From Sphingomonas sp. (GTDB lineage: Bacteria; Pseudomonadota; Alphaproteobacteria; Sphingomonadales; Sphingomonadaceae): a stretch of 64,000 nt of DNA. This document shows, piece by piece, positions 1 to 64,000 of the stretch (its first letter is position 1; the number at the start of each line of letters is the position of its first letter). The notes beneath the pieces were generated by a model, which made no database searches, was not told the DNA's origin, and worked only from the letters and a program-made list of their open reading frames with translations. The DNA is taken from NCBI RefSeq assembly GCF_017304635.1, contig NZ_JAFKMA010000001.1:372001-436000 (forward strand). The letters are read 5' to 3'. A program made the position numbers and the translations under genes.

Positions 1-27
1 TGGGCCCCGGCTTTCGCCGGGGTGGGG
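1..27. repeat. G+C-rich palindromic intergenic repeat (partial copy at window edge)
   Basis: CCCCGGC at 5-11 pairs with GCCGGGG at 16-22. The same core recurs in several intergenic gaps of this window, for example near 2914, 2993, 10645, 10705 and 21460, so this is one member of a dispersed family rather than a gene-specific terminator. Confidence 0.75.
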
Positions 28-95
28 TTGCGGTTGGGGTATGCTGGCGAACCTATCAGCATGACTCGCATCAGGTTGGGGCCATCCGCCGCAAC

Positions 96-1538
96 CTAGA
101 ACGACCCCGGCGTCTCGCGCTGCATCGTGGAGGGACGGTCGGGCATGACCAGTTGCTGCGGTTCGGCCTTCAGCGACAGGGTGCTGATCCCGCCGGAGCT
201 GATCCTGGAGCAGACCTTGCCTTCGAGGAAATCGAGCGCCGACCGCACCGACGCCTCGCGCGCGTCGCCGAGCGGATAGGTGTAGTCGTCGCTCGCCGAG
301 CAGCTCGCCTCCATGAATGGTGCGAGGCCGTCATAATAGGCGCCCTGATGCGCGCCGTTCTGCACCGCGAAGGCGATGACGCGGAGGCGATCGTCGCACG
401 CCGACTTGTCGATCGCGACCTGGCCGACCGGCTTGCCATAGGTGTTGGTGCCGATCAGCGCGGCATTGGCGTGGAGGTAGGGGACGAAGCCGTTGATGAG
501 GATCTCGCTTGCCGACGCGGTGCCGGTGGTGCCGATGAAGGCGATCTTCATCGCCCCGATCGATTGCGGCTGCTGCGTGAAGAAATGGCTGCTGTTGTTC
601 GACGTCTTCTCCGGCCGGAAAGTCAGATACTCGAACGCGTCGGTCGATGCGCGATTGCCGCCGAGCAGGTCGCCGAACAGGTCGGCGATCGAGACCAGCC
701 CGCCGCCATTGTAGCGCAGGTCGACGATCACGTTGGTGATGCCCTGCGCCTTGAACGTGGTGAAGGCGTCGCGCAGCGCGGGGTCGGCGGTGTTGATGAA
801 GGTGCGCAGGTTGACGTAGCCGAACTTCTGCCCGCCATCGGTGATGATCTTCGCGCCATAGCGGCTGGAGACGGGCGTCAGCGAGTAATCGGTCTTGGTC
901 ACGGTGACGGTCGAGGTGACGCCGCCGGTCACGACCTTCAGCACGCGCGCGGTGCCCGCGGTGCTGGGGCCGAGCGCGTCGACCACGCCCTGCGACCCCG
1001 ATGCCGCGATCAGGTCGCTGACGTTCTGCAGATTGCTGGCCGAAGTGCCGACCGCCAGGATCTCCGTCCCGCGGTCGATCCCGGCAGCGAGCGCGGGCGC
1101 GCCCTCGAACGCCTCGACCACGAACACGCGGCGGGCGGTCGTGTCGTAGGTCAGCCGCACCCCGAACCCCGCGCTCGACCCGCTGTTGTAATAGGCGTCC
1201 TCGGTGGCGATCGAGGTCAGGTAGGTGAAATAGCGGTCCTTGTGCTGCGCCCGCGCGGTCGCGGTCAGCGCGTCGATATAGTCGCTGACGGTGGTGTAGG
1301 GCGACGGATCGAGGTTGCTCGGCAGCGTGTCGGGGAACAGATACCATTCGTTGAGCACGCCCGCCGCCCAGTTCTGGCGGTCGCGGAGCGTGCAGCCCGC
1401 GGTCGGTGTGGGGGTCGGAGCCGCCCCGGTTGCGCCGGTGCCGGACGACGCGGTGGTCGACGATCCGCCGTCGCCACACGCGCTCATCATTGCCAGCGCG
1501 ACGATCGCGCTCACCGCCCGGTTGATCCTACGCTTCAC
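96..1538 (-). CDS. S41 family C-terminal-processing-type peptidase, lipoprotein with PDZ domain
   Basis: Predicted envelope serine protease of the tail-specific protease (S41) family, 480 residues. The N-terminus has a positively charged start, a hydrophobic run and a lipobox (M-S-A-C, Cys about residue 21), so it should be a lipid-anchored periplasmic protein. A low-complexity Ala/Thr/Pro linker follows, then a PDZ-like segment (about 125-165) and the protease core with the T-A-S-A-S-E motif that holds the family's nucleophilic serine. I chose the GTG at 1538 because a GGAGGGA ribosome-binding site lies just upstream; the GTG 15 nt further out would place that site inside the gene. It is monocistronic, and its substrate is unknown. 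Confidence 0.88.
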   Translation of the reverse strand: MKRRINRAVSAIVALAMMSACGDGGSSTTASSGTGATGAAPTPTPTAGCTLRDRQNWAAGVLNEWYLFPDTLPSNLDPSPYTTVSDYIDALTATARAQHKDRYFTYLTSIATEDAYYNSGSSAGFGVRLTYDTTARRVFVVEAFEGAPALAAGIDRGTEILAVGTSASNLQNVSDLIAASGSQGVVDALGPSTAGTARVLKVVTGGVTSTVTVTKTDYSLTPVSSRYGAKIITDGGQKFGYVNLRTFINTADPALRDAFTTFKAQGITNVIVDLRYNGGGLVSIADLFGDLLGGNRASTDAFEYLTFRPEKTSNNSSHFFTQQPQSIGAMKIAFIGTTGTASASEILINGFVPYLHANAALIGTNTYGKPVGQVAIDKSACDDRLRVIAFAVQNGAHQGAYYDGLAPFMEASCSASDDYTYPLGDAREASVRSALDFLEGKVCSRISSGGISTLSLKAEPQQLVMPDRPSTMQRETPGSF

Positions 1539-1648
1539 TGACCGTCCCTCCACGTCCCGTCCGCATCTGTATCGCTAAGCGTCGGCCAAGTCACGGGAAT
1601 CGATTGGCGATTGCCTGGCGCGGCGGGGCAGGGCAAGCCGGCCCCACG

Positions 1649-2713
1649 ATGACTCGCAAGATCATCCATATCGACATGGATGCGTTCTTCGCGTCGGTCG
1701 AACAGCGCGACGACCCGGCGTTGCGCGGGCGTCCGGTCGCGGTCGGCTCGGCCAGCGGGCGCGGCGTGGTCGCGGCGGCGAGCTACGAAGCGCGGGTGTT
1801 CGGTGTGCGGTCGGCGATGCCGTCGGTCACGGCGCTGCGGCGGTGCCCCGACCTGGTCTTCGTCCCGCACCGGTTTGACGTGTACCGCCAGGTCTCGCGC
1901 CAAATCCGCGACATCTTCGAGGACTATACTCCGCTGGTCGAGCCGCTGTCGCTGGACGAGGCGTATCTCGACGTGACCGCGAACCTGCGCGGCCTGCCGT
2001 CCGCCACGGCGACCGCGAGCGAGATCCGCGCGCGCATCCTCGACGCGACCCGGCTGACCGCGTCGGCCGGCATCTCGTACAACAAGTTCCTGGCGAAGCT
2101 GGCGTCGGACCAGAACAAGCCGAACGGGCAATTCGTCATCCCGCCGGGCACAGGCGAGGGGTTCGTCGCCGGCCTGCCGGTCGGGCGGTTCCACGGCATC
2201 GGGCCGAAGACCGCGGAGAAGATGAACGCGCTGGGCATCGTGACCGGCGCCGATTTGCGCGCGCGCCAGCTCGCCTTCCTCCAGTCGCGGTTCGGCAAGG
2301 CGGGCGGCTGGTATTACCGCATCGCGCGCGGCGAGGACGATCGCGCGGTCACGCCGGACCGTCCGCGCAAATCGTCCGGGTCGGAGACGACGTTTGCCCA
2401 GGACCTGACCACGCCCGACGACGTGCGGGCGGCGGTGCGCGGACAAGCCGAGCAAGTCTGGGCCTGGGTCGAGCGCACCCGCACGTCGGGCCGGACGGTG
2501 GTGGTGAAGGCGCGCTATGCCGATTTCCGCATCGTCACGCGCTCTCGCACGCTGGGCAGCGCGGTTGCGAGCTTCGACGAACTGGTCGGTGTGGCGGAGC
2601 GGCTGGTGGCGACGCTGTTCCCGTTGCGCGCGGGAATCCGGCTGATCGGTGTGACGCTGGCGGGGATGGTGGAACTGGACGCGCCGGATCAGCTGGCGTT
2701 GCCGGTAGCGTGA
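1649..2713 (+). CDS. dinB: DNA polymerase IV (Y-family translesion polymerase)
   Basis: Error-prone polymerase that extends past lesions and mismatched ends. The 354-residue product has the N-terminal catalytic D-M-D-A-F-F-A-S-V-E motif and the second acidic motif S-L-D-E-A-Y-L-D-V typical of DinB, followed by a helix-hairpin-helix segment (F-H-G-I-G-P-K-T-A) and a little-finger domain. The ATG at 1649 places the catalytic motif at the usual distance from the N-terminus. An in-frame TTG at 1604 would add 15 residues unlike the family. It stands alone between the S41 gene (divergent) and a repeat-filled gap. No clear LexA box was recognised upstream. Confidence 0.95.
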   Translation: MTRKIIHIDMDAFFASVEQRDDPALRGRPVAVGSASGRGVVAAASYEARVFGVRSAMPSVTALRRCPDLVFVPHRFDVYRQVSRQIRDIFEDYTPLVEPLSLDEAYLDVTANLRGLPSATATASEIRARILDATRLTASAGISYNKFLAKLASDQNKPNGQFVIPPGTGEGFVAGLPVGRFHGIGPKTAEKMNALGIVTGADLRARQLAFLQSRFGKAGGWYYRIARGEDDRAVTPDRPRKSSGSETTFAQDLTTPDDVRAAVRGQAEQVWAWVERTRTSGRTVVVKARYADFRIVTRSRTLGSAVASFDELVGVAERLVATLFPLRAGIRLIGVTLAGMVELDAPDQLALPVA

Positions 2714-3089
2714 GGGCGCTGAGCATGAGGCGGCGACGGGTGTGACGGTCGTAAGACGTTTTCAAGTCCCACCGACCCCACCGACTGTCCCGTTCGTGCC
2801 GAGCTCGAAGCACCGCTCTTCTTCCGCTTCTGACGGAGGCTAAGAGAATGTGGCCCTTCGACAAGCTCAGGGCGAACGGGAGTTTCAGGCGCGACTTGCC
2901 ATAGTCGTCGCTTCCCCGGCGAAGGCCGGGGTCCAGGTGGGGAGCGCCCATGAACAGCGTTGCGCGCCGTTACTTCCGCTTTCCCAACTGGGCCCCGGCG
3001 TTCGCCGGGGTGGGAAAAGGGGGATTGGTTACGCCAGCTCGCTTAGCTGGCCATCGGTGAAGGCAAGCGCCGCCGCCAATCCCGCCGGA
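2714..3089. repeat. Gene-free gap packed with three dispersed repeats
   Basis: A 376-bp stretch without a credible gene. It contains a copy of the CTTCGACAAGCTCAGGGCG-type repeat (2854-2880) that is widespread in sphingomonad and related genomes, and two CCCCGGC...GCCGGGG palindromes (about 2906-2941 and 2989-3014). Open frames here are translations of the repeats. It separates dinB from the 3' end of the convergent PEP-CTERM gene and may also end transcription. Confidence 0.7.
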
Positions 3090-3638
3090 TCAATCCGGCA
3101 GGCCGTTGGTAATCCGCTTGATCTTCTCGTTGAACTTCGCCTCGGAGCGCTGGTGCGCGCGGCGGAGGCCGAAGCCAATGCCGCCGAAGCCCAGGATCAG
3201 CATGCCCCAGGTCGCAGGCTCGGGCAGGTGCGCCGGGGCAGCCTTCGCCTTGGCGCGCTGGTCGGCCGCGGCGTCGCCGGCGCGGTCGAGCCCCGCCGCC
3301 GAAGCTTCGCGCACGATATCGTCGGGCGACGCGCCGGAGAAGCTGCCGCCGCGATCGGCCGCGAGCTGGTCGGTCGCGCGAATCACCTTGGCATTCCATG
3401 CCGCGACTTCGAGCGCCTCCGCGCTCGCGCCGTGCCCGGCGCCATAACCGGACGGGGCCGGCGCGCCGGTGAAGGTCGTCATCGGCCCGTCGCGGAACGC
3501 GCCCTTGCCGGACGTGGCGACAGGTGCGGCGAGATGGCTCGACCTGGCGGTCGCGGGGACATGCGCCGATGCCACCGCGGCGATCGCCACGGCGCTCATC
3601 CCTCCGGCGATCGCCAGAACGCGCTTGTCGAACCTCAT
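3090..3638 (-). CDS. PEP-CTERM sorting-signal protein
   Basis: A 182-residue exported protein of unknown function. It begins with a signal sequence (basic start, then a hydrophobic Ala/Gly/Val run) and ends with a PEP-CTERM signal: P-E-P-A-T-W, a glycine-rich hydrophobic helix, then L-R-R. Proteins with this signal are known to be processed by an exosortase or archaeosortase-like enzyme and are often tied to exopolysaccharide production. Unusually, about 20 mostly charged residues follow the L-R-R, whereas the tail is normally only a few residues. I chose the ATG at 3638, preceded by GGGGTTG, over an upstream ATG that would precede the signal peptide with 23 atypical residues. Confidence 0.75.
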   Translation of the reverse strand: MRFDKRVLAIAGGMSAVAIAAVASAHVPATARSSHLAAPVATSGKGAFRDGPMTTFTGAPAPSGYGAGHGASAEALEVAAWNAKVIRATDQLAADRGGSFSGASPDDIVREASAAGLDRAGDAAADQRAKAKAAPAHLPEPATWGMLILGFGGIGFGLRRAHQRSEAKFNEKIKRITNGLPD

Positions 3639-3770
3639 CACAACCCCATCGATGCCGCACGAAGCGGCGCCCGGCGCCATTAACATGGGGTTAAGGGCGA
3701 CTTCCACTGCTTTCGTGAGCCGAACGTCCCGGCGATAGGGCCGTTCCGTACGATTTCGAGACAGGCCCGG

Positions 3771-4991
3771 TCACCCAAACCGATAGGGATCGAAACAGGC
3801 CCCGTCGGGATCGGGCTCCCCGGCCAGCGCTCCGGCGACGATCTCCGCCGCCAGCGCCGCGAACGACACGCCGTTGCCGCCATAGGCACCCGCCAGCCAC
3901 AGGTGCGGGTGGTTCGTCGCGCGCCCGATCCCGGGCAGGCCGTCGGGCGAGCTCGCGAACGCCGCGCTCCACGCGCAATCGATCGCGATGTCGTCCTGAC
4001 CGAGCAAGCCGGCGAGCTTGCCCGCGATCGTGCCCGCCTTCGCGCCGATCAGCGCGTCGCGGCGGCGCGCGTCGTCGACATCCTCGTCCTCACCGCCGGC
4101 GATCACGCGTCCGTCGGCGGTGGCGCGTGCATAGAGATAGGGCGATGACGCTTCCCAGATCATCGCATCGTCGCGCCACAACGGCGCGATGCCGGGCGCG
4201 GTCGCGATCGCGAAGCTCGATCCGATCGCGAAGGCTGGCGGCACGAACCACGGCGCGCGCTCGTAGCCGCTGGCCAGGATCACCTCGTCCGCGACGACCC
4301 GGCGGCCATCGTCGAGCAGCAGCGTCGTGCCGTCGAGCGCGGCGACGTCGCAGGGGAAGTGGATGCGGGCGCCATGCTCACGCGCGCGGCGCAGCAGGGC
4401 GATGGTCAGCCGCACCGGATCGACTTCGTAGCAGCCGTCCGACACCAGCCCGGCGCGCGGGGCGATCCCGAACCGCTCGGCAACGGCATCGGCATCGAGG
4501 AAGGTCGAGGGCAGGCCGTGGCGCTGTCGCAGATCGGCTTCGGCGCGCAACGCGTCGGCGTCGAGCAGCGTCCCTGCTAGATAGAGTTCCGGCCGGTCGA
4601 TCCGCGAACAATCCAGCCCGGTGGCGTCGATATGCGCGGCCAGATCGCGCATCGCCTGCCGCACCCGCCGCCAGCGCCGCGCCGCTTCGTCCTCGCCGAC
4701 CCGCTCAGCCAGCTGTGTCAGCGGCACGTCCGCCGCCCACATCACCAAAGCGGTCGAGGCCGCGGTGCTGCCGTGCGCGGGCGGGCGGCGATCGAGCAGC
4801 AGCACGTCGCGGCCTGCGCTCGCCAGCCGGTCGGCCAGCATCGCGCCGACCACGCCGGCCCCGACGATCGCGATCCCGGCGCGGTCGGGCAGGGGGTCGG
4901 CGTGAATCAGCGTCGCCTGGTCGGTCCAGCACGGCGTGCCGCCGCGCAGGTCACGATGTTCGGTCAGCCCGATCGGCCCGGCGGCGCTCAC
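3771..4991 (-). CDS. FAD-dependent oxidoreductase (DAO/glycine-oxidase type)
   Basis: A 406-residue flavoprotein. The N-terminal G-A-G-V-V-G dinucleotide-binding motif sits near residue 45, and a second Gly-rich motif (G-A-Y-G-G-N-G) lies near the C-terminus, as in the D-amino-acid oxidase superfamily acting on amines or amino acids. The substrate cannot be read from sequence. The gene starts with a GTG whose last bases overlap the TGA of the upstream ferritin-like gene (GTGA), so the two are probably translationally coupled. The family often includes gamma-glutamylputrescine-oxidase-like enzymes, but that is only a possibility here. Confidence 0.85.
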   Translation of the reverse strand: MSAAGPIGLTEHRDLRGGTPCWTDQATLIHADPLPDRAGIAIVGAGVVGAMLADRLASAGRDVLLLDRRPPAHGSTAASTALVMWAADVPLTQLAERVGEDEAARRWRRVRQAMRDLAAHIDATGLDCSRIDRPELYLAGTLLDADALRAEADLRQRHGLPSTFLDADAVAERFGIAPRAGLVSDGCYEVDPVRLTIALLRRAREHGARIHFPCDVAALDGTTLLLDDGRRVVADEVILASGYERAPWFVPPAFAIGSSFAIATAPGIAPLWRDDAMIWEASSPYLYARATADGRVIAGGEDEDVDDARRRDALIGAKAGTIAGKLAGLLGQDDIAIDCAWSAAFASSPDGLPGIGRATNHPHLWLAGAYGGNGVSFAALAAEIVAGALAGEPDPDGACFDPYRFG

Positions 4992-5557
4992 TGGAGGAAC
5001 GGCGTGCCCTCGTGCGCCACCAGCAGGTCGTGCATATCGGAGGCGTGGTCCTCCTCCTCGGCCAGGATATGCTCCAGCATGATCCGCGTGGTCGGATCCT
5101 TGTCGTCGAAGAAGCGGATCAGCTCCTGGTAATGCTCGATCACCAGCCGCTCGGCGATCAGGTTCTCCTTCAGCATCTGCACCAGGTCGCCGCCCTCGCC
5201 ATATTCGGTCGCGGCGCGGCTGGCCAAGCCCTTGGGGTTGAAGTTGGGCACGCCGCCCAGCTGGTCGATCCGGTTCGCCGCCATCAGCATGTGCTCGCGC
5301 TCGCTGTCGGCATGCTCCTGAAATTCTTCCGCCACGCTCTTGCTGTCGATCCCTTCCGCGGCGATCGCGTGCATCTGGTAGCGCAGCACGCAGACCAGCT
5401 CGGTCGCGACCACGGTCTGCAACAGGTCGATCGTCTGCTGCACGTCGCCCTGATAGCTCGGCATCACCGCGCCGTCGTCGAGCGACTTCTTCGCCCGCTC
5501 GCGCAGCGTCTGGACGTCGGTCAGGAACGGCGTGGCGGTCTTGGGCGGCTTGGCCAT
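4988..5557 (-). CDS. Ferritin-like/bacterioferritin-family di-iron protein
   Basis: A 189-residue all-helical protein with repeated Glu/His metal-ligand patterns of the ferritin-like four-helix bundle: E-L-V-C-V-L-R-Y-Q-M-H, then E-E-F-Q-E-H..E-R-E-H, then E-R-L-V-I-E-H-Y, then E-E-E-D-H. Expected roles are iron handling or peroxide detoxification, as in bacterioferritin and Dps relatives. The ATG at 5557 is preceded by a GGAGA site. It is the first gene of a two-gene unit with the FAD oxidoreductase (4-bp overlap) and is divergent from the GST gene across a 130-bp gap that must hold both promoters. Confidence 0.82.
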   Translation of the reverse strand: MAKPPKTATPFLTDVQTLRERAKKSLDDGAVMPSYQGDVQQTIDLLQTVVATELVCVLRYQMHAIAAEGIDSKSVAEEFQEHADSEREHMLMAANRIDQLGGVPNFNPKGLASRAATEYGEGGDLVQMLKENLIAERLVIEHYQELIRFFDDKDPTTRIMLEHILAEEEDHASDMHDLLVAHEGTPFLQ

Positions 5558-5687
5558 CGGCGGGGTCTCCGGAAAAAAAGGAAGCGTCGTTACGCCGCTG
5601 CTACGATCCTCACCTACGTTGGTTCCCGCCTCCCTTGCGCGGCCGGGGGTGGCATCCCCATCAAGGGGTCGAACGAAGGAGCCCGAC

Positions 5688-6563
5688 ATGACCGACCAGA
5701 CCGATTACGTGCCGCCCAAGGTGTGGGAGTGGAAGCAGGGGAATGGCGGCCAGTTCGCCAATATCAACCGCCCGATCGCCGGGGCGACGCACGATAAGGA
5801 CCTGCCGGTCGGCAAGCATCCGCTCCAGCTCTATTCGATGGGCACGCCCAACGGAGTCAAGGTGACGGTGATGCTGGAGGAACTGCTCGCGGCGGGGCAT
5901 GCCGGGGCCGAATACGATGCGTGGCTGATCCGCATTTCGAACGGCGACCAGTTCGGCAGCGGGTTCGTCGCCGCCAATCCCAATTCGAAGATCCCGGCGC
6001 TGGTCGATCGCAGCGGTGCCGAGCCGGTGCGCGTGTTCGAATCGGGTGCGATCCTGATCTATCTGGCGGAGAAGTTCGGCGCGTTCCTGCCGACCGACTA
6101 TCCGGCGCGGGCGGAAGTGCTGGCGTGGCTGATGTGGCAGATGGGATCGGCGCCGTTCCTGGGCGGCGGGTTCGGGCATTTCTACGCCTATGCCCCGGTC
6201 AAGATCGAGTATGCGATCTACCGCTATGCGATGGAGGTGAAGCGCCAGCTCGACGTATTGAACCGCCGGCTGGGCGAGAGCGAGTATCTCGGCGGGCCGG
6301 ACTATACGATCGCCGACATCGCGGCGTGGCCGTGGTACGGCGCGCTGGTCAGCGGGCTGGTCTATGACGCCGCCGAATTCCTGCAGGTGAAGGACTATGC
6401 CAACGTCATCCGCTGGGCCGACGCCATCGCCGCCCGCCCGGCGGCGAAACGCGGCCGCATGGTCAACCGCGTGATGGGCGATCCGGCGAGCCAGCTATGG
6501 GAACGCCACGACGCCGGCGATTTCGACACGAAGACGCAGGACAAGGTGGGGGCGACCAGCTAA
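5688..6563 (+). CDS. Glutathione S-transferase-like protein (YghU/disulfide-bond oxidoreductase type)
   Basis: A 291-residue thioredoxin-fold plus helical GST. The N-terminal extension with V-P-P-K-V-W, the thioredoxin-like segment beginning at P-L-Q-L-Y-S-M-G-T-P-N-G-V-K and the F-E-S-G-A-I-L-I-Y-L-A-E-K glutathione-binding signature match the YghU/YfcG branch, which has disulfide-bond reductase and organic-hydroperoxide activity. The ATG at 5688 is preceded by GAAGGAG. It is divergent from the ferritin-like gene, so both may be part of an oxidative-stress response. This is inference from position only. Confidence 0.88.
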   Translation: MTDQTDYVPPKVWEWKQGNGGQFANINRPIAGATHDKDLPVGKHPLQLYSMGTPNGVKVTVMLEELLAAGHAGAEYDAWLIRISNGDQFGSGFVAANPNSKIPALVDRSGAEPVRVFESGAILIYLAEKFGAFLPTDYPARAEVLAWLMWQMGSAPFLGGGFGHFYAYAPVKIEYAIYRYAMEVKRQLDVLNRRLGESEYLGGPDYTIADIAAWPWYGALVSGLVYDAAEFLQVKDYANVIRWADAIAARPAAKRGRMVNRVMGDPASQLWERHDAGDFDTKTQDKVGATS

Positions 6564-6565
6564 TT

Positions 6566-6662
6566 GTCATGCCGGGCTCGTCCCGGCATCCACCGTGCCG
6601 CGAACCGACCGTGTTTTGCGGACGCGGCGCGGTGGACCCCGGCACGAGGCCGGGGCGACACC
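6566..6662. repeat. Paired inverted palindromic repeat unit (REPIN-like)
   Basis: Two G+C-rich hairpin halves face each other: GTCATGCCGGGCTCGTCCCGGC near 6566-6588 and ACCCCGGCACGAGGCCGGGGCGACA ending at about 6661. The arrangement matches the paired repeats at 10633-10727, 19557-19678 and 21398-21482. It lies between the convergent GST and DUF1801 genes and could also act as a terminator. Confidence 0.7.
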
Positions 6663-6667
6663 TACCG

Positions 6668-7066
6668 CTACCGCGTCTTCTTCCCCGCCGCCTTCGCCAC
6701 ATTGTAGCGCACCGCTTCCCGCACCAGCGTCGCCAGCGCGTCCTCGTCCACCGTGTCGCCCGCGCGCACGTCGATCGCGCGGCGGACGTTGCCGTCGAGG
6801 CTGGCGTTGAACAGCTTGGCCGGATCGGCGAGCGCGGCGCCGTGGGCGAAGGTCAGCTTGACCACCGCCTTGTAAGTCTCGCCGGTGCAGACGATGCCGT
6901 CATGTTCGAAGGTCGGGACGCCGCGCCACTTCCACGTCTCGACCAGGTCGGGGTCGGCGCGGTGCAGCACCGCGCGCAATTTCGCCAGCATCGCGCCGCG
7001 CCAGTCGCCGAGCTCGGCGATGCGCTGGTCGATCAGGTCGGACGGTGTCTTGTCGCCATCGCTCAT
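6668..7066 (-). CDS. DUF1801 domain protein
   Basis: A 132-residue protein with the DUF1801/YdhG-like fold signature: A-V-L-H-R-A-D-P-D-L-V-E-T-W-K-W-R-G-V-P near residues 31-50 and V-V-K-L-T-F-A-H-G-A-A-L-A-D-P just after. Members are small cytoplasmic proteins with no established biochemical role. The ATG at 7066 follows a tRNA gene on the same strand by about 60 bp; the longer open frame upstream runs through that tRNA and is rejected. The C-terminus is Lys/Arg rich. Confidence 0.82.
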   Translation of the reverse strand: MSDGDKTPSDLIDQRIAELGDWRGAMLAKLRAVLHRADPDLVETWKWRGVPTFEHDGIVCTGETYKAVVKLTFAHGAALADPAKLFNASLDGNVRRAIDVRAGDTVDEDALATLVREAVRYNVAKAAGKKTR

Positions 7067-7124
7067 GCCGCAATCCTCTCGTGAACAGAGGTCATATCGT
7101 CGCGATGGCAAATCCGGAAGCGGC

Positions 7125-7200
7125 TGGTGGAGCTGAGGGGAATCGAACCCCTGACCTCTGCAGTGCGATTGCAGCGCTCTCCCATCTGAGCTACAGCCCC
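7125..7200 (-). tRNA. tRNA-Ala (anticodon CGC)
   Basis: On the minus strand the 76-nt sequence starts GGGGCTG and ends CAGCTCC-A-CCA, so the acceptor stem pairs fully and CCA is encoded. The D-loop region GCTCAGATGGGAGAGC, the anticodon stem CTGCA/TGCAG with loop A-T-C-G-C-A-C (anticodon CGC, reading GCG), and the T-arm AGGGG-TTCGATT-CCCCT are all intact. It lies upstream of the DUF1801 gene. Confidence 0.97.
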
Positions 7201-7455
7201 GCCGCCGGTTCCCGAGGGGCAAGACCGCTCGGGAGCGCGAGCCTCTAGCGACCCTTGTGGGGCATTGCAACAGGCCGTTCGCCGCTTCTTTCGACCACTT
7301 CGCGGCCATGCGCCCGCCGCCGTCGTCGAGCGCCCCGCAATCTGCGACCAACCGCCGGAACTCGCGGCATTTGTCTGCCGTTATGCAGGTCGAGCGGCGC
7401 GCGTTCCTCCCCCCGTCCGCGCGCCGCCGTTCGCACAGTCTAGGAGAGTATCGCC

Positions 7456-8520
7456 ATGGTCTATGAACGCTATCCGCGCGACGAATTGTCGGGCGACGAG
7501 TTCCGCGGCGCGCAAGGCGGCGACCGCAACCGCCAGTACGGCGCGCGTGACTACAGCGCCGGCCAGAGCAATCGCGGCTTCGGCAACGATCGCTTCCAGA
7601 ACCGCGACGCCAGCGACTGGCGCAGCAGCGGCAGCGACGACGACCAGCGCGGCTATTACAGCGCCGGTTCGACGAGCGACCTCTATGGCCGCGGTGCGCG
7701 CTATGGCGGCAGCTACGGCGACGATTACGGCGCGAGCGGATCGAGCCAGGCGCGCGACTATGGGCGCGGCGGCTACGGCCAGAGCGAGTATGGCCGGTCG
7801 AGCCAGAACCGCGATTTCCAGTCGCGCGGCGATTACGGCCGTTCGAACCATGGCCAGTCCGACTATGGCCGCCCCGACATGTATCGCGGCCAGCGCGGGC
7901 AGCAGCAGGACTATAACTACAAGGACCGCACCTTCTTCGATCGGGCCGGCGACGAGGTCCGTTCGTGGTTCGGCGACGACGAGGCCGAGCGGCGGCGCGA
8001 ACTCGATCAGCGCTACGACCAGCGCTATGCCCGCGGCGACGAGCGCGACCAGGACTATCACAGCTGGCGCAGCGGCCAGATCGCGTCGCTCGACCGCGAT
8101 TACGACGAATATCGCCGCGAGAACCAGTCGAAGTTCCACAACGAGTTCGGCAGCTGGCGCACCGATCGCCAGGGCCAGCGCGATTCGCTGTCGCGCGTGA
8201 CCGAGCATATGGACGTGGTCGGGTCGGACGGCGAGCATGTCGGCACGGTCGACAAGGTCCGCGGCGACCGCCTGATCCTGACCAAGAGCGATGCCGATGC
8301 CGGCGGGCGCCACCATTCGGTCCCGTCGCGCTGGATCGAGCGCGTCGAGGACAAGGTGACGCTGCGCAAAACCGCCGACGAGGCCAAGTCGCACTGGCGC
8401 GACGAGGAACGGAACGAAAGCGAAGGGCGCGGGGCGTTCTTCAACGAGGATCGCGACGGCGACCGCGACACCGACTCGAACGGCCGCATCCTCAACCGCA
8501 GCTTCTCGGGCACCTATTGA
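7456..8520 (+). CDS. DUF2171 domain protein with long disordered Arg/Gly/Tyr/Asp-rich N-terminus
   Basis: A 354-residue protein without a signal peptide. Residues 1 to about 160 are low complexity, built from Arg, Gly, Tyr, Ser, Asp and Gln with repeated D-Y-G-R, Y-G-R and S-Q patterns. A charged helical part follows (about 175-245), with W-R-S-G-Q..L-D-R-D-Y-D-E-Y-R and F-H-N-E-F-G-S-W-R. A DUF2171 (PRC-barrel-like) domain occupies about 252-315, beginning E-H-M-D-V-V-G-S-D-G. DUF2171 proteins are often stress-induced in alphaproteobacteria, but their function is unknown. The gene is single, starts after a GAGAG-type site, and ends at a strong terminator. Confidence 0.82.
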   Translation: MVYERYPRDELSGDEFRGAQGGDRNRQYGARDYSAGQSNRGFGNDRFQNRDASDWRSSGSDDDQRGYYSAGSTSDLYGRGARYGGSYGDDYGASGSSQARDYGRGGYGQSEYGRSSQNRDFQSRGDYGRSNHGQSDYGRPDMYRGQRGQQQDYNYKDRTFFDRAGDEVRSWFGDDEAERRRELDQRYDQRYARGDERDQDYHSWRSGQIASLDRDYDEYRRENQSKFHNEFGSWRTDRQGQRDSLSRVTEHMDVVGSDGEHVGTVDKVRGDRLILTKSDADAGGRHHSVPSRWIERVEDKVTLRKTADEAKSHWRDEERNESEGRGAFFNEDRDGDRDTDSNGRILNRSFSGTY

Positions 8521-8548
8521 GCCCAACCAGAATCCCCGTTTCGGGGGC

Positions 8549-8585
8549 GAGCCCGGGCGAGCGATCGCCCGGGCTCAATTTTTTT
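8549..8585 (+). terminator. Rho-independent terminator of the DUF2171 gene
   Basis: A perfect 12-bp stem (GAGCCCGGGCGA with TCGCCCGGGCTC) around a GCGA loop is followed by AATTTTTTT. It starts 28 bp after the stop codon. Confidence 0.93.
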
Positions 8586-8620
8586 GTGGCGCTCGGCGCG
8601 AACCGCGGAGACGATCCGGT

Positions 8621-9481
8621 TCAGTCCTTCGCGCAGGTCGGCGCTGTCGCCGCGCCGGCTGCCGGCACCGCGGCATCGTCGATCCCCGGATTCGCCGGAA
8701 ACCGCCGCCGCGCGTCGGCGAATATCTGCCGCGCCTGCGCCGCGCCTGGCGCCACCGCGGAACATCCGACCCAGCGCCAGTGCCACGGCTCGTAGCTGAC
8801 GCCCTGCTTCGACACGCACCGCCCGTCGTCCTGATGGTCGCATGGAAACGACAGTTCGAAGCCGTATTCTCGCGCGTGGAGCAGCATCCACTGGCCGGGC
8901 TTGCTGGCGGCGAAACCCTGGGTCAGCCCGCCGCAGCGCGCGCCCGCGCCGACGCCGCAGGCGACGAAATCGGCGGTATAGCCGGTCGCATGCTCGCTAT
9001 AGCCCGGTGGTGCCGACACCTGCGCGCGCTTGACCGGATCCAGGCACTTGGCGGTCGGCAGGTTGCGCGCGGTGTTGCAGAAGATGCCGACCTGTTCGGG
9101 GATCGAGCGGAAGCACGACTGCGCCTTCAGCATCGCAGTGCCGGCCAGGTCGGCATTGGCCGCGCGCATCATCTTCTCCGCCGCCGTCGCCGCGACCGGC
9201 AGCATGTCGCATTGCTTGGTCCGATAGAGCGGCTCGATCCCGACGAGCGCATCGATCGCGGCGGCAACCGTCGTCGGGTAGGGCAAATGCGACAGCACGC
9301 GACCGTCTGCGGCGGGGGTCAGCGCGGCGGTATAGGCCGGCGTCCGCAGCGCGATATATTTGTCGGCATAGGCAGGCGCGCTCTGGTAGAGTCGCTTGTC
9401 GACCTGTAGCGTCGTCGCCGTGGCGGCGGCGGCCAGCGCCAGCGCGATCCCGGCCGCAACACCCTGCGTCGATCGTTTCAT
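8621..9481 (-). CDS. D-alanyl-D-alanine carboxypeptidase family protein (peptidase M15, VanY-like), exported
   Basis: A 286-residue protein with an N-terminal signal peptide (about residues 1-23) and a C-terminal M15B zinc-peptidase core. The metal-binding H and D lie in S-E-H-A-T-G-Y-T-A-D, and the catalytic E and final H ligand in E-P-W-H-W-R-W-V-G. Such enzymes trim D-Ala from peptidoglycan stem peptides in the periplasm. Several cysteines in the core suggest disulfides. It is divergent from the pseudouridine synthase gene. Confidence 0.88.
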   Translation of the reverse strand: MKRSTQGVAAGIALALAAAATATTLQVDKRLYQSAPAYADKYIALRTPAYTAALTPAADGRVLSHLPYPTTVAAAIDALVGIEPLYRTKQCDMLPVAATAAEKMMRAANADLAGTAMLKAQSCFRSIPEQVGIFCNTARNLPTAKCLDPVKRAQVSAPPGYSEHATGYTADFVACGVGAGARCGGLTQGFAASKPGQWMLLHAREYGFELSFPCDHQDDGRCVSKQGVSYEPWHWRWVGCSAVAPGAAQARQIFADARRRFPANPGIDDAAVPAAGAATAPTCAKD

Positions 9482-9549
9482 GCCGCCGTCCTTTCGTGGA
9501 ATACCGACGACGCCTAGCGTTGCGGGCTCCGGGCTGGCAAGGCGGCAGG

Positions 9550-10200
9550 ATGTTGGCTGACAAGGTTCTTTTCCTCGACGGCGAGGCGCTGGTGATCGAC
9601 AAGCCCGCGGGGTTGCCGGTCGACCGGCCGCGATCAGGCGCGATCAGCCTCGAAAACCATCTCGACAGCCTGACCTTCGGGTTCAAGCGCTGGCCGATGG
9701 CGGTGCACCGGCTCGACCAGGACACGTCGGGCTGCCTGCTGCTGTCGCGCAATCCGAAGGCGCATGCCCGGCTGCAACAGGCGTTCGAGGCGAACCGGGT
9801 GGCGAAACGCTATCTCGCGGTGCTCGACGGCGTGGTGGACGGGGAGGGCGTCATCGACCTGCCGCTGGCGAAGGTGTCGAGCAAGGAGGCGGGGTGGCGG
9901 ATGGTCGGCGCCCCGGACGGCAAGGCGGCGAGCACCATGTGGCGCGCGCTGGCGACGCGCGACGGGCGGACGCTGGTCGAGTTCCGCCCAGGGACCGGTC
10001 GCACGCACCAGATCCGCGTCCACGCGCTCGAAGGGCTGGGCGCGGCGGTGGTCGGCGATCCGGTCTATGGCCGGGCCGATCCGCTCGGCCTGCTGCTCCA
10101 CGCCGCCGAGCTGACGGTGCCGCGCGAGGGCAAGCCGCCGATCGAAGCGGTGGCGCCGCTGCCCGAGCGGTTCGTGAAGGCCGGGTTCGGCGATGAATGA
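9550..10200 (+). CDS. RluA-family pseudouridine synthase
   Basis: Isomerises uridine to pseudouridine in rRNA or tRNA. The 216-residue product has the catalytic H-R-L-D-Q-D-T-S-G motif (catalytic Asp) near residues 52-60 and the closing G-R-T-H-Q-I-R-V-H motif, and it lacks an S4 domain. The target site is not readable from sequence. I chose the ATG at 9550; an in-frame upstream ATG would add 18 residues overlapping the gap to the divergent peptidase. The stop overlaps the arfB start (ATGA), so the two RNA/ribosome genes are coupled. Confidence 0.88.
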   Translation: MLADKVLFLDGEALVIDKPAGLPVDRPRSGAISLENHLDSLTFGFKRWPMAVHRLDQDTSGCLLLSRNPKAHARLQQAFEANRVAKRYLAVLDGVVDGEGVIDLPLAKVSSKEAGWRMVGAPDGKAASTMWRALATRDGRTLVEFRPGTGRTHQIRVHALEGLGAAVVGDPVYGRADPLGLLLHAAELTVPREGKPPIEAVAPLPERFVKAGFGDE

Positions 10201-10634
10201 TTTTTGGCGCTTCGCCCAACAGGGCTACGCGCGTGCCTGACATCCCCGACGACGCGATCATCGAGGAGAAGTTCCTCGCCGCGACCGGGCCGGGCGGGCA
10301 GAACGTCAATAAGGTCGCGACCGCGGTGCAGCTGCGCGTCGACGTGTTCAAGCTCGGCCTCGCGCCGTTCGCCTACCAGCGGCTGAAGGAACTGGCCGGC
10401 AGCAAGCTGACGGCGAGCGGCGAACTGCTCGTCACCGCGCGCCGCTTCCGCACCCAGGACGCCAACCGCGCCGACGCGCGCGAACGGCTGGCGCAATTGA
10501 TCGCCGACGCCCATGTCCGCCAGGCGAAACGGGTGAAGACCAAGCCGAGCAAGGCGGCGAAGGCGAAGCGAGTCGACGAGAAAAAGGGCCGTAGCGCGGT
10601 CAAGGCCGGACGGGGGAAGGTGCGGGTGGATTGA
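10197..10634 (+). CDS. arfB: Alternative ribosome-rescue factor ArfB (peptidyl-tRNA hydrolase, YaeJ-like)
   Basis: A 145-residue class-I release-factor-like protein that frees stalled ribosomes on truncated mRNA. The G-P-G-G-Q motif (GGQ, hydrolysis of peptidyl-tRNA) sits near residues 31-35. The C-terminal tail is Lys/Arg rich (K-P-S-K-A-A-K-A-K-R), the part that in ArfB enters the empty mRNA channel. There is no codon-recognition domain, which separates it from RF1 and RF2. It overlaps the RluA-type gene by 4 bp. A GTG at 10233 is an alternative start closer to the usual family N-terminus. Confidence 0.92.
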   Translation: MIFGASPNRATRVPDIPDDAIIEEKFLAATGPGGQNVNKVATAVQLRVDVFKLGLAPFAYQRLKELAGSKLTASGELLVTARRFRTQDANRADARERLAQLIADAHVRQAKRVKTKPSKAAKAKRVDEKKGRSAVKAGRGKVRVD

Positions 10635-10727
10635 CGCGCGTCGCCCCAGCGAAGGCCGGGGCCGCTGGATTTCCGGCGTCGCGCTTCGCATATCACGCAA
10701 CGGCCCCGGCCTTCGCCGGGGCGACGA
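10633..10727. repeat. REPIN-like paired inverted repeat between arfB and msrC
   Basis: CGTCGCCCCAGCGAAGGCC near the left end and GGCCTTCGCCGGGGCGACG at the right end are near-perfect inverted copies around a roughly 35-bp unrelated core. The ends match the element at 21398-21482 almost exactly while the cores differ. The right end abuts GAGGACAGCC, the ribosome-binding region of msrC. Confidence 0.82.
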
Positions 10728-10735
10728 GGACAGCC

Positions 10736-11221
10736 ATGTACGCTTTCGATATCGCCACCGACGCCAAATCCGACCTCTACCGCGACGTGCTCGCCGCCGT
10801 CGATGCGGTGACGGCGGGCGAGGCCGATGCCGTCGCTAACATGGCGAACGTCGCGGCGATCCTGTGGCAGTACCTGCCCGACCTCAACTGGGCGGGATTC
10901 TACCGGGCGGTCGGCGACGAGCTCGTGCTCGGCCCGTTCCAGGGCAAGGCGGCGTGCATCCGCATCCCGTTCGGCAAGGGCGTGTGTGGCGCCGCCGCCG
11001 CCTCGCGCGACACGCAACTGGTCGCGGACGTCCATGCCTTTCCCGGCCACATCGCCTGCGATGCCGCCAGCCGCTCCGAACTGGTCGTGCCGATCGTCGC
11101 CGGGGGTCGCGTCGTCGCGGTGATAGATCTCGACAGCCCGCATCCGGCGCGGTTCGATGCCGAGGACGCCGCCGGGGTCGAGGCGATCGCGCGATTGTTG
11201 CGCGACAGGGTTAACGGCTAA
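10736..11221 (+). CDS. msrC: Free methionine-(R)-sulfoxide reductase (GAF domain)
   Basis: Reduces free Met-R-sulfoxide in the cytoplasm. The 161-residue single GAF domain has the family's Cys set: G-K-A-A-C, G-V-C-G and H-I-A-C-D, matching the three redox cysteines known for the E. coli enzyme. L-N-W-A-G-F-Y near residues 43-49 is also diagnostic. The ATG at 10736 lies directly after the repeat; the upstream open frame is translated repeat and is rejected. Confidence 0.92.
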   Translation: MYAFDIATDAKSDLYRDVLAAVDAVTAGEADAVANMANVAAILWQYLPDLNWAGFYRAVGDELVLGPFQGKAACIRIPFGKGVCGAAAASRDTQLVADVHAFPGHIACDAASRSELVVPIVAGGRVVAVIDLDSPHPARFDAEDAAGVEAIARLLRDRVNG

Positions 11222-11353
11222 ATCCCGACCCAGAACGGGACGAACATTCCCCTCCCCGAAACTGGCGGAAAACTGCGGTTTTCGCTAGACAAGTGGCAAG
11301 GGCCCGGCGCGATCGTGGTTAATCGGCGCGCCGGTCAACAGGGAGTGTTAAGC

Positions 11354-12334
11354 ATGCGAACCCTCATGATTGCTGGCGTTGCCGCCGCATTGACGCTTGG
11401 CGCGACGGCCGCCGATGCGCAGCGAATCGGGCCGAACGGCGCCGGCGCGAACTTCCCCCCACCGGGTGCCCGGCCGATGCCGTCCCCGCCGCCCGCGCCG
11501 ATGCCCGCCCCGCACGGCGGCGGTCAGTGGAACGGCGGCTCGCACGGCGGCCAGTGGCAGGGTGGCCAATGGCATGGCGGCGGCCAGTGGAACGGCGGGC
11601 AATGGTCGGGTGGCCAGTGGTCGGGCGGGCAATGGCACGGCGGCACCGGCTATAACGGCCAATGGCGCCGCGGCGGTCGCTGGGGCGGCTCGATCGGCGG
11701 TTTCTGGTATGCCGGGGTGCAGGCGCCGGGCGGTTGGAACGGCTACAAGCATTTGAAGCGCGGCCGCACGCTGCCCGGCTACTGGATCTCCGACGCGTTC
11801 ATGATCGGCGATTACGGGCGCTATGGCCTCTTCACCCCGCCGCCGGGCTATTACTGGACGCGGTACTATAACGATGCCGTGCTGATCGATCGTTACGGCG
11901 TGATCTACGACAGCCGCGATGGGCTCGACTGGGACAGCTACGACGCCGGGTATCAGGGCGATTACGCTTATGGTGCCGGTGGGGACGGCTATGTCGTCGA
12001 GGGGTATCAGGCCGGCCCGGGCTATCCGCCGCCGCCCGCTCCGGTCCCGGCCCCCGGGTACGGTGCCAGCTACAGCTATCGCGCCGGTGCTGGCTATATC
12101 GCGGCCCCGCCGCCGCCGATGCCGGTCGGTGGCGCGGGCGTGTCGATCACCACCTATCCGACCCCGCCGGGCGTCGCGACGACGATCGTCATCCCGGGGG
12201 CGGTGACCACCACGACGACCACCGAATATGTCGAGGAACGCTACGTCGCGCCGCGCCGCGCGGTCCGCGTCGTCAAGCGCGCCTGGCACCCGCGGCCGAA
12301 GCCGCGCTGCTACTGCCAGATCCGCGGCAGCTGA
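11354..12334 (+). CDS. RcnB-family exported protein with GGQW repeats
   Basis: A 326-residue exported protein with a signal peptide ending at A-D-A-Q. A Pro-rich stretch comes next, then about ten tandem G-G-Q-W-(N/Q/H/S) units (about 57-100). The RcnB-like core follows: L-P-G-Y-W-I-S-D-A-F-M-I-G-D-Y-G near 138-153 and P-P-P-G-Y-Y-W near 160-167. The C-terminus is Pro/Tyr/Val rich and ends in a basic, Cys-containing tail. In E. coli RcnB is a periplasmic protein needed for Ni/Co homeostasis; a metal role here is inferred from that domain only. The ATG at 11354 follows GGGAG. Confidence 0.78.
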   Translation: MRTLMIAGVAAALTLGATAADAQRIGPNGAGANFPPPGARPMPSPPPAPMPAPHGGGQWNGGSHGGQWQGGQWHGGGQWNGGQWSGGQWSGGQWHGGTGYNGQWRRGGRWGGSIGGFWYAGVQAPGGWNGYKHLKRGRTLPGYWISDAFMIGDYGRYGLFTPPPGYYWTRYYNDAVLIDRYGVIYDSRDGLDWDSYDAGYQGDYAYGAGGDGYVVEGYQAGPGYPPPPAPVPAPGYGASYSYRAGAGYIAAPPPPMPVGGAGVSITTYPTPPGVATTIVIPGAVTTTTTTEYVEERYVAPRRAVRVVKRAWHPRPKPRCYCQIRGS

Positions 12335-12403
12335 CGCGAAACGAGCTTGAAGGGGGAGACCGCTCGTCACCAGCGATGGTGGCGGGCGGTTCGCTGTTGG
12401 GCT

Positions 12404-13699
12404 CTACCGCCGCGGGGCGGGGCCGGCGAAGGTGACCAGACTTTCGGCGCCATCGGCGCCGATCGCCGAAACGCCGACGAAATTGTCGTCGATCGGCACG
12501 TTCTTCAGCACCACCTGCGTCGCGTTCGCGACGTCGCGGCTGTCGCTCCATGCCGCGGTGTCGGCGCGGCGCCAGTGGACGCGGTAGCGGACGGCGCCGG
12601 CGACCGGCTGCCACGCCACGGTCACGTCGCGGGACAGCGCCCCGGACACCGTCACGCCCTCCGGCGCGGCGGGGGCGGCGGCGAGCCGGCGGATCGTCGC
12701 GACGTTGATCGCGGTCACCTTGGCGAGATAGGCGAAGTCCATCTTGTCGATCGTGTCGCCATAGGCGACGCCGCCTTCGGTGCGAACGTACTGGTGCTGC
12801 CCGTCCCAGCGCTCGGCGGCGACGGTGAAGCGCACCGCGGGATAGCCGAGCTCGAGAAACGGCTGGTGGTCGCCGCCGCGCCCGAAGCGATCGGGCCGCC
12901 GCACGATGAACGCGTCGAGCCCGCCCGGGATGCCCGCCGCGACCTGATCCACGGCCTTCGCCAGCGCGCGGCTCGGCCCGTCATCCTCGCCGCCATTGGC
13001 GCGGCGGGCGAGGTCGCCCTTCAGATCCTCGGCCTGGCGGATGCCTTCCGAGAACACGCGCACGCTGCGGTCGGCGCGGACGCCGCCCTGGCCGATCGAA
13101 TTGCCGACGATGTCGTTGTTGAGCATCGCGGTCACCTGCCAGCCGCGTTCCTTCGCGGTGTCGGCGAGCAGCTTGCCGCCCCACAATCCCTGTTCCTCGC
13201 CGGAGAAGATCGCATAGACGATCGTCGCGCGGAACTTGTGTTTCGACAGGATGCGCGCCGATTCGAGCACCAGCGCCACACCCGAGGCATCGTCGTTGGC
13301 GCCGGGCGCATCGGCCATCGCGTCCATCACGTCGCCGACGATCGAATCGATATGGCCGCCGACGATGACGACGCGGTCGGGGTCGCTGCCCTTCTGGATG
13401 CCGAGCACGTCGACGATCTCGACGCCGTCGGGTGCGCGTGGGCCGGTGAAGTTGCGCGCGATCGTCTCGGTCGTCAGGCACCCGCCGCAGGCCGCGCCGA
13501 TCGCGTCGAACTGTGCTTTGGCCCAGGTCCGCGCCGCGCCGATCCCGCGCTTGGGATCGGTGGTCGAGGACGATGAATGCCGCGTGCCGAAGCCGACCAG
13601 CGTGGTGACGGTCTGCTTCAGGCGGGCCGGGGAGGGCTGCTCGGGCGCCGGTGCGGCGGAGACGAGCAGGGGCAAGGCGAACAGGATCGAAAGGCGCAT
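12404..13699 (-). CDS. M28 family zinc peptidase with C-terminal fibronectin-III-like domain, exported
   Basis: A 431-residue secreted aminopeptidase-type enzyme. It has a short signal peptide (M-R-L-S-I-L-F-A-L-P-L-L-V-S-A). The co-catalytic zinc motifs are G-G-H-I-D-S, D-D-A-S-G, G-E-E-Q-G-L and N-N-D-I-V-G, with the last His ligand in H-Q-P-F-L-E-L-G. The C-terminal 90 residues look like an FnIII module (V-T-V-A-W-Q-P-V...Y-R-V-H-W-R). It is followed on the same strand by nothing close and preceded by the Usp gene 7 bp upstream, so the two may be cotranscribed. Confidence 0.9.
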   Translation of the reverse strand: MRLSILFALPLLVSAAPAPEQPSPARLKQTVTTLVGFGTRHSSSSTTDPKRGIGAARTWAKAQFDAIGAACGGCLTTETIARNFTGPRAPDGVEIVDVLGIQKGSDPDRVVIVGGHIDSIVGDVMDAMADAPGANDDASGVALVLESARILSKHKFRATIVYAIFSGEEQGLWGGKLLADTAKERGWQVTAMLNNDIVGNSIGQGGVRADRSVRVFSEGIRQAEDLKGDLARRANGGEDDGPSRALAKAVDQVAAGIPGGLDAFIVRRPDRFGRGGDHQPFLELGYPAVRFTVAAERWDGQHQYVRTEGGVAYGDTIDKMDFAYLAKVTAINVATIRRLAAAPAAPEGVTVSGALSRDVTVAWQPVAGAVRYRVHWRRADTAAWSDSRDVANATQVVLKNVPIDDNFVGVSAIGADGAESLVTFAGPAPRR

Positions 13700-13706
13700 G
13701 ATTCCC

Positions 13707-14162
13707 TCAGCTTAGCCGGTCGATCGCGGCGCGGTCCAGACTGCCGGGCACGATCATGATCGGAACCGCGAGCGTGCCGGCGTCGGCGCCCGCGAAGTGG
13801 GTGACGAGCGGACCCGGCGCGCCGCTGGGGGCGGCGCCCAGCACGAGTGCGGCGATCTCCGGATTGGCGGCGATGATCTCGCGGATGACCTTCGGCCCGT
13901 CGCCCTCGCGCACGGTGATCGCCGGCTGCAGGCCCGATTCCTCGAACAACGTGCCCGCCGCGCCTGCGACCAGCGCCTCGGCATGCAGCCGCGCTTCCTC
14001 CTCGATCGTCGCCTGGACGCCGCCGAACGCGATGAACTCCTGCGGCGGCAACAGCGTCAGGATCTCGACCCCGCCGCCGGTCTTGACCGCGCGCCGCGCG
14101 GCGAAGCGCAGGGCGACCTCCGCCTCCGGGGTATCGTCCACCACCACCAGATAGATGCGCAT
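13707..14162 (-). CDS. Universal stress protein (UspA family)
   Basis: A 151-residue single Usp domain: it starts M-R-I-Y-L-V-V-V-D-D-T and has an L-V-L-G-A-A pattern and a final V-P-I-M-I-V-P-G strand. The canonical nucleotide-binding G-x2-G-x9-G-S/T is only loosely kept, so ATP binding is uncertain. The ATG at 14162 is preferred over an upstream ATG adding 14 Ser/Thr-rich residues. It lies upstream of the M28 peptidase on the same strand. Confidence 0.8.
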   Translation of the reverse strand: MRIYLVVVDDTPEAEVALRFAARRAVKTGGGVEILTLLPPQEFIAFGGVQATIEEEARLHAEALVAGAAGTLFEESGLQPAITVREGDGPKVIREIIAANPEIAALVLGAAPSGAPGPLVTHFAGADAGTLAVPIMIVPGSLDRAAIDRLS

Positions 14163-14199
14163 CGCGTGATCCTTGGTTGACGCGCTTGCGCGCGTGGGC

Positions 14200-14277
14200 G
14201 GCACCAGCCCGCTCCCCCTCCCGACCGCCCAGGCGTCCTATCCTATGGGCGGTCGGGAGGGGGAGCGGGCCGGTGCT
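14200..14277. repeat. Long G+C hairpin between divergent usp and pdhC
   Basis: GCACCAGCCCGCTCCCCCTC... is followed 14 bp later by its near-perfect inverse ending GGGGGAGCGGGCCGGTGC, giving a stem of about 30 bp. It sits in a region that must carry the promoters of two divergent genes, so it is more likely a dispersed repeat than a terminator. Confidence 0.7.
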
Positions 14278-14405
14278 GCAACAAAGCGAAACCTGACGCG
14301 GAAGTGGGTTCGGCGCAAGCGTCGGTCTTGACCCGAACCGTGCCGGGCGCGAAAGCGATGCCGACAGTCCGCCTCTTCCCAGGACGATCCGCAAAGGACG
14401 CGTGA

Positions 14406-15722
14406 ATGCCCATCGAGATCAAGATGCCCGCTCTGTCCCCGACGATGGAGGAGGGCACGCTGGCGAAGTGGCTGGTGAAGGAAGGCGACACGGTCAAGGC
14501 CGGCGACCTGATGGCCGAGATCGAGACCGACAAGGCGACGATGGAGTTCGAGGCGGTCGACGAGGGCACGATCGTGTCGATCGCGGTGCCCGAGGGAACC
14601 GACGGCGTGAAGGTCGGCACCGTCATCGCGACGCTGGCCGGCGAGGGCGAGGATGCCTCGGCCAAGCCGGCTAAGGCCGCCGAGGCGCAATCTCCCTCTC
14701 CCCCCCGGGGAGAGGGGCGGGGAGAGGGGCAGTCCCAAGCGCCTACTTCCGCGACTGCCCCTCTCCCGACCTCGCCTTCGGCTCGGCCACCCTCTCCCCA
14801 GAGGGGAGAGGGAGATAGGGTGAAGGCCAGCCCGCTCGCGCGGCGCATCGCCGCCGAGAAGGGCGTCGACATCGCCGCGCTGAGCGGCTCCGGTCCGAAC
14901 GGCCGTATCGTCAAGGCCGACGTCGAGGGCGCGAAGCCCGGCGCGGCGCCCGCGGCCGGCGCCGCGGCTGCATCCGCCGGCGCTCCGGCGACCACCCCGG
15001 CCGCCCCCGCCAAGCCCGCCGCGATCCCCGACATCCCGCACGAGGCGACCAAACTGTCGAACGTCCGCAAGACGATCGCGCGCCGCCTGACCGAATCGAA
15101 GCAGCAGGTGCCGCACATCTACCTGACGGTGGACATCCGGCTCGACGCGCTGCTCAAGCTGCGCGGCGACCTCAACAAGGGGCTGGAGGGGCGCGGCGTC
15201 AAGCTGTCGGTCAACGACCTCATCATCAAGGCGCTGGCGGTCAGCCTGATCCAGGTGCCGAAGTGCAACGTGATGTTCACGCCCGACCAGCTCGTCAGCT
15301 TCCACCGCGCCGACATCTCGGTCGCGGTGTCGACGCCGTCGGGGCTCATCACGCCGATCATCGCCGACGCGAACGCGAAGGGCGTGGCGGCGATCTCGGC
15401 CGAGATGAAAGACCTGGCGACCCGCGCCCGCGACAACAAGCTGAAGCCCGAGGAATATCAGGGCGGCACCGCGTCGCTGTCCAACATGGGCATGTTCGGG
15501 ATCAAGCAGTTCGAGGCGGTCATCAACCCGCCCCAGGGCATGATTATGGCGATCGGCGCGGGGGAGAAGCGGCCCTACGTCATCGACGATGCGCTGGGCG
15601 TCGCGACGATCATGTCGGCGACCGGCAGCTTCGACCATCGCGCGATCGACGGGGCGGACGGCGCCGAGCTGATGCAGGTGTTCAAGGCGCTGATCGAATC
15701 GCCGCTGGCGATGCTGGCCTAG
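14406..15722 (+). CDS. pdhC: Dihydrolipoamide acetyltransferase, E2 of pyruvate dehydrogenase
   Basis: The 438-residue E2 core transfers acetyl groups from E1 to CoA. The N-terminal lipoyl domain carries the lipoylated Lys in E-T-D-K-A-T-M-E (about residue 43). After a linker comes the E1/E3-binding domain ([12 protein letters not shown], about 141-175), a second Ala/Pro linker, and the catalytic domain ending with [10 protein letters not shown]. The first linker (about 96-137) is unusual: it is translated from a dispersed palindromic repeat ([13 protein letters not shown]). E1 genes are not in the window. E3 (lpdA) lies 1.06 kb downstream. Confidence 0.93.
14691..14815. repeat. Palindromic CTCTCCCC/GGGGAGAG repeat inside the pdhC coding sequence
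   Basis: Repeated CTCTCCC/GGGAGAG blocks and an inverted pair GGGGCAGTC...GACTGCCCC form a roughly 125-bp palindromic unit. The same motif vocabulary occurs in the intergenic copies at 16307-16364 and 16706-16764. Here it is read in frame and codes Ser/Pro/Arg/Gly-rich linker residues. Confidence 0.8.
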
Positions 15723-15731
15723 GCGCTCGTC

Positions 15732-15953
15732 GTGTCGGGGCGGACGCTGGCCGAACTGTGCTACATGATCGCCAGCGTCGTCGTGACGTTGCTCATCACC
15801 TGGTACGCGGCCTGGGGTTATCCGCAGGGCGGCACCGAGATCTGGGTGATCGGGATCGTGTCCGCGGTGCTGGTCGCGATCATGGCGTTGCGGCCCTTCC
15901 TCGATTCGTGGCGAGTCGATCGGGCGCGGATGTCGGGCCGGCGGCATGGCTGA
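15732..15953 (+). CDS. Small two-helix membrane protein, unknown function
   Basis: A 73-residue protein with two predicted transmembrane helices (about 10-27 and 36-55), ending with a basic tail (R-V-D-R-A-R-M-S-G-R-R-H-G). The GTG at 15732 begins 9 bp after the pdhC stop, and the end overlaps the thioesterase start by 8 bp, so it looks like part of the same transcript. Not recognised as a named family. Confidence 0.6.
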   Translation: MSGRTLAELCYMIASVVVTLLITWYAAWGYPQGGTEIWVIGIVSAVLVAIMALRPFLDSWRVDRARMSGRRHG

Positions 15954-16305
15954 GGACGCGGCCCCGCCCGACCGCGCGCCGGATATCCGCGTGACGGTGA
16001 TGGCGGCGGACGCCAATCCCTACGGCTCGGCCTTCGTCGGCTGGCTGTTCGGGCAGATGGCGCTGGCGGGCGGGAGCCTCGCGTCGCGGCGCACCGGCAA
16101 GCGCGCGCCGGTCGTCGCGGCGGACGGCTTCACGTTCCGCGCGCCCGCCGCGATCGGCGACGAACTGTCGGTCTGGGCCGAGGTGACCGCCGCGGGCCGC
16201 ACCTCGCTGACCATCGCGACCCAGGCATGGAAACGTGACCGCCATGGCGAGGCCGTCGCCCGGGTCGCCGAGGGCAATTTCGTGTTCGTCGGTGTGGAAG
16301 CATGA
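15946..16305 (+). CDS. Hotdog-fold acyl-CoA thioesterase (YciA-like)
   Basis: A 119-residue single hotdog domain: I-R-V-T-V-M-A-A-D-A-N-P-Y-G-S-A-F-V-G-W matches the N-terminal signature of YciA/BACH acyl-CoA thioesterases, with the catalytic Asp in the D-A-N-P-x-G segment. A-P-A-A-I-G-D-E-L-S-V-W follows as in the family. It hydrolyses acyl-CoA; chain-length preference cannot be told. The stop codon touches the left inverted repeat of the DUF559 cassette. Confidence 0.83.
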   Translation: MAEDAAPPDRAPDIRVTVMAADANPYGSAFVGWLFGQMALAGGSLASRRTGKRAPVVAADGFTFRAPAAIGDELSVWAEVTAAGRTSLTIATQAWKRDRHGEAVARVAEGNFVFVGVEA

Positions 16306-16306
16306 A

Positions 16307-16364
16307 CCCCTCTCCCTTCAAGGGAGAGGGAGGGGCCCGCCGCGTAGCGGTGGGAGGGTGAGGG
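16307..16364. repeat. Left inverted repeat of the DUF559 cassette
   Basis: About 58 bp beginning CCCCTCTCCCTTCAAGGGAG and ending GGTGGGAGGGTGAGGG. Its reverse complement matches 16706-16764 except for the internal mini-hairpin (CCGCGTAGCGG here, ATTGCTTCGCAAT on the right), where paired bases have changed together. Confidence 0.85.
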
Positions 16365-16365
16365 C

Positions 16366-16785
16366 GTGGCCGGGTACGACGCCGCCACCCTCGAACGCGC
16401 AAAGGCAATGCGCCGAGATCCGACCGACGCGGAGAAACGGCTGTGGAAGCACCTCCGCGGTGCCCAGTTGGCCGCCGCCAAGTTCCGCCGTCAACAGCCG
16501 ATCGGCCCCTATGTCGTGGACTTCGTGTGCCAGGCGCATCGGCTGATCGTCGAAGCCGACGGATCGCAGCATGCGGGCAGCGAGCATGACGCTCGCCGCG
16601 ACGGATTTCTGGAGAGCAAAGGCTATCGCGTGCTGCGATTCTGGAACAACGACATTCTGACCAATATGGCAGGCGTGTCGGAAACGATCCGCGTTGCGCT
16701 GCAAACCCCTCACCCTCCCATTGCTTCGCAATGGGCCCCTCCCTCTCCCTCAAGGGGAGAGGGGTTCGGAAAGGACCTTACCTAG
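16366..16785 (+). CDS. DUF559 endonuclease-like protein (VSR-type fold)
   Basis: A 139-residue protein. Residues 1-115 form a DUF559 domain: R-R-D-P-T-D-A-E-K-R-L-W, then F-R-R-Q-Q-P-I-G-P-Y-V-V-D-F-V, I-V-E-A-D-G-S-Q-H and V-L-R-F-W-N-N-D. This is a PD-(D/E)XK-like core related to very-short-patch-repair endonucleases; activity is not established for the family. The last 25 residues are translated from the right inverted repeat (S-P-S-R-G-E-G). The GTG start lies directly after the left repeat. It splits the E2 and E3 genes, and the stop shares one base with the lpdA GTG. Confidence 0.82.
   Translation: MAGYDAATLERAKAMRRDPTDAEKRLWKHLRGAQLAAAKFRRQQPIGPYVVDFVCQAHRLIVEADGSQHAGSEHDARRDGFLESKGYRVLRFWNNDILTNMAGVSETIRVALQTPHPPIASQWAPPSPSRGEGFGKDLT
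16706..16764. repeat. Right inverted repeat of the DUF559 cassette
   Basis: About 59 bp, reverse-complementary to 16307-16364 over nearly the whole length; it also encodes the C-terminal tail of the DUF559 protein. It ends 21 bp before the lpdA start codon. Confidence 0.85.
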
Positions 16786-18182
16786 TGGCTGACACCTACG
16801 ACCTCATCGTTCTCGGCTCCGGGCCCGGCGGCTATGTCGCGGCGATCCGCGCGGCGCAGTTGGGCTTGACGACCGCGATCGTCGAGCGCGAACTGCTCGG
16901 CGGGATCTGCCTCAACTGGGGCTGCATCCCGACCAAGGCGCTGCTGCGCTCGGCCGAGATCTACCACTATATGCAGCACGCAAAAGACTACGGCCTGGTC
17001 GCCGACGGAATCTCGGCCGATCTGGAAGCGGTGGTGAAGCGCTCGCGCGGGGTGGCGAAACAGCTCAATCAGGGCGTCACGCACCTGATGAAGAAGAACA
17101 AGATCACGGTCCACTTGGGCACCGGCAAGCTGACGGGGAAGGGCAAGCTGGCGGTCACCGACAAGGACGGCAAGACGACCGAACTTCAGGCCAAGAACAT
17201 CGTCCTCGCGACCGGCGCCCGCGCCCGCGACCTGCCGTTCGCGAAGGCCGACGGCAAGCGCGTCTGGACCTATCGCCACGCGATGACCCCGGCCGAGATG
17301 CCGACCAAGCTGCTGGTCATCGGGTCGGGCGCGATCGGGATCGAGTTCGCCAGCTTCTACAACGACATGGGCGCGGATGTTACCGTGGTGGAGATGCTCG
17401 ACCGGCTGGTCCCGGTCGAGGATGCCGACGTCTCCGCGTTCCTGGAAAAGGCGCTCAAGAAGCAGGGCATGACGATCCTGACCAAGGCCGGCGTCGACAA
17501 GCTCGAGGTGGGCAGCGCGGGCGTCACGGCGACGATCAAGGACAAGGACGGCAAGGTCACCACCGGCGACTACAGTCACGTCATCGTCGCGATCGGCATC
17601 GTGCCCAATACCGAGGATATCGGGTTGGAAGCGCTTGGCATCGAGACCGATCGCGGGTTCGTGAAGACCGGGCCCGACTGCCAGACCAATGTCGACGGCA
17701 TCTACGCGATCGGCGACATCACCGCGCCGCCCTGGCTGGCGCACAAGGCGAGCCATGAGGGCGTGATCGCGGCCGAGGCGATCGCCGGCAAGCACCCGCA
17801 CGCGATGGACCCGCGCAACATCCCGGGCTGCACCTATTGCCACCCGCAGATCGCGAGCGTCGGGCTGACCGAGGCGAAGGCGAAGGAAGCGGGCTACGAG
17901 GTCAAGGTCGGCAACTTCCCCTTCATCGGCAACGGCAAGGCGATCGCGCTCGGCGAGCCAGAAGGCTTCGTGAAGACGGTGTTCGACGCGAAGACCGGCG
18001 AGCTGCTCGGCGCGCACATGATCGGCGCCGAAGTGACCGAGCTGATCCAGGGCTACACCGTCGGCAAACAGGGCGAGCTGACCGAGGCGGAGTTCATGGA
18101 AACCGTCTTCCCGCACCCGACCCTGAGCGAGATGATGCACGAAAGCGTCCTCGCCGCATACGGCAAGGCGCTGCATATCTGA
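16785..18182 (+). CDS. lpdA: Dihydrolipoyl dehydrogenase (E3)
   Basis: A 465-residue FAD disulfide oxidoreductase that reoxidises dihydrolipoamide for the pyruvate and related dehydrogenase complexes. Visible features are the FAD motif G-S-G-P-G-G-Y near residue 11, the redox pair in G-G-I-C-L-N-W-G-C-I-P, the NAD motif G-S-G-A-I-G-I-E-F-A-S near 178, and the C-terminal H-P-T-L-S-E motif with the catalytic His. I chose the GTG at 16785 (V-A-D-T-Y-D) because upstream in-frame residues are repeat-encoded. The TAG of the DUF559 gene overlaps it by one base. Confidence 0.95.
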   Translation: MADTYDLIVLGSGPGGYVAAIRAAQLGLTTAIVERELLGGICLNWGCIPTKALLRSAEIYHYMQHAKDYGLVADGISADLEAVVKRSRGVAKQLNQGVTHLMKKNKITVHLGTGKLTGKGKLAVTDKDGKTTELQAKNIVLATGARARDLPFAKADGKRVWTYRHAMTPAEMPTKLLVIGSGAIGIEFASFYNDMGADVTVVEMLDRLVPVEDADVSAFLEKALKKQGMTILTKAGVDKLEVGSAGVTATIKDKDGKVTTGDYSHVIVAIGIVPNTEDIGLEALGIETDRGFVKTGPDCQTNVDGIYAIGDITAPPWLAHKASHEGVIAAEAIAGKHPHAMDPRNIPGCTYCHPQIASVGLTEAKAKEAGYEVKVGNFPFIGNGKAIALGEPEGFVKTVFDAKTGELLGAHMIGAEVTELIQGYTVGKQGELTEAEFMETVFPHPTLSEMMHESVLAAYGKALHI

Positions 18183-18245
18183 GGCACGGTTAGCGGTTTG
18201 GCGAGGATTGGCCGTTATCTCGCGCGTGACGGGAGGCCGCGTGCG

Positions 18246-18662
18246 ATGAAATCGACCAAGACGATGTTGGGCCTGGCGTTCGCGCTGGTGCCGATCCTCT
18301 ATTGCGGCGGGCTGGTCTATTATCTCAACGCGGCGCCGCGCCATGTCGAGGGCGTGCTGGGGGTGCCGGGCGGCGCGACCGGCGGGATGACGCAGCAGAT
18401 CGGGCCGACGGTACTCGGGCTGGGGGCGCTCGGCGTGATATTCGCGTTCGTGTTCGTGCTGAAACTGATGCGTGCCGCGACGGGCAAGACACCCGAGGTC
18501 GCGGCCGCCGACAGCGCGAGCGACGAGGGTGAGCCGTTCGATGCCGACGCCGCGCTGGCCCGCTACATGGCGAGGAAGGCGGCGGGGACGATCGACGCGC
18601 CGGCCGCGCCGACTTCGGAAGCCGCGGTGCCGGCGCCGCGGGGATTCGGCCGCAAGGGCGTC
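18246..18662 (+). CDS. Two-helix membrane protein, unknown
   Basis: A 138-residue protein (stop near 18663-18665) with hydrophobic segments at about 5-26 and 49-72, followed by an acidic then Ala/Pro-rich cytoplasmic-type tail. It starts M-K-S-T-K-T-M-L-G-L-A at the ATG 18246; an upstream TTG is rejected. It follows lpdA at 63 bp and runs convergently into the GFA gene, whose stop overlaps its end. No family recognised. Confidence 0.6.
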
Positions 18663-19114
18663 TAGCGCTCGGCGAACGCCGCCAGCAACGTCGGATAATC
18701 CGCCATGTCCGGGAACTTCTCGAACTGGTGCGGCGCGCCGGCGATCGCCCAGGGCAGCGCCTCGCTGGTATAGGTTTCCGCGAACGGCACGAACCACGAC
18801 GGATCGTCGAGCGCGCCGGCGCGGACGTTGACGAAGCCCAGCTCCGGCGGAACCCGCGTGAACACCCAGCTCTTGCACCAGTCGCAATGATGATGCCGGG
18901 CCTGGTCTCCGTGCATCCCGCCGATCACCGGCTCGCCCCGGATGACCGCGAACCCGTCGCCGGGGACGATCACCGTGGTGAAGAAGGCGCTGGCGCTCAT
19001 GTGCTGGCACCCGGTGCAATGGCAGATCGTCGTCATCATCGGCGGCCGGGTGATGCGGAAGCGCACGCGGTCGCAACGGCATCCGCCCTCCATCGGCAGG
19101 GTGTAGTCGGGCAT
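18662..19114 (-). CDS. GFA family protein (glutathione-dependent formaldehyde-activating-like/CENP-V fold)
   Basis: A 150-residue zinc protein. Cysteine motifs fit the GFA fold: G-G-C-R-C-D near 11-15, C-H-C-T-G-C near 31-36 and H-C-D-W-C near 77-81. Members bind two Zn ions; the glutathione-formaldehyde activity applies only to some. The ATG at 19114 follows GGAG at a normal distance; the GTG one codon earlier is too close. Convergent with the upstream membrane-protein gene. Confidence 0.86.
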   Translation of the reverse strand: MPDYTLPMEGGCRCDRVRFRITRPPMMTTICHCTGCQHMSASAFFTTVIVPGDGFAVIRGEPVIGGMHGDQARHHHCDWCKSWVFTRVPPELGFVNVRAGALDDPSWFVPFAETYTSEALPWAIAGAPHQFEKFPDMADYPTLLAAFAER

Positions 19115-19185
19115 CACGATCTCCGCGGCTGGGTCGGCGAACCTTAGGGCCGCCGCGTCGTTCTTGCCAGCGAAGGAGAGTGCGC

Positions 19186-19539
19186 GTGGCCAAGGACGAT
19201 GACGGGCGCGAACAGGTCTGGAAGGATTTCCGCGCGGCGGTGAACATGACCCCGGCGCGGCTGGAGAAGTGGCTGGAGACCGACGACAGCAAACGCGTCG
19301 GGTGGAAAGGGTCGGACGGCGACGGACACGGCGAGAGCGTCGGCCACCATTCGGGGCGGCGGATCATCGCGATCAAGCGGAAGAAGAAGGCCGACCTGAC
19401 TGCGGACGACTATGCGCACATGAAGAAGGTGGTCGGCTATGTCGCGCGGCATACGGCGCAGGGGCCGGGCCACGACAAGGCGCAGTCGGACTGGCGCTAT
19501 TCGCTGATGAACTGGGGACATGACCCGCTGAAGAAATAG
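19186..19539 (+). CDS. DUF3140 domain protein
   Basis: A 117-residue basic protein matching DUF3140: V-W-K-D-F-R-A-A-V-N-M-T-P near 11-23, E-S-V-G-H-H-S-G-R-R-I near 49-59, and Y-S-L-M-N-W-G-H-D-P at the end. Its function is unknown; members may bind DNA. The GTG at 19186 is spaced 6 nt from GGAGAG; the GTG two codons earlier would be too close to that site. Confidence 0.82.
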   Translation: MAKDDDGREQVWKDFRAAVNMTPARLEKWLETDDSKRVGWKGSDGDGHGESVGHHSGRRIIAIKRKKKADLTADDYAHMKKVVGYVARHTAQGPGHDKAQSDWRYSLMNWGHDPLKK

Positions 19540-19556
19540 CGCTTCGGGTGTTTCAT

Positions 19557-19678
19557 CTTGTCGTCACCCCGGCCTTGTGCCGGGGTCCACTGTGCCGCCA
19601 GCGCATCGCTCGATCTTCGCACGAGGAAAACCGCTTCGTGGCCCCCGGCACAAGGCCGGGGCAACATTTGTGGGATCA
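19557..19678. repeat. REPIN-like paired inverted repeat
   Basis: CACCCCGGCCTTGTGCCGGGG on the left and CCCCGGCACAAGGCCGGGGC on the right are inverted copies around a roughly 60-bp core. It lies between the DUF3140 gene and the convergent bactofilin gene. Confidence 0.75.
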
Positions 19679-20128
19679 GGCCGCCGCATCGCTCGACGGC
19701 GTCTCGACCACGCGGACCTGGCGCGGCGTGCCGACGGCGGGGGCGGACTGGCGTGTGGTGTGGCGGAGGTGCCCGTCGATCCTGGCGCCGTTCTCGATCG
19801 AGATCGCCTCATACTCGACGTCGCCGGTGATCCGCGCGCTGGCTTCGATCGTCAGCTGGCGGATCGCGACCGACCCTTCGATCGCGCCGGCCAGCCGGGC
19901 GGTCTCGCCGCGGACCTGGCCCTTGATCGTTGCCTCCGCGCCGAGCACCAGGTTGCCGCAATCGACATCGCCCTCGATCCGGCCTTCGACATGCAGGTCG
20001 GCGGTGGCGCGGACGTTGCCCGTCACCACGACGTCGGCACCGAGCACGGAAAAGCCGGTCGTGCCGGTCCGCCGGACCGCGGCGGGCTGGTGCGCGGTGC
20101 CGCCCGCATCGTCGCGCTTGTTGAACAT
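19676..20128 (-). CDS. Bactofilin (polymer-forming cytoskeletal protein)
   Basis: A 150-residue protein with a central beta-helix made of short repeats (G-A-D-V-V-V-T-G-N-V, H-V-E-G-R-I-E-G-D-V-D, G-A-E-A-T-I-K-G-Q-V, I-E-G-S-V-A, A-R-I-T-G-D-V-E) flanked by disordered ends, as in bactofilins, which polymerise without nucleotide and localise cell-wall or surface functions. The stop overlaps the right end of the repeat by 3 bp. An M23 peptidase partner, common beside bactofilins, is not here. Confidence 0.9.
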   Translation of the reverse strand: MFNKRDDAGGTAHQPAAVRRTGTTGFSVLGADVVVTGNVRATADLHVEGRIEGDVDCGNLVLGAEATIKGQVRGETARLAGAIEGSVAIRQLTIEASARITGDVEYEAISIENGARIDGHLRHTTRQSAPAVGTPRQVRVVETPSSDAAA

Positions 20129-20179
20129 GCCAGCGATCCCCCTTGCCGAAAACCCCCGAGTCGCAGGAGCTTGATGCTA

Positions 20180-20827
20180 TCAGGCGGCGCGGCGCGGCAA
20201 ATAGAGTCGGGGCGCCGGGAGCGGCAGGGCGTTGTCGTTGGCGGGCAGGACGATGGCGATGCGTGCCGTCCGCCAGATCGCGACGCCGATCGCGACGCCG
20301 CCGAGCGCGGGCAGCCCCAGTATCGCGGCGAGCAGGCCGGCGGCGGTCCATCCGGCAAGCTCCGCTGTTCGCCGCCGGTGCGTATCGGCCACCGCCAGCA
20401 GCAGGGCAGGGGCGACGTCGATCAGCGCCGTCGCCGGCAACAGCCAGGGCAATGCCAGCGCCGCGAGCAGGGCTGCGGCCACCGCTTGCTCCCGACGCGG
20501 CGGCGTCAGGACGAATTGGGCGAGCAACGCGGCGAAGGTCCCGATCACCGTCGCCAGCGCCAGCCCGGACAGCTCGATTCTGTCGGGCACCATGCTGCCG
20601 ACGATCGCCCACAGACTCGGTCCGCCCGCCGCGATCGGCACGTCGCGCGTCACATCGAAGAACCCCGGCAGCATCGCACCGATCCGCCAGGCCGGTCCGG
20701 CCATCGCCGCGAACAGCAACGCCCGGCTCGACGCGCGTGGCGACCATCGGATAGGGGAGGGGGCGCGGCGCATCGCGGCCGTCGATAGCGCCCGGCCGGT
20801 TAGCGTGGCGTAAAGCGGGGCGCCCAT
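20180..20827 (-). CDS. Multi-pass membrane protein, unknown
   Basis: A 215-residue very hydrophobic protein with five or so candidate transmembrane helices (about 35-55, 65-80, 88-107, 115-148, 160-190). It ends with a Pro-rich tail (P-L-P-A-P-R-L-Y-L-P-R-R). The ATG at 20827 shares bases with the -35 element of the divergent rpsL promoter, so the true start could be an internal codon. It precedes bactofilin by 52 bp and may be cotranscribed. Not recognised. Confidence 0.55.
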   Translation of the reverse strand: MGAPLYATLTGRALSTAAMRRAPSPIRWSPRASSRALLFAAMAGPAWRIGAMLPGFFDVTRDVPIAAGGPSLWAIVGSMVPDRIELSGLALATVIGTFAALLAQFVLTPPRREQAVAAALLAALALPWLLPATALIDVAPALLLAVADTHRRRTAELAGWTAAGLLAAILGLPALGGVAIGVAIWRTARIAIVLPANDNALPLPAPRLYLPRRAA

Positions 20828-20856
20828 TGACCACGCGACCCCTTCGAGTCTATAGG
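20827..20856 (+). promoter_or_regulatory. Candidate sigma-70 promoter of the rpsL operon
   Basis: TTGACC at 20827-20832 and TATAGG at 20851-20856 are separated by 18 bp, giving a start near 20863 and a 160-nt leader before rpsL. Confidence 0.6.
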
Positions 20857-21025
20857 CGCGCCCGCTCCATGCAGCAGTCTGCCGCGTGGAGAGAGCTGAA
20901 CGCTGCCGGAAGACGCGGGTCATGGGATGTGCCGAGAGGCGCCCAACGACCCTTTTCGTTTTTTCCAAAGGCTCCCGGCACAGTAACCGCCAGGTTTTCT
21001 GGTCAACGCAAAGGTGAAGGGCTTC

Positions 21026-21397
21026 ATGCCAACGATCAACCAGCTGGTCCGCAAGGGCCGCGACCCGCAGAAGGCCAAGTCCAAGGTCCCTGCGATGGAG
21101 CAGAACCCGCAGAAGCGCGGCGTCTGCACCCGCGTCTACACGACGACCCCGAAGAAGCCGAACTCGGCGCTGCGCAAGGTGGCCAAGGTCCGCCTGACCA
21201 ACCAGCGCGAAGTCATCAGCTACATCCCCGGCGAGGGCCACAACCTGCAGGAGCACTCGGTGGTCCTGATCCGTGGCGGCCGTGTGCGCGACCTTCCGGG
21301 CGTGCGCTACCACGTGCTGCGCGGCGTGCTCGACACGCAGGGCGTCAAGGATCGCAAGCAGAGCCGTTCGAAGTACGGCGCGAAGCGTCCGAAATAA
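21026..21397 (+). CDS. rpsL: 30S ribosomal protein S12 (uS12)
   Basis: A decoding-centre protein of the 30S subunit, 123 residues (normal length). It starts [10 protein letters not shown] and contains K-K-P-N-S-A-L-R-K and [10 protein letters not shown], the segments where streptomycin-resistance changes occur; wild-type Lys is present at K-P-N. It is the first gene of the str operon. A palindromic repeat separates it from rpsG. The ATG at 21026 has GAAGG upstream; four codons upstream in frame are rejected. Confidence 0.98.
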
Positions 21398-21482
21398 CCG
21401 TCGTCCCGGCGAAGGCCGGGACCGCTAGGTTGTCTGTTGATACATTGCCGCCAACGGCCCCGGCCTTCGCCGGGGCGACGGC
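21398..21482. repeat. REPIN-like paired repeat between rpsL and rpsG
   Basis: CGTCGTCCCGGCGAAGGCC at the left and GGCCTTCGCCGGGGCGACG at the right are inverted copies around a roughly 35-bp core. The ends match 10633-10727. Confidence 0.85.
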
Positions 21483-21505
21483 TGGTTGATTAGAAGGAAG
21501 AGCAA

Positions 21506-21976
21506 ATGGCTCGTCGTCGTCGTCCCGAGAAGCGGGAAATCCTGCCGGACCCGAAGTTCGGTGATATCGTCCTGTCCAAGTTCATGAACAGCGTCATGCT
21601 GGACGGCAAGAAGTCGGTCGCGGAAGGCATCGTCTATTCGGCGATGGAAACCGTCGAGACTCGCGCCAAGAAGGATCCGCTGGGCGTGTTCCACGACGCG
21701 CTCAACAACATCAAGCCGGGCATCGAGGTCCGCAGCCGCCGCGTCGGCGGTGCGACCTACCAGGTGCCGGTCGAGGTCCGTCCGGAGCGTGCGCAGGCGC
21801 TCGCGATCCGCTGGCTGATCTCGGCGGCGCGCTCGCGCTCCGAGAACACCATGTCGGCGCGCCTGTCGGGCGAGCTGCTCGACGCGTCGAACAACCGCGG
21901 CAATGCAGTGAAGAAGCGTGAGGACACGCACCGCATGGCGGAAGCGAACCGCGCCTTCTCGCACTACCGCTGGTAA
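21506..21976 (+). CDS. rpsG: 30S ribosomal protein S7 (uS7)
   Basis: A primary 16S-binding protein of the 30S head, 156 residues (normal). It starts [10 protein letters not shown] and has L-P-D-P-K-F-G-D-I and the [14 protein letters not shown] motif. It is in the str operon between rpsL and fusA; the site GGAAGAGCAA precedes the ATG. Confidence 0.98.
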
Positions 21977-22077
21977 CACGCCCGGCCGCTTCGGCGGTCT
22001 GGCACTGGCAATAATATTACCTACATAACGGGAGGTCGGATCGTCCGGCCTCCCACATCGCTAAGGAACAGATCGTC

Positions 22078-24171
<2,094 letters not shown>

Positions 24172-24255
24172 CCAAAAAACTCTCGCTAAAGGGCCGCCTT
24201 CGCGCGAGTCCCACGGCGGACCCACGAAACGATTTTCCCGAGAAGGTAGGAAAAA

Positions 24256-25452
24256 ATGGCGAAGGCAAAGTTTGAGCGGAACAAGCCGCACATGAACATC
24301 GGCACCATCGGTCACGTCGACCATGGCAAGACGTCGTTGACCGCGGCCATCACCAAGGTGCTGGCCGACAACGTCGCGGGCAACGCGGCGGTCGACTTCG
24401 CCAACATCGACAAGGCGCCGGAAGAGCGTGAGCGCGGCATCACGATCTCGACCGCCCACGTCGAGTACGAGACCGAGAACCGCCATTACGCGCACGTCGA
24501 CTGCCCGGGCCACGCCGACTATGTGAAGAACATGATTACGGGCGCCGCGCAGATGGACGGTGCGATCCTGGTCGTGTCGGCGACCGACGGCCCGATGCCG
24601 CAGACCCGCGAGCACATCCTGCTCGCCCGCCAGGTCGGCGTGCCGGCGATGGTCGTGTTCATGAACAAGGTCGACCTGGTCGACGACGCCGAGATCCTCG
24701 AGCTGGTCGAGCTGGAAATCCGCGAGCTGCTCAGCTCGTACGACTTCCCGGGCGACGACATCCCCGTGATCCAGGGCTCGGCCACCGCCGCGCTCTCGGG
24801 CTCGGACGACAAGCTCGGCAAGGACGCCGTGCTCAACCTGATGAAGGCGGTCGACGAATACCTGCCGCAGCCGGAGCGTCCGCTCGACAAGCCGTTCATG
24901 ATGCCGATCGAGGACGTGTTCTCGATCTCGGGTCGCGGCACCGTCGTCACCGGCCGCGTCGAGACCGGCATCGTCAAGGTGGGCGAGGAAGTCGAGATCG
25001 TCGGTATCCAGCCGACCGTCCGCAAGACCACCGTCACCGGCGTCGAGATGTTCCGCAAGCTGCTCGACCAGGGCCAGGCCGGCGACAACATCGGCGCGCT
25101 GATCCGCGGCGTCGGCCGTGAAGAGGTCGAGCGTGGCCAGGTCCTGGCCAAGCCGGGTTCGATCACGCCGCACACCGACTTCGCGTCGGAAGTGTACGTC
25201 CTGTCGAAGGACGAGGGCGGCCGTCACACGCCGTTCTTCGCGAACTATCGTCCGCAGTTCTACTTCCGCACCACGGACGTGACCGGCACCGTCGAGCTGC
25301 CGGCCGGCACCGAGATGGTCATGCCGGGTGACAACGTCGCGCTGGGCGTGAAGCTGATCGCGCCGATCGCCATGGACGTCGGCCAGCGCTTCACCATCCG
25401 CGAGGGTGGCCGCACGGTCGGCTCGGGCATCGTCTCGGGCATCACCAAGTAA
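24256..25452 (+). CDS. tuf: Elongation factor Tu
   Basis: A 398-residue GTPase delivering aminoacyl-tRNA. Visible motifs are G-H-V-D-H-G-K-T (G1), R-G-I-T-I (G2), D-C-P-G-H-A-D-Y (G3) and N-K-V-D (G4), with a C-terminal G-R-T-V-G-S-G end. Last gene of the str block. A 598-bp gap with an antisense gene separates it from rpsJ, so S10 operon genes probably have their own promoter. It is the only tuf copy in the window. Confidence 0.98.
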
Positions 25453-25511
25453 GATCTTTTCTGCGTTTGGGGTTGGTCGGTGCTTCTAAATGAGCGGCGG
25501 CAATTGAATAG

Positions 25512-25835
25512 TTAGTTGCCGTTCATCCAAATCGGCGGTGATCCCGGCCCGAACCAGCCCCAGTCGCGTAGTTCGGAAATCACATGTTTGCGGACATACT
25601 TGCGAGCTTCCTTTGGCATGATCGATACAGGCATGTTGATAGTGCCCAACTTGATACGCCGCGAGAAGCTGATGATAGCAATGCCGTGCTGTCCGCCAAA
25701 GTCGGGCAGGTGGCCCTCCAGTAATAGAGTCCTCCCGTCGCGATCAGCAGTTTGGAAGGGAGTAATGAAACGGAAGCCGAGATCGTCGGCTGCTAATTCC
25801 CATGCGGTGATGAGGCGAGAGTCGAGCATGTCCAT
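25512..25835 (-). CDS. Small antisense-oriented hypothetical protein between tuf and rpsJ
   Basis: A 107-residue protein with no signal peptide. Recognisable only as pattern: A-W-E-L-A-A-D-D-L-G-F-R-F near 11-23, L-L-E-G-H-L-P-D-F-G-G near 38-48 and E-L-R-D-W-G-W-F-G near 88-96. These remind me of small immunity-protein-like or orphan conserved proteins, but I would not assign a function. Base composition is visibly lower in G+C than its neighbours, and it opposes one of the most highly expressed operons. No strong ribosome-binding site; a second ATG lies at 25829. Confidence 0.55.
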   Translation of the reverse strand: MDMLDSRLITAWELAADDLGFRFITPFQTADRDGRTLLLEGHLPDFGGQHGIAIISFSRRIKLGTINMPVSIMPKEARKYVRKHVISELRDWGWFGPGSPPIWMNGN

Positions 25836-25934
25836 TTGTGGGTAATTAGCATCGAGCCGCGTGCCCGCCAGTGGCCGTTAGTGAGCGTGGGGAGAGCGGT
25901 AACCCCACTTTCTCCCAAAGATGCGACGAACGGG

Positions 25935-26022
25935 GGTTGATCCCTGGGGCCACCCTGTGTATCGGCGCGCCTTCAGTTTTCGTATGAACCAGCAAGAGGT
26001 GGCCCTCCTCGGAGGATCAACC
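25935..26022 (+). promoter_or_regulatory. Large hairpin leader before rpsJ
   Basis: GGTTGATCC (25935-25943) pairs with GGATCAACC (26014-26022), and GGGCCACC (25946-25953) with GGTGGCCC (25998-26005), forming a nested long stem ending 28 bp before the rpsJ ATG. A regulatory leader for the S10 operon is plausible by analogy with r-protein autoregulation. No U-run follows, so it is not an ordinary terminator. Confidence 0.5.
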
Positions 26023-26050
26023 GCCCCGCTCTTTCGCATCGGTAGGAACC

Positions 26051-26359
26051 ATGGACAGCAATATCCGCATTCGCCTGAAGGCGTTCGATCATCGCGTGCT
26101 CGATCAGGCGACCGGCGACATCGCCGACACCGCGCGCCGCACCGGCGCTCTCATCCGTGGTCCGATCCCGCTGCCGACGCGCATCGAGAAGTTCACCGTC
26201 AACCGCGGCCCGCACATCGACAAGAAGTCGCGCGAGCAGTTCGAGGTTCGCACCTACAAGCGCATGCTCGACATCGTGCAGCCGACGCCGCAGACGGTCG
26301 ACGCGCTGATGAAGCTCGACCTCGCCGCCGGTGTTGACGTCGAGATCAAACTCGCCTAA
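26051..26359 (+). CDS. rpsJ: 30S ribosomal protein S10 (uS10)
   Basis: A 102-residue 30S head protein, also the NusE partner of NusB in antitermination. It has [11 protein letters not shown] near the start and the loop R-G-P-I-P-L-P-T-R. Normal length. First gene of the S10 cluster; TAGGAACC precedes the ATG. A 236-bp structured gap, larger than usual, follows before rplC. Confidence 0.98.
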
Positions 26360-26595
26360 CGGCACCGCTCCCGCGGTCGACCTTTCCGGTCCCGCGGGAC
26401 GCTGACACATAGAGATACCGCTGACCCTCGGGTCAGGACAGCGTCTCCCGTCACGTTCAACGGCTCACGCCCACGAACACCCAGCCCGGGACGGGGGCTC
26501 GCTTCGCATTACCGGGCTGGACCGACCGACGCTTTCGCATCGGTCACAAGCACCGTCGGAATCAGCCGCGGTGCCTCTGTCAAGGAGCACGGATC
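26360..26595 (+). other. Structured gap between rpsJ and rplC
   Basis: No gene. Two strong inverted repeats are visible: CCCGCGG...CCGCGGG-like halves around 26370-26400, and CCAGCCCGG (26481-26489) with CCGGGCTGG (26512-26520). It could be a leader or a processing site within the operon. Confidence 0.4.
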
Positions 26596-27351
26596 ATGCG
26601 CACCGGCGTGATCGCGAAGAAGTTGGGGATGACCCGCCTGTTCCAGGACGACGGTCGGCACGTGCCGGTCACCGTTCTGAGCCTGGAAGGCCTGCAGGTC
26701 GTTTCCCGCCGCGAACAAGATCGTGACGGCTATACCGCCGTCGCCCTCGGCGCCGGCAGCGCCAAGGCCAAGAACGTCGCCAAGCCGCAGCGCGGCGCCT
26801 ACGGCAAGGCGGAAGTCGAGCCCAAGGCGATCGTCCACGAATTCCGCGTCGACGCGGACGGCCTGCTCGATGTCGGTGCCGAAATCGCCGCCGACCATTT
26901 CGTCGCCGGCCAGTTCGTCGACATCCAGGGCCGCACCCAGGGCAAGGGCTTCGCCGGCGCCATGAAGCGCTGGAACTTCGGCGGTCTGCGCGCGACGCAC
27001 GGCGTCTCGGTCAGCCACCGTTCGCACGGTTCGACGGGCAACCGTCAGGATCCCGGCAAGGTCTTCAAGAACAAGAAGATGGCCGGCCACATGGGTGACA
27101 AGAACCGCACCCAGCAGAATCTCGAGATCGTCGGCACCGACGTCGAGCGCGGCCTGATCTTCGTCAAGGGCTCGGTCCCTGGCTCGAAGGGCGGCTGGCT
27201 GTTCGTCAAGGACGCCGTCAAGGTCGCCCGCCACGCCGACGCGCCGTATCCGGCCGGGCTGAAGCAGGCCGCCAACAGCAACAATGCGCCCGCAGAGACG
27301 CCCGCCGAGATGGTGGACGCGCCCGCGGCGACCGAAGGCCAGGAGGGCTGA
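26596..27351 (+). CDS. rplC: 50S ribosomal protein L3 (uL3)
   Basis: A 251-residue 50S protein lining the base of the peptidyl-transferase region. It has [13 protein letters not shown] at the start and the family's [13 protein letters not shown] segment. The E. coli protein is 209 residues; the extra length is an acidic Ala/Pro/Glu-rich C-terminal extension (P-A-E-T-P-A-E-M). The AAGGAGCACG site is just upstream. Confidence 0.97.
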
Positions 27352-27353
27352 AC

Positions 27354-27998
27354 GTGAAGGTCAAGGTTTCCTCCTTCGACGCCAAGTCGAAAGCGGCGGA
27401 CGTCGAGCTCAACGACGAGGTCTTCGGCCTCGATCCGCGCGCCGACATCCTGCACCGCGTCGTCACCTGGCAGCTCGAAAAGCGTCGCGCCACCGCGCGC
27501 GGCACCCGCGAGCGCGCCGACGTCGCGCGGTCGGGCAAGAAGTTCGGTCGCCAGAAGGGCGGCGGTACCGCTCGGCACGGCGATCGCCGCGCCCCGGTGT
27601 TCATCGGTGGTGGTAAGGCGCACGGCGCTCGTGTCCGCGACTTCAATCCGTCGCTGAACAAGAAGATCCGTGCGCTGGGCCTGAAGATGGCGCTGTCGAG
27701 CCACGCCAAGGCGGGTTCGCTGGTGGTCATGGACAGCCTGGCGGTCGAGGGCGGCAAGACGAAGGCGCTCAAGGGCAGCCTGGAGAAGCTGGGCTTCGGC
27801 AAGACGGCGCTGTTCATCGACGGCGACACGGTCGAGACGAGCTTCGCGCTCGCCGCCGGCAACCTCGGGCACCTCAACGTGCTGCCCGCCGCTGGCGCCA
27901 ACGTCTACGACATCCTGAAGCATGACACGCTGGTGCTGACGCGCGCCGCGGTCGAGAAGCTGGAGGCGCGTTTCGCCCTTCCGGGAGGGGCTAACTAA
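27354..27998 (+). CDS. rplD: 50S ribosomal protein L4 (uL4)
   Basis: A 214-residue 50S exit-tunnel protein and, in gamma-proteobacteria, autoregulator of the S10 operon. It has the basic loop [18 protein letters not shown] and [12 protein letters not shown] start 2 bp after rplC; the TAA overlaps the rplW ATG (TAATG). Confidence 0.97.
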
Positions 27999-28315
27999 TG
28001 GCGAAGAAGCCTGCCAAGTCGGCGATCGACGCGCGTCACTACGACGTGATCGTCGCGCCGCACATCACCGAGAAGTCGACCATGATGTCGGAGCAGAACG
28101 CGGTGGTGTTCAAGGTCGCGGGCGACGCGACCAAGCCCGAGATCAAGGCGGCCGTCGAGGCGCTGTTCGACGTCAGCGTGACTGGCGTCAACACGATCGT
28201 CCAGAAGGGCAAGACCAAGAAGTGGAAGGGCGCGCCGTATCGCCGCTCGGACATGAAGAAGGCGATCGTGACGTTGAAGGACGGCCAGTCCATCGACGTG
28301 ACGACGGGGATTTGA
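27998..28315 (+). CDS. rplW: 50S ribosomal protein L23 (uL23)
   Basis: A 105-residue protein at the tunnel exit that docks SRP and trigger factor. It has P-H-I-T-E-K-S-T and the C-terminal [11 protein letters not shown]. It overlaps rplD by one base and precedes rplB by 4 bp. Confidence 0.97.
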
Positions 28316-28319
28316 TCCG

Positions 28320-29168
28320 ATGGCTTTGAAGCATTACAATCCGACGAGCCCGGCGCGCCGCGGCTTGATCCTGATCGACCGGTCGGGCTTGTTCAAGGGG
28401 CGCCCCGTCAAGGCGCTGACCGAAGGCAAGCAGAAGACCGGCGGCCGCAACAACAAGGGTCATGTGACCAGCCGCGGCATCGCCGGCGGCCACAAGCAGA
28501 AGTATCGCATCGTCGACTTCAAGCGTCGCCTGTGGGACGTCGAGGGCAATGTCGAGCGGATCGAATACGATCCCAACCGCACCGCCTTCATCGCGCTCGT
28601 GAACTATGGTGCGGGTGAGGACGGCAAGGATCGTCTGGCCTATATCATCGCGCCGCAGCGCTTGGGCGTCGGCGACAAGGTGATCGCGGGCAAGAAGACT
28701 GACGTGAAGCCGGGCAACGCGATGGAGCTCGGTCAGATGCCGGTCGGCACGATCGTCCACAACGTCGAGATGAAGCCGGGCAAGGGCGGTCAGATCGCGC
28801 GGTCGGCGGGCACCTACGTTCAGGTCGTCGGTCGCGATCGCGGGATGGTGATCGTTCGCCTGAACTCGGGCGAGCAGCGTTACATCCACGCGAACTGCAT
28901 GGGTACGGTCGGTGCGGTGTCGAACCCCGACAACCAGAACACCAACCTCGGCAAGGCCGGCCGCAACCGCTGGAAGGGCATCCGCCCGCTGACCCGCGGT
29001 GTCGCGAAGAACCCGGTCGACCACCCGCATGGCGGTGGTGAAGGCCGGACCTCGGGCGGCCGTCACCCGGTCACCCCGTGGGGCAAGCCGACCAAGGGTG
29101 CGCGCACCCGTCACAACAAGGCGACGGACAAGATGATTATCCGTTCGCGTCACGCGAGGAAGAAGTAA
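28320..29168 (+). CDS. rplB: 50S ribosomal protein L2 (uL2)
   Basis: A 282-residue protein needed for peptidyl-transferase activity and subunit joining. It has [20 protein letters not shown] and the near-universal H-P-H-G-G-G-E-G motif with the functional His. Its TAA overlaps the rpsS ATG. Confidence 0.98.
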
Positions 29169-29443
29169 TGGCTCGCTCTGTCTGGAAGGGCCCGTTCGTC
29201 GAACTGAGCCTGCTCAAGAAGGCGCAGACCGCTCAGGAAGGTGGCGCTCGCGCCCCGATCAAAACCTGGTCGCGTCGTTCGACCATTTTGCCTGATTTCG
29301 TGGGTTTGACCTTCAACGTCTACAACGGCCGCAAGTTCGTGCCGGTGTCGGTGAACGAGGACATGGTCGGCATGAAGCTCGGCGAGTTCGCGCCGACCCG
29401 GTATTTCCCGGGCCACGCCGCCGACAAGAAGGGTAAGCGCTGA
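29168..29443 (+). CDS. rpsS: 30S ribosomal protein S19 (uS19)
   Basis: A 91-residue 30S head protein near the A-site finger. It starts [10 protein letters not shown] and has [18 protein letters not shown]. One-base overlaps with rplB and rplV show tight coupling. Confidence 0.97.
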
Positions 29444-29820
29444 TGTCCAAGCCCAAGGCACCCCGTCGCGTCGGCGACAAGGAAGCGCTGTCGGTCGGCA
29501 CGCAAATCCGTGGCTCGGCGCAGAAGCTGAACCTGGTCGCGGGCCTGATCCGTGGCCGCAAGGCCGGCGACGCGCTGAACATTCTTGCCTTCTCCAAGAA
29601 GGCGATGGCGGTGGACGCGCGCAAGGTGCTCGCCTCGGCGATCGCCAATGCGGAAAACAACCACAACCTCGACGTCGACGCGCTGGTCGTGTCGGAGGCG
29701 TCGGTCGGCAAGTCGATCACGATGAAGCGCTTCGCGACTCGCGGCCGTGGCAAGTCCACCCGCATCCTGAAGCCGTTCTCGCGCCTTCGCATCGTCGTCC
29801 GCGAGCAGGAAGAAGCATAA
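29443..29820 (+). CDS. rplV: 50S ribosomal protein L22 (uL22)
   Basis: A 125-residue protein whose beta-hairpin lines the exit tunnel. It has [12 protein letters not shown] and the hairpin [12 protein letters not shown]. The TAA overlaps the rpsC ATG. Confidence 0.97.
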
Positions 29821-30439
29821 TGGGTCACAAGAGCAATCCGATCAGATCCGCAAGTACATCCTCGAGACGCTGCCCCAAGCGGCGATCTCGAAGGTGGTGA
29901 TCGAGCGTCCGGCCAAGCTGTGCCGCGTGTCGATCTACGCGGCGCGTCCCGGCGTCATCATCGGCAAGAAGGGCACCGACATCGAGAAGCTTCGCAAGAA
30001 GCTCGGCTCGATGACCTCGTCCGACGTGTCGCTGAACATCGTCGAGATTCGCAAGCCCGAGATCGACGCCAAGCTCGTCGCGCAGGGTATCGCCGACCAG
30101 CTCGAGCGCCGTATCGCGTTCCGCCGCGCCATGAAGCGCGCGGTTCAGTCGGCGATGCGCCTGGGTGCCGACGGCATCCGCGTCGCCTGCGGCGGCCGTC
30201 TCGGCGGCGCCGAGATCGCGCGCTCGGAAAGCTATCGTGAGGGCCGCGTGCCGCTGCACACGCTGCGCGCCAACCTCGATTACGCGGAAGCCCAGGCGCA
30301 CACCGCCTATGGCGTCTGCGGCGTCAAGGTGTGGGTCTTCAAGGGCGAGATCCTCGGTCACGACCCGATGGCGCAGGACCGGCTGATGATGGAGGCTCAG
30401 ACCTCCGGCGTCCGCCCGGCGCGCGAAGACCGCCGCTAA
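29820..30439 (+). CDS. rpsC: 30S ribosomal protein S3 (uS3), 5' end disrupted by an apparent 88-nt out-of-frame deletion
   Basis: The normal start is present: ATG at 29820 overlaps the rplV TAA and codes M-G-H-K-S-N-P-I. Immediately after (about 29844) the sequence jumps to what is normally the [10 protein letters not shown] segment, in a different frame; the start frame meets a TGA within about 80 nt. The family has about 30 residues (G-L-R-L...L-K) between these points. Restoring 88 nt would rejoin the frames. From 29846 on the reading is intact: the KH domain [15 protein letters not shown] and the C-terminal domain to 30439. An automatic call would give only 29894-30439 (GTG, 181 residues). 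As S3 is essential and this is its operon copy, a sequence or assembly error is the likeliest cause. Confidence 0.9.
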
Positions 30440-30450
30440 GGAATCAGAAG

Positions 30451-30885
30451 ATGCTGCAACCGAAACGCACCAAGTTCCGCAAGGCGTTCAAGGGCCGGAT
30501 CCATGGCGACGCCAAGGGCGGCGCCGCGCTCAACTTCGGCTCGTACGGGCTGAAAGCGATGGAGCCGGACCGGATCACCGCGCGCCAGATCGAGGCGGCC
30601 CGCCGCGCGATCACGCGTCACATCAAGCGCCAGGGGCGTTTGTGGATCCGCGTGTTCCCGGACGTGCCGGTCTCGTCGAAGCCCGCCGAAGTCCGCATGG
30701 GCTCGGGCAAGGGCTCGCCCGAATTTTGGGCGGCGCGCGTCAAGCCCGGCCGCATCCTGTTCGAGCTGGACGGCGTGCCCGGCCCGCTCGCGGCGGAAGC
30801 GTTCGAGCGTGCGGCGATGAAGCTGCCGATCAAGACGAAGGTCGTGGCGCGCCTCGGCGACACCTCGCACCTCGGAGGCGAGTAA
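30451..30885 (+). CDS. rplP: 50S ribosomal protein L16 (uL16)
   Basis: A 144-residue protein near the A-site of the 50S subunit. It starts [11 protein letters not shown] and has [13 protein letters not shown] and the [12 protein letters not shown] motif with conserved Arg/Gly. It follows rpsC by 11 bp; upstream in-frame codons overlap rpsC and are rejected. Confidence 0.97.
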
Positions 30886-30886
30886 G

Positions 30887-31120
30887 ATGGCGAAGAAACC
30901 CGAAACCAAGTCGAGCAAGCTCGATGTCGTCGGCCAGTCCGACGACCAGCTGACCGAGAGCCTGGGCAACCTGAAGCGTGAGGCGTTCAACCTCCGCTTC
31001 CAGGCCGCGACCAGCCAGCTCGAGAAGCCGAGCCGCATCCGCGAGGTCCGCCGCGACATCGCCCGCATCAAGACCCAGCAGTCCGCGCGCGCCAAGGCCG
31101 CCGCGGCCGCTGCGAAGTAA
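30887..31120 (+). CDS. rpmC: 50S ribosomal protein L29 (uL29)
   Basis: A 77-residue two-helix protein at the tunnel exit. It contains [14 protein letters not shown] and [14 protein letters not shown]. About 10 residues longer than E. coli, with an N-terminal Lys-rich lead and an Ala-rich end. One base after rplP. Confidence 0.96.
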
Positions 31121-31131
31121 GGAAGACAGAC

Positions 31132-31404
31132 ATGCCGAAGCGCGTGCTGACCGGGCAGATCGTCTCGGATAAGGGCGACAAGACGGTGGTCGTGAACGTG
31201 GAGCGCAAGGTCAAGCACCCGCTCTACGGCAAGATCATCCGCCGCTCGAAGAAGTATCACGCCCATGACGAGGGCAACGAATACAAGGCCGGCGAGACCG
31301 TGCGCATCGAAGAGACCGCGCCGATCAGCAAGCTGAAGACCTGGAAGGTGATCGAGCGGGTCAACACCCACGCGACGCCCGAGCGGGTCGACGTCGACGC
31401 GTAA
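31132..31404 (+). CDS. rpsQ: 30S ribosomal protein S17 (uS17)
   Basis: A 90-residue primary 16S-binding protein with an OB fold. It has [21 protein letters not shown] and [15 protein letters not shown] repeat-filled 152-bp gap, unusual for this operon, follows. Confidence 0.97.
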
Positions 31405-31410
31405 TCCTTC

Positions 31411-31500
31411 AAGGCCGTCATTCCCGCGCAGGTGGGAATTTCCGGCGGTAAGGACACGCCAAGTAGCTTCGAGATCCCCGCTTTCGCGGGGATGACGAAA
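31411..31500. repeat. REPIN-like paired repeat between rpsQ and rplN
   Basis: CCGTCATTCCCGCGCAGGTGG at the left and CCCCGCTTTCGCGGGGATGACG at the right face each other around a roughly 45-bp core. The sequence subfamily (CGTCATTCCCGCG) differs from that at rpsL-rpsG. Confidence 0.82.
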
Positions 31501-31556
31501 AGAGGAACGGAACCGCCGGGCTGTCCCGGTAGGCCAAGAGAGAAGGAAGCGGATCG

Positions 31557-31925
31557 ATGATCCAGATGCAATCCAATCTCGACGTCGCTGACAATAGCGG
31601 CGCGAAGCGGGTGCAGTGCATCAAGGTGCTGGGCGGCTCGAAGCGTCGCACGGCCGGCGTCGGCGACATCATCGTCGTCAGCGTCAAGGAAGCGCAGCCG
31701 CGCGGCCGCGTGAAGAAGGGCGACGTGCATCGCGCGGTGATCGTGCGCACGGCCAAGGACATCCGCCGTCCCGACGGCTCGGTGATCCGCTTCGACAGCA
31801 ACGCCGCGGTGCTGGTCAACAAGAACGAGGAGCCGATTGGCACTCGTATCTTCGGCCCGGTCGTTCGCGAGCTCCGCGCCAAGAAGCACATGAAGATCAT
31901 TTCGCTCGCGCCGGAGGTGCTGTGA
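31557..31925 (+). CDS. rplN: 50S ribosomal protein L14 (uL14)
   Basis: A 122-residue interface protein (bridge B8, RsfS target). It starts [16 protein letters not shown] and has [11 protein letters not shown]. The TGA overlaps the rplX ATG (TGATG). Confidence 0.97.
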
Positions 31926-32239
31926 TGGCCGCGCAGAAGATCAAGAAGGGTGACCAGGTCATCGTCCTGTCCGGCAAGGACAAGGGCCGTACCGGCGAAG
32001 TCACCAAGGCGATGCCGAAGGACGGCAAGGTGATCGTGTCGGGCGTCAACGTCCACGTGCGTCACGTCAAGCCGAGCCAGGCGAACCCGCAGGGCGGGCT
32101 CGATCGCTCGGAAGCGCCGCTGCACGTCTCGAAGGTCGCGCACGTCGCCGACGGCAAGCCGACCCGCGTGCGCTTCGAGACGCAGGACGGCAAGAAGGTC
32201 CGCGTCGCGGTCAAGACCGGGAAGAAGATCGATGGCTGA
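31925..32239 (+). CDS. rplX: 50S ribosomal protein L24 (uL24)
   Basis: A 104-residue assembly initiator with the KOW motif [17 protein letters not shown] near 8-24. It overlaps rplN by one base and rplE by 8 bases. Confidence 0.97.
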
Positions 32240-32816
32240 TGCTTACAAGCCCCGCATGAAGGGCATCTACGACGACAAGATCGTCAAGGCGATGACCGAC
32301 AAGTTCGGTTACAAGAATGCGCTCGAAGTTCCGAAGATCGAGAAGATCGTGCTGAACATGGGCGTGGGCGAAGCCACCCAGGACAAGAAGAAGGTCGAGC
32401 AGGCCGCTTCCGAAATGGAGCTGATCGCCGGGCAGAAGCCGGTCGTCACCAAGGCGAAGAAGTCGATCGCACAGTTCAAGCTGCGCGAGGGCATGCCGAT
32501 CGGCGTGAAGGTCACGCTGCGTCGCGAGCGCATGTACGAGTTCCTCGACCGCTTCATCACGATCGCGCTGCCGCGCGTTCGCGACTTTCGCGGGCTGAAC
32601 CCGAAATCGTTCGACGGTCGCGGCAATTACGCGATGGGCCTCAAGGAACAGCTCGTGTTCCCGGAGATCAACTATGACCGCATCGACAAGGTGCGCGGCA
32701 TGGACGTCATCGTCACCACCACCGCGAAGACCGACGACGAGGCTCGCGAGCTTCTCCGGCTTTTCGGCTTCCCGTTCCCGCAGGATGCGGACGGCGAGCA
32801 GAAGCAAGCGGCATAA
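32232..32816 (+). CDS. rplE: 50S ribosomal protein L5 (uL5)
   Basis: A 194-residue 5S-rRNA-binding protein of the central protuberance. It has [14 protein letters not shown] and [13 protein letters not shown]. The C-terminus is longer than in E. coli (179) by a short Gln/Lys tail. Start inside rplX (8-bp overlap). Confidence 0.97.
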
Positions 32817-32835
32817 GGGAAAGAGAACTTAAGTC

Positions 32836-33141
32836 ATGGCGAAACTGAGTTCCGTGAACAAGAACGAGCGTCGCAAGAAGCTGGTGGCGAAGACCGCTCC
32901 CAAGCTGGCGAAGCTCAAGGCGCAGGCGAACGACAAATCGCTCGACGATACCGAGCGCCTGATCGCGCGGCTGAAGATGGCGGAGCTGCCGCGCAACGGC
33001 AATCCGACCCGCATCCGCAACCGGTGCGAAGTGACGGGTCGTCCCCGCGCTTACTACCGCAAGTTCCGTCTCTGCCGCGTGCAGCTCCGCGAACTGGCCA
33101 ACAAGGGCCTGATCCCGGGCGTCACGAAGTCGAGCTGGTAA
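32836..33141 (+). CDS. rpsN: 30S ribosomal protein S14 (uS14), long zinc-free form
   Basis: A 101-residue 30S head protein. It has [16 protein letters not shown] and a single Cys pair position without the C-x2-C...C-x2-C zinc ribbon, hence the C-minus long form typical of proteobacteria. Confidence 0.97.
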
Positions 33142-33151
33142 GGACACGAAG

Positions 33152-33547
33152 ATGGCAGTGACCGATCCCCTGGGTGATATGCTCACCCGCATCCGCAACG
33201 GCCAGCGCGCGCGCAAGGACTCGGTCCTTTCGCCGGCGTCGAAGCTGCGCGTCCGCGTGCTCGACGTGCTCCAGCGCGAGGGCTATATCCGCGGCTATAG
33301 CGAGGAAGAGATGGGGCCCGCCAAGGGCATCCGCATCGAACTCAAATATTTCGAAGGCCAGCCGGCGATCAAGCACGTCGCGCGCGTCTCGAAGCCGGGC
33401 CGCCGCGTCTATTCGGGCAGCCAGGAGCTTCCCCGCGTGATGAACGGCCTGGGCATCACCATCGTCTCGACGCCGCGTGGCGTGCTCTCGGATGCCGAAG
33501 CACGTGACCAGAACGTCGGCGGCGAAGTGCTGGCGGAGGTGTTCTGA
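33152..33547 (+). CDS. rpsH: 30S ribosomal protein S8 (uS8)
   Basis: A 131-residue primary 16S-binding protein and, in E. coli, the spc-operon repressor. It starts [16 protein letters not shown] and ends with [15 protein letters not shown]. The TGA overlaps the rplF ATG. Confidence 0.97.
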
Positions 33548-34080
33548 TGAGCCGCATCGGTAAGAAAGCGGTCGCGATCCCGAACGGTGTCACCGCCACG
33601 GTCGCCGACGGCGTCCTCAGCATGAAGGGGCCCAAGGGCACCCTGTCGATGCCGATGGCGAACGAGGTGACCTGGGATGTGCAGGCCGATTCGGTCGCGG
33701 TTCAGCCCGCGAACGACACCAAGCGCGCTCGCGCGTTCTGGGGCATGCAGCGCACCCTGGTGCAGAACCTGGTGACTGGCGTGACCGAGGGCTTCTCGAA
33801 GAAGCTGCTCATCACCGGCGTCGGCTACCGCGCGAACGCGCAGGGCAAGAAGCTGAAGTTGCAGCTCGGCTATTCGCACGACGTCGACATCGACGTGCCG
33901 GAAGGCCTGACGGTCGCTACCCCGGATCAGACCACGGTCGAGATTTCGGGCGCCGACAAGCAGAAGGTCGGCCAGCTCGCCGCCGAGATCCGCCGCTGGC
34001 GCAAGCCCGAGCCGTACAAGGGCAAGGGCATCAAGTACGACGGCGAGTACATCTTCCGTAAGGAAGGGAAGAAGAAGTAA
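33547..34080 (+). CDS. rplF: 50S ribosomal protein L6 (uL6)
   Basis: A 177-residue protein beside the sarcin-ricin loop. It starts M-S-R-I-G-K-K-A-V and ends with [16 protein letters not shown]. One-base overlap with both neighbours. Confidence 0.97.
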
Positions 34081-34430
34081 TGACCAAGGGTCTTTCTCTG
34101 TTCGAGAAGCGGCGCCGCCGCAATCGTACCGCGCTGCGCGCCCGTGGCGGCGTCCGTCCGCGCCTGTCGGTGCACCGGTCGGGCAAGCACATCTATGCCC
34201 AGGTGATCGACGACGAGGCGGGCAAGACGCTCGCATCGGCCTCGACGCTGGCGGGTCACGAGGGCTCGACCGCGAACGTCGCGGCGGCCACGGCGGTCGG
34301 CAAGCGCGTGGCGGAAGCGGCGAAGGCCGCCGGCGTGACGCAGGTCGTGTTCGACCGTGGCGGCTTCCTCTATCACGGTCGCGTTAAGGCGCTGGCCGAT
34401 GCGGCTCGCGAAGCCGGGCTGGAGTTCTAA
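34080..34430 (+). CDS. rplR: 50S ribosomal protein L18 (uL18)
   Basis: A 116-residue 5S-rRNA-binding protein. It has [16 protein letters not shown] and [17 protein letters not shown]. Directly before rpsE. Confidence 0.97.
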
Positions 34431-34433
34431 GAA

Positions 34434-35189
34434 ATGGCTGACGAAAACAACGCGCCGGCTCCGGCCGAGCAGACAGAACAGACGGCCCAAGGCTCTGGGC
34501 TGCCCGATGGCGGCGATCGTGGCCCGCGCGGCCGTGGCGGCCCGGGCGGCGGTCGTGGCCGTGGCGGCCCCGGCGGCAATCGCGGTGGCCGTGACGGCGG
34601 TCGTGGTCGCGACGGTCGTGGCCGTGGCGGTCCCGGCGCCGAGGACGGCGGCGAGGAACTGATCGAGAAGCTGGTCCACATCAACCGCGTCTCGAAGACG
34701 GTGAAGGGCGGCAAGCGCTTCGGCTTCGCGGCGCTGGTCGTCGTGGGCGACGGCAAGGGCCGGGTCGGCTTCGGCCACGGCAAGGCGCGCGAAGTGCCGG
34801 AGGCGATCTCCAAGGCGACCGCGTCGGCCAAGAAGAAGATGGTCCGCGTGCCGCTGAAGGAAGGTCGTACGCTGCATCATGACGGCAACGGCCATTTCGG
34901 CGCCGGCAAGGTGACCGTCCGTTCGGCGCCGCAGGGCACCGGCATCATCGCCGGCGGCCCGATGCGCGCCATCTTCGAGAGCCTGGGCGTCCATGACGTG
35001 GTGACCAAGTCGGTCGGCACCTCGAACCCCTACAACATGATCCGCGCCACCTTCGAGGCGCTGGGCGACCAGACTTCGCCGAAGTCGGTGGCGCAGCGGC
35101 GCGGCAAGAAGATCGCCGACCTGCTCGGTCGTGGTCACGGCGCCGATGCCGCGACCGCGGAAGCCGACGCCGCGGCGATTGCGGAGTAA
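34434..35189 (+). CDS. rpsE: 30S ribosomal protein S5 (uS5) with RGG-rich N-terminal extension
   Basis: A 251-residue protein; E. coli S5 has 167. The S5 core starts near residue 78 ([18 protein letters not shown]) with [12 protein letters not shown] and ends normally plus a short Ala-rich acidic tail. Residues 1-25 are acidic/Ala/Pro rich, and residues 26-70 are almost only Gly, Arg, Pro and Asp with repeated R-G-G and G-R-G-R-G-G. Such extensions are seen in sphingomonad S5 as I know them and resemble the RG-rich tails of eukaryotic uS5. S5 works in translational fidelity and the mRNA entry channel. Confidence 0.96.
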
Positions 35190-35195
35190 TCTGAC

Positions 35196-35372
35196 ATGGC
35201 TACCGTGAAGATCACCCAGACGGGTTCGCCGATCCGCCGCACCAAGGATCAGCGCGCGACGCTCGTCGGCCTGGGCCTGAACAAGATGCACCGGACGGTC
35301 GAGCTGCAGGACACCCCCGAGGTGCGCGGCATGATTAAGAAGGTCGCTCACATGGTGACGGTGGGCGAGTAA
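35196..35372 (+). CDS. rpmD: 50S ribosomal protein L30 (uL30)
   Basis: A 58-residue protein beginning [16 protein letters not shown] and containing [12 protein letters not shown]. Normal size for L30. It starts 6 bp after rpsE. The following gap to rplO is filled with repeats. Confidence 0.95.
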
Positions 35373-35376
35373 AAGA

Positions 35377-35526
35377 CTGGCGTCATCCCCGCGAAAGCGG
35401 GGACCCATCTTCCGGACTGTGGAGCTGGGTGTGACGGCAGGAGATGGGCTCCCGCTTCCGCGGGAGTGACGATTTTTGGGGAACCGCGTCCCCCAGTTGC
35501 ACGACCCCCGCCTTCGCGGGGGCAGG
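35377..35526. repeat. Paired repeat plus single hairpin between rpmD and rplO
   Basis: GGCGTCATCCCCGCGAAAGC (left) and CGCTTCCGCGGGAGTGACG (right) bound the first unit (about 35380-35470). A further CCCCCGCCTTCGCGGGGG hairpin follows near 35506-35523. Confidence 0.8.
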
Positions 35527-35550
35527 CAAAAGCGAAAGCGAGTGCACGAC

Positions 35551-36096
35551 ATGAAACTGAACGAACTCCGCGACAATGCGGGCGCCCGCAAATCCAAAAT
35601 CCGCGTCGGACGCGGCATCGGCTCGGGCAAAGGCAAGACCGGCGGGCGTGGCCAGAAGGGCCAGAAGAGCCGTGAAGGCGTCTCGATCGCCGGCTTCGAG
35701 GGCGGCCAGATGCCGCTCCACATGCGGTTGCCGAAGCGCGGCTTCAACAACATCTTCGCCAAGGATCATGCCGAGGTGAACCTGGGCGCGATCCAGAAGG
35801 CGGTCGACGCCGGCAAGCTGTCGGGCGACGTCGATCATGCCGCGCTGAAGGCCGCCGGTCTGGCGCGTGGCGGCAAGCATGGCGTCCGCGTCCTGGCCAA
35901 GGGCGAGTTCTCGGCCAAGCTGAACTTCACCGTCGCCGGCGTGTCGAAGGCCGCGCGCGAGGCGATCGAGAAGGCAGGCGGCACCGTCAACGTCATCGAG
36001 GTGGTTCCGGCCGCCGAGAAGGCGGCCGCTAAGAAGGGTGTGAAGTACGCCGAGCGCAAGGCCGCCAAGGCCGAGAAGCAGGCCGCCGCGAAGTAA
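35551..36096 (+). CDS. rplO: 50S ribosomal protein L15 (uL15)
   Basis: A 181-residue protein (E. coli 144). It has [13 protein letters not shown] and the Gly/Lys-rich [15 protein letters not shown]. The extra length is an Ala/Lys-rich C-terminal helix. The ATG at 35551 is chosen; upstream in-frame codons are translated repeat. Confidence 0.97.
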
Positions 36097-36281
36097 CCTG
36101 TTGCCCACCCCGGCTTCGGCCGGGGTCCGGTACCGGGCCGCCCGTGACTGGACCGCGGCTGATACCGCGGTGGATAAAACGCTCCGATAGGTTGGACATC
36201 GGTCGGAGCGCGACTAAATGAGCGGCGGGGGCGCGGGTGATCGCGACTTCCGCCGTTGTTGTTTCAGGACGATCCACGATC
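36097..36281. other. Gap between rplO and secY with hairpins
   Basis: It contains a CACCCCGGCTTCGGCCGGGG palindrome (about 36105-36124), an ACCGCGG-CTGATA-CCGCGGT hairpin near 36159-36172 and CGCTCCGA...TCGGAGCG (about 36179-36211). No small gene is convincing here. It might attenuate transcription between ribosomal and secretion genes. Confidence 0.45.
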
Positions 36282-37634
36282 ATGGCATCCGCAGCCGACA
36301 GTCTCGCCTCCGGGCTCAACCTTTCCAAATTCGGCCAGGCGACCGAGCTCAAGCGGCGCATCTGGTTCACCGTCGGCGCGCTGATTGTCTTCCGCCTGCT
36401 GAGCTACGTGCCGCTGCCGGGCGTCGATCCGACCGCGCTGACCGCGCTGGCGAACCGCACCAATGGCGGCGTGCTCGACTTCTTCAACAACTTCTCGGGC
36501 GGCGCGCTGAAGCGTGCCAGCCTGATCGCGCTCGGCGTGATGCCGTACATCACCGCCTCGATCGTCGTGCAGCTCGCGACCTCGCTGAGCCCGCAACTCG
36601 CCGCGATCAAGAAGGAAGGGGAGAGCGGGCGCAAGCGGCTCAACCAGTATACGCGCTACGGCACCGTCGCGCTGACGATGATCCAGGCCTATTTCCTCGC
36701 GCGCACGCTCGAGGCGCAGGCGGTGGCGGTCGATCCCGGCATGCTGTTCCGCATGAGCGTCGTCATCAGCCTGGTCGGCGGCACCATGTTCCTGATGTGG
36801 CTGGGCGAGCAGATCACCAGCCGCGGCATCGGCAACGGCATCAGCCTCATCATCATGGCCGGCATCGTCGCCAACATGCCGACCAACATCGTCAACCTGC
36901 TCAACTCGGCACGCTCGGGCCAGGGCAATATCGGCCCGGCGCAGGTGATCGGCATCGTCGTCGCGGTCGCCGCGATCGTGCTGTTCATCTGCTTCATGGA
37001 ACGGGCGCAGCGCCGCATCCTGATCCAGTACCCGAAGCGCCAGACGCAGCGCGGGGTGCAGTCCGACCGCAGCCACCTGCCGCTCAAGATCAACACGGCC
37101 GGCGTGATCCCGCCGATCTTCGCCTCGTCGCTGCTGCTGCTGCCGCTGACGATCACGCAGTTCGCGGGCAACAACGTGTCGGGGACGAGCTGGTGGGGCG
37201 ACGTGGTCATCACGCTGAACCAGTACCTCCAGCACGGCTCGCCGCTCTACATGACGCTGTACGGCGCCGGCATCATCTTCTTCTCGTTCTTCTACACCGC
37301 GGTGGTGTTCAATCCCGAGGAGACGGCGGACAATCTGAAGCGCTATGGCGGGTTCATCCCCGGTATTCGTCCGGGCAAGAACACCGAGACCTATTTCGAT
37401 TACGTGCTGACGCGCATCACCGTGATCGGGGCGGCGTACCTGACGATTATCTGCCTGGTGCCCGAATATCTGGTGTCGGCGTTGCAGATCCCGTTCTATC
37501 TGGGCGGCACCAGCCTGCTGATCGTGGTCAACGTGACGATGGACACGGTGACGCAGATCCAGTCGCATCTGCTGGCGCATCAATATGGCGACCTCATCAA
37601 GAAGGCCAAGCTGAAGGGTGGACGCCTCCGCTGA
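36282..37634 (+). CDS. secY: Preprotein translocase subunit SecY
   Basis: A 450-residue, ten-helix inner-membrane channel. Hydrophobic segments are regularly spaced, and the family's G-V-M-P-Y-I-T-A-S-I-V-V-Q-L segment (TM2) and Y-G-G-F-I-P-G-I-R-P-G cytosolic loop are present. Start: the ATG at 36282 gives the usual cytosolic N-terminus (A-D-S-L-A-S-G-L-N-L-S-K-F); an upstream ATG adds 15 atypical residues. Confidence 0.97.
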   Translation: MASAADSLASGLNLSKFGQATELKRRIWFTVGALIVFRLLSYVPLPGVDPTALTALANRTNGGVLDFFNNFSGGALKRASLIALGVMPYITASIVVQLATSLSPQLAAIKKEGESGRKRLNQYTRYGTVALTMIQAYFLARTLEAQAVAVDPGMLFRMSVVISLVGGTMFLMWLGEQITSRGIGNGISLIIMAGIVANMPTNIVNLLNSARSGQGNIGPAQVIGIVVAVAAIVLFICFMERAQRRILIQYPKRQTQRGVQSDRSHLPLKINTAGVIPPIFASSLLLLPLTITQFAGNNVSGTSWWGDVVITLNQYLQHGSPLYMTLYGAGIIFFSFFYTAVVFNPEETADNLKRYGGFIPGIRPGKNTETYFDYVLTRITVIGAAYLTIICLVPEYLVSALQIPFYLGGTSLLIVVNVTMDTVTQIQSHLLAHQYGDLIKKAKLKGGRLR

Positions 37635-37668
37635 TGCGGATGCCGACACGACAGGGGAGAGAACTGCC

Positions 37669-38316
37669 GTGAACATCATCCTTCTGGGACCGCCGGGCGC
37701 GGGCAAGGGCACGCAGGCGGCGAAGCTGGTCGCGACGCGCGGCATGGTCCAGCTGTCGACCGGCGACATGCTACGGGCGGCGGTGAAGGCGGGCACCCCG
37801 GTCGGCCAGAAGGCCAAGGCGATCATGGACGCCGGCGAGCTGGTGCCCGACGCGGTGGTCAGCGGCATCATCGGCGAACGCCTGGACGAGATGACGAGCG
37901 GCGAGGGCGCGATCTTCGACGGTTATCCGCGCACCGCGGCCCAGGCCGAAGCGCTCGACGGCCTGCTCGCTGATCGCGGGCGCAGCCTCGATCATGTTGT
38001 CGAACTGACCGTCGACGAGGATGCGCTGGTCGAGCGCATCGTCGGCCGCTACACTTGCGCCAAGTGCGGCGAGGGGTATCACGACACTTTCAAGCAGCCG
38101 AAAGTAGCCGGCGTCTGCGACGTGTGCGGATCGACGGAGTTCAAGCGCCGGCCCGACGACAACGAGGAAACGGTGCGGACGCGGATGGCCGAATATCGCG
38201 CCAAGACCGCGCCGATCATCCCGATCTACGCCGCGCGTGGCATCCTGACGCGGATCGACGGGATGGGCGACATCGACACCGTTGCGGCCGAGATCGCGAC
38301 GCTGCTCGACGGCTGA
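37669..38316 (+). CDS. adk: Adenylate kinase, long form with zinc-type lid
   Basis: A 215-residue enzyme that interconverts ATP+AMP and 2 ADP. It has the P-loop G-P-P-G-A-G-K-G-T near residues 7-15, the AMP site (D-G-Y-P-R-T) and a lid with C-A-K-C...C-D-V-C, a four-Cys zinc-binding lid as in many Gram-positive and some proteobacterial enzymes. GTG start at 37669 after GGGGAGAG, 34 bp downstream of secY. Confidence 0.96.
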   Translation: MNIILLGPPGAGKGTQAAKLVATRGMVQLSTGDMLRAAVKAGTPVGQKAKAIMDAGELVPDAVVSGIIGERLDEMTSGEGAIFDGYPRTAAQAEALDGLLADRGRSLDHVVELTVDEDALVERIVGRYTCAKCGEGYHDTFKQPKVAGVCDVCGSTEFKRRPDDNEETVRTRMAEYRAKTAPIIPIYAARGILTRIDGMGDIDTVAAEIATLLDG

Positions 38317-38360
38317 GCGCGGCGGAACCCGGACGGGCGCCGCGTCGTTTCACCGGCGCA

Positions 38361-38609
38361 ATGTCCAACCGGCAATTCCACTGGCTGACGATCGGACTGG
38401 CGGTAGTCGCCAGCGTCGCCGGCGGCGTGCTGATCGGCGAGCAGGCGAGCGCCGATTTCGATCCCTATTACGCCAGGATCGCCGCGCAGACGACGCACTA
38501 TACCTCGCGTGGGGTGCAGGTCGTGCGCGATACCGACGCCACCCCGACCACGCCCGATTATGCCGACACGTCGGGGTATCAGCGGGCCAGCGACGAAACC
38601 AATTATTGA
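38361..38609 (+). CDS. Small membrane-anchored or exported hypothetical protein
   Basis: An 82-residue protein with one N-terminal hydrophobic segment (about 8-27: W-L-T-I-G-L-A-V-V-A-S-V-A-G-G), then an acidic/Thr/Tyr-rich soluble part (D-F-D-P-Y-Y-A-R-I). It lies between adk and the rpsM promoter, 44 bp after adk. It has no named family that I recognise. Confidence 0.55.
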   Translation: MSNRQFHWLTIGLAVVASVAGGVLIGEQASADFDPYYARIAAQTTHYTSRGVQVVRDTDATPTTPDYADTSGYQRASDETNY

Positions 38610-38646
38610 CGCTCCGCGTTGATATCGGCTGACCGTCGCCCCGCGC

Positions 38647-38675
38647 TTGACAGGGTGACGACTCATACCTAGATG
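38647..38675 (+). promoter_or_regulatory. Candidate sigma-70 promoter for the alpha operon (rpsM)
   Basis: TTGACA at 38647-38652 and TAGATG at 38670-38675 have 17-bp spacing. They lie about 135 bp before rpsM in the only sizable gap of this block. Confidence 0.6.
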
Positions 38676-38808
38676 AGCGGCCTTCCGATACTCCGGCTGC
38701 CCGGCGGCGCTTGCCTGCGTCCGCCGCTGTCGTGCGTTTCGGATCAACGCGTTGAGATGGGGTCCGTGGCAGCCATGCCGGCCTCGTGGAGCTAGGAGAA
38801 TTTAGTTC

Positions 38809-39177
38809 ATGGCACGTATTGCGGGTGTCAATATCCCGACCAACAAGCGCGTTATCATCGCGCTGACCTACATTCACGGCATCGGCCCGGCCAAGGCCAA
38901 GGAAATCACCGAGAAGCTGAACATTGCGCCGGCTACTCGCGTGCAGGACCTGACCGATCAGGAAGTGCTGCAGATCCGCGAGGCGATCGACGCCGGCTAC
39001 ACCGTGGAGGGTGACCTCCGCCGTGAGACCGCGATGAACATCAAGCGGCTGATGGATCTGGCCTGCTATCGTGGGCTCCGCCATCGCAAGGGCCTGCCGG
39101 TCCGCGGCCAGCGCACGCACACCAATGCGCGCACCCGCAAGGGCAAGGCCAAGCCGATCGCCGGCAAGAAGAAGTAA
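38809..39177 (+). CDS. rpsM: 30S ribosomal protein S13 (uS13)
   Basis: A 122-residue 30S head protein contacting the P-site tRNA and bridges B1. It starts [10 protein letters not shown] and ends with the [14 protein letters not shown] motif. No rpmJ or infA precedes it, unlike in E. coli. GGAG lies upstream. Confidence 0.97.
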
Positions 39178-39260
39178 GCCGCGCTCGCTCGCGCGGAGCG
39201 TGTAAAGTTTGTCAACTTTGCCGCTTCTTCCGTCTCAGGATTTAGGTCAGGAATTCGAAA

Positions 39261-39650
39261 ATGGCACGTGAACCGCAGCGCATTCGGCGCCGTGAACGCA
39301 AGAACATCACCGCCGGCGTCGCCCATGTGAACGCCAGCTTCAACAATACCATGATTACCATCACCGATGCCCAGGGCAATGCGATCAGCTGGTCCTCCGC
39401 CGGGATGATGGGGTTCAAGGGTTCGCGCAAGTCGACCCCGTATGCGGCGCAGGTCGCCGCCGAGGATGCGGGCCGCAAGGCCGCCGAGCACGGCGTCCGC
39501 ACGCTTGAGGTCGAGGTCAAGGGTCCGGGTTCGGGCCGCGAGAGCGCCTTGCGCGCGTTGCAGGCGGTCGGTTTCCAGATCACCTCGATACGCGACGTGA
39601 CCTCGATCCCGCACAACGGCGTGCGCCCGTCGAAGCGTCGCCGCGTCTGA
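39261..39650 (+). CDS. rpsK: 30S ribosomal protein S11 (uS11)
   Basis: A 129-residue 30S platform protein. It has [31 protein letters not shown] and the C-terminal [12 protein letters not shown]. Confidence 0.97.
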
Positions 39651-39744
39651 TTTCGCCTGGCCGGCGCGCGGTTGATCGCGCGGCGCCGGCATCCGCCCAC
39701 GGCCAGGGGTTCAGCCCGCCCCGGCCCAACAGAGGGAAGCCCCC

Positions 39745-40806
39745 GTGTCGGTCAATGCAAAGAATTGGCAGGAACTGAAGAAGCCCAACGCGCTCGACAA
39801 GAAGAGCGGCGACGGGAAGAGCAAGGCGACCTTCGTCGCCGAGCCGCTCGAGCGTGGCTTCGGTCTGACGCTCGGCAACGCGCTGCGGCGCGTGCTGCTG
39901 TCGAGCCTGCAGGGCGCGGCGGTGACCTCGATCAAGATCGAGAACGTGCTGCACGAGTTCAGCTCGCTCGCGGGTGTCCGTGAGGACGTCACCGACATCG
40001 TGCTCAACGTGAAGCAGATCGCGCTGAAGATGCAGGGCGAGGGGCCGAAGCGCCTCCAGCTCTCGGCGACCGGTCCGGCCGACGTGAAGGCGGGCGACAT
40101 CGCGGTGTCGGGCGATATCGAGGTGATGAATCCCGATCTCCTGATTTGCCACCTCGACGAGGGCGCGACGCTCAACATGGAACTGACCGCGGACGTCGGT
40201 AAGGGCTATGTCGCGGCGGTCGCCAACCGCCCGGCCGACGCGCCGATCGGCCTGATCCCGGTCGATGCGCTATATTCGCCGGTGCGTCAGGTGTCGTACA
40301 AGGTCGAGAACACCCGCGTCGGGCAGGAGCTCGACTACGACAAGCTGACGTTGTCGATCGAGACCGACGGCACGGTGACGCCGGAGGACGCGCTCGCCTA
40401 TGCCGCGCGCATCCTGCAGGACCAGCTCGCGCTGTTCGTCCACTTCGACGATTCGGCGATCACGCGCTCGGCCCCGATCGGCCTCGCCGCCGCCCCCGCC
40501 GACACCGGCGTTTCGGGCGACACGCAGCAGATCAACCGCTACCTGCTCAAGAAGGTCGACGAGCTCGAACTGTCGGTCCGCTCGGCCAACTGCCTCAAGA
40601 ACGACAACATCATCTATATCGGCGATCTGGTCGGCAAGACCGAAGCCGAGATGCTGCGCACGCCGAACTTCGGCCGCAAGTCGCTCAACGAGATCAAGGA
40701 AGTGCTGTCGTCGATGGGCCTGCGCCTCGGCATGGAAGTGCCGGGCTGGCCGCCCGAGAACATCGAAGAGATGGCGAAGAAGCTCGAGCAGGAGATTATG
40801 GGCTAA
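39745..40806 (+). CDS. rpoA: RNA polymerase alpha subunit
   Basis: A 353-residue subunit that assembles core RNA polymerase and contacts UP elements and activators. [25 protein letters not shown] dimerisation segment. [15 protein letters not shown] with helix-hairpin-helix [22 protein letters not shown] start; 95 bp after rpsK. Confidence 0.98.
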
Positions 40807-40991
40807 GCCGCACGGAGTTAGCGACGCTAACTCCGAGACGGCGAAAGCCCGGCCGGCGAGCCGCGAGGCTCGTCCGACGACGCGGGATTTACTCCCGCGT
40901 CGGGCCTGCGAGATAGGTGTTGGTGACCACCTCAAGCGTCACCAGGCCCGGGGTACCTCACACGGCCCCCTGACGAACGAAGGAAACGAAA
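40807..40991. repeat. Cluster of hairpins between rpoA and rplQ
   Basis: CGGAGTTAGCG-ACG-CTAACTCCG (about 40817-40839) and CGACGCGGGA-TTTAC-TCCCGCGTCG (about 40878-40902) are perfect stems. Similar modules occur at 41882-41990. No gene present. Confidence 0.65.
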
Positions 40992-41414
40992 ATGCGTCAC
41001 AAGGTTGGCGGTCGCAAGCTTCAGCGTACGTCGGCGCACCGCGCCGCGCTGTTCCGCAACATGGCGGCCGCGCTCATCAAGCACGAGCAGATCACCACGA
41101 CCCTCGCCAAGGCGAAGGAGCTTCGCCCGTATGTCGAGAAGCTGGTCACGCTGGCGAAGAAGGGCGGGCTGTCGAACCGTCGCCTCGCGCATGCCCGCCT
41201 GCTCGACGATGCGCAGCTGGTGAAGCTGTTCGAGACGATCGGCACGCGTTACGCGAGCCGCAACGGCGGCTACACGCGCATCATCAAGGCCGGCATCCGC
41301 GCGTCGGACGCCTCGCCGATGGCGATCATCGAGTTCGTCGATCGCGACGTCAGCGCCAAGGGCCAGGATTCAGGTCCGGTGATAACCGACGAGGATTTCG
41401 ACGAGGCGGCCTGA
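40992..41414 (+). CDS. rplQ: 50S ribosomal protein L17 (bL17)
   Basis: A 140-residue tunnel-exit protein. It starts [13 protein letters not shown] and contains [18 protein letters not shown]-terminal extension about 13 residues beyond E. coli. Last gene of the ribosomal cluster, followed by a strong terminator. Confidence 0.97.
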
Positions 41415-41520
41415 GGTCGGCGTCGGGAAGTAGCGAAGCTGGTTCCCGATTGATCGCCGACCCCGGCCGGCCTCGCGATAGCGAGGTCCGACGACGCGGC
41501 TTCGCCGCGGCGGGTCACAG

Positions 41521-41561
41521 AAAAAAGGCCGCGTTTCCAATCGGAAGCGCGGCCCTTTTTT
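41521..41561. terminator. Bidirectional-type Rho-independent terminator after rplQ
   Basis: AAAAAAGGCCGCG(T)TTCC - AATC - GGAAGCGCGGCC - CTTTTTT: long stem with A-run before and T-run after. It ends the translation cluster. Confidence 0.93.
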
Positions 41562-41626
41562 CGATAGCGCCTCGTCGTCACAGGACTAGACTGGACCCGA
41601 CGGATGCTCCGTCGCGGAGAGAGTTG

Positions 41627-41833
41627 ATGAACCGGATCGCGTTGATTGTCGCTGCAGCGGCCATGACGGCCATCGGGCTGCCGGCCGAAGCCAAGGTCTG
41701 CCGCACCTATTATCGCGGCCATCGCGTCCTTTGCCACAAGGCATTCCGACCGAGCATCAATCTCAAGCGCCGGCACCCGGTCAAGGTGGTCCGCTGTCGC
41801 AACCACGGGCGCAATGTGAACTGCCATCGGTAA
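41627..41833 (+). CDS. Small secreted cationic four-cysteine peptide
   Basis: A 68-residue product: signal peptide to about residue 22 (A-I-G-L-P-A-E-A), then a roughly 46-residue mature part unusually rich in Arg, Lys and His with four cysteines ([12 protein letters not shown] ... [14 protein letters not shown]), giving two possible disulfides. GGAGAGAG precedes the ATG. It is alone between two near-identical terminators. Similar small basic exported proteins exist in sphingomonads with no known role; antimicrobial or polyanion-binding activity would be speculation. Confidence 0.65.
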
Positions 41834-41836
41834 CGG

Positions 41837-41880
41837 AAAAAGGGCCGCGCTTCCCGGATGGAAGCGCGGCCCTTTCTTTC
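41837..41880 (+). terminator. Rho-independent terminator of the small peptide gene
   Basis: AAAAAGGGCCGCGCTTCC - CGGAT - GGAAGCGCGGCCC - TTTCTTTCC. The stem is almost the same as the terminator at 41521-41561. Confidence 0.9.
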
Positions 41881-41881
41881 C

Positions 41882-41990
41882 AACGGTGGCGCGGGAGTAA
41901 ATCCCGCGCCGTCGGTCGGGGCGGGCTGACCCGCCCCGCCGGCCGCGCTTCGCGGTCTCCGGATTAGCTCACGCTAATCCGGTGCCGCTC
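41882..41990. repeat. Array of five consecutive short palindromes
   Basis: In order: GCGCGGGA-GTAAA-TCCCGCGC, CGGGGCGGG-CTGA-CCCGCCCCG, CCGCG-CTT-CGCGG, CCGGATTAGC-TCAC-GCTAATCCGG, GGTGCCGCT-C-AGCGGCACC. The last overlaps the 3' end of the glycine-zipper gene. The first matches a module at 40878-40902. Confidence 0.7.
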
Positions 41991-42531
41991 AGCGGCACCG
42001 ATACTGGTCGTTCGACTGCTCGGCCTTCTTGCCGAGCAACGCACCCAGCGCGCCGCCGATCAGCGTCCCGCCGATCCGGTTGCGGCCGCCATAGACGACG
42101 TTGCCCAGAATACCGCCGGCGGCGGCACCGATGATGAGGCCGGTCGTGCCGTCCGAACGCTTGCAGTAGTAGCGACCGTCCGACCCGCGATAGACCTGGT
42201 CGTTCGAGGTCAGCACCCGCTCCTGATAGCGGGGATCGTCGCGATAATAACGCGAGGCGTCATAATCCGTCGCATAACGCGTGTCGTAGGCGGGATTGTA
42301 TGCCGGCGGCGGGGCGTTGTAGCTCTGGTTATAGTAACCGCTGCGCTGGTCGCGGCGCACGGCCTGGTCGTAATAGGCGCGCTCGCGCTGATACAGCGCG
42401 GTTTCGTTGTCGTAGCGGCGCTGGGCATCGTCCATGCGACGCTGCTCCGATGCGGTCTGCGCATTCGCCGGCGCGAGCGGCGCGGCGATCGCGGAAAGGG
42501 CGACGAGGGCGATAGGAAGCACGCGATACAT
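41989..42531 (-). CDS. Glycine-zipper 2TM domain exported protein
   Basis: A 180-residue protein with a signal peptide (M-Y-R-V-L-P-I-A-L-V-A-L-S-A-I-A, cleavage near A-N-A-Q). A Tyr/Arg/Asp-rich region (about 25-120) follows, then two glycine-zipper helices (G-L-I-I-G-A-A-A-G-G-I-L-G-N and I-G-G-T-L-I-G-G-A-L-G-A-L-L-G) as in 17-kDa surface-antigen-like outer-membrane proteins. Short, alone, divergent from the prolyl oligopeptidase gene. Confidence 0.85.
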   Translation of the reverse strand: MYRVLPIALVALSAIAAPLAPANAQTASEQRRMDDAQRRYDNETALYQRERAYYDQAVRRDQRSGYYNQSYNAPPPAYNPAYDTRYATDYDASRYYRDDPRYQERVLTSNDQVYRGSDGRYYCKRSDGTTGLIIGAAAGGILGNVVYGGRNRIGGTLIGGALGALLGKKAEQSNDQYRCR

Positions 42532-42672
42532 GATCTTCTCCTTGAATGGTCGAGCCACAACGCATCGCGGCCGGAACGGGTCCGTATCGGTTTCGCCCTT
42601 GCTGGCGGTTGAACGGCGCGGCGGGAATGCTAGGCAAGGACAGCGTTCCTTTTCCTTGCCCGGAGTTCGTCG

Positions 42673-44820
<2,148 letters not shown>

Positions 44821-44829
44821 TCGTCATGG

Positions 44830-44859
44830 AAGGCGTCGTGCTTCTAGGCGCGACGCCCT
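44830..44859. terminator. Possible hairpin terminator between convergent genes
   Basis: GGCGTCG (44832-44838) pairs with CGACGCC (44851-44857). Only a short A-run follows, so termination is plausible mainly for the minus-strand gene. Confidence 0.4.
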
Positions 44860-44880
44860 CGAAAAATATCGGTCGAACGA

Positions 44881-45204
44881 TCAGCGCGCCGCCATCTGCG
44901 GCAACCTGACGAGCGCGCGGCGAGCGATGTCGTGCGACCAGACTGCGTCGCCGGTCGGGGTCATCATCATCTCGTTGTCGCGCGCGAGCGCGGCGCGATA
45001 GGCGGTGGCGGCATCGGTCGTACGACCGGCGCTGCGATACGCCTGGGCGAGCTCGATATAGGCCCCGCCGTCGCGCGGCGCGACGCGGACGATCGTCTCG
45101 TTCGACTGGATGTCGGTGGCGACGCGCATCGTCCTGCCGGTATCCGCCGATGCCATGGTCGTCATCGTCGCGACGGCCGTCGCGAAAATCGCCAGCTTCA
45201 TCAT
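44881..45204 (-). CDS. Small exported protein with one TPR-like helix pair
   Basis: A 107-residue protein with a signal peptide (M-M-K-L-A-I-F-A-T-A-V-A-T-M-T). The middle (G-A-Y-I-E-L-A-Q-A-Y-R-S-A-G-R-T-T-D-A-A-T-A-Y-R-A-A-L) fits a single tetratricopeptide unit. AAGGAGACAAGAGG precedes the two ATG codons (45204, 45201). Function unknown. Confidence 0.65.
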   Translation of the reverse strand: MMKLAIFATAVATMTTMASADTGRTMRVATDIQSNETIVRVAPRDGGAYIELAQAYRSAGRTTDAATAYRAALARDNEMMMTPTGDAVWSHDIARRALVRLPQMAAR

Positions 45205-45342
45205 CCTCTTGTCTCCTTCACCTCGCGCTGTTCCGCGATGTTACAGAATGATGACATAATCATTGCAGTTTTGTGAAGCGATTTCTAGCGCGACGCCGCT
45301 CGCAAAACTGGCGCGACGCCCGCCTGCTCGCTATCGGACGCC

Positions 45343-46911
45343 ATGACCCAGACCCCGGCCACTTTTGGCGATTCGATCCTCATCGTCGATTTCGGCAGTC
45401 AGGTGACTCAGCTCATCGCGCGACGCGTGCGCGAGGCGGGAGTCTATTCGGAGATCGCCCCGTTCCAGGCGGCCGAGGCGGCGTTCGAGCGGATGCGGCC
45501 GCGCGGGGTCATCCTGTCCGGCAGCCCGGCAAGCGTGCTCGACCCCGACAGCCCGCGCATCCCGCAACCGATCCTCGACAGCGGCCTTCCGATCATGGGC
45601 ATCTGCTACGGCCAGCAGGCGCTGATGCACCAGCTCGGCGGTACGGTGGAGCTGGGCGACAGCGGCGAGTTCGGGCGGGCGTTCATCGAGGTCGATGACG
45701 GCTGCGTCCTGTTCGACGGGCTGTGGCGCGAAGGCGAAACGCATCAGGTGTGGATGAGCCACGGCGACAAGGTGACGGCGCTCGCGCCCGGCTTCCGCCC
45801 CGTCGCCGCCAGCCCCGGTGCGCCGTTCGCGGTGATCGCCGACGACGCACGTCGCTATTACGCGATGCAGTTCCACCCGGAAGTGGCCCACACTCCCGAT
45901 GGCGCCCGGCTGATCGCCAATTTCGCGCGGCACGTCTGCGGGCTGAAGGGCGACTGGTCGATGGCCGAGTTCCGCGCCGCCAAGATCGCCGAGATCCGGG
46001 CGCAGGTCGGCGACGGCAAGGTCATTTGCGGCCTGTCGGGTGGGGTCGATTCAGCGGTCGCGGCCGTCCTGATCCATGAGGCGATCGGCCACCAGCTGAC
46101 CTGCGTGTTCGTCGATCACGGGCTGATGCGGGCCGGGGAGGCGGACCAGGTCGTCTCGCTGTTCCGCAATCACTACAACATCCCGCTCGTCCACGTGAAC
46201 GCCGAGACGCTGTTCCTGAGCGGTCTCGCCGGCGTCACCGACCCCGAGGCCAAGCGCAAGTTCATCGGCAAGACCTTCATCGACGTGTTCGAGGCCGAGG
46301 CGAATAAGATCGGCGGCGCCGGCTTCCTGGCGCAGGGCACGCTGTATCCCGACGTGATCGAGAGCGTGTCGTTCACCGGCGGTCCGTCGGTGACGATCAA
46401 GAGCCACCACAATGTCGGCGGCCTGCCCGAGCGGATGAACATGCAACTCGTCGAGCCGCTGCGCGAACTGTTCAAGGACGAGGTCCGCGCGCTTGGTCGC
46501 GAGCTCGGCCTGCCGGACATCTTCGTCGGCCGTCATCCCTTTCCCGGGCCGGGTCTGGCGATCCGCATCCCGGGCGAGGTGACCAAGGAGCGTTGCGACA
46601 TCCTGCGCAAGGCCGATGCGATCTACCTCGAGGAAATTCGCAACGCCGGGCTGTACGATGCGATCTGGCAGGCGTTCGCGGTGCTGCTGCCGGTCAAGAG
46701 CGTCGGCGTGATGGGCGACGGCCGCACCTATGACAGCGTGCTGGCGTTGCGCGCGGTGACCTCGGTCGACGGGATGACGGCGGACGCCTACCATTTCAGC
46801 GGCGAGTTCCTATCGCGCGTGGCGACGCGGATCATCAACGAAGTGCGCGGGATCAACCGCGTGACCTACGACTATACGTCGAAGCCGCCGGGGACGATCG
46901 AGTGGGAATGA
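45343..46911 (+). CDS. guaA: GMP synthase (glutamine-hydrolysing)
   Basis: A 522-residue bifunctional enzyme converting XMP to GMP. Class-I glutaminase domain: catalytic Cys in G-I-C-Y-G-Q-Q and His-Glu in M-Q-F-H-P-E. ATP-pyrophosphatase domain: P-loop G-L-S-G-G-V-D-S. The C-terminal dimerisation domain ends with the invariant P-P-G-T-I-E-W-E. The gene is complete, although its 3' end is a known integration hot spot for genomic islands and the accessory region starts right after it. Confidence 0.97.
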
Positions 46912-47347
46912 GGACCTGGTAATTATCGTTAGGTTTCAATGATTTATGTAATTGCCGCGAACAATCCACTCCACATTGTCAATTGGGCATAAGCCTCTGA
47001 TATATATGAGAAGCGAGCCCGCATTCTCCGAAATCAAGCGGCGCGTTTTGACGGTATTGCTGACGGTATCGCGGAGCGCCTGTCTCCTTGAATTTACCAG
47101 TACCGTCACCCCATAATGGGCCTGACGGTATTGAAATCTCCATTAACATGTTGAAAAATAAGACAATATTCTATTGTTGATGCCGGAAACCTCGTTGACG
47201 GTATCGGCGGCTAAGCGATTGAAAAGATTGGCTGTTGTCCTAAGCTGTCCGTTGATACCGTGACGTTCCTGGCCCTTACTTTTTATGCCGTGCGGCCGAA
47301 ACCTCGTGCTTGCTACATTTCCTCTCACGGCAAATGGACATCGTCGC
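46912..47347. other. Low-GC junction with iterated TGACGGTAT(T/C)G motifs (candidate attachment/arm-site region)
   Basis: A 436-bp gene-free stretch that is clearly more A+T rich than guaA. The motif TGACGGTAT(T/C)G occurs at 47049-47059, 47061-47071, 47123-47133 and 47196-47206. Inverted partial copies are TACCGTCA at 47101-47108 and GATACCGT at 47253-47260. A short AT-rich TATATAT tract is at about 46998-47004. Such iterated short sites are what integrase arm-binding regions look like. Confidence 0.5.
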
Positions 47348-47953
47348 ATGAACGAGCGCGCAAGACCCCTATCGAAGATCGTCGACTACGATCGGTCGCC
47401 GTTTGGTCGAGATCCCGCTATAGTCCCGCTGATCTCGGGTGATGGTGCGCGCGCCTATTATCGCGTCGGCTATCTCGCCTGCGCGCAGGATACGGCTGCC
47501 GATTTGCGCGGACGGCGCGGAGCCAATGCCTCGGCGATGCCCGTGCTCTTCCTCTTTCGCCATTATGTCGAGCTAGCCTTGAAGGACATTCTCGCTGCGG
47601 CTGGTGCGTTCGCCATCGAGCTTGTCGATAGGAAATTCGGCCACGATCTTGATGCACTTTGGCAGGAGGCCGGCAAGGTTTTCGATAATTTCGGGTGTCA
47701 GCCGACTGAAGAACATTGTTCCCTGATCACCGAATTGATCGAGCTAGACGGGCGGGCAGACGCTTTTCGTTACGCACTCGACAAGCGGGACCAGAGACAA
47801 TTCGAGAGGATCGGCAGCGTGAATCTCGACACGCTGGTTCGTGCGATCGATTCAACCTCCACGCTATTCGAGCGATTACTCGATAAGATGGAGGAAACAG
47901 AGACCGAAATGGACGAAATGATCACCGAAGCCATCGCGCGTGACCCATATTGA
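47348..47953 (+). CDS. Hypothetical mainly helical protein at the island's left end
   Basis: A 201-residue cytoplasmic protein, not recognised. Visible: V-L-F-L-F-R-H-Y-V-E-L-A-L-K-D-I-L near residues 65-81 (Arg-His in an amphipathic helix), F-G-H-D-L-D-A-L-W near 98-106, and an acidic C-terminal helix (E-E-T-E-T-E-M-D-E-M). The R-H-Y-V-E-L and G-H-x-L-x-x-L-W pattern recalls HEPN-like helical proteins, but a clear R-x4-6-H pair was not established. First gene after guaA, with lower G+C. No close partner. Confidence 0.5.
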   Translation: MNERARPLSKIVDYDRSPFGRDPAIVPLISGDGARAYYRVGYLACAQDTAADLRGRRGANASAMPVLFLFRHYVELALKDILAAAGAFAIELVDRKFGHDLDALWQEAGKVFDNFGCQPTEEHCSLITELIELDGRADAFRYALDKRDQRQFERIGSVNLDTLVRAIDSTSTLFERLLDKMEETETEMDEMITEAIARDPY

Positions 47954-48013
47954 TCTAGCCACGCATGTCGAAATCGATCCAACTTCTCCATGTGGGCGCC
48001 AAAAAGATTTTGG

Positions 48014-48931
48014 TTAAGCTGCAGATAATAGGAGCGTCGTCTGCCGAGCTTTCCTCAACGCATGAACCAAGATGAAGACTTGGTGGGTCTGGGTGAACGA
48101 TTCGGCGATACATTCATGACGATCGCCATTTCGATCGATCAATACCACCTCTCGCTTACCCGACGATTTACGCCCGGCCAACGGGATGAGGCGGCCAAAC
48201 TGGTCGTCGGGGGTATAAATCGATGCCCAAGCACACTCACCAAAGGTGGAGAGGAAACTGCTTGATGCAATGACGCGGCGGAGCGTGGCGCGAAAGCCAT
48301 CGCCCTCGATTAACTCAGGTGGATTGAGCACCAACACTACGCAACAGCGTTCATTTTTCGACACATACTGACGGATGCAAGAATAGAGTGAAGCATCGAA
48401 TTGCTTAGCGAGGCGGATCGGTGTCCAAATCTCAAACTTGAGATCTGCCGCCATGTGATGAAAGGTGTCATTCTGGAATAGCACTTCCGAAGCGAAAACA
48501 TTTGCCTCGCGATCGAACAGTTCAGCCGCCTCAGGATCGAGCGCTTTGTCACAATCCTCCACGAGCTTGTACATGACCCTCTGCCATGGCAGGAAACCGT
48601 GGCCGGCTTCGTGGAGGGTAACAAAGCGCTTCTTCACCGGCATTAGAAGTTGGTCGAGAAAGATCAGACCGGCGGCCGCGTCGAACAGCCCTATGACCTT
48701 CGACAGCGCGCGCTTGAGCGCATCGCCCGCTTTCATGCGCATCTTTGTGAGGAAGCCCTCGTTAAGAACGTCCTCTTTGACCTCTTCTACCTTGGCCACG
48801 GCCAGGATGTCTTTGATCGGCGTTGGGAGGACGCCGAGCGCGCCTGCTTCGCGTAGCGCGCGCTCGGCTTCAGTTCGGACCTTCGCCAGCTGACCGGGGG
48901 TCAGGCTGCAATCGTCTGGCCGACGCGTCAT
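48014..48931 (-). CDS. ImmA/IrrE-type metallopeptidase
   Basis: A 305-residue protein with the zinc-peptidase motif H-E-A-G-H (107-111) and the third ligand in R-E-A-N (E142), as in ImmA/IrrE proteases, which cleave XRE-type repressors to switch on mobile elements or stress genes. The C-terminal 150 residues are a separate domain with no recognised family. ATGA overlap with the upstream XRE gene makes a repressor-protease pair. Confidence 0.88.
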   Translation of the reverse strand: MTRRPDDCSLTPGQLAKVRTEAERALREAGALGVLPTPIKDILAVAKVEEVKEDVLNEGFLTKMRMKAGDALKRALSKVIGLFDAAAGLIFLDQLLMPVKKRFVTLHEAGHGFLPWQRVMYKLVEDCDKALDPEAAELFDREANVFASEVLFQNDTFHHMAADLKFEIWTPIRLAKQFDASLYSCIRQYVSKNERCCVVLVLNPPELIEGDGFRATLRRVIASSSFLSTFGECAWASIYTPDDQFGRLIPLAGRKSSGKREVVLIDRNGDRHECIAESFTQTHQVFILVHALRKARQTTLLLSAA

Positions 48932-49311
48932 TTATTACGCTGCCACCGGATATACGCGAGATGGTCCATTAACGCTTGCTCCTCGTCGGCACTAAGATTT
49001 TCGATCGAGAAGGTTGCGGCCTTCCCATGCTTTGCACCCTCCGCACGGTCACTGTTGGGCGCGATATATCCCGCACGCTCCATCAAAGTCTCATAGGGCA
49101 CGGTTAAAGCCGTCGACAGGGCATACAAAATGTGCGGCGAGGGCTTATTGATCTTGCCGGTCTCAAGCTGGCTTAAATAGGCGTTGCTGACTTCCTTTCC
49201 CGTCGCTTCCTCGACGTCCCTGAGTGAGAGATCGAGACCAAGCCGAACACTTTTGAGATATCGGCCCAGTCCCTCCGGCCTCCCCGCATTTGTGTCTGCT
49301 TCATCACTCAT
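48928..49311 (-). CDS. XRE-family helix-turn-helix repressor
   Basis: A 127-residue protein. The HTH occupies about 17-75 (L-G-R-Y-L-K-S-V-R-L..L-S-L-R-D-V-E-E-A-T-G..S-N-A-Y-L-S-Q-L-E-T-G-K-I-N-K-P), followed by a linker and an acidic C-terminus (S-A-D-E-E-Q-A-L-M-D-H-L-A-Y-I-R-W). ATG at 49311 after AGGAGG. It is divergent from the ubiquitin-like operon across a 164-bp gap with repeated inverted motifs, and is the obvious candidate regulator of both directions, released by the coupled ImmA/IrrE peptidase. Confidence 0.88.
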   Translation of the reverse strand: MSDEADTNAGRPEGLGRYLKSVRLGLDLSLRDVEEATGKEVSNAYLSQLETGKINKPSPHILYALSTALTVPYETLMERAGYIAPNSDRAEGAKHGKAATFSIENLSADEEQALMDHLAYIRWQRNK

Positions 49312-49475
49312 CTGGCCTCCTTGCTGAAAGTCGGACGCAGAATCCGACACATGACTCCTAGCCAAGACCGCTAAATATGTCAAGCGATGCTAAGTTTATG
49401 CTTGACGTTCTTAGCAATGCTCGGCGATATTAGCGGAACCGGCAAAGGAGCCGGCAACGCCCTGGAGGCATATTG
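49312..49475. promoter_or_regulatory. Divergent promoter/operator region between XRE repressor and Ubl operon
   Basis: Plus-strand promoter candidate: TTGACG (49402-49407), 18-bp spacer, GATATT (49426-49431). Minus-strand candidate: TTGACA (49383-49378), 17-bp spacer, TAGGAG. Two nested inverted repeats cover both: CCGCTAAATAT (49368-49378) with ATATTAGCGG (49427-49436), and TGCTAAG (49388-49394) with CTTAGCA (49410-49416). All share a GCTAA core, as expected of repressor half-sites. GGAGG at 49464-49468 serves the first Ubl gene. Confidence 0.6.
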
Positions 49476-50588
49476 ATGTCCGATATTGCAGAGGCCGCGC
49501 TCCGCCGCGGAGAAGACCGTTACCGCATCGAGGTCGCCGACGAATCGCTGGCCTTTCGTTCCATTTCCATCGATGATTTGACGCCGACCGGCGAGCAGCT
49601 TGCCCGCGCGGCAGGCTTCAAGCCGCCAGACGGCGCCGTGGTGCTCCAGATGCTCGCGGACGGTGCGCTCGAGTCGATCCGTCCGGAGGAGGTGGTCGAG
49701 CTTCGCCATCAGGACGGGCGCTTCGTCATCGTCGCAAGCGATCGTCTCTATTTCCTGACGATCGACGGTCAGCGATACGACTGGCCGTGCCGCATCATCA
49801 GTGGCGGCCTGCTCCGCAAGCTTGGCGCTGTGCCGCGCGAGAAGGCGATCTATCTCGAGCGGATCGATCATCCTGATCGGCCGATCGGCGACCATGACTT
49901 GGTCGATCTCGATCGCGATGGCATCGAGTCGTTCATCACGCGCAAGGCGATCTGGAAGCTCAACGTGCATGGCGTCGTGATCGACGTGCCCACGCCGACG
50001 ATCGCAGTTCGCGCGGCGATGGAGCAGGCCGGGTTCGATACCACCAAACCCTGGTACATCTTCTTCAAGGTCGTTGGGGAAGTGAAGCGGGAGGTCGATC
50101 TTGACACTATCCTCGACCTCGAGACGCCGGGGATCGAGAAGCTCAGGCTAACGCCCAAGAATGTCGATAACGGCGAGGCGCCCCCGGCGCCTCGCCGCGA
50201 CTTTGCGCTGCTCGATATCGACACCGCTTATCTCGATCGCCTCGCGCTCAAGTGGGAAACGATCGTCGAAGGCGGTCGCCGCTGGCTACTGATCCGGAAC
50301 TTTGCGGTGCCTGGCGGCTATACGGTGGCGCACACCATGCTCGCCCTCGAAATCCCGTCTGGCTATCCAGGCGCCGCGATCTACGGCTTCTATGCCTATC
50401 CGCCGCTGGCGCTCTCTTCGAACCGGGAGATCGCGAGCACACAGCTCCGTGGCATCCTGCTCGGCGTAGAGTTCCACGGCTGGTCGCGATATCGTGGGCC
50501 GGCCGCACCTTGGAACCCCGTGACGGACAATGTTATTACCCAGCTCGGGCTCGTCGAGGCGGCGTTGGTGAAGGAGGTCGGGGAATGA
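49476..50588 (+). CDS. Triple ubiquitin-like (Multi_ubiq) - E2-like fusion protein
   Basis: A 370-residue protein. Three tandem beta-grasp units: Ubl1 about 15-86 (T-P-T-G-E-Q-L-A-R-A-A-G), Ubl2 about 90-156 (L-T-I-D-G-Q-R-Y), Ubl3 about 158-228 (K-L-N-V-H-G-V-V-I-D-V-P-T-P-T). The latter two end with the family's V-D-L/L-D-L-x-x-x-G-I-E-x-F/L. Residues about 240-368 match the prokaryotic E2 family E: W-E-T-I-V-E-G-G-R-R-W-L-L-I, V-P-G-G-Y, I-P-S-G-Y-P-G-A, W-S-R-Y-R-G-P-A-A-P-W-N-P. There is no cysteine in the E2 part; the only one is C105 in Ubl2. ATG at 49476 after GGAGG. The stop overlaps the next gene (ATGA). Multi_ubiq and E2 are usually separate genes, so this fusion is notable. Confidence 0.82.
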   Translation: MSDIAEAALRRGEDRYRIEVADESLAFRSISIDDLTPTGEQLARAAGFKPPDGAVVLQMLADGALESIRPEEVVELRHQDGRFVIVASDRLYFLTIDGQRYDWPCRIISGGLLRKLGAVPREKAIYLERIDHPDRPIGDHDLVDLDRDGIESFITRKAIWKLNVHGVVIDVPTPTIAVRAAMEQAGFDTTKPWYIFFKVVGEVKREVDLDTILDLETPGIEKLRLTPKNVDNGEAPPAPRRDFALLDIDTAYLDRLALKWETIVEGGRRWLLIRNFAVPGGYTVAHTMLALEIPSGYPGAAIYGFYAYPPLALSSNREIASTQLRGILLGVEFHGWSRYRGPAAPWNPVTDNVITQLGLVEAALVKEVGE

Positions 50589-51988
50589 TGCCCGCCTCGA
50601 CCCTTGCCTTCACCGGTGTCGTGCACCGTGAACTGAAATCCCACCTTTTTCCCGGCGACGGCCGCGAGGCCGCCGCCATCCTGCTCTGCGCCTGCACGCC
50701 CGGGCCGCGCTTGAGGCTACTGGTGCGGGAGGTCATCCCGGTGCCCCATGCAGCGTGCGGGCGGCGCGAGCGCGATGCGATCAGCTGGCCCGGCTATTAT
50801 ATCGAACAGGCGATCGACCGCGGCGAGGCGGAGGGGCTCGCGATCATCCTCCTGCACTCTCATCCTGGCGGCTTGTTCGCCTTTTCGGATGTCGACGATC
50901 AAAGCGACCGCGCCACTATCCCGTGCCTGTTCCAAGCTTATGGCGACAGGCATGGTTCGGCGGTCATGACGCCGAACGGCGCCGTCCGGGCGCGGCTCTA
51001 CGAACCGGATATGATGATCCGCCCGATTGACCTCGTCACCAGCGCGGGGGACGATATCCATTTCTGGTGGTTGGATGACAAAGCGCTGATTGCCCCTGCC
51101 GTCCGGCCCGTCGCCTTTACCGGCGGGATGTCGGCTGAGTTGCGAAGGTTGCACGCGATTTTCGTCGGCGTGTCGGGCACTGGTTCGATCCAGGCCGAGC
51201 AAGCAGCACGTCTCGGCTTCGGCGCGGTGACACTGATCGATTTCGACAAGATCGAACGCAAGAACCTCAACCGTATCCTGAACACTTCAATCGCCGATGC
51301 CGAAGCGGGGCGCCTCAAGGTCGACGCGTTCGCTGGGGCCATCACGGCTTATCGAGGCGCAGACGTCGCCAAGCCGATCACCGCGTCGATCAACACGCGC
51401 GAAGCCGTGCTCGCGGCCAGCCAGGGCGACATTTTATTCTGTTGCGTCGATACGCTGGAAGCCCGGCATATCGCTGATCTCATAGCCGCTGCATTCCTCA
51501 TGCCGCTGTTCGATGTCGGCGTTGTCATTCCCGTCCGGCGGGCTGGAGATGGATTCGCAATCGCTGATGCAGTTGGGCGTATCGACTACGTCCAGCCCGG
51601 TGGCGCCACGCTCGGTGATCGCAAAGTCTACACCCCTGAATCCTTGCGCGCCGAATATCTCCGGCGGGTCGCGCCCGATGCTCATGCACAGGAGCTTGAA
51701 GCCGGCTATATCAAGGGCGCAATCGAAGAGGCACCGGCAGTGATCACCCTAAATATGCGGGCCGCTTCAGCCTGCATGAACGAGTTCATCCTGCGCGCCT
51801 ATCCGTTCCGGCTCGAACCGAACCGTGGTTATGCGCGCACGCGGTTCAGCCTGGCCGCGTGCGACGAAGAGCATTTCGCCGAGGACGATTTCGAAGTTGG
51901 AGCGAATCCGATTCTCGGCCGGGGCGCCCTCGAACCTCTCTTGGGGCTGCCTGCCCTTGCAGCGCTGAAGTCGGCGGGGGCTCGATGA
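50585..51988 (+). CDS. JAB/JAMM peptidase - E1-like (ThiF) adenylyltransferase fusion
   Basis: A 467-residue protein. N-terminal JAB domain with a complete JAMM zinc motif: E28 (candidate), H91-S-H93, S101 and D104 with the canonical spacing. C-terminal ThiF/E1 domain: nucleotide loop G-V-S-G-T-G-S (195-201), D219, N-L-N-R (227-230), K245 and C-V-D-T (287-290). By family knowledge, E1 activates the Ubl C-terminus and JAB removes or matures it. Overlaps of 4 bp with both neighbours indicate obligate co-expression with the Ubl-E2 and DUF6527 genes. Confidence 0.87.
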   Translation: MMPASTLAFTGVVHRELKSHLFPGDGREAAAILLCACTPGPRLRLLVREVIPVPHAACGRRERDAISWPGYYIEQAIDRGEAEGLAIILLHSHPGGLFAFSDVDDQSDRATIPCLFQAYGDRHGSAVMTPNGAVRARLYEPDMMIRPIDLVTSAGDDIHFWWLDDKALIAPAVRPVAFTGGMSAELRRLHAIFVGVSGTGSIQAEQAARLGFGAVTLIDFDKIERKNLNRILNTSIADAEAGRLKVDAFAGAITAYRGADVAKPITASINTREAVLAASQGDILFCCVDTLEARHIADLIAAAFLMPLFDVGVVIPVRRAGDGFAIADAVGRIDYVQPGGATLGDRKVYTPESLRAEYLRRVAPDAHAQELEAGYIKGAIEEAPAVITLNMRAASACMNEFILRAYPFRLEPNRGYARTRFSLAACDEEHFAEDDFEVGANPILGRGALEPLLGLPALAALKSAGAR

Positions 51989-52317
51989 ACCTGCGACGCT
52001 GGTGGCGGAACACCAAAGAGCGGCTGCTTCCCCGTCGCCGATTGCAGATCATTGAAGGGGATACGCTGCCGGCGATGCTGCCGCGCCGTGACCTGGTGGT
52101 TGCGCGCCATGATCAGGAGGATTGGAGCGTCGGCTTGCGTTGCCCCTGCGGGTGCGGGGAGACGATCGAACTCATGCTCTTGCCCGAGGTCAGGCCGCGT
52201 TGGTCCTTGACGCTCGATCAACTCGATCGCCCCAGCCTGTCACCGTCCGTATGGCGGCGGACTGGCTGCCGGTCCCATTTCTGGCTTCGTTGTGGGCGGG
52301 TGACCTGGTGCGAATGA
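51985..52317 (+). CDS. DUF6527 zinc-binding protein of the Ubl operon
   Basis: A 110-residue basic protein. N-terminal Arg-rich helix, then C-P-C-G-C-G-E near 54-60 and a C-terminal C-R-S-H-F-W-L-R-C-G-R-V-T-W-C, giving a likely Cys/His metal site. This matches the DUF6527 family that recurs with Multi_ubiq, E2 and E1/JAB genes. Its activity is not readable here. ATGA overlap with the E1 gene; a hairpin follows the stop by about 30 bp. Confidence 0.78.
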   Translation: MNLRRWWRNTKERLLPRRRLQIIEGDTLPAMLPRRDLVVARHDQEDWSVGLRCPCGCGETIELMLLPEVRPRWSLTLDQLDRPSLSPSVWRRTGCRSHFWLRCGRVTWCE

Positions 52318-52348
52318 ATGGCGTCGGATTGAGTATTACGTGCCGGCG

Positions 52349-52381
52349 GTAAACGTCGATCCTATCGGAGGAGACGTTTAC
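52349..52381. terminator. Hairpin between two convergent defence operons
   Basis: GTAAACGTC (52349-52357) pairs with GACGTTTAC (52373-52381). Likely ends transcription of the plus-strand Ubl operon and perhaps the minus-strand operon. No long T-run. Confidence 0.5.
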
Positions 52382-52512
52382 TTGAGGGGGCCGTGTTTCA
52401 TGCAACGCCTTTGCTGATCGCGCTGGCAATCTCGACCTGCTGATATTCTGAAACCAGGTCTTCTGCGTCCGTGCTATGTGCAAGTGAGGTCGTTTGGATG
52501 CGAGCGTTTTCA

Positions 52513-53463
52513 TCAGATGACGATGGGATAGATCCAGGAGCGCCCGACGCCTTTCGTGGTTTCACGGTGATAGCTACTGCAGTTAGGAAAGATGATGCTT
52601 GCAGCATCGCCCACCAGATTGCGCAGATAGAAGAGGCCAAATCCTACTGCCTGGGGTTTGGTAGCGAGCGGCGCCAGATACAAGTTTGTGAGCTTGCGCT
52701 GCCCATTTAGGCCGCCAAGCGCATCGAGCAGCGACCCGGCTACGACATAGGGGTCGTTGGCGCTCGTGTAGAAATCATCGCCAGCTGCTCTCGGCCGCTC
52801 AGACCAGATGCGGTCCAGCCGGAGTAGGCTCTCATGGTACATGTCGGCGCTGAGTGAGGGAAAACTGTGAAGCTGGACGGGCCGTGCGCTCTCCTTCACC
52901 CGCAGAACATGGGAGATGAGGTGATGGTCATAACCGACACCCAAGATGAGTATGTCGCCCGACATGTCATTGTCATGCGCACCGATATAGCCCGAAACCG
53001 ACCGCACTTGGACATCCTCGCCCATTGAAAAGCGCGTATCCGCTTTTCGCGCATATTGTTCGGGTTCAGTATAGAGGAGATCATATTCCCGAACTCCCTT
53101 TGAGCGAAGCCAGGCCATTAGGTAGAGGATTTGCGGTCTCATGAGGCCGGTGATGTCAACACATAGTCGGCGATCCGTCTCAGGATCATAGCCGCACGCC
53201 TCCATCCCCTGGATGACGACCTCTGCTTCGGTCCCGGCATCAAGCAGATGGGCATTGGACAGATGGGAAATCTCATCTGGCCTGTAGCCATATTCGGGAA
53301 TCACCCACCAGGCATTCCGGCGGGCGGTAAGCTTTTCGAAGACCTTCTGGACTCGCGCGCTCTCATTGTAGGCCGAGATGACGAGATCCCAGTCGCGCTG
53401 CGCGCGCTCGAGCGGCAGCTTCGCGTCAAGCAGTGCCGCGACCATATCTGCGATGGCTGTCAT
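52513..53463 (-). CDS. Unrecognised Rossmann-like protein, last gene of the four-gene operon
   Basis: A 316-residue cytoplasmic protein, no named family recognised. Alternating strand-helix pattern: D-L-V-I-S-A-Y-N-E-S near 26-35, L-C-V-D-I-T-G-L-M-R-P near 98-108, G-D-I-L-I-L-G-V-G-Y-D-H near 168-179, then a C-terminal K-L-T-N-L-Y-L-A-P-L-A-T-K-P-Q-A-V-G-F-G near 257-276. The D-I-T-G and A-T-K-P-Q-A-x-G segments vaguely recall CARF/SAVED-type nucleotide sensors, but this is only a resemblance. Start overlaps the AAA gene stop (ATGA), so it is part of the same unit. Confidence 0.6.
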   Translation of the reverse strand: MTAIADMVAALLDAKLPLERAQRDWDLVISAYNESARVQKVFEKLTARRNAWWVIPEYGYRPDEISHLSNAHLLDAGTEAEVVIQGMEACGYDPETDRRLCVDITGLMRPQILYLMAWLRSKGVREYDLLYTEPEQYARKADTRFSMGEDVQVRSVSGYIGAHDNDMSGDILILGVGYDHHLISHVLRVKESARPVQLHSFPSLSADMYHESLLRLDRIWSERPRAAGDDFYTSANDPYVVAGSLLDALGGLNGQRKLTNLYLAPLATKPQAVGFGLFYLRNLVGDAASIIFPNCSSYHRETTKGVGRSWIYPIVI

Positions 53464-55475
53464 TGGTCGAACAATTCTCCGGCCAGCCGGGTATCGGCGC
53501 TGCCCAACGGCGCGATCATCGCCTCCACGCGCTGCTTAAAGAGGGCGGGCAGCCGGTCCCTGAGATCAGGATCGAAGATGGCATTTGCGAATTCGGTGCC
53601 GAGTTCCATGCTGCCGCGCCGATGCTCGGAAATCTCCCATTTTGGCGCCAGCATCGGGCCAAGTTGATATTTCAGATCGAGATTGCGATTGTTCTTATTT
53701 CTTCGCGGCTCCTTGAGGCGGATCAGATAAGACCAGTTCTCCGAAATCATGAGGACTTTGCGGCTGTTCGGCGTCAGGGAGTCGCTGGCCACACTGAAGG
53801 TACAAAGATCACATTCCGAAGGCACGTTACTAAACCGTACCGTCCGGAATAGAATTGCCAAGCTTTCCACAGCCTCCCTTACGAGCATCCCATCGCTGTC
53901 GGGCTGAGCATCCTCCCAAAACCATGCGGCGCCGTCGCGGACACCCTCGGTTTGAGATCGAATTGAGATTATGCCGCCCGCGAAAGGCTTCTCGCCGGCG
54001 AACTGGGAACGGCGGTAGATATATTTGAGATTGGTGAGGAGGTTACGAGGAATGCCTTGGGACAGATCGACCAATGTGTTGAAGCCGCTATAAGGCACGC
54101 GTTTCCTGAAGTCGCGATACAGCTGTGCCAGAATATCGGAGTCGAAATGCGCGATGAGCTGTGAGAGTTCGCGGGCATCCTCTCGCCGACCGTTGAGCAA
54201 AGCGCGAGCCTGCGCAGCGGCGCGTTGCGCCAACTCGACGGCTTCATCTGAGGTGCGTGGTCTGCGCTTACGGAAATAGAAGACGGCGGCTTTCTCGAGA
54301 TAGAAATTCTCGGGGATCTCCATCTCTGCGAGAATATCGTCTGCCACTTCGGGTGTGATGCCGCGTATTCTAAGAAGGTCGCTTTTGAGCCGCTGGAGAT
54401 AGGGGCGCAGCCGGCTCGGATCGGATCCTGAGACGAGATCCTCTGTAGCGGCCCGCCAATAGTCGCGGCTATCCAACTGCGCAAACTGTCGCGCAATGAC
54501 TGCATCGCCTTCGGCGCCTGGACTTAAGCTCTCGAGTCGCTTCGCAACGAGCTTCGTCACAAGATGCTCATAATCCTTGCGTCTTTCGCGCAGTAGATTG
54601 TCCAGCTCTACCCGTTCGTACTCCGCATCGCGCTTTATGGGCTCGCCCGAGCCCAGCGTATCATAGGTCTTGATGCCGTAGAGCCGCGCGCCGAGCTTGA
54701 TCGTCGCATTGCCCCAACGATAGCGGATCAATGAATTTAGGTAGCGTTGCTGACCGGCGGAAAAATTCTCTAACTCGTCGATCAGATAGACGATCAGGAT
54801 CCCGCCCAATCCCGGCACCAGCTGGGTCATTAGCGCCGGAATGCCGAACACCAGGCGGCCCGTCGAGAAGGTGATGCGTACATCGTCCAGCGTCCCAGAT
54901 AGCGACGCGTTATTCACCGCATAATCGATACCCTTTCTCGCGCGCGTGAGATAGGCGAGCATAGTCTCGATCGAATCGAACTCGCCGGACATGTCGAGGT
55001 CGAACAATTCTCCAACCTGGCTTGCGAAGGCCTGCTCATCGAAACCTTCAAGGCCTTCATCGACATAATCCCGCAGGATACCAATCAGGCTCGTCGCCAG
55101 CCAAAGCTCAAAATAGGTGCCGTAGATCGGTGTCCAGAATTCATCAGTGTGACCTTTGCCGGCGAACTTGTCGATATTGAGCCCGTCGGCTCGTACATAG
55201 ACACCCATGAAGCCATCTTCTTCGATGGCTCGGCGAAGATCGCCGCCACGACGCATGGCTTGGACCGGCGCCGAGATATAGCGCATGAGGTGTGTTTTTC
55301 CGCTACCCTTTCCGCCCAGCAGAAGCATCGGCATCCGCAATGTCGGTTTGAGAATGCCCAGGAGGCCTCCTGGGGAATCTGCGAGATCGACCCATAGCTC
55401 GGCGATCTCTTTATCGGAGAAATCCGAAGCCTTGTTCAGGTCGAACGGATTATCGTGTGTGCGGCGACCTTGCAT
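53460..55475 (-). CDS. ORC/CDC6-like AAA-family ATPase
   Basis: A 671-residue ATPase. N-terminal P-loop G-G-K-G-S-G-K-T-H-L (54-63) and Walker B Y-L-I-D-E-L-E-N (D233, E234), with sensor-like R-Y-R-W-G-N further on. The central and C-terminal parts are helical and Arg rich, with a probable winged-helix region (F-N-T-L-V-D-L-S-Q-G-I-P-R-N-L-L). The layout fits the ORC-CDC6-like ATPases predicted in conflict systems. Third gene of the MTase-PRTase-ATPase operon: 6 bp after the PRTase gene and 4-bp overlap with the next. Confidence 0.75.
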   Translation of the reverse strand: MQGRRTHDNPFDLNKASDFSDKEIAELWVDLADSPGGLLGILKPTLRMPMLLLGGKGSGKTHLMRYISAPVQAMRRGGDLRRAIEEDGFMGVYVRADGLNIDKFAGKGHTDEFWTPIYGTYFELWLATSLIGILRDYVDEGLEGFDEQAFASQVGELFDLDMSGEFDSIETMLAYLTRARKGIDYAVNNASLSGTLDDVRITFSTGRLVFGIPALMTQLVPGLGGILIVYLIDELENFSAGQQRYLNSLIRYRWGNATIKLGARLYGIKTYDTLGSGEPIKRDAEYERVELDNLLRERRKDYEHLVTKLVAKRLESLSPGAEGDAVIARQFAQLDSRDYWRAATEDLVSGSDPSRLRPYLQRLKSDLLRIRGITPEVADDILAEMEIPENFYLEKAAVFYFRKRRPRTSDEAVELAQRAAAQARALLNGRREDARELSQLIAHFDSDILAQLYRDFRKRVPYSGFNTLVDLSQGIPRNLLTNLKYIYRRSQFAGEKPFAGGIISIRSQTEGVRDGAAWFWEDAQPDSDGMLVREAVESLAILFRTVRFSNVPSECDLCTFSVASDSLTPNSRKVLMISENWSYLIRLKEPRRNKNNRNLDLKYQLGPMLAPKWEISEHRRGSMELGTEFANAIFDPDLRDRLPALFKQRVEAMIAPLGSADTRLAGELFDQ

Positions 55476-55481
55476 GGATCC

Positions 55482-56495
55482 TCAAAGCTTGGCGTAACGG
55501 CGAAATGCTGGGAACCAGGACACGCCTGCACCATCCTCACGCCAGATCACGGGTAGCGTATTGTCGGGTGTGTTGTGATGGAAGCCGAGAAGTAGCTGCG
55601 CATCGTTAAAGCCGCAGGGATGCTTCGGCCAGAGCAGCGCGCCGTACGTGCGAACCATCATCCGAAGCTGATCACCGTTGATATGCGGCGGCGCGGCATG
55701 AAGATAGCGAGACGTCGGAGACAGGCACCGATAGGTTTCGTCAAGCTCGAAAACCGCAGCACAGCGCTCGCCGAATACTGACTCTGTCCGCACTCGATCG
55801 AGCCCATCTTGAAGCGCGAACATCGCGAGGTAGTAGAGCTTTGCGTCGGGTTTTAGCTCAAGAAGATTGGCGAGCGCATTCTTGGAATAGGAAATGGCAG
55901 TTCTCGCGGACCCGCAGACATCATCGATGAACACGTACCGGTCGATATCGGGATTGCCCAGCGTAGGCACGGTCGTACCGTCCGGAAGATAGGACCTCGC
56001 GAACATGGCCGTCGCGTCCATAAACTGCGCTTTGCTCAGCCCATTCTCCTGGCGAAAGTAATAAAGAAGATGGACGCCGCTCTCGGAGGGGTTGCCAACT
56101 CCCAGAAACCGGGTGCGCTGGAGAGCCAGCTCAACCGCCGGCACGATCAATGCAGCATCGCGCGTTCCCCCAAGGCTTGCACGAACCTCCTGGATTAAGG
56201 GCGCCATGAACAGGTCGCGAAAAACAGATTGTAGCAGCACACGGGTTTCGATGCTCCCAACGTACAGAAACTGCGAGAGCAGGAAGAGCGCATGAAGCCG
56301 CTCAGTATCGACGTCAATGCCGCTGCGACCGTCGAAATTGGCCAGCCAATGTTCGACATCCGGCCAGCGATTGCGTCCTTCCCACGCCCGCTCGTTAAGG
56401 ATCGTGATACGTCGCCGTAACATCTCCCACGTGTCCTCGGGCGTCACCTCTGCCCCGTCGGGGAGGATGCCATTGAGCTCCTCCAGAATGCTCAT
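55482..56495 (-). CDS. PRTase-like protein (PRTase-CE type)
   Basis: A 337-residue protein. The phosphoribosyltransferase-type loop Y-V-F-I-D-D-V-C-G-S-A-R-T-A (187-200) has the two acidic residues and the small-residue turn that bind PRPP in the fold, and R-x-L-G-V-G-N-P-S-E-S-G (about 129-140) precedes it. I relate it to the PRTase-CE group of predicted conflict-system effectors; whether it is a transferase, hydrolase or nuclease-like effector is unknown. ATGA overlap with the upstream methyltransferase gene. Confidence 0.7.
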   Translation of the reverse strand: MSILEELNGILPDGAEVTPEDTWEMLRRRITILNERAWEGRNRWPDVEHWLANFDGRSGIDVDTERLHALFLLSQFLYVGSIETRVLLQSVFRDLFMAPLIQEVRASLGGTRDAALIVPAVELALQRTRFLGVGNPSESGVHLLYYFRQENGLSKAQFMDATAMFARSYLPDGTTVPTLGNPDIDRYVFIDDVCGSARTAISYSKNALANLLELKPDAKLYYLAMFALQDGLDRVRTESVFGERCAAVFELDETYRCLSPTSRYLHAAPPHINGDQLRMMVRTYGALLWPKHPCGFNDAQLLLGFHHNTPDNTLPVIWREDGAGVSWFPAFRRYAKL

Positions 56496-57943
56496 CGTGT
56501 CTGGCTAGCCTTCCTGAGCACGAGCACCCATTCGCTGACAATTACACCAGCCGTGGCAGCTCTTCGGGTGATGAGACCACGTGAACGAATGTCGTCGATG
56601 ACGACGAGTTTGGTTTCCATGCCCATCTCTTCGAGTATGAATCGAAGATATTCGGATGAAGGGAATCGCTGCCCGCAGACCGTATTGTCACCGATCACGA
56701 GAACCATGTAGCCGCCCTGCTTGAGAACGCGCACGCTTTCGCAGAGCGCGGAGCGCATCTCGACCAGATAGTTTGCGCAAATGGCGGCGCGAAGTGCGTT
56801 CTTGTTGGAGATCACTTCCAGCAGTTGTTCGGCTTCGGGGATGCCCGTCTGGGGTCGGGTAAGGACGTCAGCCTTCGGGAAATGTTCGCGCCCGATCGTT
56901 CGGCGTTCAAGCGCGGTTAGGCCTCGACTACCAGCAAGCCCGAGCCAACCGAGGCTGAGACTTGTCGCGCGAACATATTTCTGGGCACCGGCATAAGGCG
57001 GTGACGTCAGAACTAGGCCAACCGATCCGTCAGCAAGAGGATTTCCGTCTGCGCCCTTCAAGGATCTGGCGTCGTCGCCTGCACAATCGATGCGTACTGG
57101 CACGCCGGCTGGGAGCAGTCGGTCCAGCTCACGAAACCGTTGCCTATTTACTTCCAGCCCTTGAATGAACGTCTCGAGGACATTCCGCGACCGCACCTCA
57201 CCTTTGTCGTGGCGACGAACCGGGACTGAGAAGCGCGGGTCTGCGTGGCTCACTTTGCGCGCTGTGGCTGAGAAAGTGGTCTGGAGCAGGGGCCGCAGAT
57301 GCGCATCGGCAACTTGGTCGATTGCTGCGCGCAAGCGTACCAGCGCACGTATGGTTGCCTCGTCGTACCAGTGGTCAAGGTTCACGACATCGGGCTTGGA
57401 ACGCGCTCTGATCCGAGAAAAGGCATGCCTAATTGTCGACGCGGCTGCTGCTATTGCTTCGTCATCAAGACGGGCAACCTTTGTGGTCGTGATCAGCTTG
57501 GCGAGCGGGTTTACGTCGGCATGGATTGCCCGCCGACCGGAGAGCACGGCTTCCAGCGGCACGGTTCCCGCGCCAGCGAACGGATCAAGAACCACATCGT
57601 CCCGTGACGCCAGTAGTTTTGATGCTAGGAAAAAATGCGCTATCTGCGGCAGTAGTTTTGCCGGGTACGAATGAAGGTAGTGGGTGCCCCGTTCACCGAC
57701 CTTAATCCAGGGTACGAGCTCTCGGAAAGATACCGGGATGGATCGTCGATCACCGTTAAAGCGGCGGAGTAACTGCGCTACTGCCGGCCCGGTGTCGACC
57801 GGATAGGCCGAATCTTTTTCTGTCCGTAAAGGGGCGGTAGCCGCTTCAGAAGACAGTTCGCCCAGCCCGCTACAAATATATTCGCTGCCGCCGAGCGCCG
57901 TTGCGTCCACACCCATCCCCGATTTTATGGCCCCCATCGACAT
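56492..57943 (-). CDS. DNA methyltransferase (amino-MTase with TSPPY motif)
   Basis: A 483-residue protein. SAM-binding motif D-P-F-A-G-A-G (120-126) precedes the catalytic T-S-P-P-Y (313-317), an order compatible with N4-cytosine or N6-adenine DNA methylases. R-K-V-S-H-A-D-P-R-F-S-V-P (about 229-241) is another conserved block of this type. No restriction endonuclease is adjacent, so it may instead mark self for the downstream PRTase-ATPase-Rossmann proteins. First gene of the operon. The ATG at 57943 has two further in-frame Met codons close by. Lower G+C than the backbone. Confidence 0.85.
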   Translation of the reverse strand: MSMGAIKSGMGVDATALGGSEYICSGLGELSSEAATAPLRTEKDSAYPVDTGPAVAQLLRRFNGDRRSIPVSFRELVPWIKVGERGTHYLHSYPAKLLPQIAHFFLASKLLASRDDVVLDPFAGAGTVPLEAVLSGRRAIHADVNPLAKLITTTKVARLDDEAIAAAASTIRHAFSRIRARSKPDVVNLDHWYDEATIRALVRLRAAIDQVADAHLRPLLQTTFSATARKVSHADPRFSVPVRRHDKGEVRSRNVLETFIQGLEVNRQRFRELDRLLPAGVPVRIDCAGDDARSLKGADGNPLADGSVGLVLTSPPYAGAQKYVRATSLSLGWLGLAGSRGLTALERRTIGREHFPKADVLTRPQTGIPEAEQLLEVISNKNALRAAICANYLVEMRSALCESVRVLKQGGYMVLVIGDNTVCGQRFPSSEYLRFILEEMGMETKLVVIDDIRSRGLITRRAATAGVIVSEWVLVLRKASQTR

Positions 57944-58434
57944 GACCGCTACACCCCAGCATGGCAGCTACATGGGTGAAGGTCCATCCCTGCCCGGATA
58001 CGTCGCTCGGCGCGTCGGCCGTAGAGCGCGCATGACGTTTGCTCATTCTGGAGCTAAAAACGGATGTTGCGTACTTCGAGACCGCCGTTCACCGCCATAA
58101 TCCTTGCGGAATCAGCCTACGCCTTGCAAATGCGGGAGAGAGTGCCTGAAACCGTTACGTCAGCTTTGGCGCGAAAAACGAAAAATGATTCGCACGGCCA
58201 GCGCAGTACTATGGGGCCATTATGGGGGCTACTTCAACAAGTCTGGTTGGTGTGCAGATCATTATACTTCCTAGCGAAAACGTCGCGCATGATAAGACGT
58301 TTGGCACGATGGATATAATTCAACCTGGACAGACTGATGTATTGGCTCCTGCCAGTAAGACGTAAAAAGAAACTGTAAATTCATTCCTCAGCTTCAGGTG
58401 CCCGGTTGAATTATGCTGCCGGGAGCCCATCGCC
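57944..58434. other. 491-bp A+T-richer gap upstream of the integrase
   Basis: No convincing gene; an 84-codon frame (58064-58318) has no family features. It contains a perfect 11-bp inverted repeat, ATAATTCAACC (58315-58325) and GGTTGAATTAT (58404-58414), placed just before the integrase TTG start, which may be an integrase binding or core site. It must also carry the promoter of the divergent methyltransferase operon. Confidence 0.5.
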
Positions 58435-59757
58435 TTGCTAACTGAACATTCTATTAAACAACTGAAATCAAAAGGGAAAAACTACAAGGTTACAGATCGC
58501 GATGGACTCTATGTCCATGTCAGCAGGGCAGGGACGATGTCGTACAGGTTCGACTATCGCCTTAACGGTCGCCGGGAGACGCTCACCCTCGGCGTTCATG
58601 GGCCTTCCGGTCTCTCGCTTGCGCTCGCGCGCGAAAAGCTGGTCGATGCGAGACGCATGGTGGCCGCGGGGCGATCACCGGCCCAGGAAAAACAACGCGA
58701 GAAACGCCGGCTCAAAGGAGCGAAGACTTTCGGTGAGCATGCGGAGCGGTGGTTCGGGAAGTCCGGCATGGCTGACAGCACCCGCGCGATGCGTCGATCC
58801 ATATACAACCGTGAGCTTCAGCCAGTCTGGGAAGGGCGCCATCTCGATGAAATCACACCCGACGACCTCCGCGCCCATTGTGCGAAGATCGTCGAGCGAG
58901 GTGCGCCGGCGACAGCCATTCATGTCCGCGACATCCTCAAACAGATCTATGCGCACGCCCGCTTGAATGGTGAGAAGGTAGCTAATCCGGCCGACGAAGT
59001 TGCGCCAACATCCATCGCCACGTTCGTGCCAAGGGACCGGTCACTTTCACCAGCAGAGATCTGCGTGATGCTGCGTGCGCTCGAGCTTGTGGCAACGATG
59101 CCAACCATAAAATTGGCACTGAAGCTCTATCTCTTGACCATGGTGCGAAAGAGCGAATTGCAGGATGCCAAATGGGACGAGATCGATTTCGAGAATGCCG
59201 TCTGGACCATCCCGAAAGAGCGGATGAAGGGTTCAAAGGCGCACAATGTGTATCTGTCGAGGCAAAGCATCGACATCTTGGTCGCGCTCAAAACCTGCTC
59301 GGGAATATCGCCTTACCTGCTGCCCAACCGAAATGAGCCGAGTGCGCCCATGTCCCGTGCGATTTTCAACCGCGTGACCCACGCGGTAGTGGAACGCGCC
59401 AAGCGAGATAAGCTTCAATTGGAACCCTTCACGGTTCACGATCTGCGAAGGACGGCGTCGACGCTGCTCAACGAACTTGGGTTTAATGGCGATTGGGTCG
59501 AGAAATGCCTCGCGCACGAGGATCGGCGATCTTCCCGCAGCATCTACAACAAGGCGGAGTATGAGCATCAACGTCGTCATATGATGCAGGAATGGGCTGA
59601 CATTGTGGATGCTTGGGCGGCAGGCCAGAAGCGTGTACCTGTTCTCGCGCCGCCGACACCAACGCTTGATCTCGATCCTGCTATCTCACTCAAGGTCTAT
59701 AGTGCGGCTGCGATCGCCCAAGCGCCGCCGTTTCGGGCGCGTCGGAGAAGAGCATAA
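58435..59757 (+). CDS. Tyrosine recombinase/integrase (P4 type, DUF4102 N-terminus)
   Basis: A 440-residue integrase. N-terminal DUF4102 arm-binding domain (L-T-E-H-S-I-K-Q-L..D-G-L-Y-V-H-V-S), central SAM-like core-binding domain, C-terminal catalytic domain with R238 (T-M-V-R-K-S-E-L), H335-x-x-R338 (V-H-D-L-R-R-T), H361 and Y371. All catalytic residues are present, so it is probably active. The final 45 residues are a Pro/Ala-rich, basic extension. TTG start at 58435 because the family's first strand begins here. It indicates a mobile island, but its partner att sites were not found. Confidence 0.9.
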   Translation: MLTEHSIKQLKSKGKNYKVTDRDGLYVHVSRAGTMSYRFDYRLNGRRETLTLGVHGPSGLSLALAREKLVDARRMVAAGRSPAQEKQREKRRLKGAKTFGEHAERWFGKSGMADSTRAMRRSIYNRELQPVWEGRHLDEITPDDLRAHCAKIVERGAPATAIHVRDILKQIYAHARLNGEKVANPADEVAPTSIATFVPRDRSLSPAEICVMLRALELVATMPTIKLALKLYLLTMVRKSELQDAKWDEIDFENAVWTIPKERMKGSKAHNVYLSRQSIDILVALKTCSGISPYLLPNRNEPSAPMSRAIFNRVTHAVVERAKRDKLQLEPFTVHDLRRTASTLLNELGFNGDWVEKCLAHEDRRSSRSIYNKAEYEHQRRHMMQEWADIVDAWAAGQKRVPVLAPPTPTLDLDPAISLKVYSAAAIAQAPPFRARRRRA

Positions 59758-59768
59758 TTGCCGTCATC

Positions 59769-59798
59769 TGATACGGCGTCGTGTGATACGGCGTCGTG
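59769..59798. repeat. Tandem 15-bp direct repeat after the integrase
   Basis: TGATACGGCGTCGTG at 59769-59783 is repeated exactly at 59784-59798, followed by a decayed partial copy. It lies between the convergent integrase and DUF3883 genes. Confidence 0.7.
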
Positions 59799-59848
59799 CG
59801 ACACCGGCAGCAAATTTTCACCAAAAGCAGCCGTTTCGATAGCGGCCA

Positions 59849-60685
59849 CTACATGAAGTTTGCCTGGAAGCTCGTCGCCATCAGCGAGACATGGGCTTCC
59901 AGTGGCGGCCGCAGCTCGAACGCGCGCGGCTCCCGCGCGAAACTCCACAATCGCACCAACCGCCAGTCGTGACGGTGTGTCTCGGCGACCGCGAGCTCGT
60001 TGCGCGTGATGTGAAACGGCGTCCGCTCCCAGCCATTGGTTGTCTTCACCTCGATCAGCCGATCACTGCCGTCGGGTTCGAAGCTGCGGATGTCATAGCC
60101 GGCACCGTCGCCATCGACATGCGACACCCAACGGATGCGCTCGGCCAGATCGGACCGGCCGGCGGCCAGCAGGCTGGCGCGTTCATGGGCAAGGACGCGC
60201 TCCTCGCCGGCGCGCCCAAGCGTCCGATTGCGTGCATCGCGCTCGGCGACATCGTACTTACGAGATATAGCGGTCATCTGCTCGAGTTCGTCGGGCGGAG
60301 GTGCGTTGCTATGTGTCGGCGGCGGTCCAATCCATAACATTGCTTCCTCCCGAAGCGCCGCCGCTGACGGGGTCATTGCCGCCCGTGCGGCCGGTGCGAG
60401 CCAATCGGGATGTCGATCGAGCCAACGCACTACCGCGTCGACAAGCGAGGCCTGAAAATTGAAGGCCGGCTTGTAGCCCGGGAGCCAGTCCTCCCCGAGG
60501 CCCTTGAGCACCGCGCTGATGTTCTGATGCTTGTATTCGATCGAACCCCGTGGGCGGCCGATTATCGCCTGCAGGAGACGGTTGTGTGTGGCCTTGCTAT
60601 AGGAGCGTCCAACGATATCGTCAGCGAGCATCGCGAAATAGTCTGCGACGATCGCGTCGTTCTGCTCGTCGGTCCAGTCAGTCAT
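59849..60685 (-). CDS. DUF3883 domain protein, PD-(D/E)XK nuclease-like
   Basis: A 278-residue protein. The C-terminal half has the DUF3883 core: E161 in G-R-A-G-E-E, D198 in G-Y-D-I-R-S-F, and E212-V-K214 in L-I-E-V-K-T-T, the order expected for a PD-(D/E)XK nuclease fold. The N-terminal 100 residues are helical (possible target or DNA binding). It may act in defence; it lies alone between the integrase and the AbiE pair on the same strand as AbiE. Confidence 0.8.
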   Translation of the reverse strand: MTDWTDEQNDAIVADYFAMLADDIVGRSYSKATHNRLLQAIIGRPRGSIEYKHQNISAVLKGLGEDWLPGYKPAFNFQASLVDAVVRWLDRHPDWLAPAARAAMTPSAAALREEAMLWIGPPPTHSNAPPPDELEQMTAISRKYDVAERDARNRTLGRAGEERVLAHERASLLAAGRSDLAERIRWVSHVDGDGAGYDIRSFEPDGSDRLIEVKTTNGWERTPFHITRNELAVAETHRHDWRLVRLWSFAREPRAFELRPPLEAHVSLMATSFQANFM

Positions 60686-60721
60686 TGCCGCGCCTGGTAT
60701 GCTCAGCGAAATACGCTGAAT

Positions 60722-61606
60722 TCAGGTAAGCGAGCATCTTTTTGATAATGCGCGGGCCGCCTCGGCACGCGGGCCAAGGAACGCGGCGAGCGTCGCGCAC
60801 ACATCCACGAGGCGCCCTGGATCCGCCCCGAGATCACGCTTGAACGCTTCCCATTGCTGGACCTTGGCGGGATCCTCGCCGAACTCGGGGGTGAGGCCAT
60901 CGGGAAGTTGACCCGGAATCTCCGTGTTGCGGCGCTCGAACGTCGCTTTGATAGAGCGCACCAACCGATCGTCGTCGAACCGGAAACTGGTGGCCAGCAA
61001 CCAGATGTCGTAGAAATCCTTCATGCGCGAGTTGGCGCGGCCAAGCAGGACCATTGCCTGAAACTTCTCGGCGATCACCGTCTCGCGGGCATAGGCTCGC
61101 AGCCTCGGCACGGGCTGGTCGAGTAGGACCGGATAATCGAGGAGTTCCGCGCCGGGTTCCAGCGCGTCGCCAAAACCGACGTCGATCGCAACCGGCACAC
61201 GCGCTCCGCCGACATCGGCTGTGGCGCGCAGGCGAACACCGCCATAATCGAGCGCCTCGCGGATACGATCGACGCGTAGGTCGTCGGCTTTAAACGCGAT
61301 CCCGTCTGCCACATCGATCGATAGAATATCGCGAAACGTCGCCAACATCGCGTCGGGGTCCGGATCGCCAAACGCGAGCAGGTCAAGGTCCCGCGTGGGA
61401 CGTGCAGGATCATCGAACCAGGTGGTGAGAAGCATCGCGCCCTTGAGCACGAACCGCTCGGCATGGGCGGAGATGCTGAGCCGGTACAGGAGCCGCTCCA
61501 GCGCGAAGCGAACGAGGATCAGATCGAACGGCTGACCAGCCGCACGAGCCTGGTTGAGCAGCTTCGCACGGACGGAGGCGCCCAGGTTGGGACGCTTCTC
61601 AACCAT
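60722..61606 (-). CDS. AbiEii-type nucleotidyltransferase toxin
   Basis: A 294-residue protein with the AbiEii signature: K-G-A-M-L-L (55-60) and T-R-D-L-D-L-L-A (71-78, metal-binding D73 and D75) of a minimal nucleotidyltransferase. Type IV toxins of this family modify tRNA or other RNA and cause growth arrest on phage infection. The start lies within the AbiEi gene (8-bp overlap), giving coupled antitoxin-toxin synthesis. Confidence 0.9.
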   Translation of the reverse strand: MVEKRPNLGASVRAKLLNQARAAGQPFDLILVRFALERLLYRLSISAHAERFVLKGAMLLTTWFDDPARPTRDLDLLAFGDPDPDAMLATFRDILSIDVADGIAFKADDLRVDRIREALDYGGVRLRATADVGGARVPVAIDVGFGDALEPGAELLDYPVLLDQPVPRLRAYARETVIAEKFQAMVLLGRANSRMKDFYDIWLLATSFRFDDDRLVRSIKATFERRNTEIPGQLPDGLTPEFGEDPAKVQQWEAFKRDLGADPGRLVDVCATLAAFLGPRAEAARALSKRCSLT

Positions 61607-62237
61607 CGATGGTCAGCACCTCGAGATAAGGGGCCATCAGCGACCAAGCGCCTCGCGAACGCGCGCATTCTGCAATCGCTGCGGGTGTTGTCCTGCGGAG
61701 TCGGAGCGCCTCACGCAGCGCCTCGACCGCGACGTTGAGCCCAACCGACTTACGATGGCGAAAGCAATCGACCAGCGTCCGGGTAATCGTGAACATGGGG
61801 ACACTGACATTTTCGATCATGTGAGTTTCAGAGTCTGACCGTAGCAGCTTGTCAGACATCCGCACGATCCTGAGACGCGGCCCATGCTCGGCAGGAGGCC
61901 AGTCCTTGAGCCCGATCGCCATCCAGACCTTACGCGGCATCTGATCCGTTAGTCCGTGATAGGCGAGGGCGGAAGTCAGGCAGACCACGCCTTTCGGTAC
62001 GCGCTTTGCAGCCTCGGCCAGATCGTGGTTGCTATCGATCTCCGCGTCGGCAAGCTGATAGAGTCCGCGCGAGAGACGCTGCACCGTGCCTTCGGAGAGC
62101 ATTCGGGATATGATGGTGGCGGCTATTCCCTCCGCCGCAAGCTCGCCTGTGCGCATCATGCCATGCGTCGCGAGCAGGTCCCGCGCTCTCTCTGCCTGCG
62201 GCGAGCGGCTGTTATGTTTCCTCGGAGAGTTCTTCAT
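61599..62237 (-). CDS. AbiEi-type antitoxin
   Basis: A 212-residue protein: N-terminal winged helix (A-R-D-L-L-A-T-H-G-M-M-R-T-G-E-L-A) for operator binding and a C-terminal domain (about 80-200) as in AbiEi, which neutralises AbiEii through repression rather than binding alone. The ATG at 62237 has a TATAAT-like -10 and a palindrome close upstream; longer in-frame frames upstream lack features and are rejected. Confidence 0.87.
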   Translation of the reverse strand: MKNSPRKHNSRSPQAERARDLLATHGMMRTGELAAEGIAATIISRMLSEGTVQRLSRGLYQLADAEIDSNHDLAEAAKRVPKGVVCLTSALAYHGLTDQMPRKVWMAIGLKDWPPAEHGPRLRIVRMSDKLLRSDSETHMIENVSVPMFTITRTLVDCFRHRKSVGLNVAVEALREALRLRRTTPAAIAECARSRGAWSLMAPYLEVLTIDG

Positions 62238-62239
62238 GG

Positions 62240-62278
62240 ATACCGAGGTATTATAACATTGCGCCAGATCGATCAAGC
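62240..62278 (-). promoter_or_regulatory. AbiE promoter and candidate operator
   Basis: On the minus strand TATAAT lies at 62255-62250 with a TTGAT-like -35 near 62278-62272. ATACC-GA-GGTAT (62240-62251) is a perfect palindrome directly after it, fitting autoregulation by AbiEi. Confidence 0.55.
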
Positions 62279-62330
62279 TCGGCGAAATTGAGGCTGGCGA
62301 TCCGACCCGCAGGCTGGGTTGAAGAAGATG

Positions 62331-62365
62331 GAGCGCGCCGATCCGCCGCTCAGATCGGCGCGCTC
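62331..62365. terminator. 13-bp stem-loop in the 301-bp gene-free gap before AbiEi
   Basis: GAGCGCGCCGATC (62331-62343) pairs with GATCGGCGCGCTC (62353-62365). The rest of 62238-62538 has no credible gene. It may end the minus-strand ParB transcript. Confidence 0.6.
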
Positions 62366-62538
62366 CTGGAATTATCACGCCGCAAACGCGGTGTGCGGCC
62401 AGCCATATGACGGCTGACCTAGCGGGCTCCATGCGGGTTCGCCGCCATTCCCGCCACCGCCCTCGATCCGCCCCACGCGGCGGCTTCTCCGACGGTCCCG
62501 GCGCTTATGGGTCCCGGTCCCCCTTAACCCAGCCGTCC

Positions 62539-63429
62539 TCAGGCGGATGTCGACTGATCGAGTGAGGCCGCCTGAACAATCGCACGGAAATTCCCCAGGA
62601 ACTCGGGATGCCGCCGCTCGAGAAAGCCCTCAATCTCGGGCTTGGAAAGCAGCCGTTCGAGAAAGCCCGATGCGACGACCAGCACCAGCATGTCGTCGCC
62701 GTAGGAGGCTTCGAGTTCCTTATAGTCTTCGCTCACCGACGCCATCTCTCGCTCGAGCCGCGCCATCTGCTCAGCTGAGAGGCCGGTCGCTTTCTTCAGT
62801 TCGTCGGGCTTGTGCAGATCGGCCGCCTTCGAGGTTGCGAGCAAAGCCTTGGCATAGCTCACGGTGTAGTTATTCGCCGAGACCATGAGTTCGGCCACCT
62901 CGAGCTGGCGAATGGGCTTCATCTTGCGAAGCTTCTGGAAGGCGTGATGTCCGACTGGCTTGTCCTTGAGCAACTCGGCCACATCCGGACTGATGCCCGC
63001 CAGAAGATGCCGCCGTTGACGGATGACCTTCACATCAACATTGAGCGCGCGGGCCAGCTTTTCCTCGGAAACGCCTCGATCGAGCGCGCGCACGATCATG
63101 TAGTGCTCCTGGATCGTCGCCAGCCGGTTCACCCGCTTATTGTAGGTGAACGACTCATCGTCGTCGGCGACAACGCAAGGCGCGTCGGCAGCGTCCAGAA
63201 ACCGCAGGGCATCGAGCCGCATATGTCCGTCGAGCAGTAGGTAGCTGCCATTTTTCTGACGAGCGATCGAAAGTGGCTCTATCAATCCTACCTCCTGCAC
63301 CGAGGCGGCGATCCGGCGGTATTTGACTGTGTCGCGTACACCCGCCGGCAAAGCCTTAGTCGGCAACAGGTCGGCGATCGGCAGGTTCAGGATCTTGCGC
63401 TCGAACGCAATCTTGACCAGATCCGCCAT
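62539..63429 (-). CDS. ParB/RepB-like protein with RepB C-terminal domain
   Basis: A 296-residue protein. ParB N-domain pattern near 40-75 (V-Q-E-V-G-L-I-E-P-L-S-I-A and L-L-L-D-G-H-M-R-L-D-A-L), then a helical KorB/RepB-like region and a RepB-type C-terminus. Such proteins bind DNA as part of plasmid or mobile-element partition. The ATG at 63429 is chosen over an upstream codon overlapping the next gene. A second similar gene lies 7 bp upstream on the same strand. Confidence 0.8.
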   Translation of the reverse strand: MADLVKIAFERKILNLPIADLLPTKALPAGVRDTVKYRRIAASVQEVGLIEPLSIARQKNGSYLLLDGHMRLDALRFLDAADAPCVVADDDESFTYNKRVNRLATIQEHYMIVRALDRGVSEEKLARALNVDVKVIRQRRHLLAGISPDVAELLKDKPVGHHAFQKLRKMKPIRQLEVAELMVSANNYTVSYAKALLATSKAADLHKPDELKKATGLSAEQMARLEREMASVSEDYKELEASYGDDMLVLVVASGFLERLLSKPEIEGFLERRHPEFLGNFRAIVQAASLDQSTSA

Positions 63430-63436
63430 GCTAAAC

Positions 63437-64000
63437 CTATGCCGGCCCGATGCGCTCGGCGAGCGCACGTGGCAATGTGCTGAGGCCCTCCGCCCGGAGC
63501 AGCGCCACAAAATGATCGTCGGCTAACAGACGGCGCAATGCGTTGGCCACGAACAGCAGCCTGCTCCGTGCGAGAGAAGCGCGCTTGATCAACAGCTTTT
63601 GCCGTTCTGTCTCGCGCTGATAGGCGCGGATCAGTCCTTCCGAGGTGACCGGTTTCTGGGCACGGCCAGGCCGCGCTCCCTGCTTATGAAGCTGCTTCCC
63701 GCTGGTGTTGCGCTGGTCGATGATCTTCCGGATCGCGAGCACCTGATTGCCCGGGATGGTCTTTTCCTCATAGGCTTGGGCCAGCGCCTGCTGGACTTCG
63801 CCATCCTTGGCCCGCGCGATTTCCATCGCGATCGTGTGCGGGATCACGCCGCGCTCGACCGCGGCAATCAGCTTTTCCTCACCATTCTCGAGCAGCAGGC
63901 AGATGGCGCTGACATATTCGACTGAGAAATCGACCTTGGCGGCGATCTCGGAATAGGAATAGCCGCGCGCACTAAGCGCGCCGATGGCGTGGACCAGTTC
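63437..64000 (-). CDS. ParB/RepB-like DNA-binding protein, 5' end beyond window
   Basis: At least 188 residues; the frame stays open to the window edge. It contains S-Y-S-E-I-A-A-K-V-D-F-S-V-E-Y-V-S-A-I (HTH-like), then I-P-H-T-I-A-M-E-I-A and a C-terminal RepB-like part (R-A-S-L-A-R-S-R-L-L-F-V-A-N-A-L). It resembles the C-terminal region of plasmid RepB proteins and is paired with the downstream ParB-like gene. True start lies outside. Confidence 0.72.
   Translation of the reverse strand, partial: ELVHAIGALSARGYSYSEIAAKVDFSVEYVSAICLLLENGEEKLIAAVERGVIPHTIAMEIARAKDGEVQQALAQAYEEKTIPGNQVLAIRKIIDQRNTSGKQLHKQGARPGRAQKPVTSEGLIRAYQRETERQKLLIKRASLARSRLLFVANALRRLLADDHFVALLRAEGLSTLPRALAERIGPA

What the first reader, a model, noticed from the sequence alone, without database searches (positions are those of the whole stretch)
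52513..57943. Four-gene operon: DNA MTase, PRTase-like, ORC/CDC6-like AAA ATPase and an unknown Rossmann-like protein
Seen: four minus-strand genes with ATGA overlaps (MTase/PRTase, ATPase/last gene) and one 6-bp gap, no restriction endonuclease, in an island beside guaA and an integrase. Family knowledge: PRTase-CE-type and ORC-CDC6-like proteins have been predicted computationally in conflict systems. I know no characterised system with this exact four-part make-up. Inference: the MTase marks self DNA, the ATPase senses non-self or drives assembly, the Rossmann protein senses a signal, and the PRTase or last protein is the effector.
Basis: partly seen in the sequence, partly recalled or inferred. 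Interest (0 to 1): 0.85.

Follow-up and report, generated by a model that had tools for sequence, protein, structure and literature searches.

The report
Four-gene mobile defence-like operon
Four neighbouring bacterial genes form a travelling unit that looks like an anti-virus defence system: one protein probably marks the cell's own DNA, two probably sense an intruder and one probably attacks the nucleotide supply, and about a quarter of its relatives carry a thymidine-pathway enzyme beside it, a clue to how it may work.

Summary
They are one conserved unit: of 74 loci found with the PRTase alone, 67 carry all four in the same order and strand, in eight or more phyla; catalytic residues are nearly invariant and the genes co-diverge. 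ATPase plus CARF6 form a core; MTase and effector vary in relatives. The PRTase family also partners retron III-A reverse transcriptases, so PRTase is the likeliest effector and ATPase-CARF6 the likeliest sensor. Unexpectedly, 21 of 80 loci have a thymidylate-pathway gene beside the operon: ThyX, the unrelated ThyA, or dUTPase. In 11 of 11 genomes tested the operon-side ThyX is the only ThyX and comes on top of a ThyA. This hints at nucleotide, perhaps thymidylate, stress as mode of action, but ThyX also accompanies other effectors, and the window's own operon lacks it. The families are already in Pfam or PADLOC. The searches made found no account of the whole or of the thymidylate link, but likely source papers were not held. 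Function is untested.

The parts
56492..57943 (-). DNA methyltransferase: motif I DPFAGAGT, then about 190 residues, then TSPPY (motif IV); N4-cytosine or N6-adenine type (motif reading recalled)
   Evidence: Pfam N6_N4_Mtase 6.5e-9; PADLOC MTase_II 4.9e-39; motif I residues in 74-75 of 75 ungapped rows and S-P-P-Y in 76 of 76 (window included)
55482..56495 (-). PRTase-CE phosphoribosyltransferase-type protein, proposed effector; PRPP-type motif FIDDVCGS and family motif HNTPDN
   Evidence: PF24390 2.2e-54; PADLOC PRTase_III-A 1.8e-24; D191 and D192 in 78 of 78 ungapped rows
53460..55475 (-). ORC-CDC6-like AAA+ ATPase, proposed sensor/switch
   Evidence: PF24389 1.5e-123; Walker A lysine in 68 of 76 rows (Arg in 8), D233, E234 and R264 in 76 of 76
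52513..53463 (-). CARF6-family protein, proposed ligand sensor
   Evidence: PADLOC PDLC01914 5.2e-85; 46 of 46 alignment members, window included, match the same model; D103, T105, G106 in 75 of 75 rows
58435..59757 (+). Tyrosine integrase, divergent from the operon, 492 bp upstream; marks a mobile island (context, not part of the mechanism)
   Evidence: Phage_integrase 1.3e-24, Arm-DNA-bind_3 4.1e-18; distance

Best explanation
It is a self-contained, horizontally moving defence (anti-invader) operon. Shown: four genes found together and co-diverging, conserved catalytic motifs, a shared ATPase-CARF6 core with exchangeable partners, and a recurrent thymidylate-pathway gene beside it in part of the relatives. 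Inferred: (1) the MTase marks the cell's own DNA; (2) the ORC-like ATPase assembles on incoming or unmarked DNA, and CARF6 binds a nucleotide-derived ligand that helps set the switch; (3) when triggered, the core releases the PRTase, which damages the nucleotide pool (PRPP or nucleotides) and stops phage replication, probably at a cost to the cell; (4) where present, the spare thymidylate synthase or dUTPase keeps host dTTP up and dUTP down, limiting self-damage. Steps 1-3 rest on family knowledge and gene neighbourhood; step 4 on neighbourhood alone.
For: Unit: 67 of 74 loci have the four genes in order on one strand; median ORF spacings -4, 2 and -4 bp in those 67; pairwise distance correlations 0.56-0.81 among the four genes in 72 loci, 0 of 999 permutations as high. 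Effector: the same PRTase family sits beside a reverse transcriptase in 9 of the 18 above-cut-off PF24390 loci, with PRTase_III-A and RT_III-A labels on L042; retron III-A1 with PRTase/WH effector genes is described in PMC12548924 (passages); a DprA-PRTase pair protects against T7 and lambda in PMC9122126 (passages). Modularity: a different MTase (L036, L040), HAD-type and PfkB enzymes (L045, L049, L050), HD-like, metallophosphoesterase or kinase-like partners (HD-like by eye). Nucleotide link: ThyX, ThyA or dUTPase within 1.5 kb in 21 of 80 loci; in the 11 ThyX-bearing genomes searched, ThyX is extra to a ThyA. Context: AbiE, ubiquitin-like E1/E2/JAB and PDC-S36 genes nearby.
Against: No phenotype data. 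ThyX also accompanies ATPase-CARF6 loci with other partners (L187, L190, L192, L197) and a two-gene pair without detected ATPase or CARF6 (L188, L189, L191), so it is not tied to the PRTase. In 59 of 80 loci, the window's included, no such gene was found within 1.5 kb, though some contigs end sooner. One locus (L085) has no MTase hit, and the four HAD-type loci L045, L049-L051 have no window-type MTase hit in the stretch fetched (their fifth relative L177 has only a weak one, 5e-4), so self-marking may not be universal. Walker A lysine is arginine in 8 of 76 rows. No Cas10 palm or SMODS match in the host genome, so the CARF6 ligand is unknown.
Confidence: 0.6

Rival explanations
1. The PRTase (or the HAD, PfkB, HD-like or phosphoesterase protein in other loci) makes or trims a nucleotide signal that CARF6 reads; the ATPase is the acting part, for example by blocking replication on foreign DNA.
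For: The window's CARF6 protein has no other domain match, and the host has no Cas10 palm or SMODS match to supply a known ligand; partners in the variable slot are mostly nucleotide or sugar-phosphate enzymes.
Against: In 9 of 18 family loci the PRTase is beside a reverse transcriptase and my CARF6 and ATPase profiles found nothing in the stretch fetched, which fits an effector better than a signal maker for CARF6.
Confidence: 0.17
2. The core senses disturbed thymidylate metabolism itself (dUMP, dUTP or uracil in DNA); the extra ThyX, ThyA or dUTPase lowers the background and prevents false alarms.
For: A thymidylate synthase or dUTPase accompanies the core with several different partners (dUTPase also beside L040); ThyX and ThyA belong to different Pfam families with one function, and dUTPase acts one step upstream (pathway recalled).
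Against: No such gene was found in 59 of 80 loci; no ligand is known; a two-gene pair without detected ORC ATPase or CARF6 also has ThyX.
Confidence: 0.13
3. It is mainly an addiction or maintenance module of plasmids and islands, with MTase loss or curing causing toxicity, and anti-phage activity incidental.
For: Found on plasmids, beside integrases in some loci and in three viral contigs.
Against: An ORC-like ATPase and a CARF-family protein are more than addiction needs (inference); the neighbourhood of the window holds other defence-type genes.
Confidence: 0.07
4. An ordinary orphan methyltransferase next to unrelated genes.
For: Distant relatives of the MTase occur elsewhere: 9 of 385 class genomes besides the host at E<=1e-20, none of those 9 stretches with a PRTase, ATPase or CARF6 hit.
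Against: The window-type MTase is part of the unit in 67 of 74 loci and co-diverges with the other genes.
Confidence: 0.03

Closest known systems
CARF6 family of the CARF superfamily (PADLOC CARF6 models; recalled source Makarova et al. 2020, not held)
   Same: Last gene matches PDLC01914 at 5.2e-85; 46 of 46 alignment members match.
   Different: I could not read what operon context the source paper gives CARF6, so overlap with a published description is possible.
Pfam PF24389 ORC-CDC6-like and PF24390 PRTase-CE (neighbouring accessions, so probably described together; recalled as computational predictions, source not read)
   Same: Window ATPase and PRTase match at 1.5e-123 and 2.2e-54.
   Different: These are models of single proteins; what their source says of the MTase, CARF6 or thymidylate partners was not seen.
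Retron type III-A (PRTase/WH + reverse transcriptase; PMC12548924, passages)
   Same: Same PRTase family; D192, G295 and P310 are invariant in all 17 rows aligned, retron-type rows included.
   Different: No reverse transcriptase match in the window operon or six neighbours; the partners are ATPase, CARF6 and MTase; several retron rows lack the first aspartate of the DD pair and have a C-terminal extension.
BREX (BrxC, ORC/Cdc6-clade ATPase, with BrxX methyltransferase; PMC12839542, passages)
   Same: Methyltransferase plus ORC/Cdc6-type ATPase.
   Different: No PglZ or Brx match shown for the four genes; PRTase and CARF6 instead.
DprA-PRTase defence pair (PMC9122126, passages)
   Same: PRTase proposed there as effector activated by a DNA-binding sensor.
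   Different: Sensor is DprA, not an ORC ATPase with CARF6; whether the PRTases are close kin was not tested here.

Membership tests
CARF6 family | Sequence match to curated CARF6 profiles | tested here: met
   PDLC01914 5.2e-85 and six further CARF6 models; 46 of 46 alignment members
CARF6 family | CARF (Rossmann) fold | not testable with these tools
   Structure prediction switched off; PDB profile search found no relative; no member of 46 matched a CARF model of Pfam. Indirect: another CARF6 (L049) hits CARF1_HEPN at 1.7e-5 and Csx1 at 0.0056
Type III CRISPR / CBASS signalling | A Cas10 or SMODS nucleotide cyclase in the same genome | tested here: not met
   PF22335 and PF18144: 0 matches in the 99.9%-complete host genome; both models rang in control genomes. 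Other cyclase models not tried
Retron type III-A | PRTase of the III-A family | tested here: met
   PADLOC PRTase_III-A 1.8e-24
Retron type III-A | Adjacent reverse transcriptase | tested here: not met
   Pfam on the four genes and six neighbours of the window: no RVT_1; RT present in 9 of 9 retron-like loci
BREX | PglZ with BrxC-type ATPase and BrxX methyltransferase | tested here: not met
   No PglZ or Brx match shown for the four proteins in Pfam, PADLOC or NCBIfam; only the best 25 of 52 PADLOC rows of the MTase were shown
Restriction-modification | Cognate restriction endonuclease | tested here: not met
   None of the matches shown for the four genes is a nuclease family; a nuclease elsewhere in the genome was not sought
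Four-gene MTase-PRTase-ATPase-CARF6 operon (this system) | Same four genes, order and strand in unrelated genomes | tested here: met
   67 of 74 loci
Anti-phage defence system | Protects against phage | not tested
   No experiment; only neighbourhood and family evidence

The most novel reading that the evidence does not exclude
A modular ATPase-CARF6 immune core whose interchangeable effectors attack the nucleotide (thymidylate) supply, with a co-encoded spare thymidylate synthase or dUTPase acting as a metabolic antidote: immunity by controlled thymineless stress with a built-in bypass, found in many phyla and re-paired with the core several times.
Probability: 0.3. Interest if true: 0.85.

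Novelty: new variant of a known kind. Interest (0 to 1): 0.64.

Why it matters
PRTase effectors occur in retrons and other defence systems, but PMC9122126 (2022) says that their mode of action in retrons is unknown (passage). If a second thymidylate synthase of either family, or a dUTPase, keeps being recruited beside an ATPase-CARF6 core, that gives a directly testable clue to what such systems do to the cell: feed or starve thymidine and watch activity. It would also show CARF-family sensing in a genome without a detected Cas10, and give a compact, portable system with a DNA mark, a switch and a swappable effector.

Tried and rejected
Type III CRISPR or CBASS accessory role: rejected for this host, no Cas10 palm2 or SMODS match (two models only). 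Ordinary orphan MTase: rejected by the census; related MTases without the other genes do exist. Antidote tied only to the PRTase: weakened, because ThyX also sits with ATPase-CARF6 loci that have other partners, and with a two-gene pair. ThyA near L078 (3.1 kb) and L075 (2.4 kb) was not counted; in the L078 genome the only ThyA hits are those near the operon. A ThyX of the host serving this operon: not supported; the host's ThyX is on another contig beside a different gene pair. In 101 genomes of the genus ThyX is in 2 and a PRTase match in 5, of which 2 near full length; only the host has both, if the two calls drew the same 101. A PRTase, CARF6 or ATPase relation of the unknown ThyX neighbours: profile comparison gave no support, but no positive control was run. 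Island ends: a direct-repeat search of 40000-64000 gave no convincing att pair. Literature: 'PRTase-CE' in no paper of the library; 'CARF6' in none of the 20 listed of 99; nothing on the four-gene set or the thymidylate link among the listed results (20 of 21; 2 of 2; 20 of 34; 15 of 43); nothing on a PRTase effector mechanism among those (12 of 12; 20 of 42; 12 of 1,512), judged from titles and abstract starts and the passages named elsewhere. Papers recalled as Makarova 2020, Burroughs 2015, Burroughs 2020 and a retron census are not held, so prior description cannot be excluded. One search was wasted: the term seems to have matched an author's name.
Full report
OBSERVATION. The four minus-strand ORFs are as described. 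Matches: MTase to N6_N4_Mtase (6.5e-9), PRTase to PF24390 PRTase-CE (2.2e-54), ATPase to PF24389 ORC-CDC6-like (1.5e-123). The last gene has no Pfam match but matches the PADLOC CARF6 model PDLC01914 at 5.2e-85. The operon is AT-rich for its surroundings, 57.4% against 64.7% GC. It lies between a GMP synthase gene, guaA (45343-46911), and, upstream on the other strand, a tyrosine integrase (58435-59757). AbiEi/AbiEii, a PDC-S36 NOV-domain gene and ubiquitin-like E1/E2/JAB genes are nearby. The ends of the island were not found.

ONE CONSERVED UNIT. I searched the species genomes (84,980 by the tool's description) with an alignment of the PRTase only (two peptide patterns, 171 stretches, 71 confirmed loci) and the viral contigs (3 loci), then scored all four families in each locus. 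Of these 74 loci, 67 hold MTase, PRTase, ATPase and CARF6 hits in that order on one strand (L076 and L122 with an end gene cut by the contig end); 3 lose CARF6 at a contig end (L055, L071, L120), 2 have the ATPase in two frames (L082, L112), one has no MTase hit (L085) and one is a remnant (L124). With the window and five plasmid loci the set is 80. ORF spacings in the 67 have medians of -4, 2 and -4 bp, and 65, 66 and 67 of 67 are 30 bp or less (the ORF caller takes the longest start, which exaggerates overlaps). In the 72-locus tree hosts are Pseudomonadota, Bacteroidota, Actinomycetota and single records of Nitrospirota, Poribacteria, Thermodesulfobacteriota, Cloacimonadota and Heimdallarchaeota, with 8 rows in no group (several are metagenome bins and could be misbinned). 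Distances between the four genes correlate at 0.56-0.81 across these 72 loci, with 0 of 999 permutations as high; the MTase is the loosest partner (0.56-0.59). Phylum labels need 8 changes on the operon tree where 7 is the least possible, so transfer between phyla is limited in this sample.

ACTIVE SITES. In alignments that include the window: MTase motif I in all 75 ungapped rows but for one residue in one row, S-P-P-Y in 76 of 76; PRTase D191 and D192 in 78 of 78 ungapped rows; ATPase D233, E234 and R264 in 76 of 76, Walker A lysine in 68 of 76 (arginine in 8); CARF6 D103, T105, G106 in 75 of 75. Stricter text patterns gave lower counts: 62 of 79 for Walker A, 54 of 79 for Walker B, 55 of 73 for the second CARF6 motif. 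The roles of these residues are recalled from family knowledge. In the wider PRTase family only the second aspartate (D192) is invariant in the 17 rows aligned; several retron-type rows lack the first.

MODULES. The PRTase-CE family occurs above cut-off in 18 of 398 genomes of the phylum, the host included. Those 18 are: the window; one PRTase-ATPase-CARF6 locus with a different MTase downstream (L040; the plasmid locus L036 is alike); four loci with the ATPase and a ~640-residue HAD-type protein (L045, L049, L050, L051; a SIS match is only sub-threshold, in L045 and L051), with CARF6 by PADLOC in the three tested and a PfkB-type kinase in three of the four; nine with an adjacent reverse transcriptase (9 of 9), labelled retron III-A by PADLOC for the one tested (L042); two with a window-like stretch inside a ~1110-residue MTase, of which L037 has an HmaA-like helicase, a NADAR protein and a DUF1156 MTase and L038 has the same gene sizes but was not scanned; and one longer PRTase protein (L039). 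A fifth HAD-type locus is L177, which has a weak MTase hit (5e-4). PF24389 itself is over cut-off in 8 of 385 class genomes, mostly by about 50 N-terminal positions; the two long matches besides the host, L177 and L178, both have a CARF6 hit next door, and the other five were not examined. The ATPase and CARF6 therefore look like a core, and the PRTase is shared with retrons.

THYMIDYLATE LINK. Clustering the flanks showed ThyX as the commonest neighbour, and Pfam confirmed examples of ThyX (PF02511, 2.6e-56), ThyA (PF00303, 1.1e-124 to 2.5e-129, all three loci) and dUTPase (PF00692, L069, L071, L112). Within 1.5 kb of the operon: ThyX in 15 of 80 loci (10 upstream on the same strand, overlapping or within 30 bp; 4 downstream and 1 upstream on the other strand), ThyA in 3, dUTPase in 4 (one also has ThyX), 21 of 80 in all. 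The other 59 include loci whose contig ends close by: of the 72 tree loci 64 had at least 1 kb before and 300 bp after the operon. In 39 searched host genomes (one more was not held; the plasmid strains were not searched), all 11 with operon-side ThyX have one ThyX, the operon-side one by coordinates that I compared by hand, plus a separate ThyA; of the other 28, three have ThyX and these three lack ThyA. Two of the three ThyA loci were searched and each genome has two ThyA copies. ThyX keeps its RHRx7S motif in 14 of 14 tested. On the operon tree ThyX needs 5 changes and any thymidylate synthase 7 (gain and loss not told apart); L067 and L031 share 90% identical ThyX although their operons lie in different clades, so ThyX has been re-paired with the operon. 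A dUTPase also lies beside the PRTase of L040.

THYX ELSEWHERE. A search with the host's ThyX found 240 plasmid records, among them plasmids that carry the operon. I opened 12 further records, chosen from the better alphaproteobacterial hits: one has the window-type operon with a broken ATPase (L198), four have ATPase-CARF6 loci with another partner (L187 and L192 with a cytosine-type MTase and an HD-like protein; L190 with a metallophosphoesterase by annotation; L197 with a window-like MTase and a kinase-like protein), three have a two-gene pair of a GHKL-like and a ~745-residue protein (L188, L189, L191), and four show none of these (L193-L196). HD-like and GHKL-like are my reading of the sequences: a PDB search gave nothing for the HD-like or the phosphoesterase protein, while kinase-like has weak PDB support (7e-6).

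RESULTS AGAINST. The window's operon has no thymidylate gene beside it. Its host has one ThyA and one ThyX, the ThyX on another contig next to a different gene pair. In 101 genomes of the genus ThyX is in 2 and a near-full-length PRTase in 2, with only the host having both, which proves nothing. Because ThyX follows the core and even another pair, it need not answer the PRTase. No fold could be predicted, and no solved structure relates to CARF6 or PRTase by sequence.

MECHANISM. I favour a defence operon: MTase marks self; ORC-like ATPase and CARF6 sense and gate; PRTase is the effector acting on nucleotides; thymidylate enzymes in relatives buffer the damage. The first three roles follow from what such families do elsewhere (BREX pairs a methyltransferase with an ORC/Cdc6-type ATPase, PMC12839542, passages; retron III-A1 has PRTase/WH effector genes, PMC12548924, passages; a DprA-PRTase pair is protective, PMC9122126, passages). 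The CARF6 ligand is unknown: no Cas10 palm2 or SMODS match in the host.

NOVELTY. Each core protein family is already in Pfam or PADLOC. The names suggest earlier computational description, and the likely papers were not held. I found no description of the four-gene set or of the thymidylate association in the searches made, of which I saw only the listed results. In PMC13092281 (passages) a thymidylate synthase is among domains of validated E. coli defence systems and PRTase is named in a legend of validated systems; whether those relate to this operon was not tested.

Noticed in passing
window 49473-51988 (+): Ubiquitin-like genes: multiubiquitin/E2 protein and JAB-ThiF (E1) protein. A related E1-like cluster lies within 5 kb of the same operon in L090 and L099, and L034's record annotates a multiubiquitin and a ThiF protein nearby.
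   Followed up: partly
L179:6394-10947 (host contig C1): The host's ThyX is divergent from two large unknown genes (370 and 798 aa); the larger is remotely similar (1e-8) to the ~745-aa protein that sits with ThyX and a GHKL-like protein on plasmids L189 and L191. A possible second ThyX-linked system.
   Followed up: partly
L045, L049, L050, L051, L177: PRTase-ATPase loci (CARF6 confirmed by PADLOC in L045, L049, L051) with a ~640-aa HAD-type protein and often a PfkB-type kinase, and no window-type MTase hit in L045, L049-L051.
   Followed up: partly
L178:7104-10707: A CARF6-like protein downstream of an 857-aa protein whose start looks like a protein kinase fused to the ATPase (kinase by eye); compare the separate kinase-like gene in L197.
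   Followed up: no
L037 and L038: PRTase-CE in L037 beside an HmaA-like helicase, a NADAR protein and a ~1110-aa DUF1156 methyltransferase; L038 has the same gene sizes. Another MTase-linked use of this PRTase.
   Followed up: no
window 59849-62432 (-): PDC-S36 NOV-domain protein and an AbiEi/AbiEii pair, and a RepB-like partition gene at 62539-63510, suggesting plasmid ancestry of part of the region.
   Followed up: no
L033, L198: Operon copies on rhizobial plasmids with the ATPase ORF broken into pieces, so degraded copies exist.
   Followed up: no
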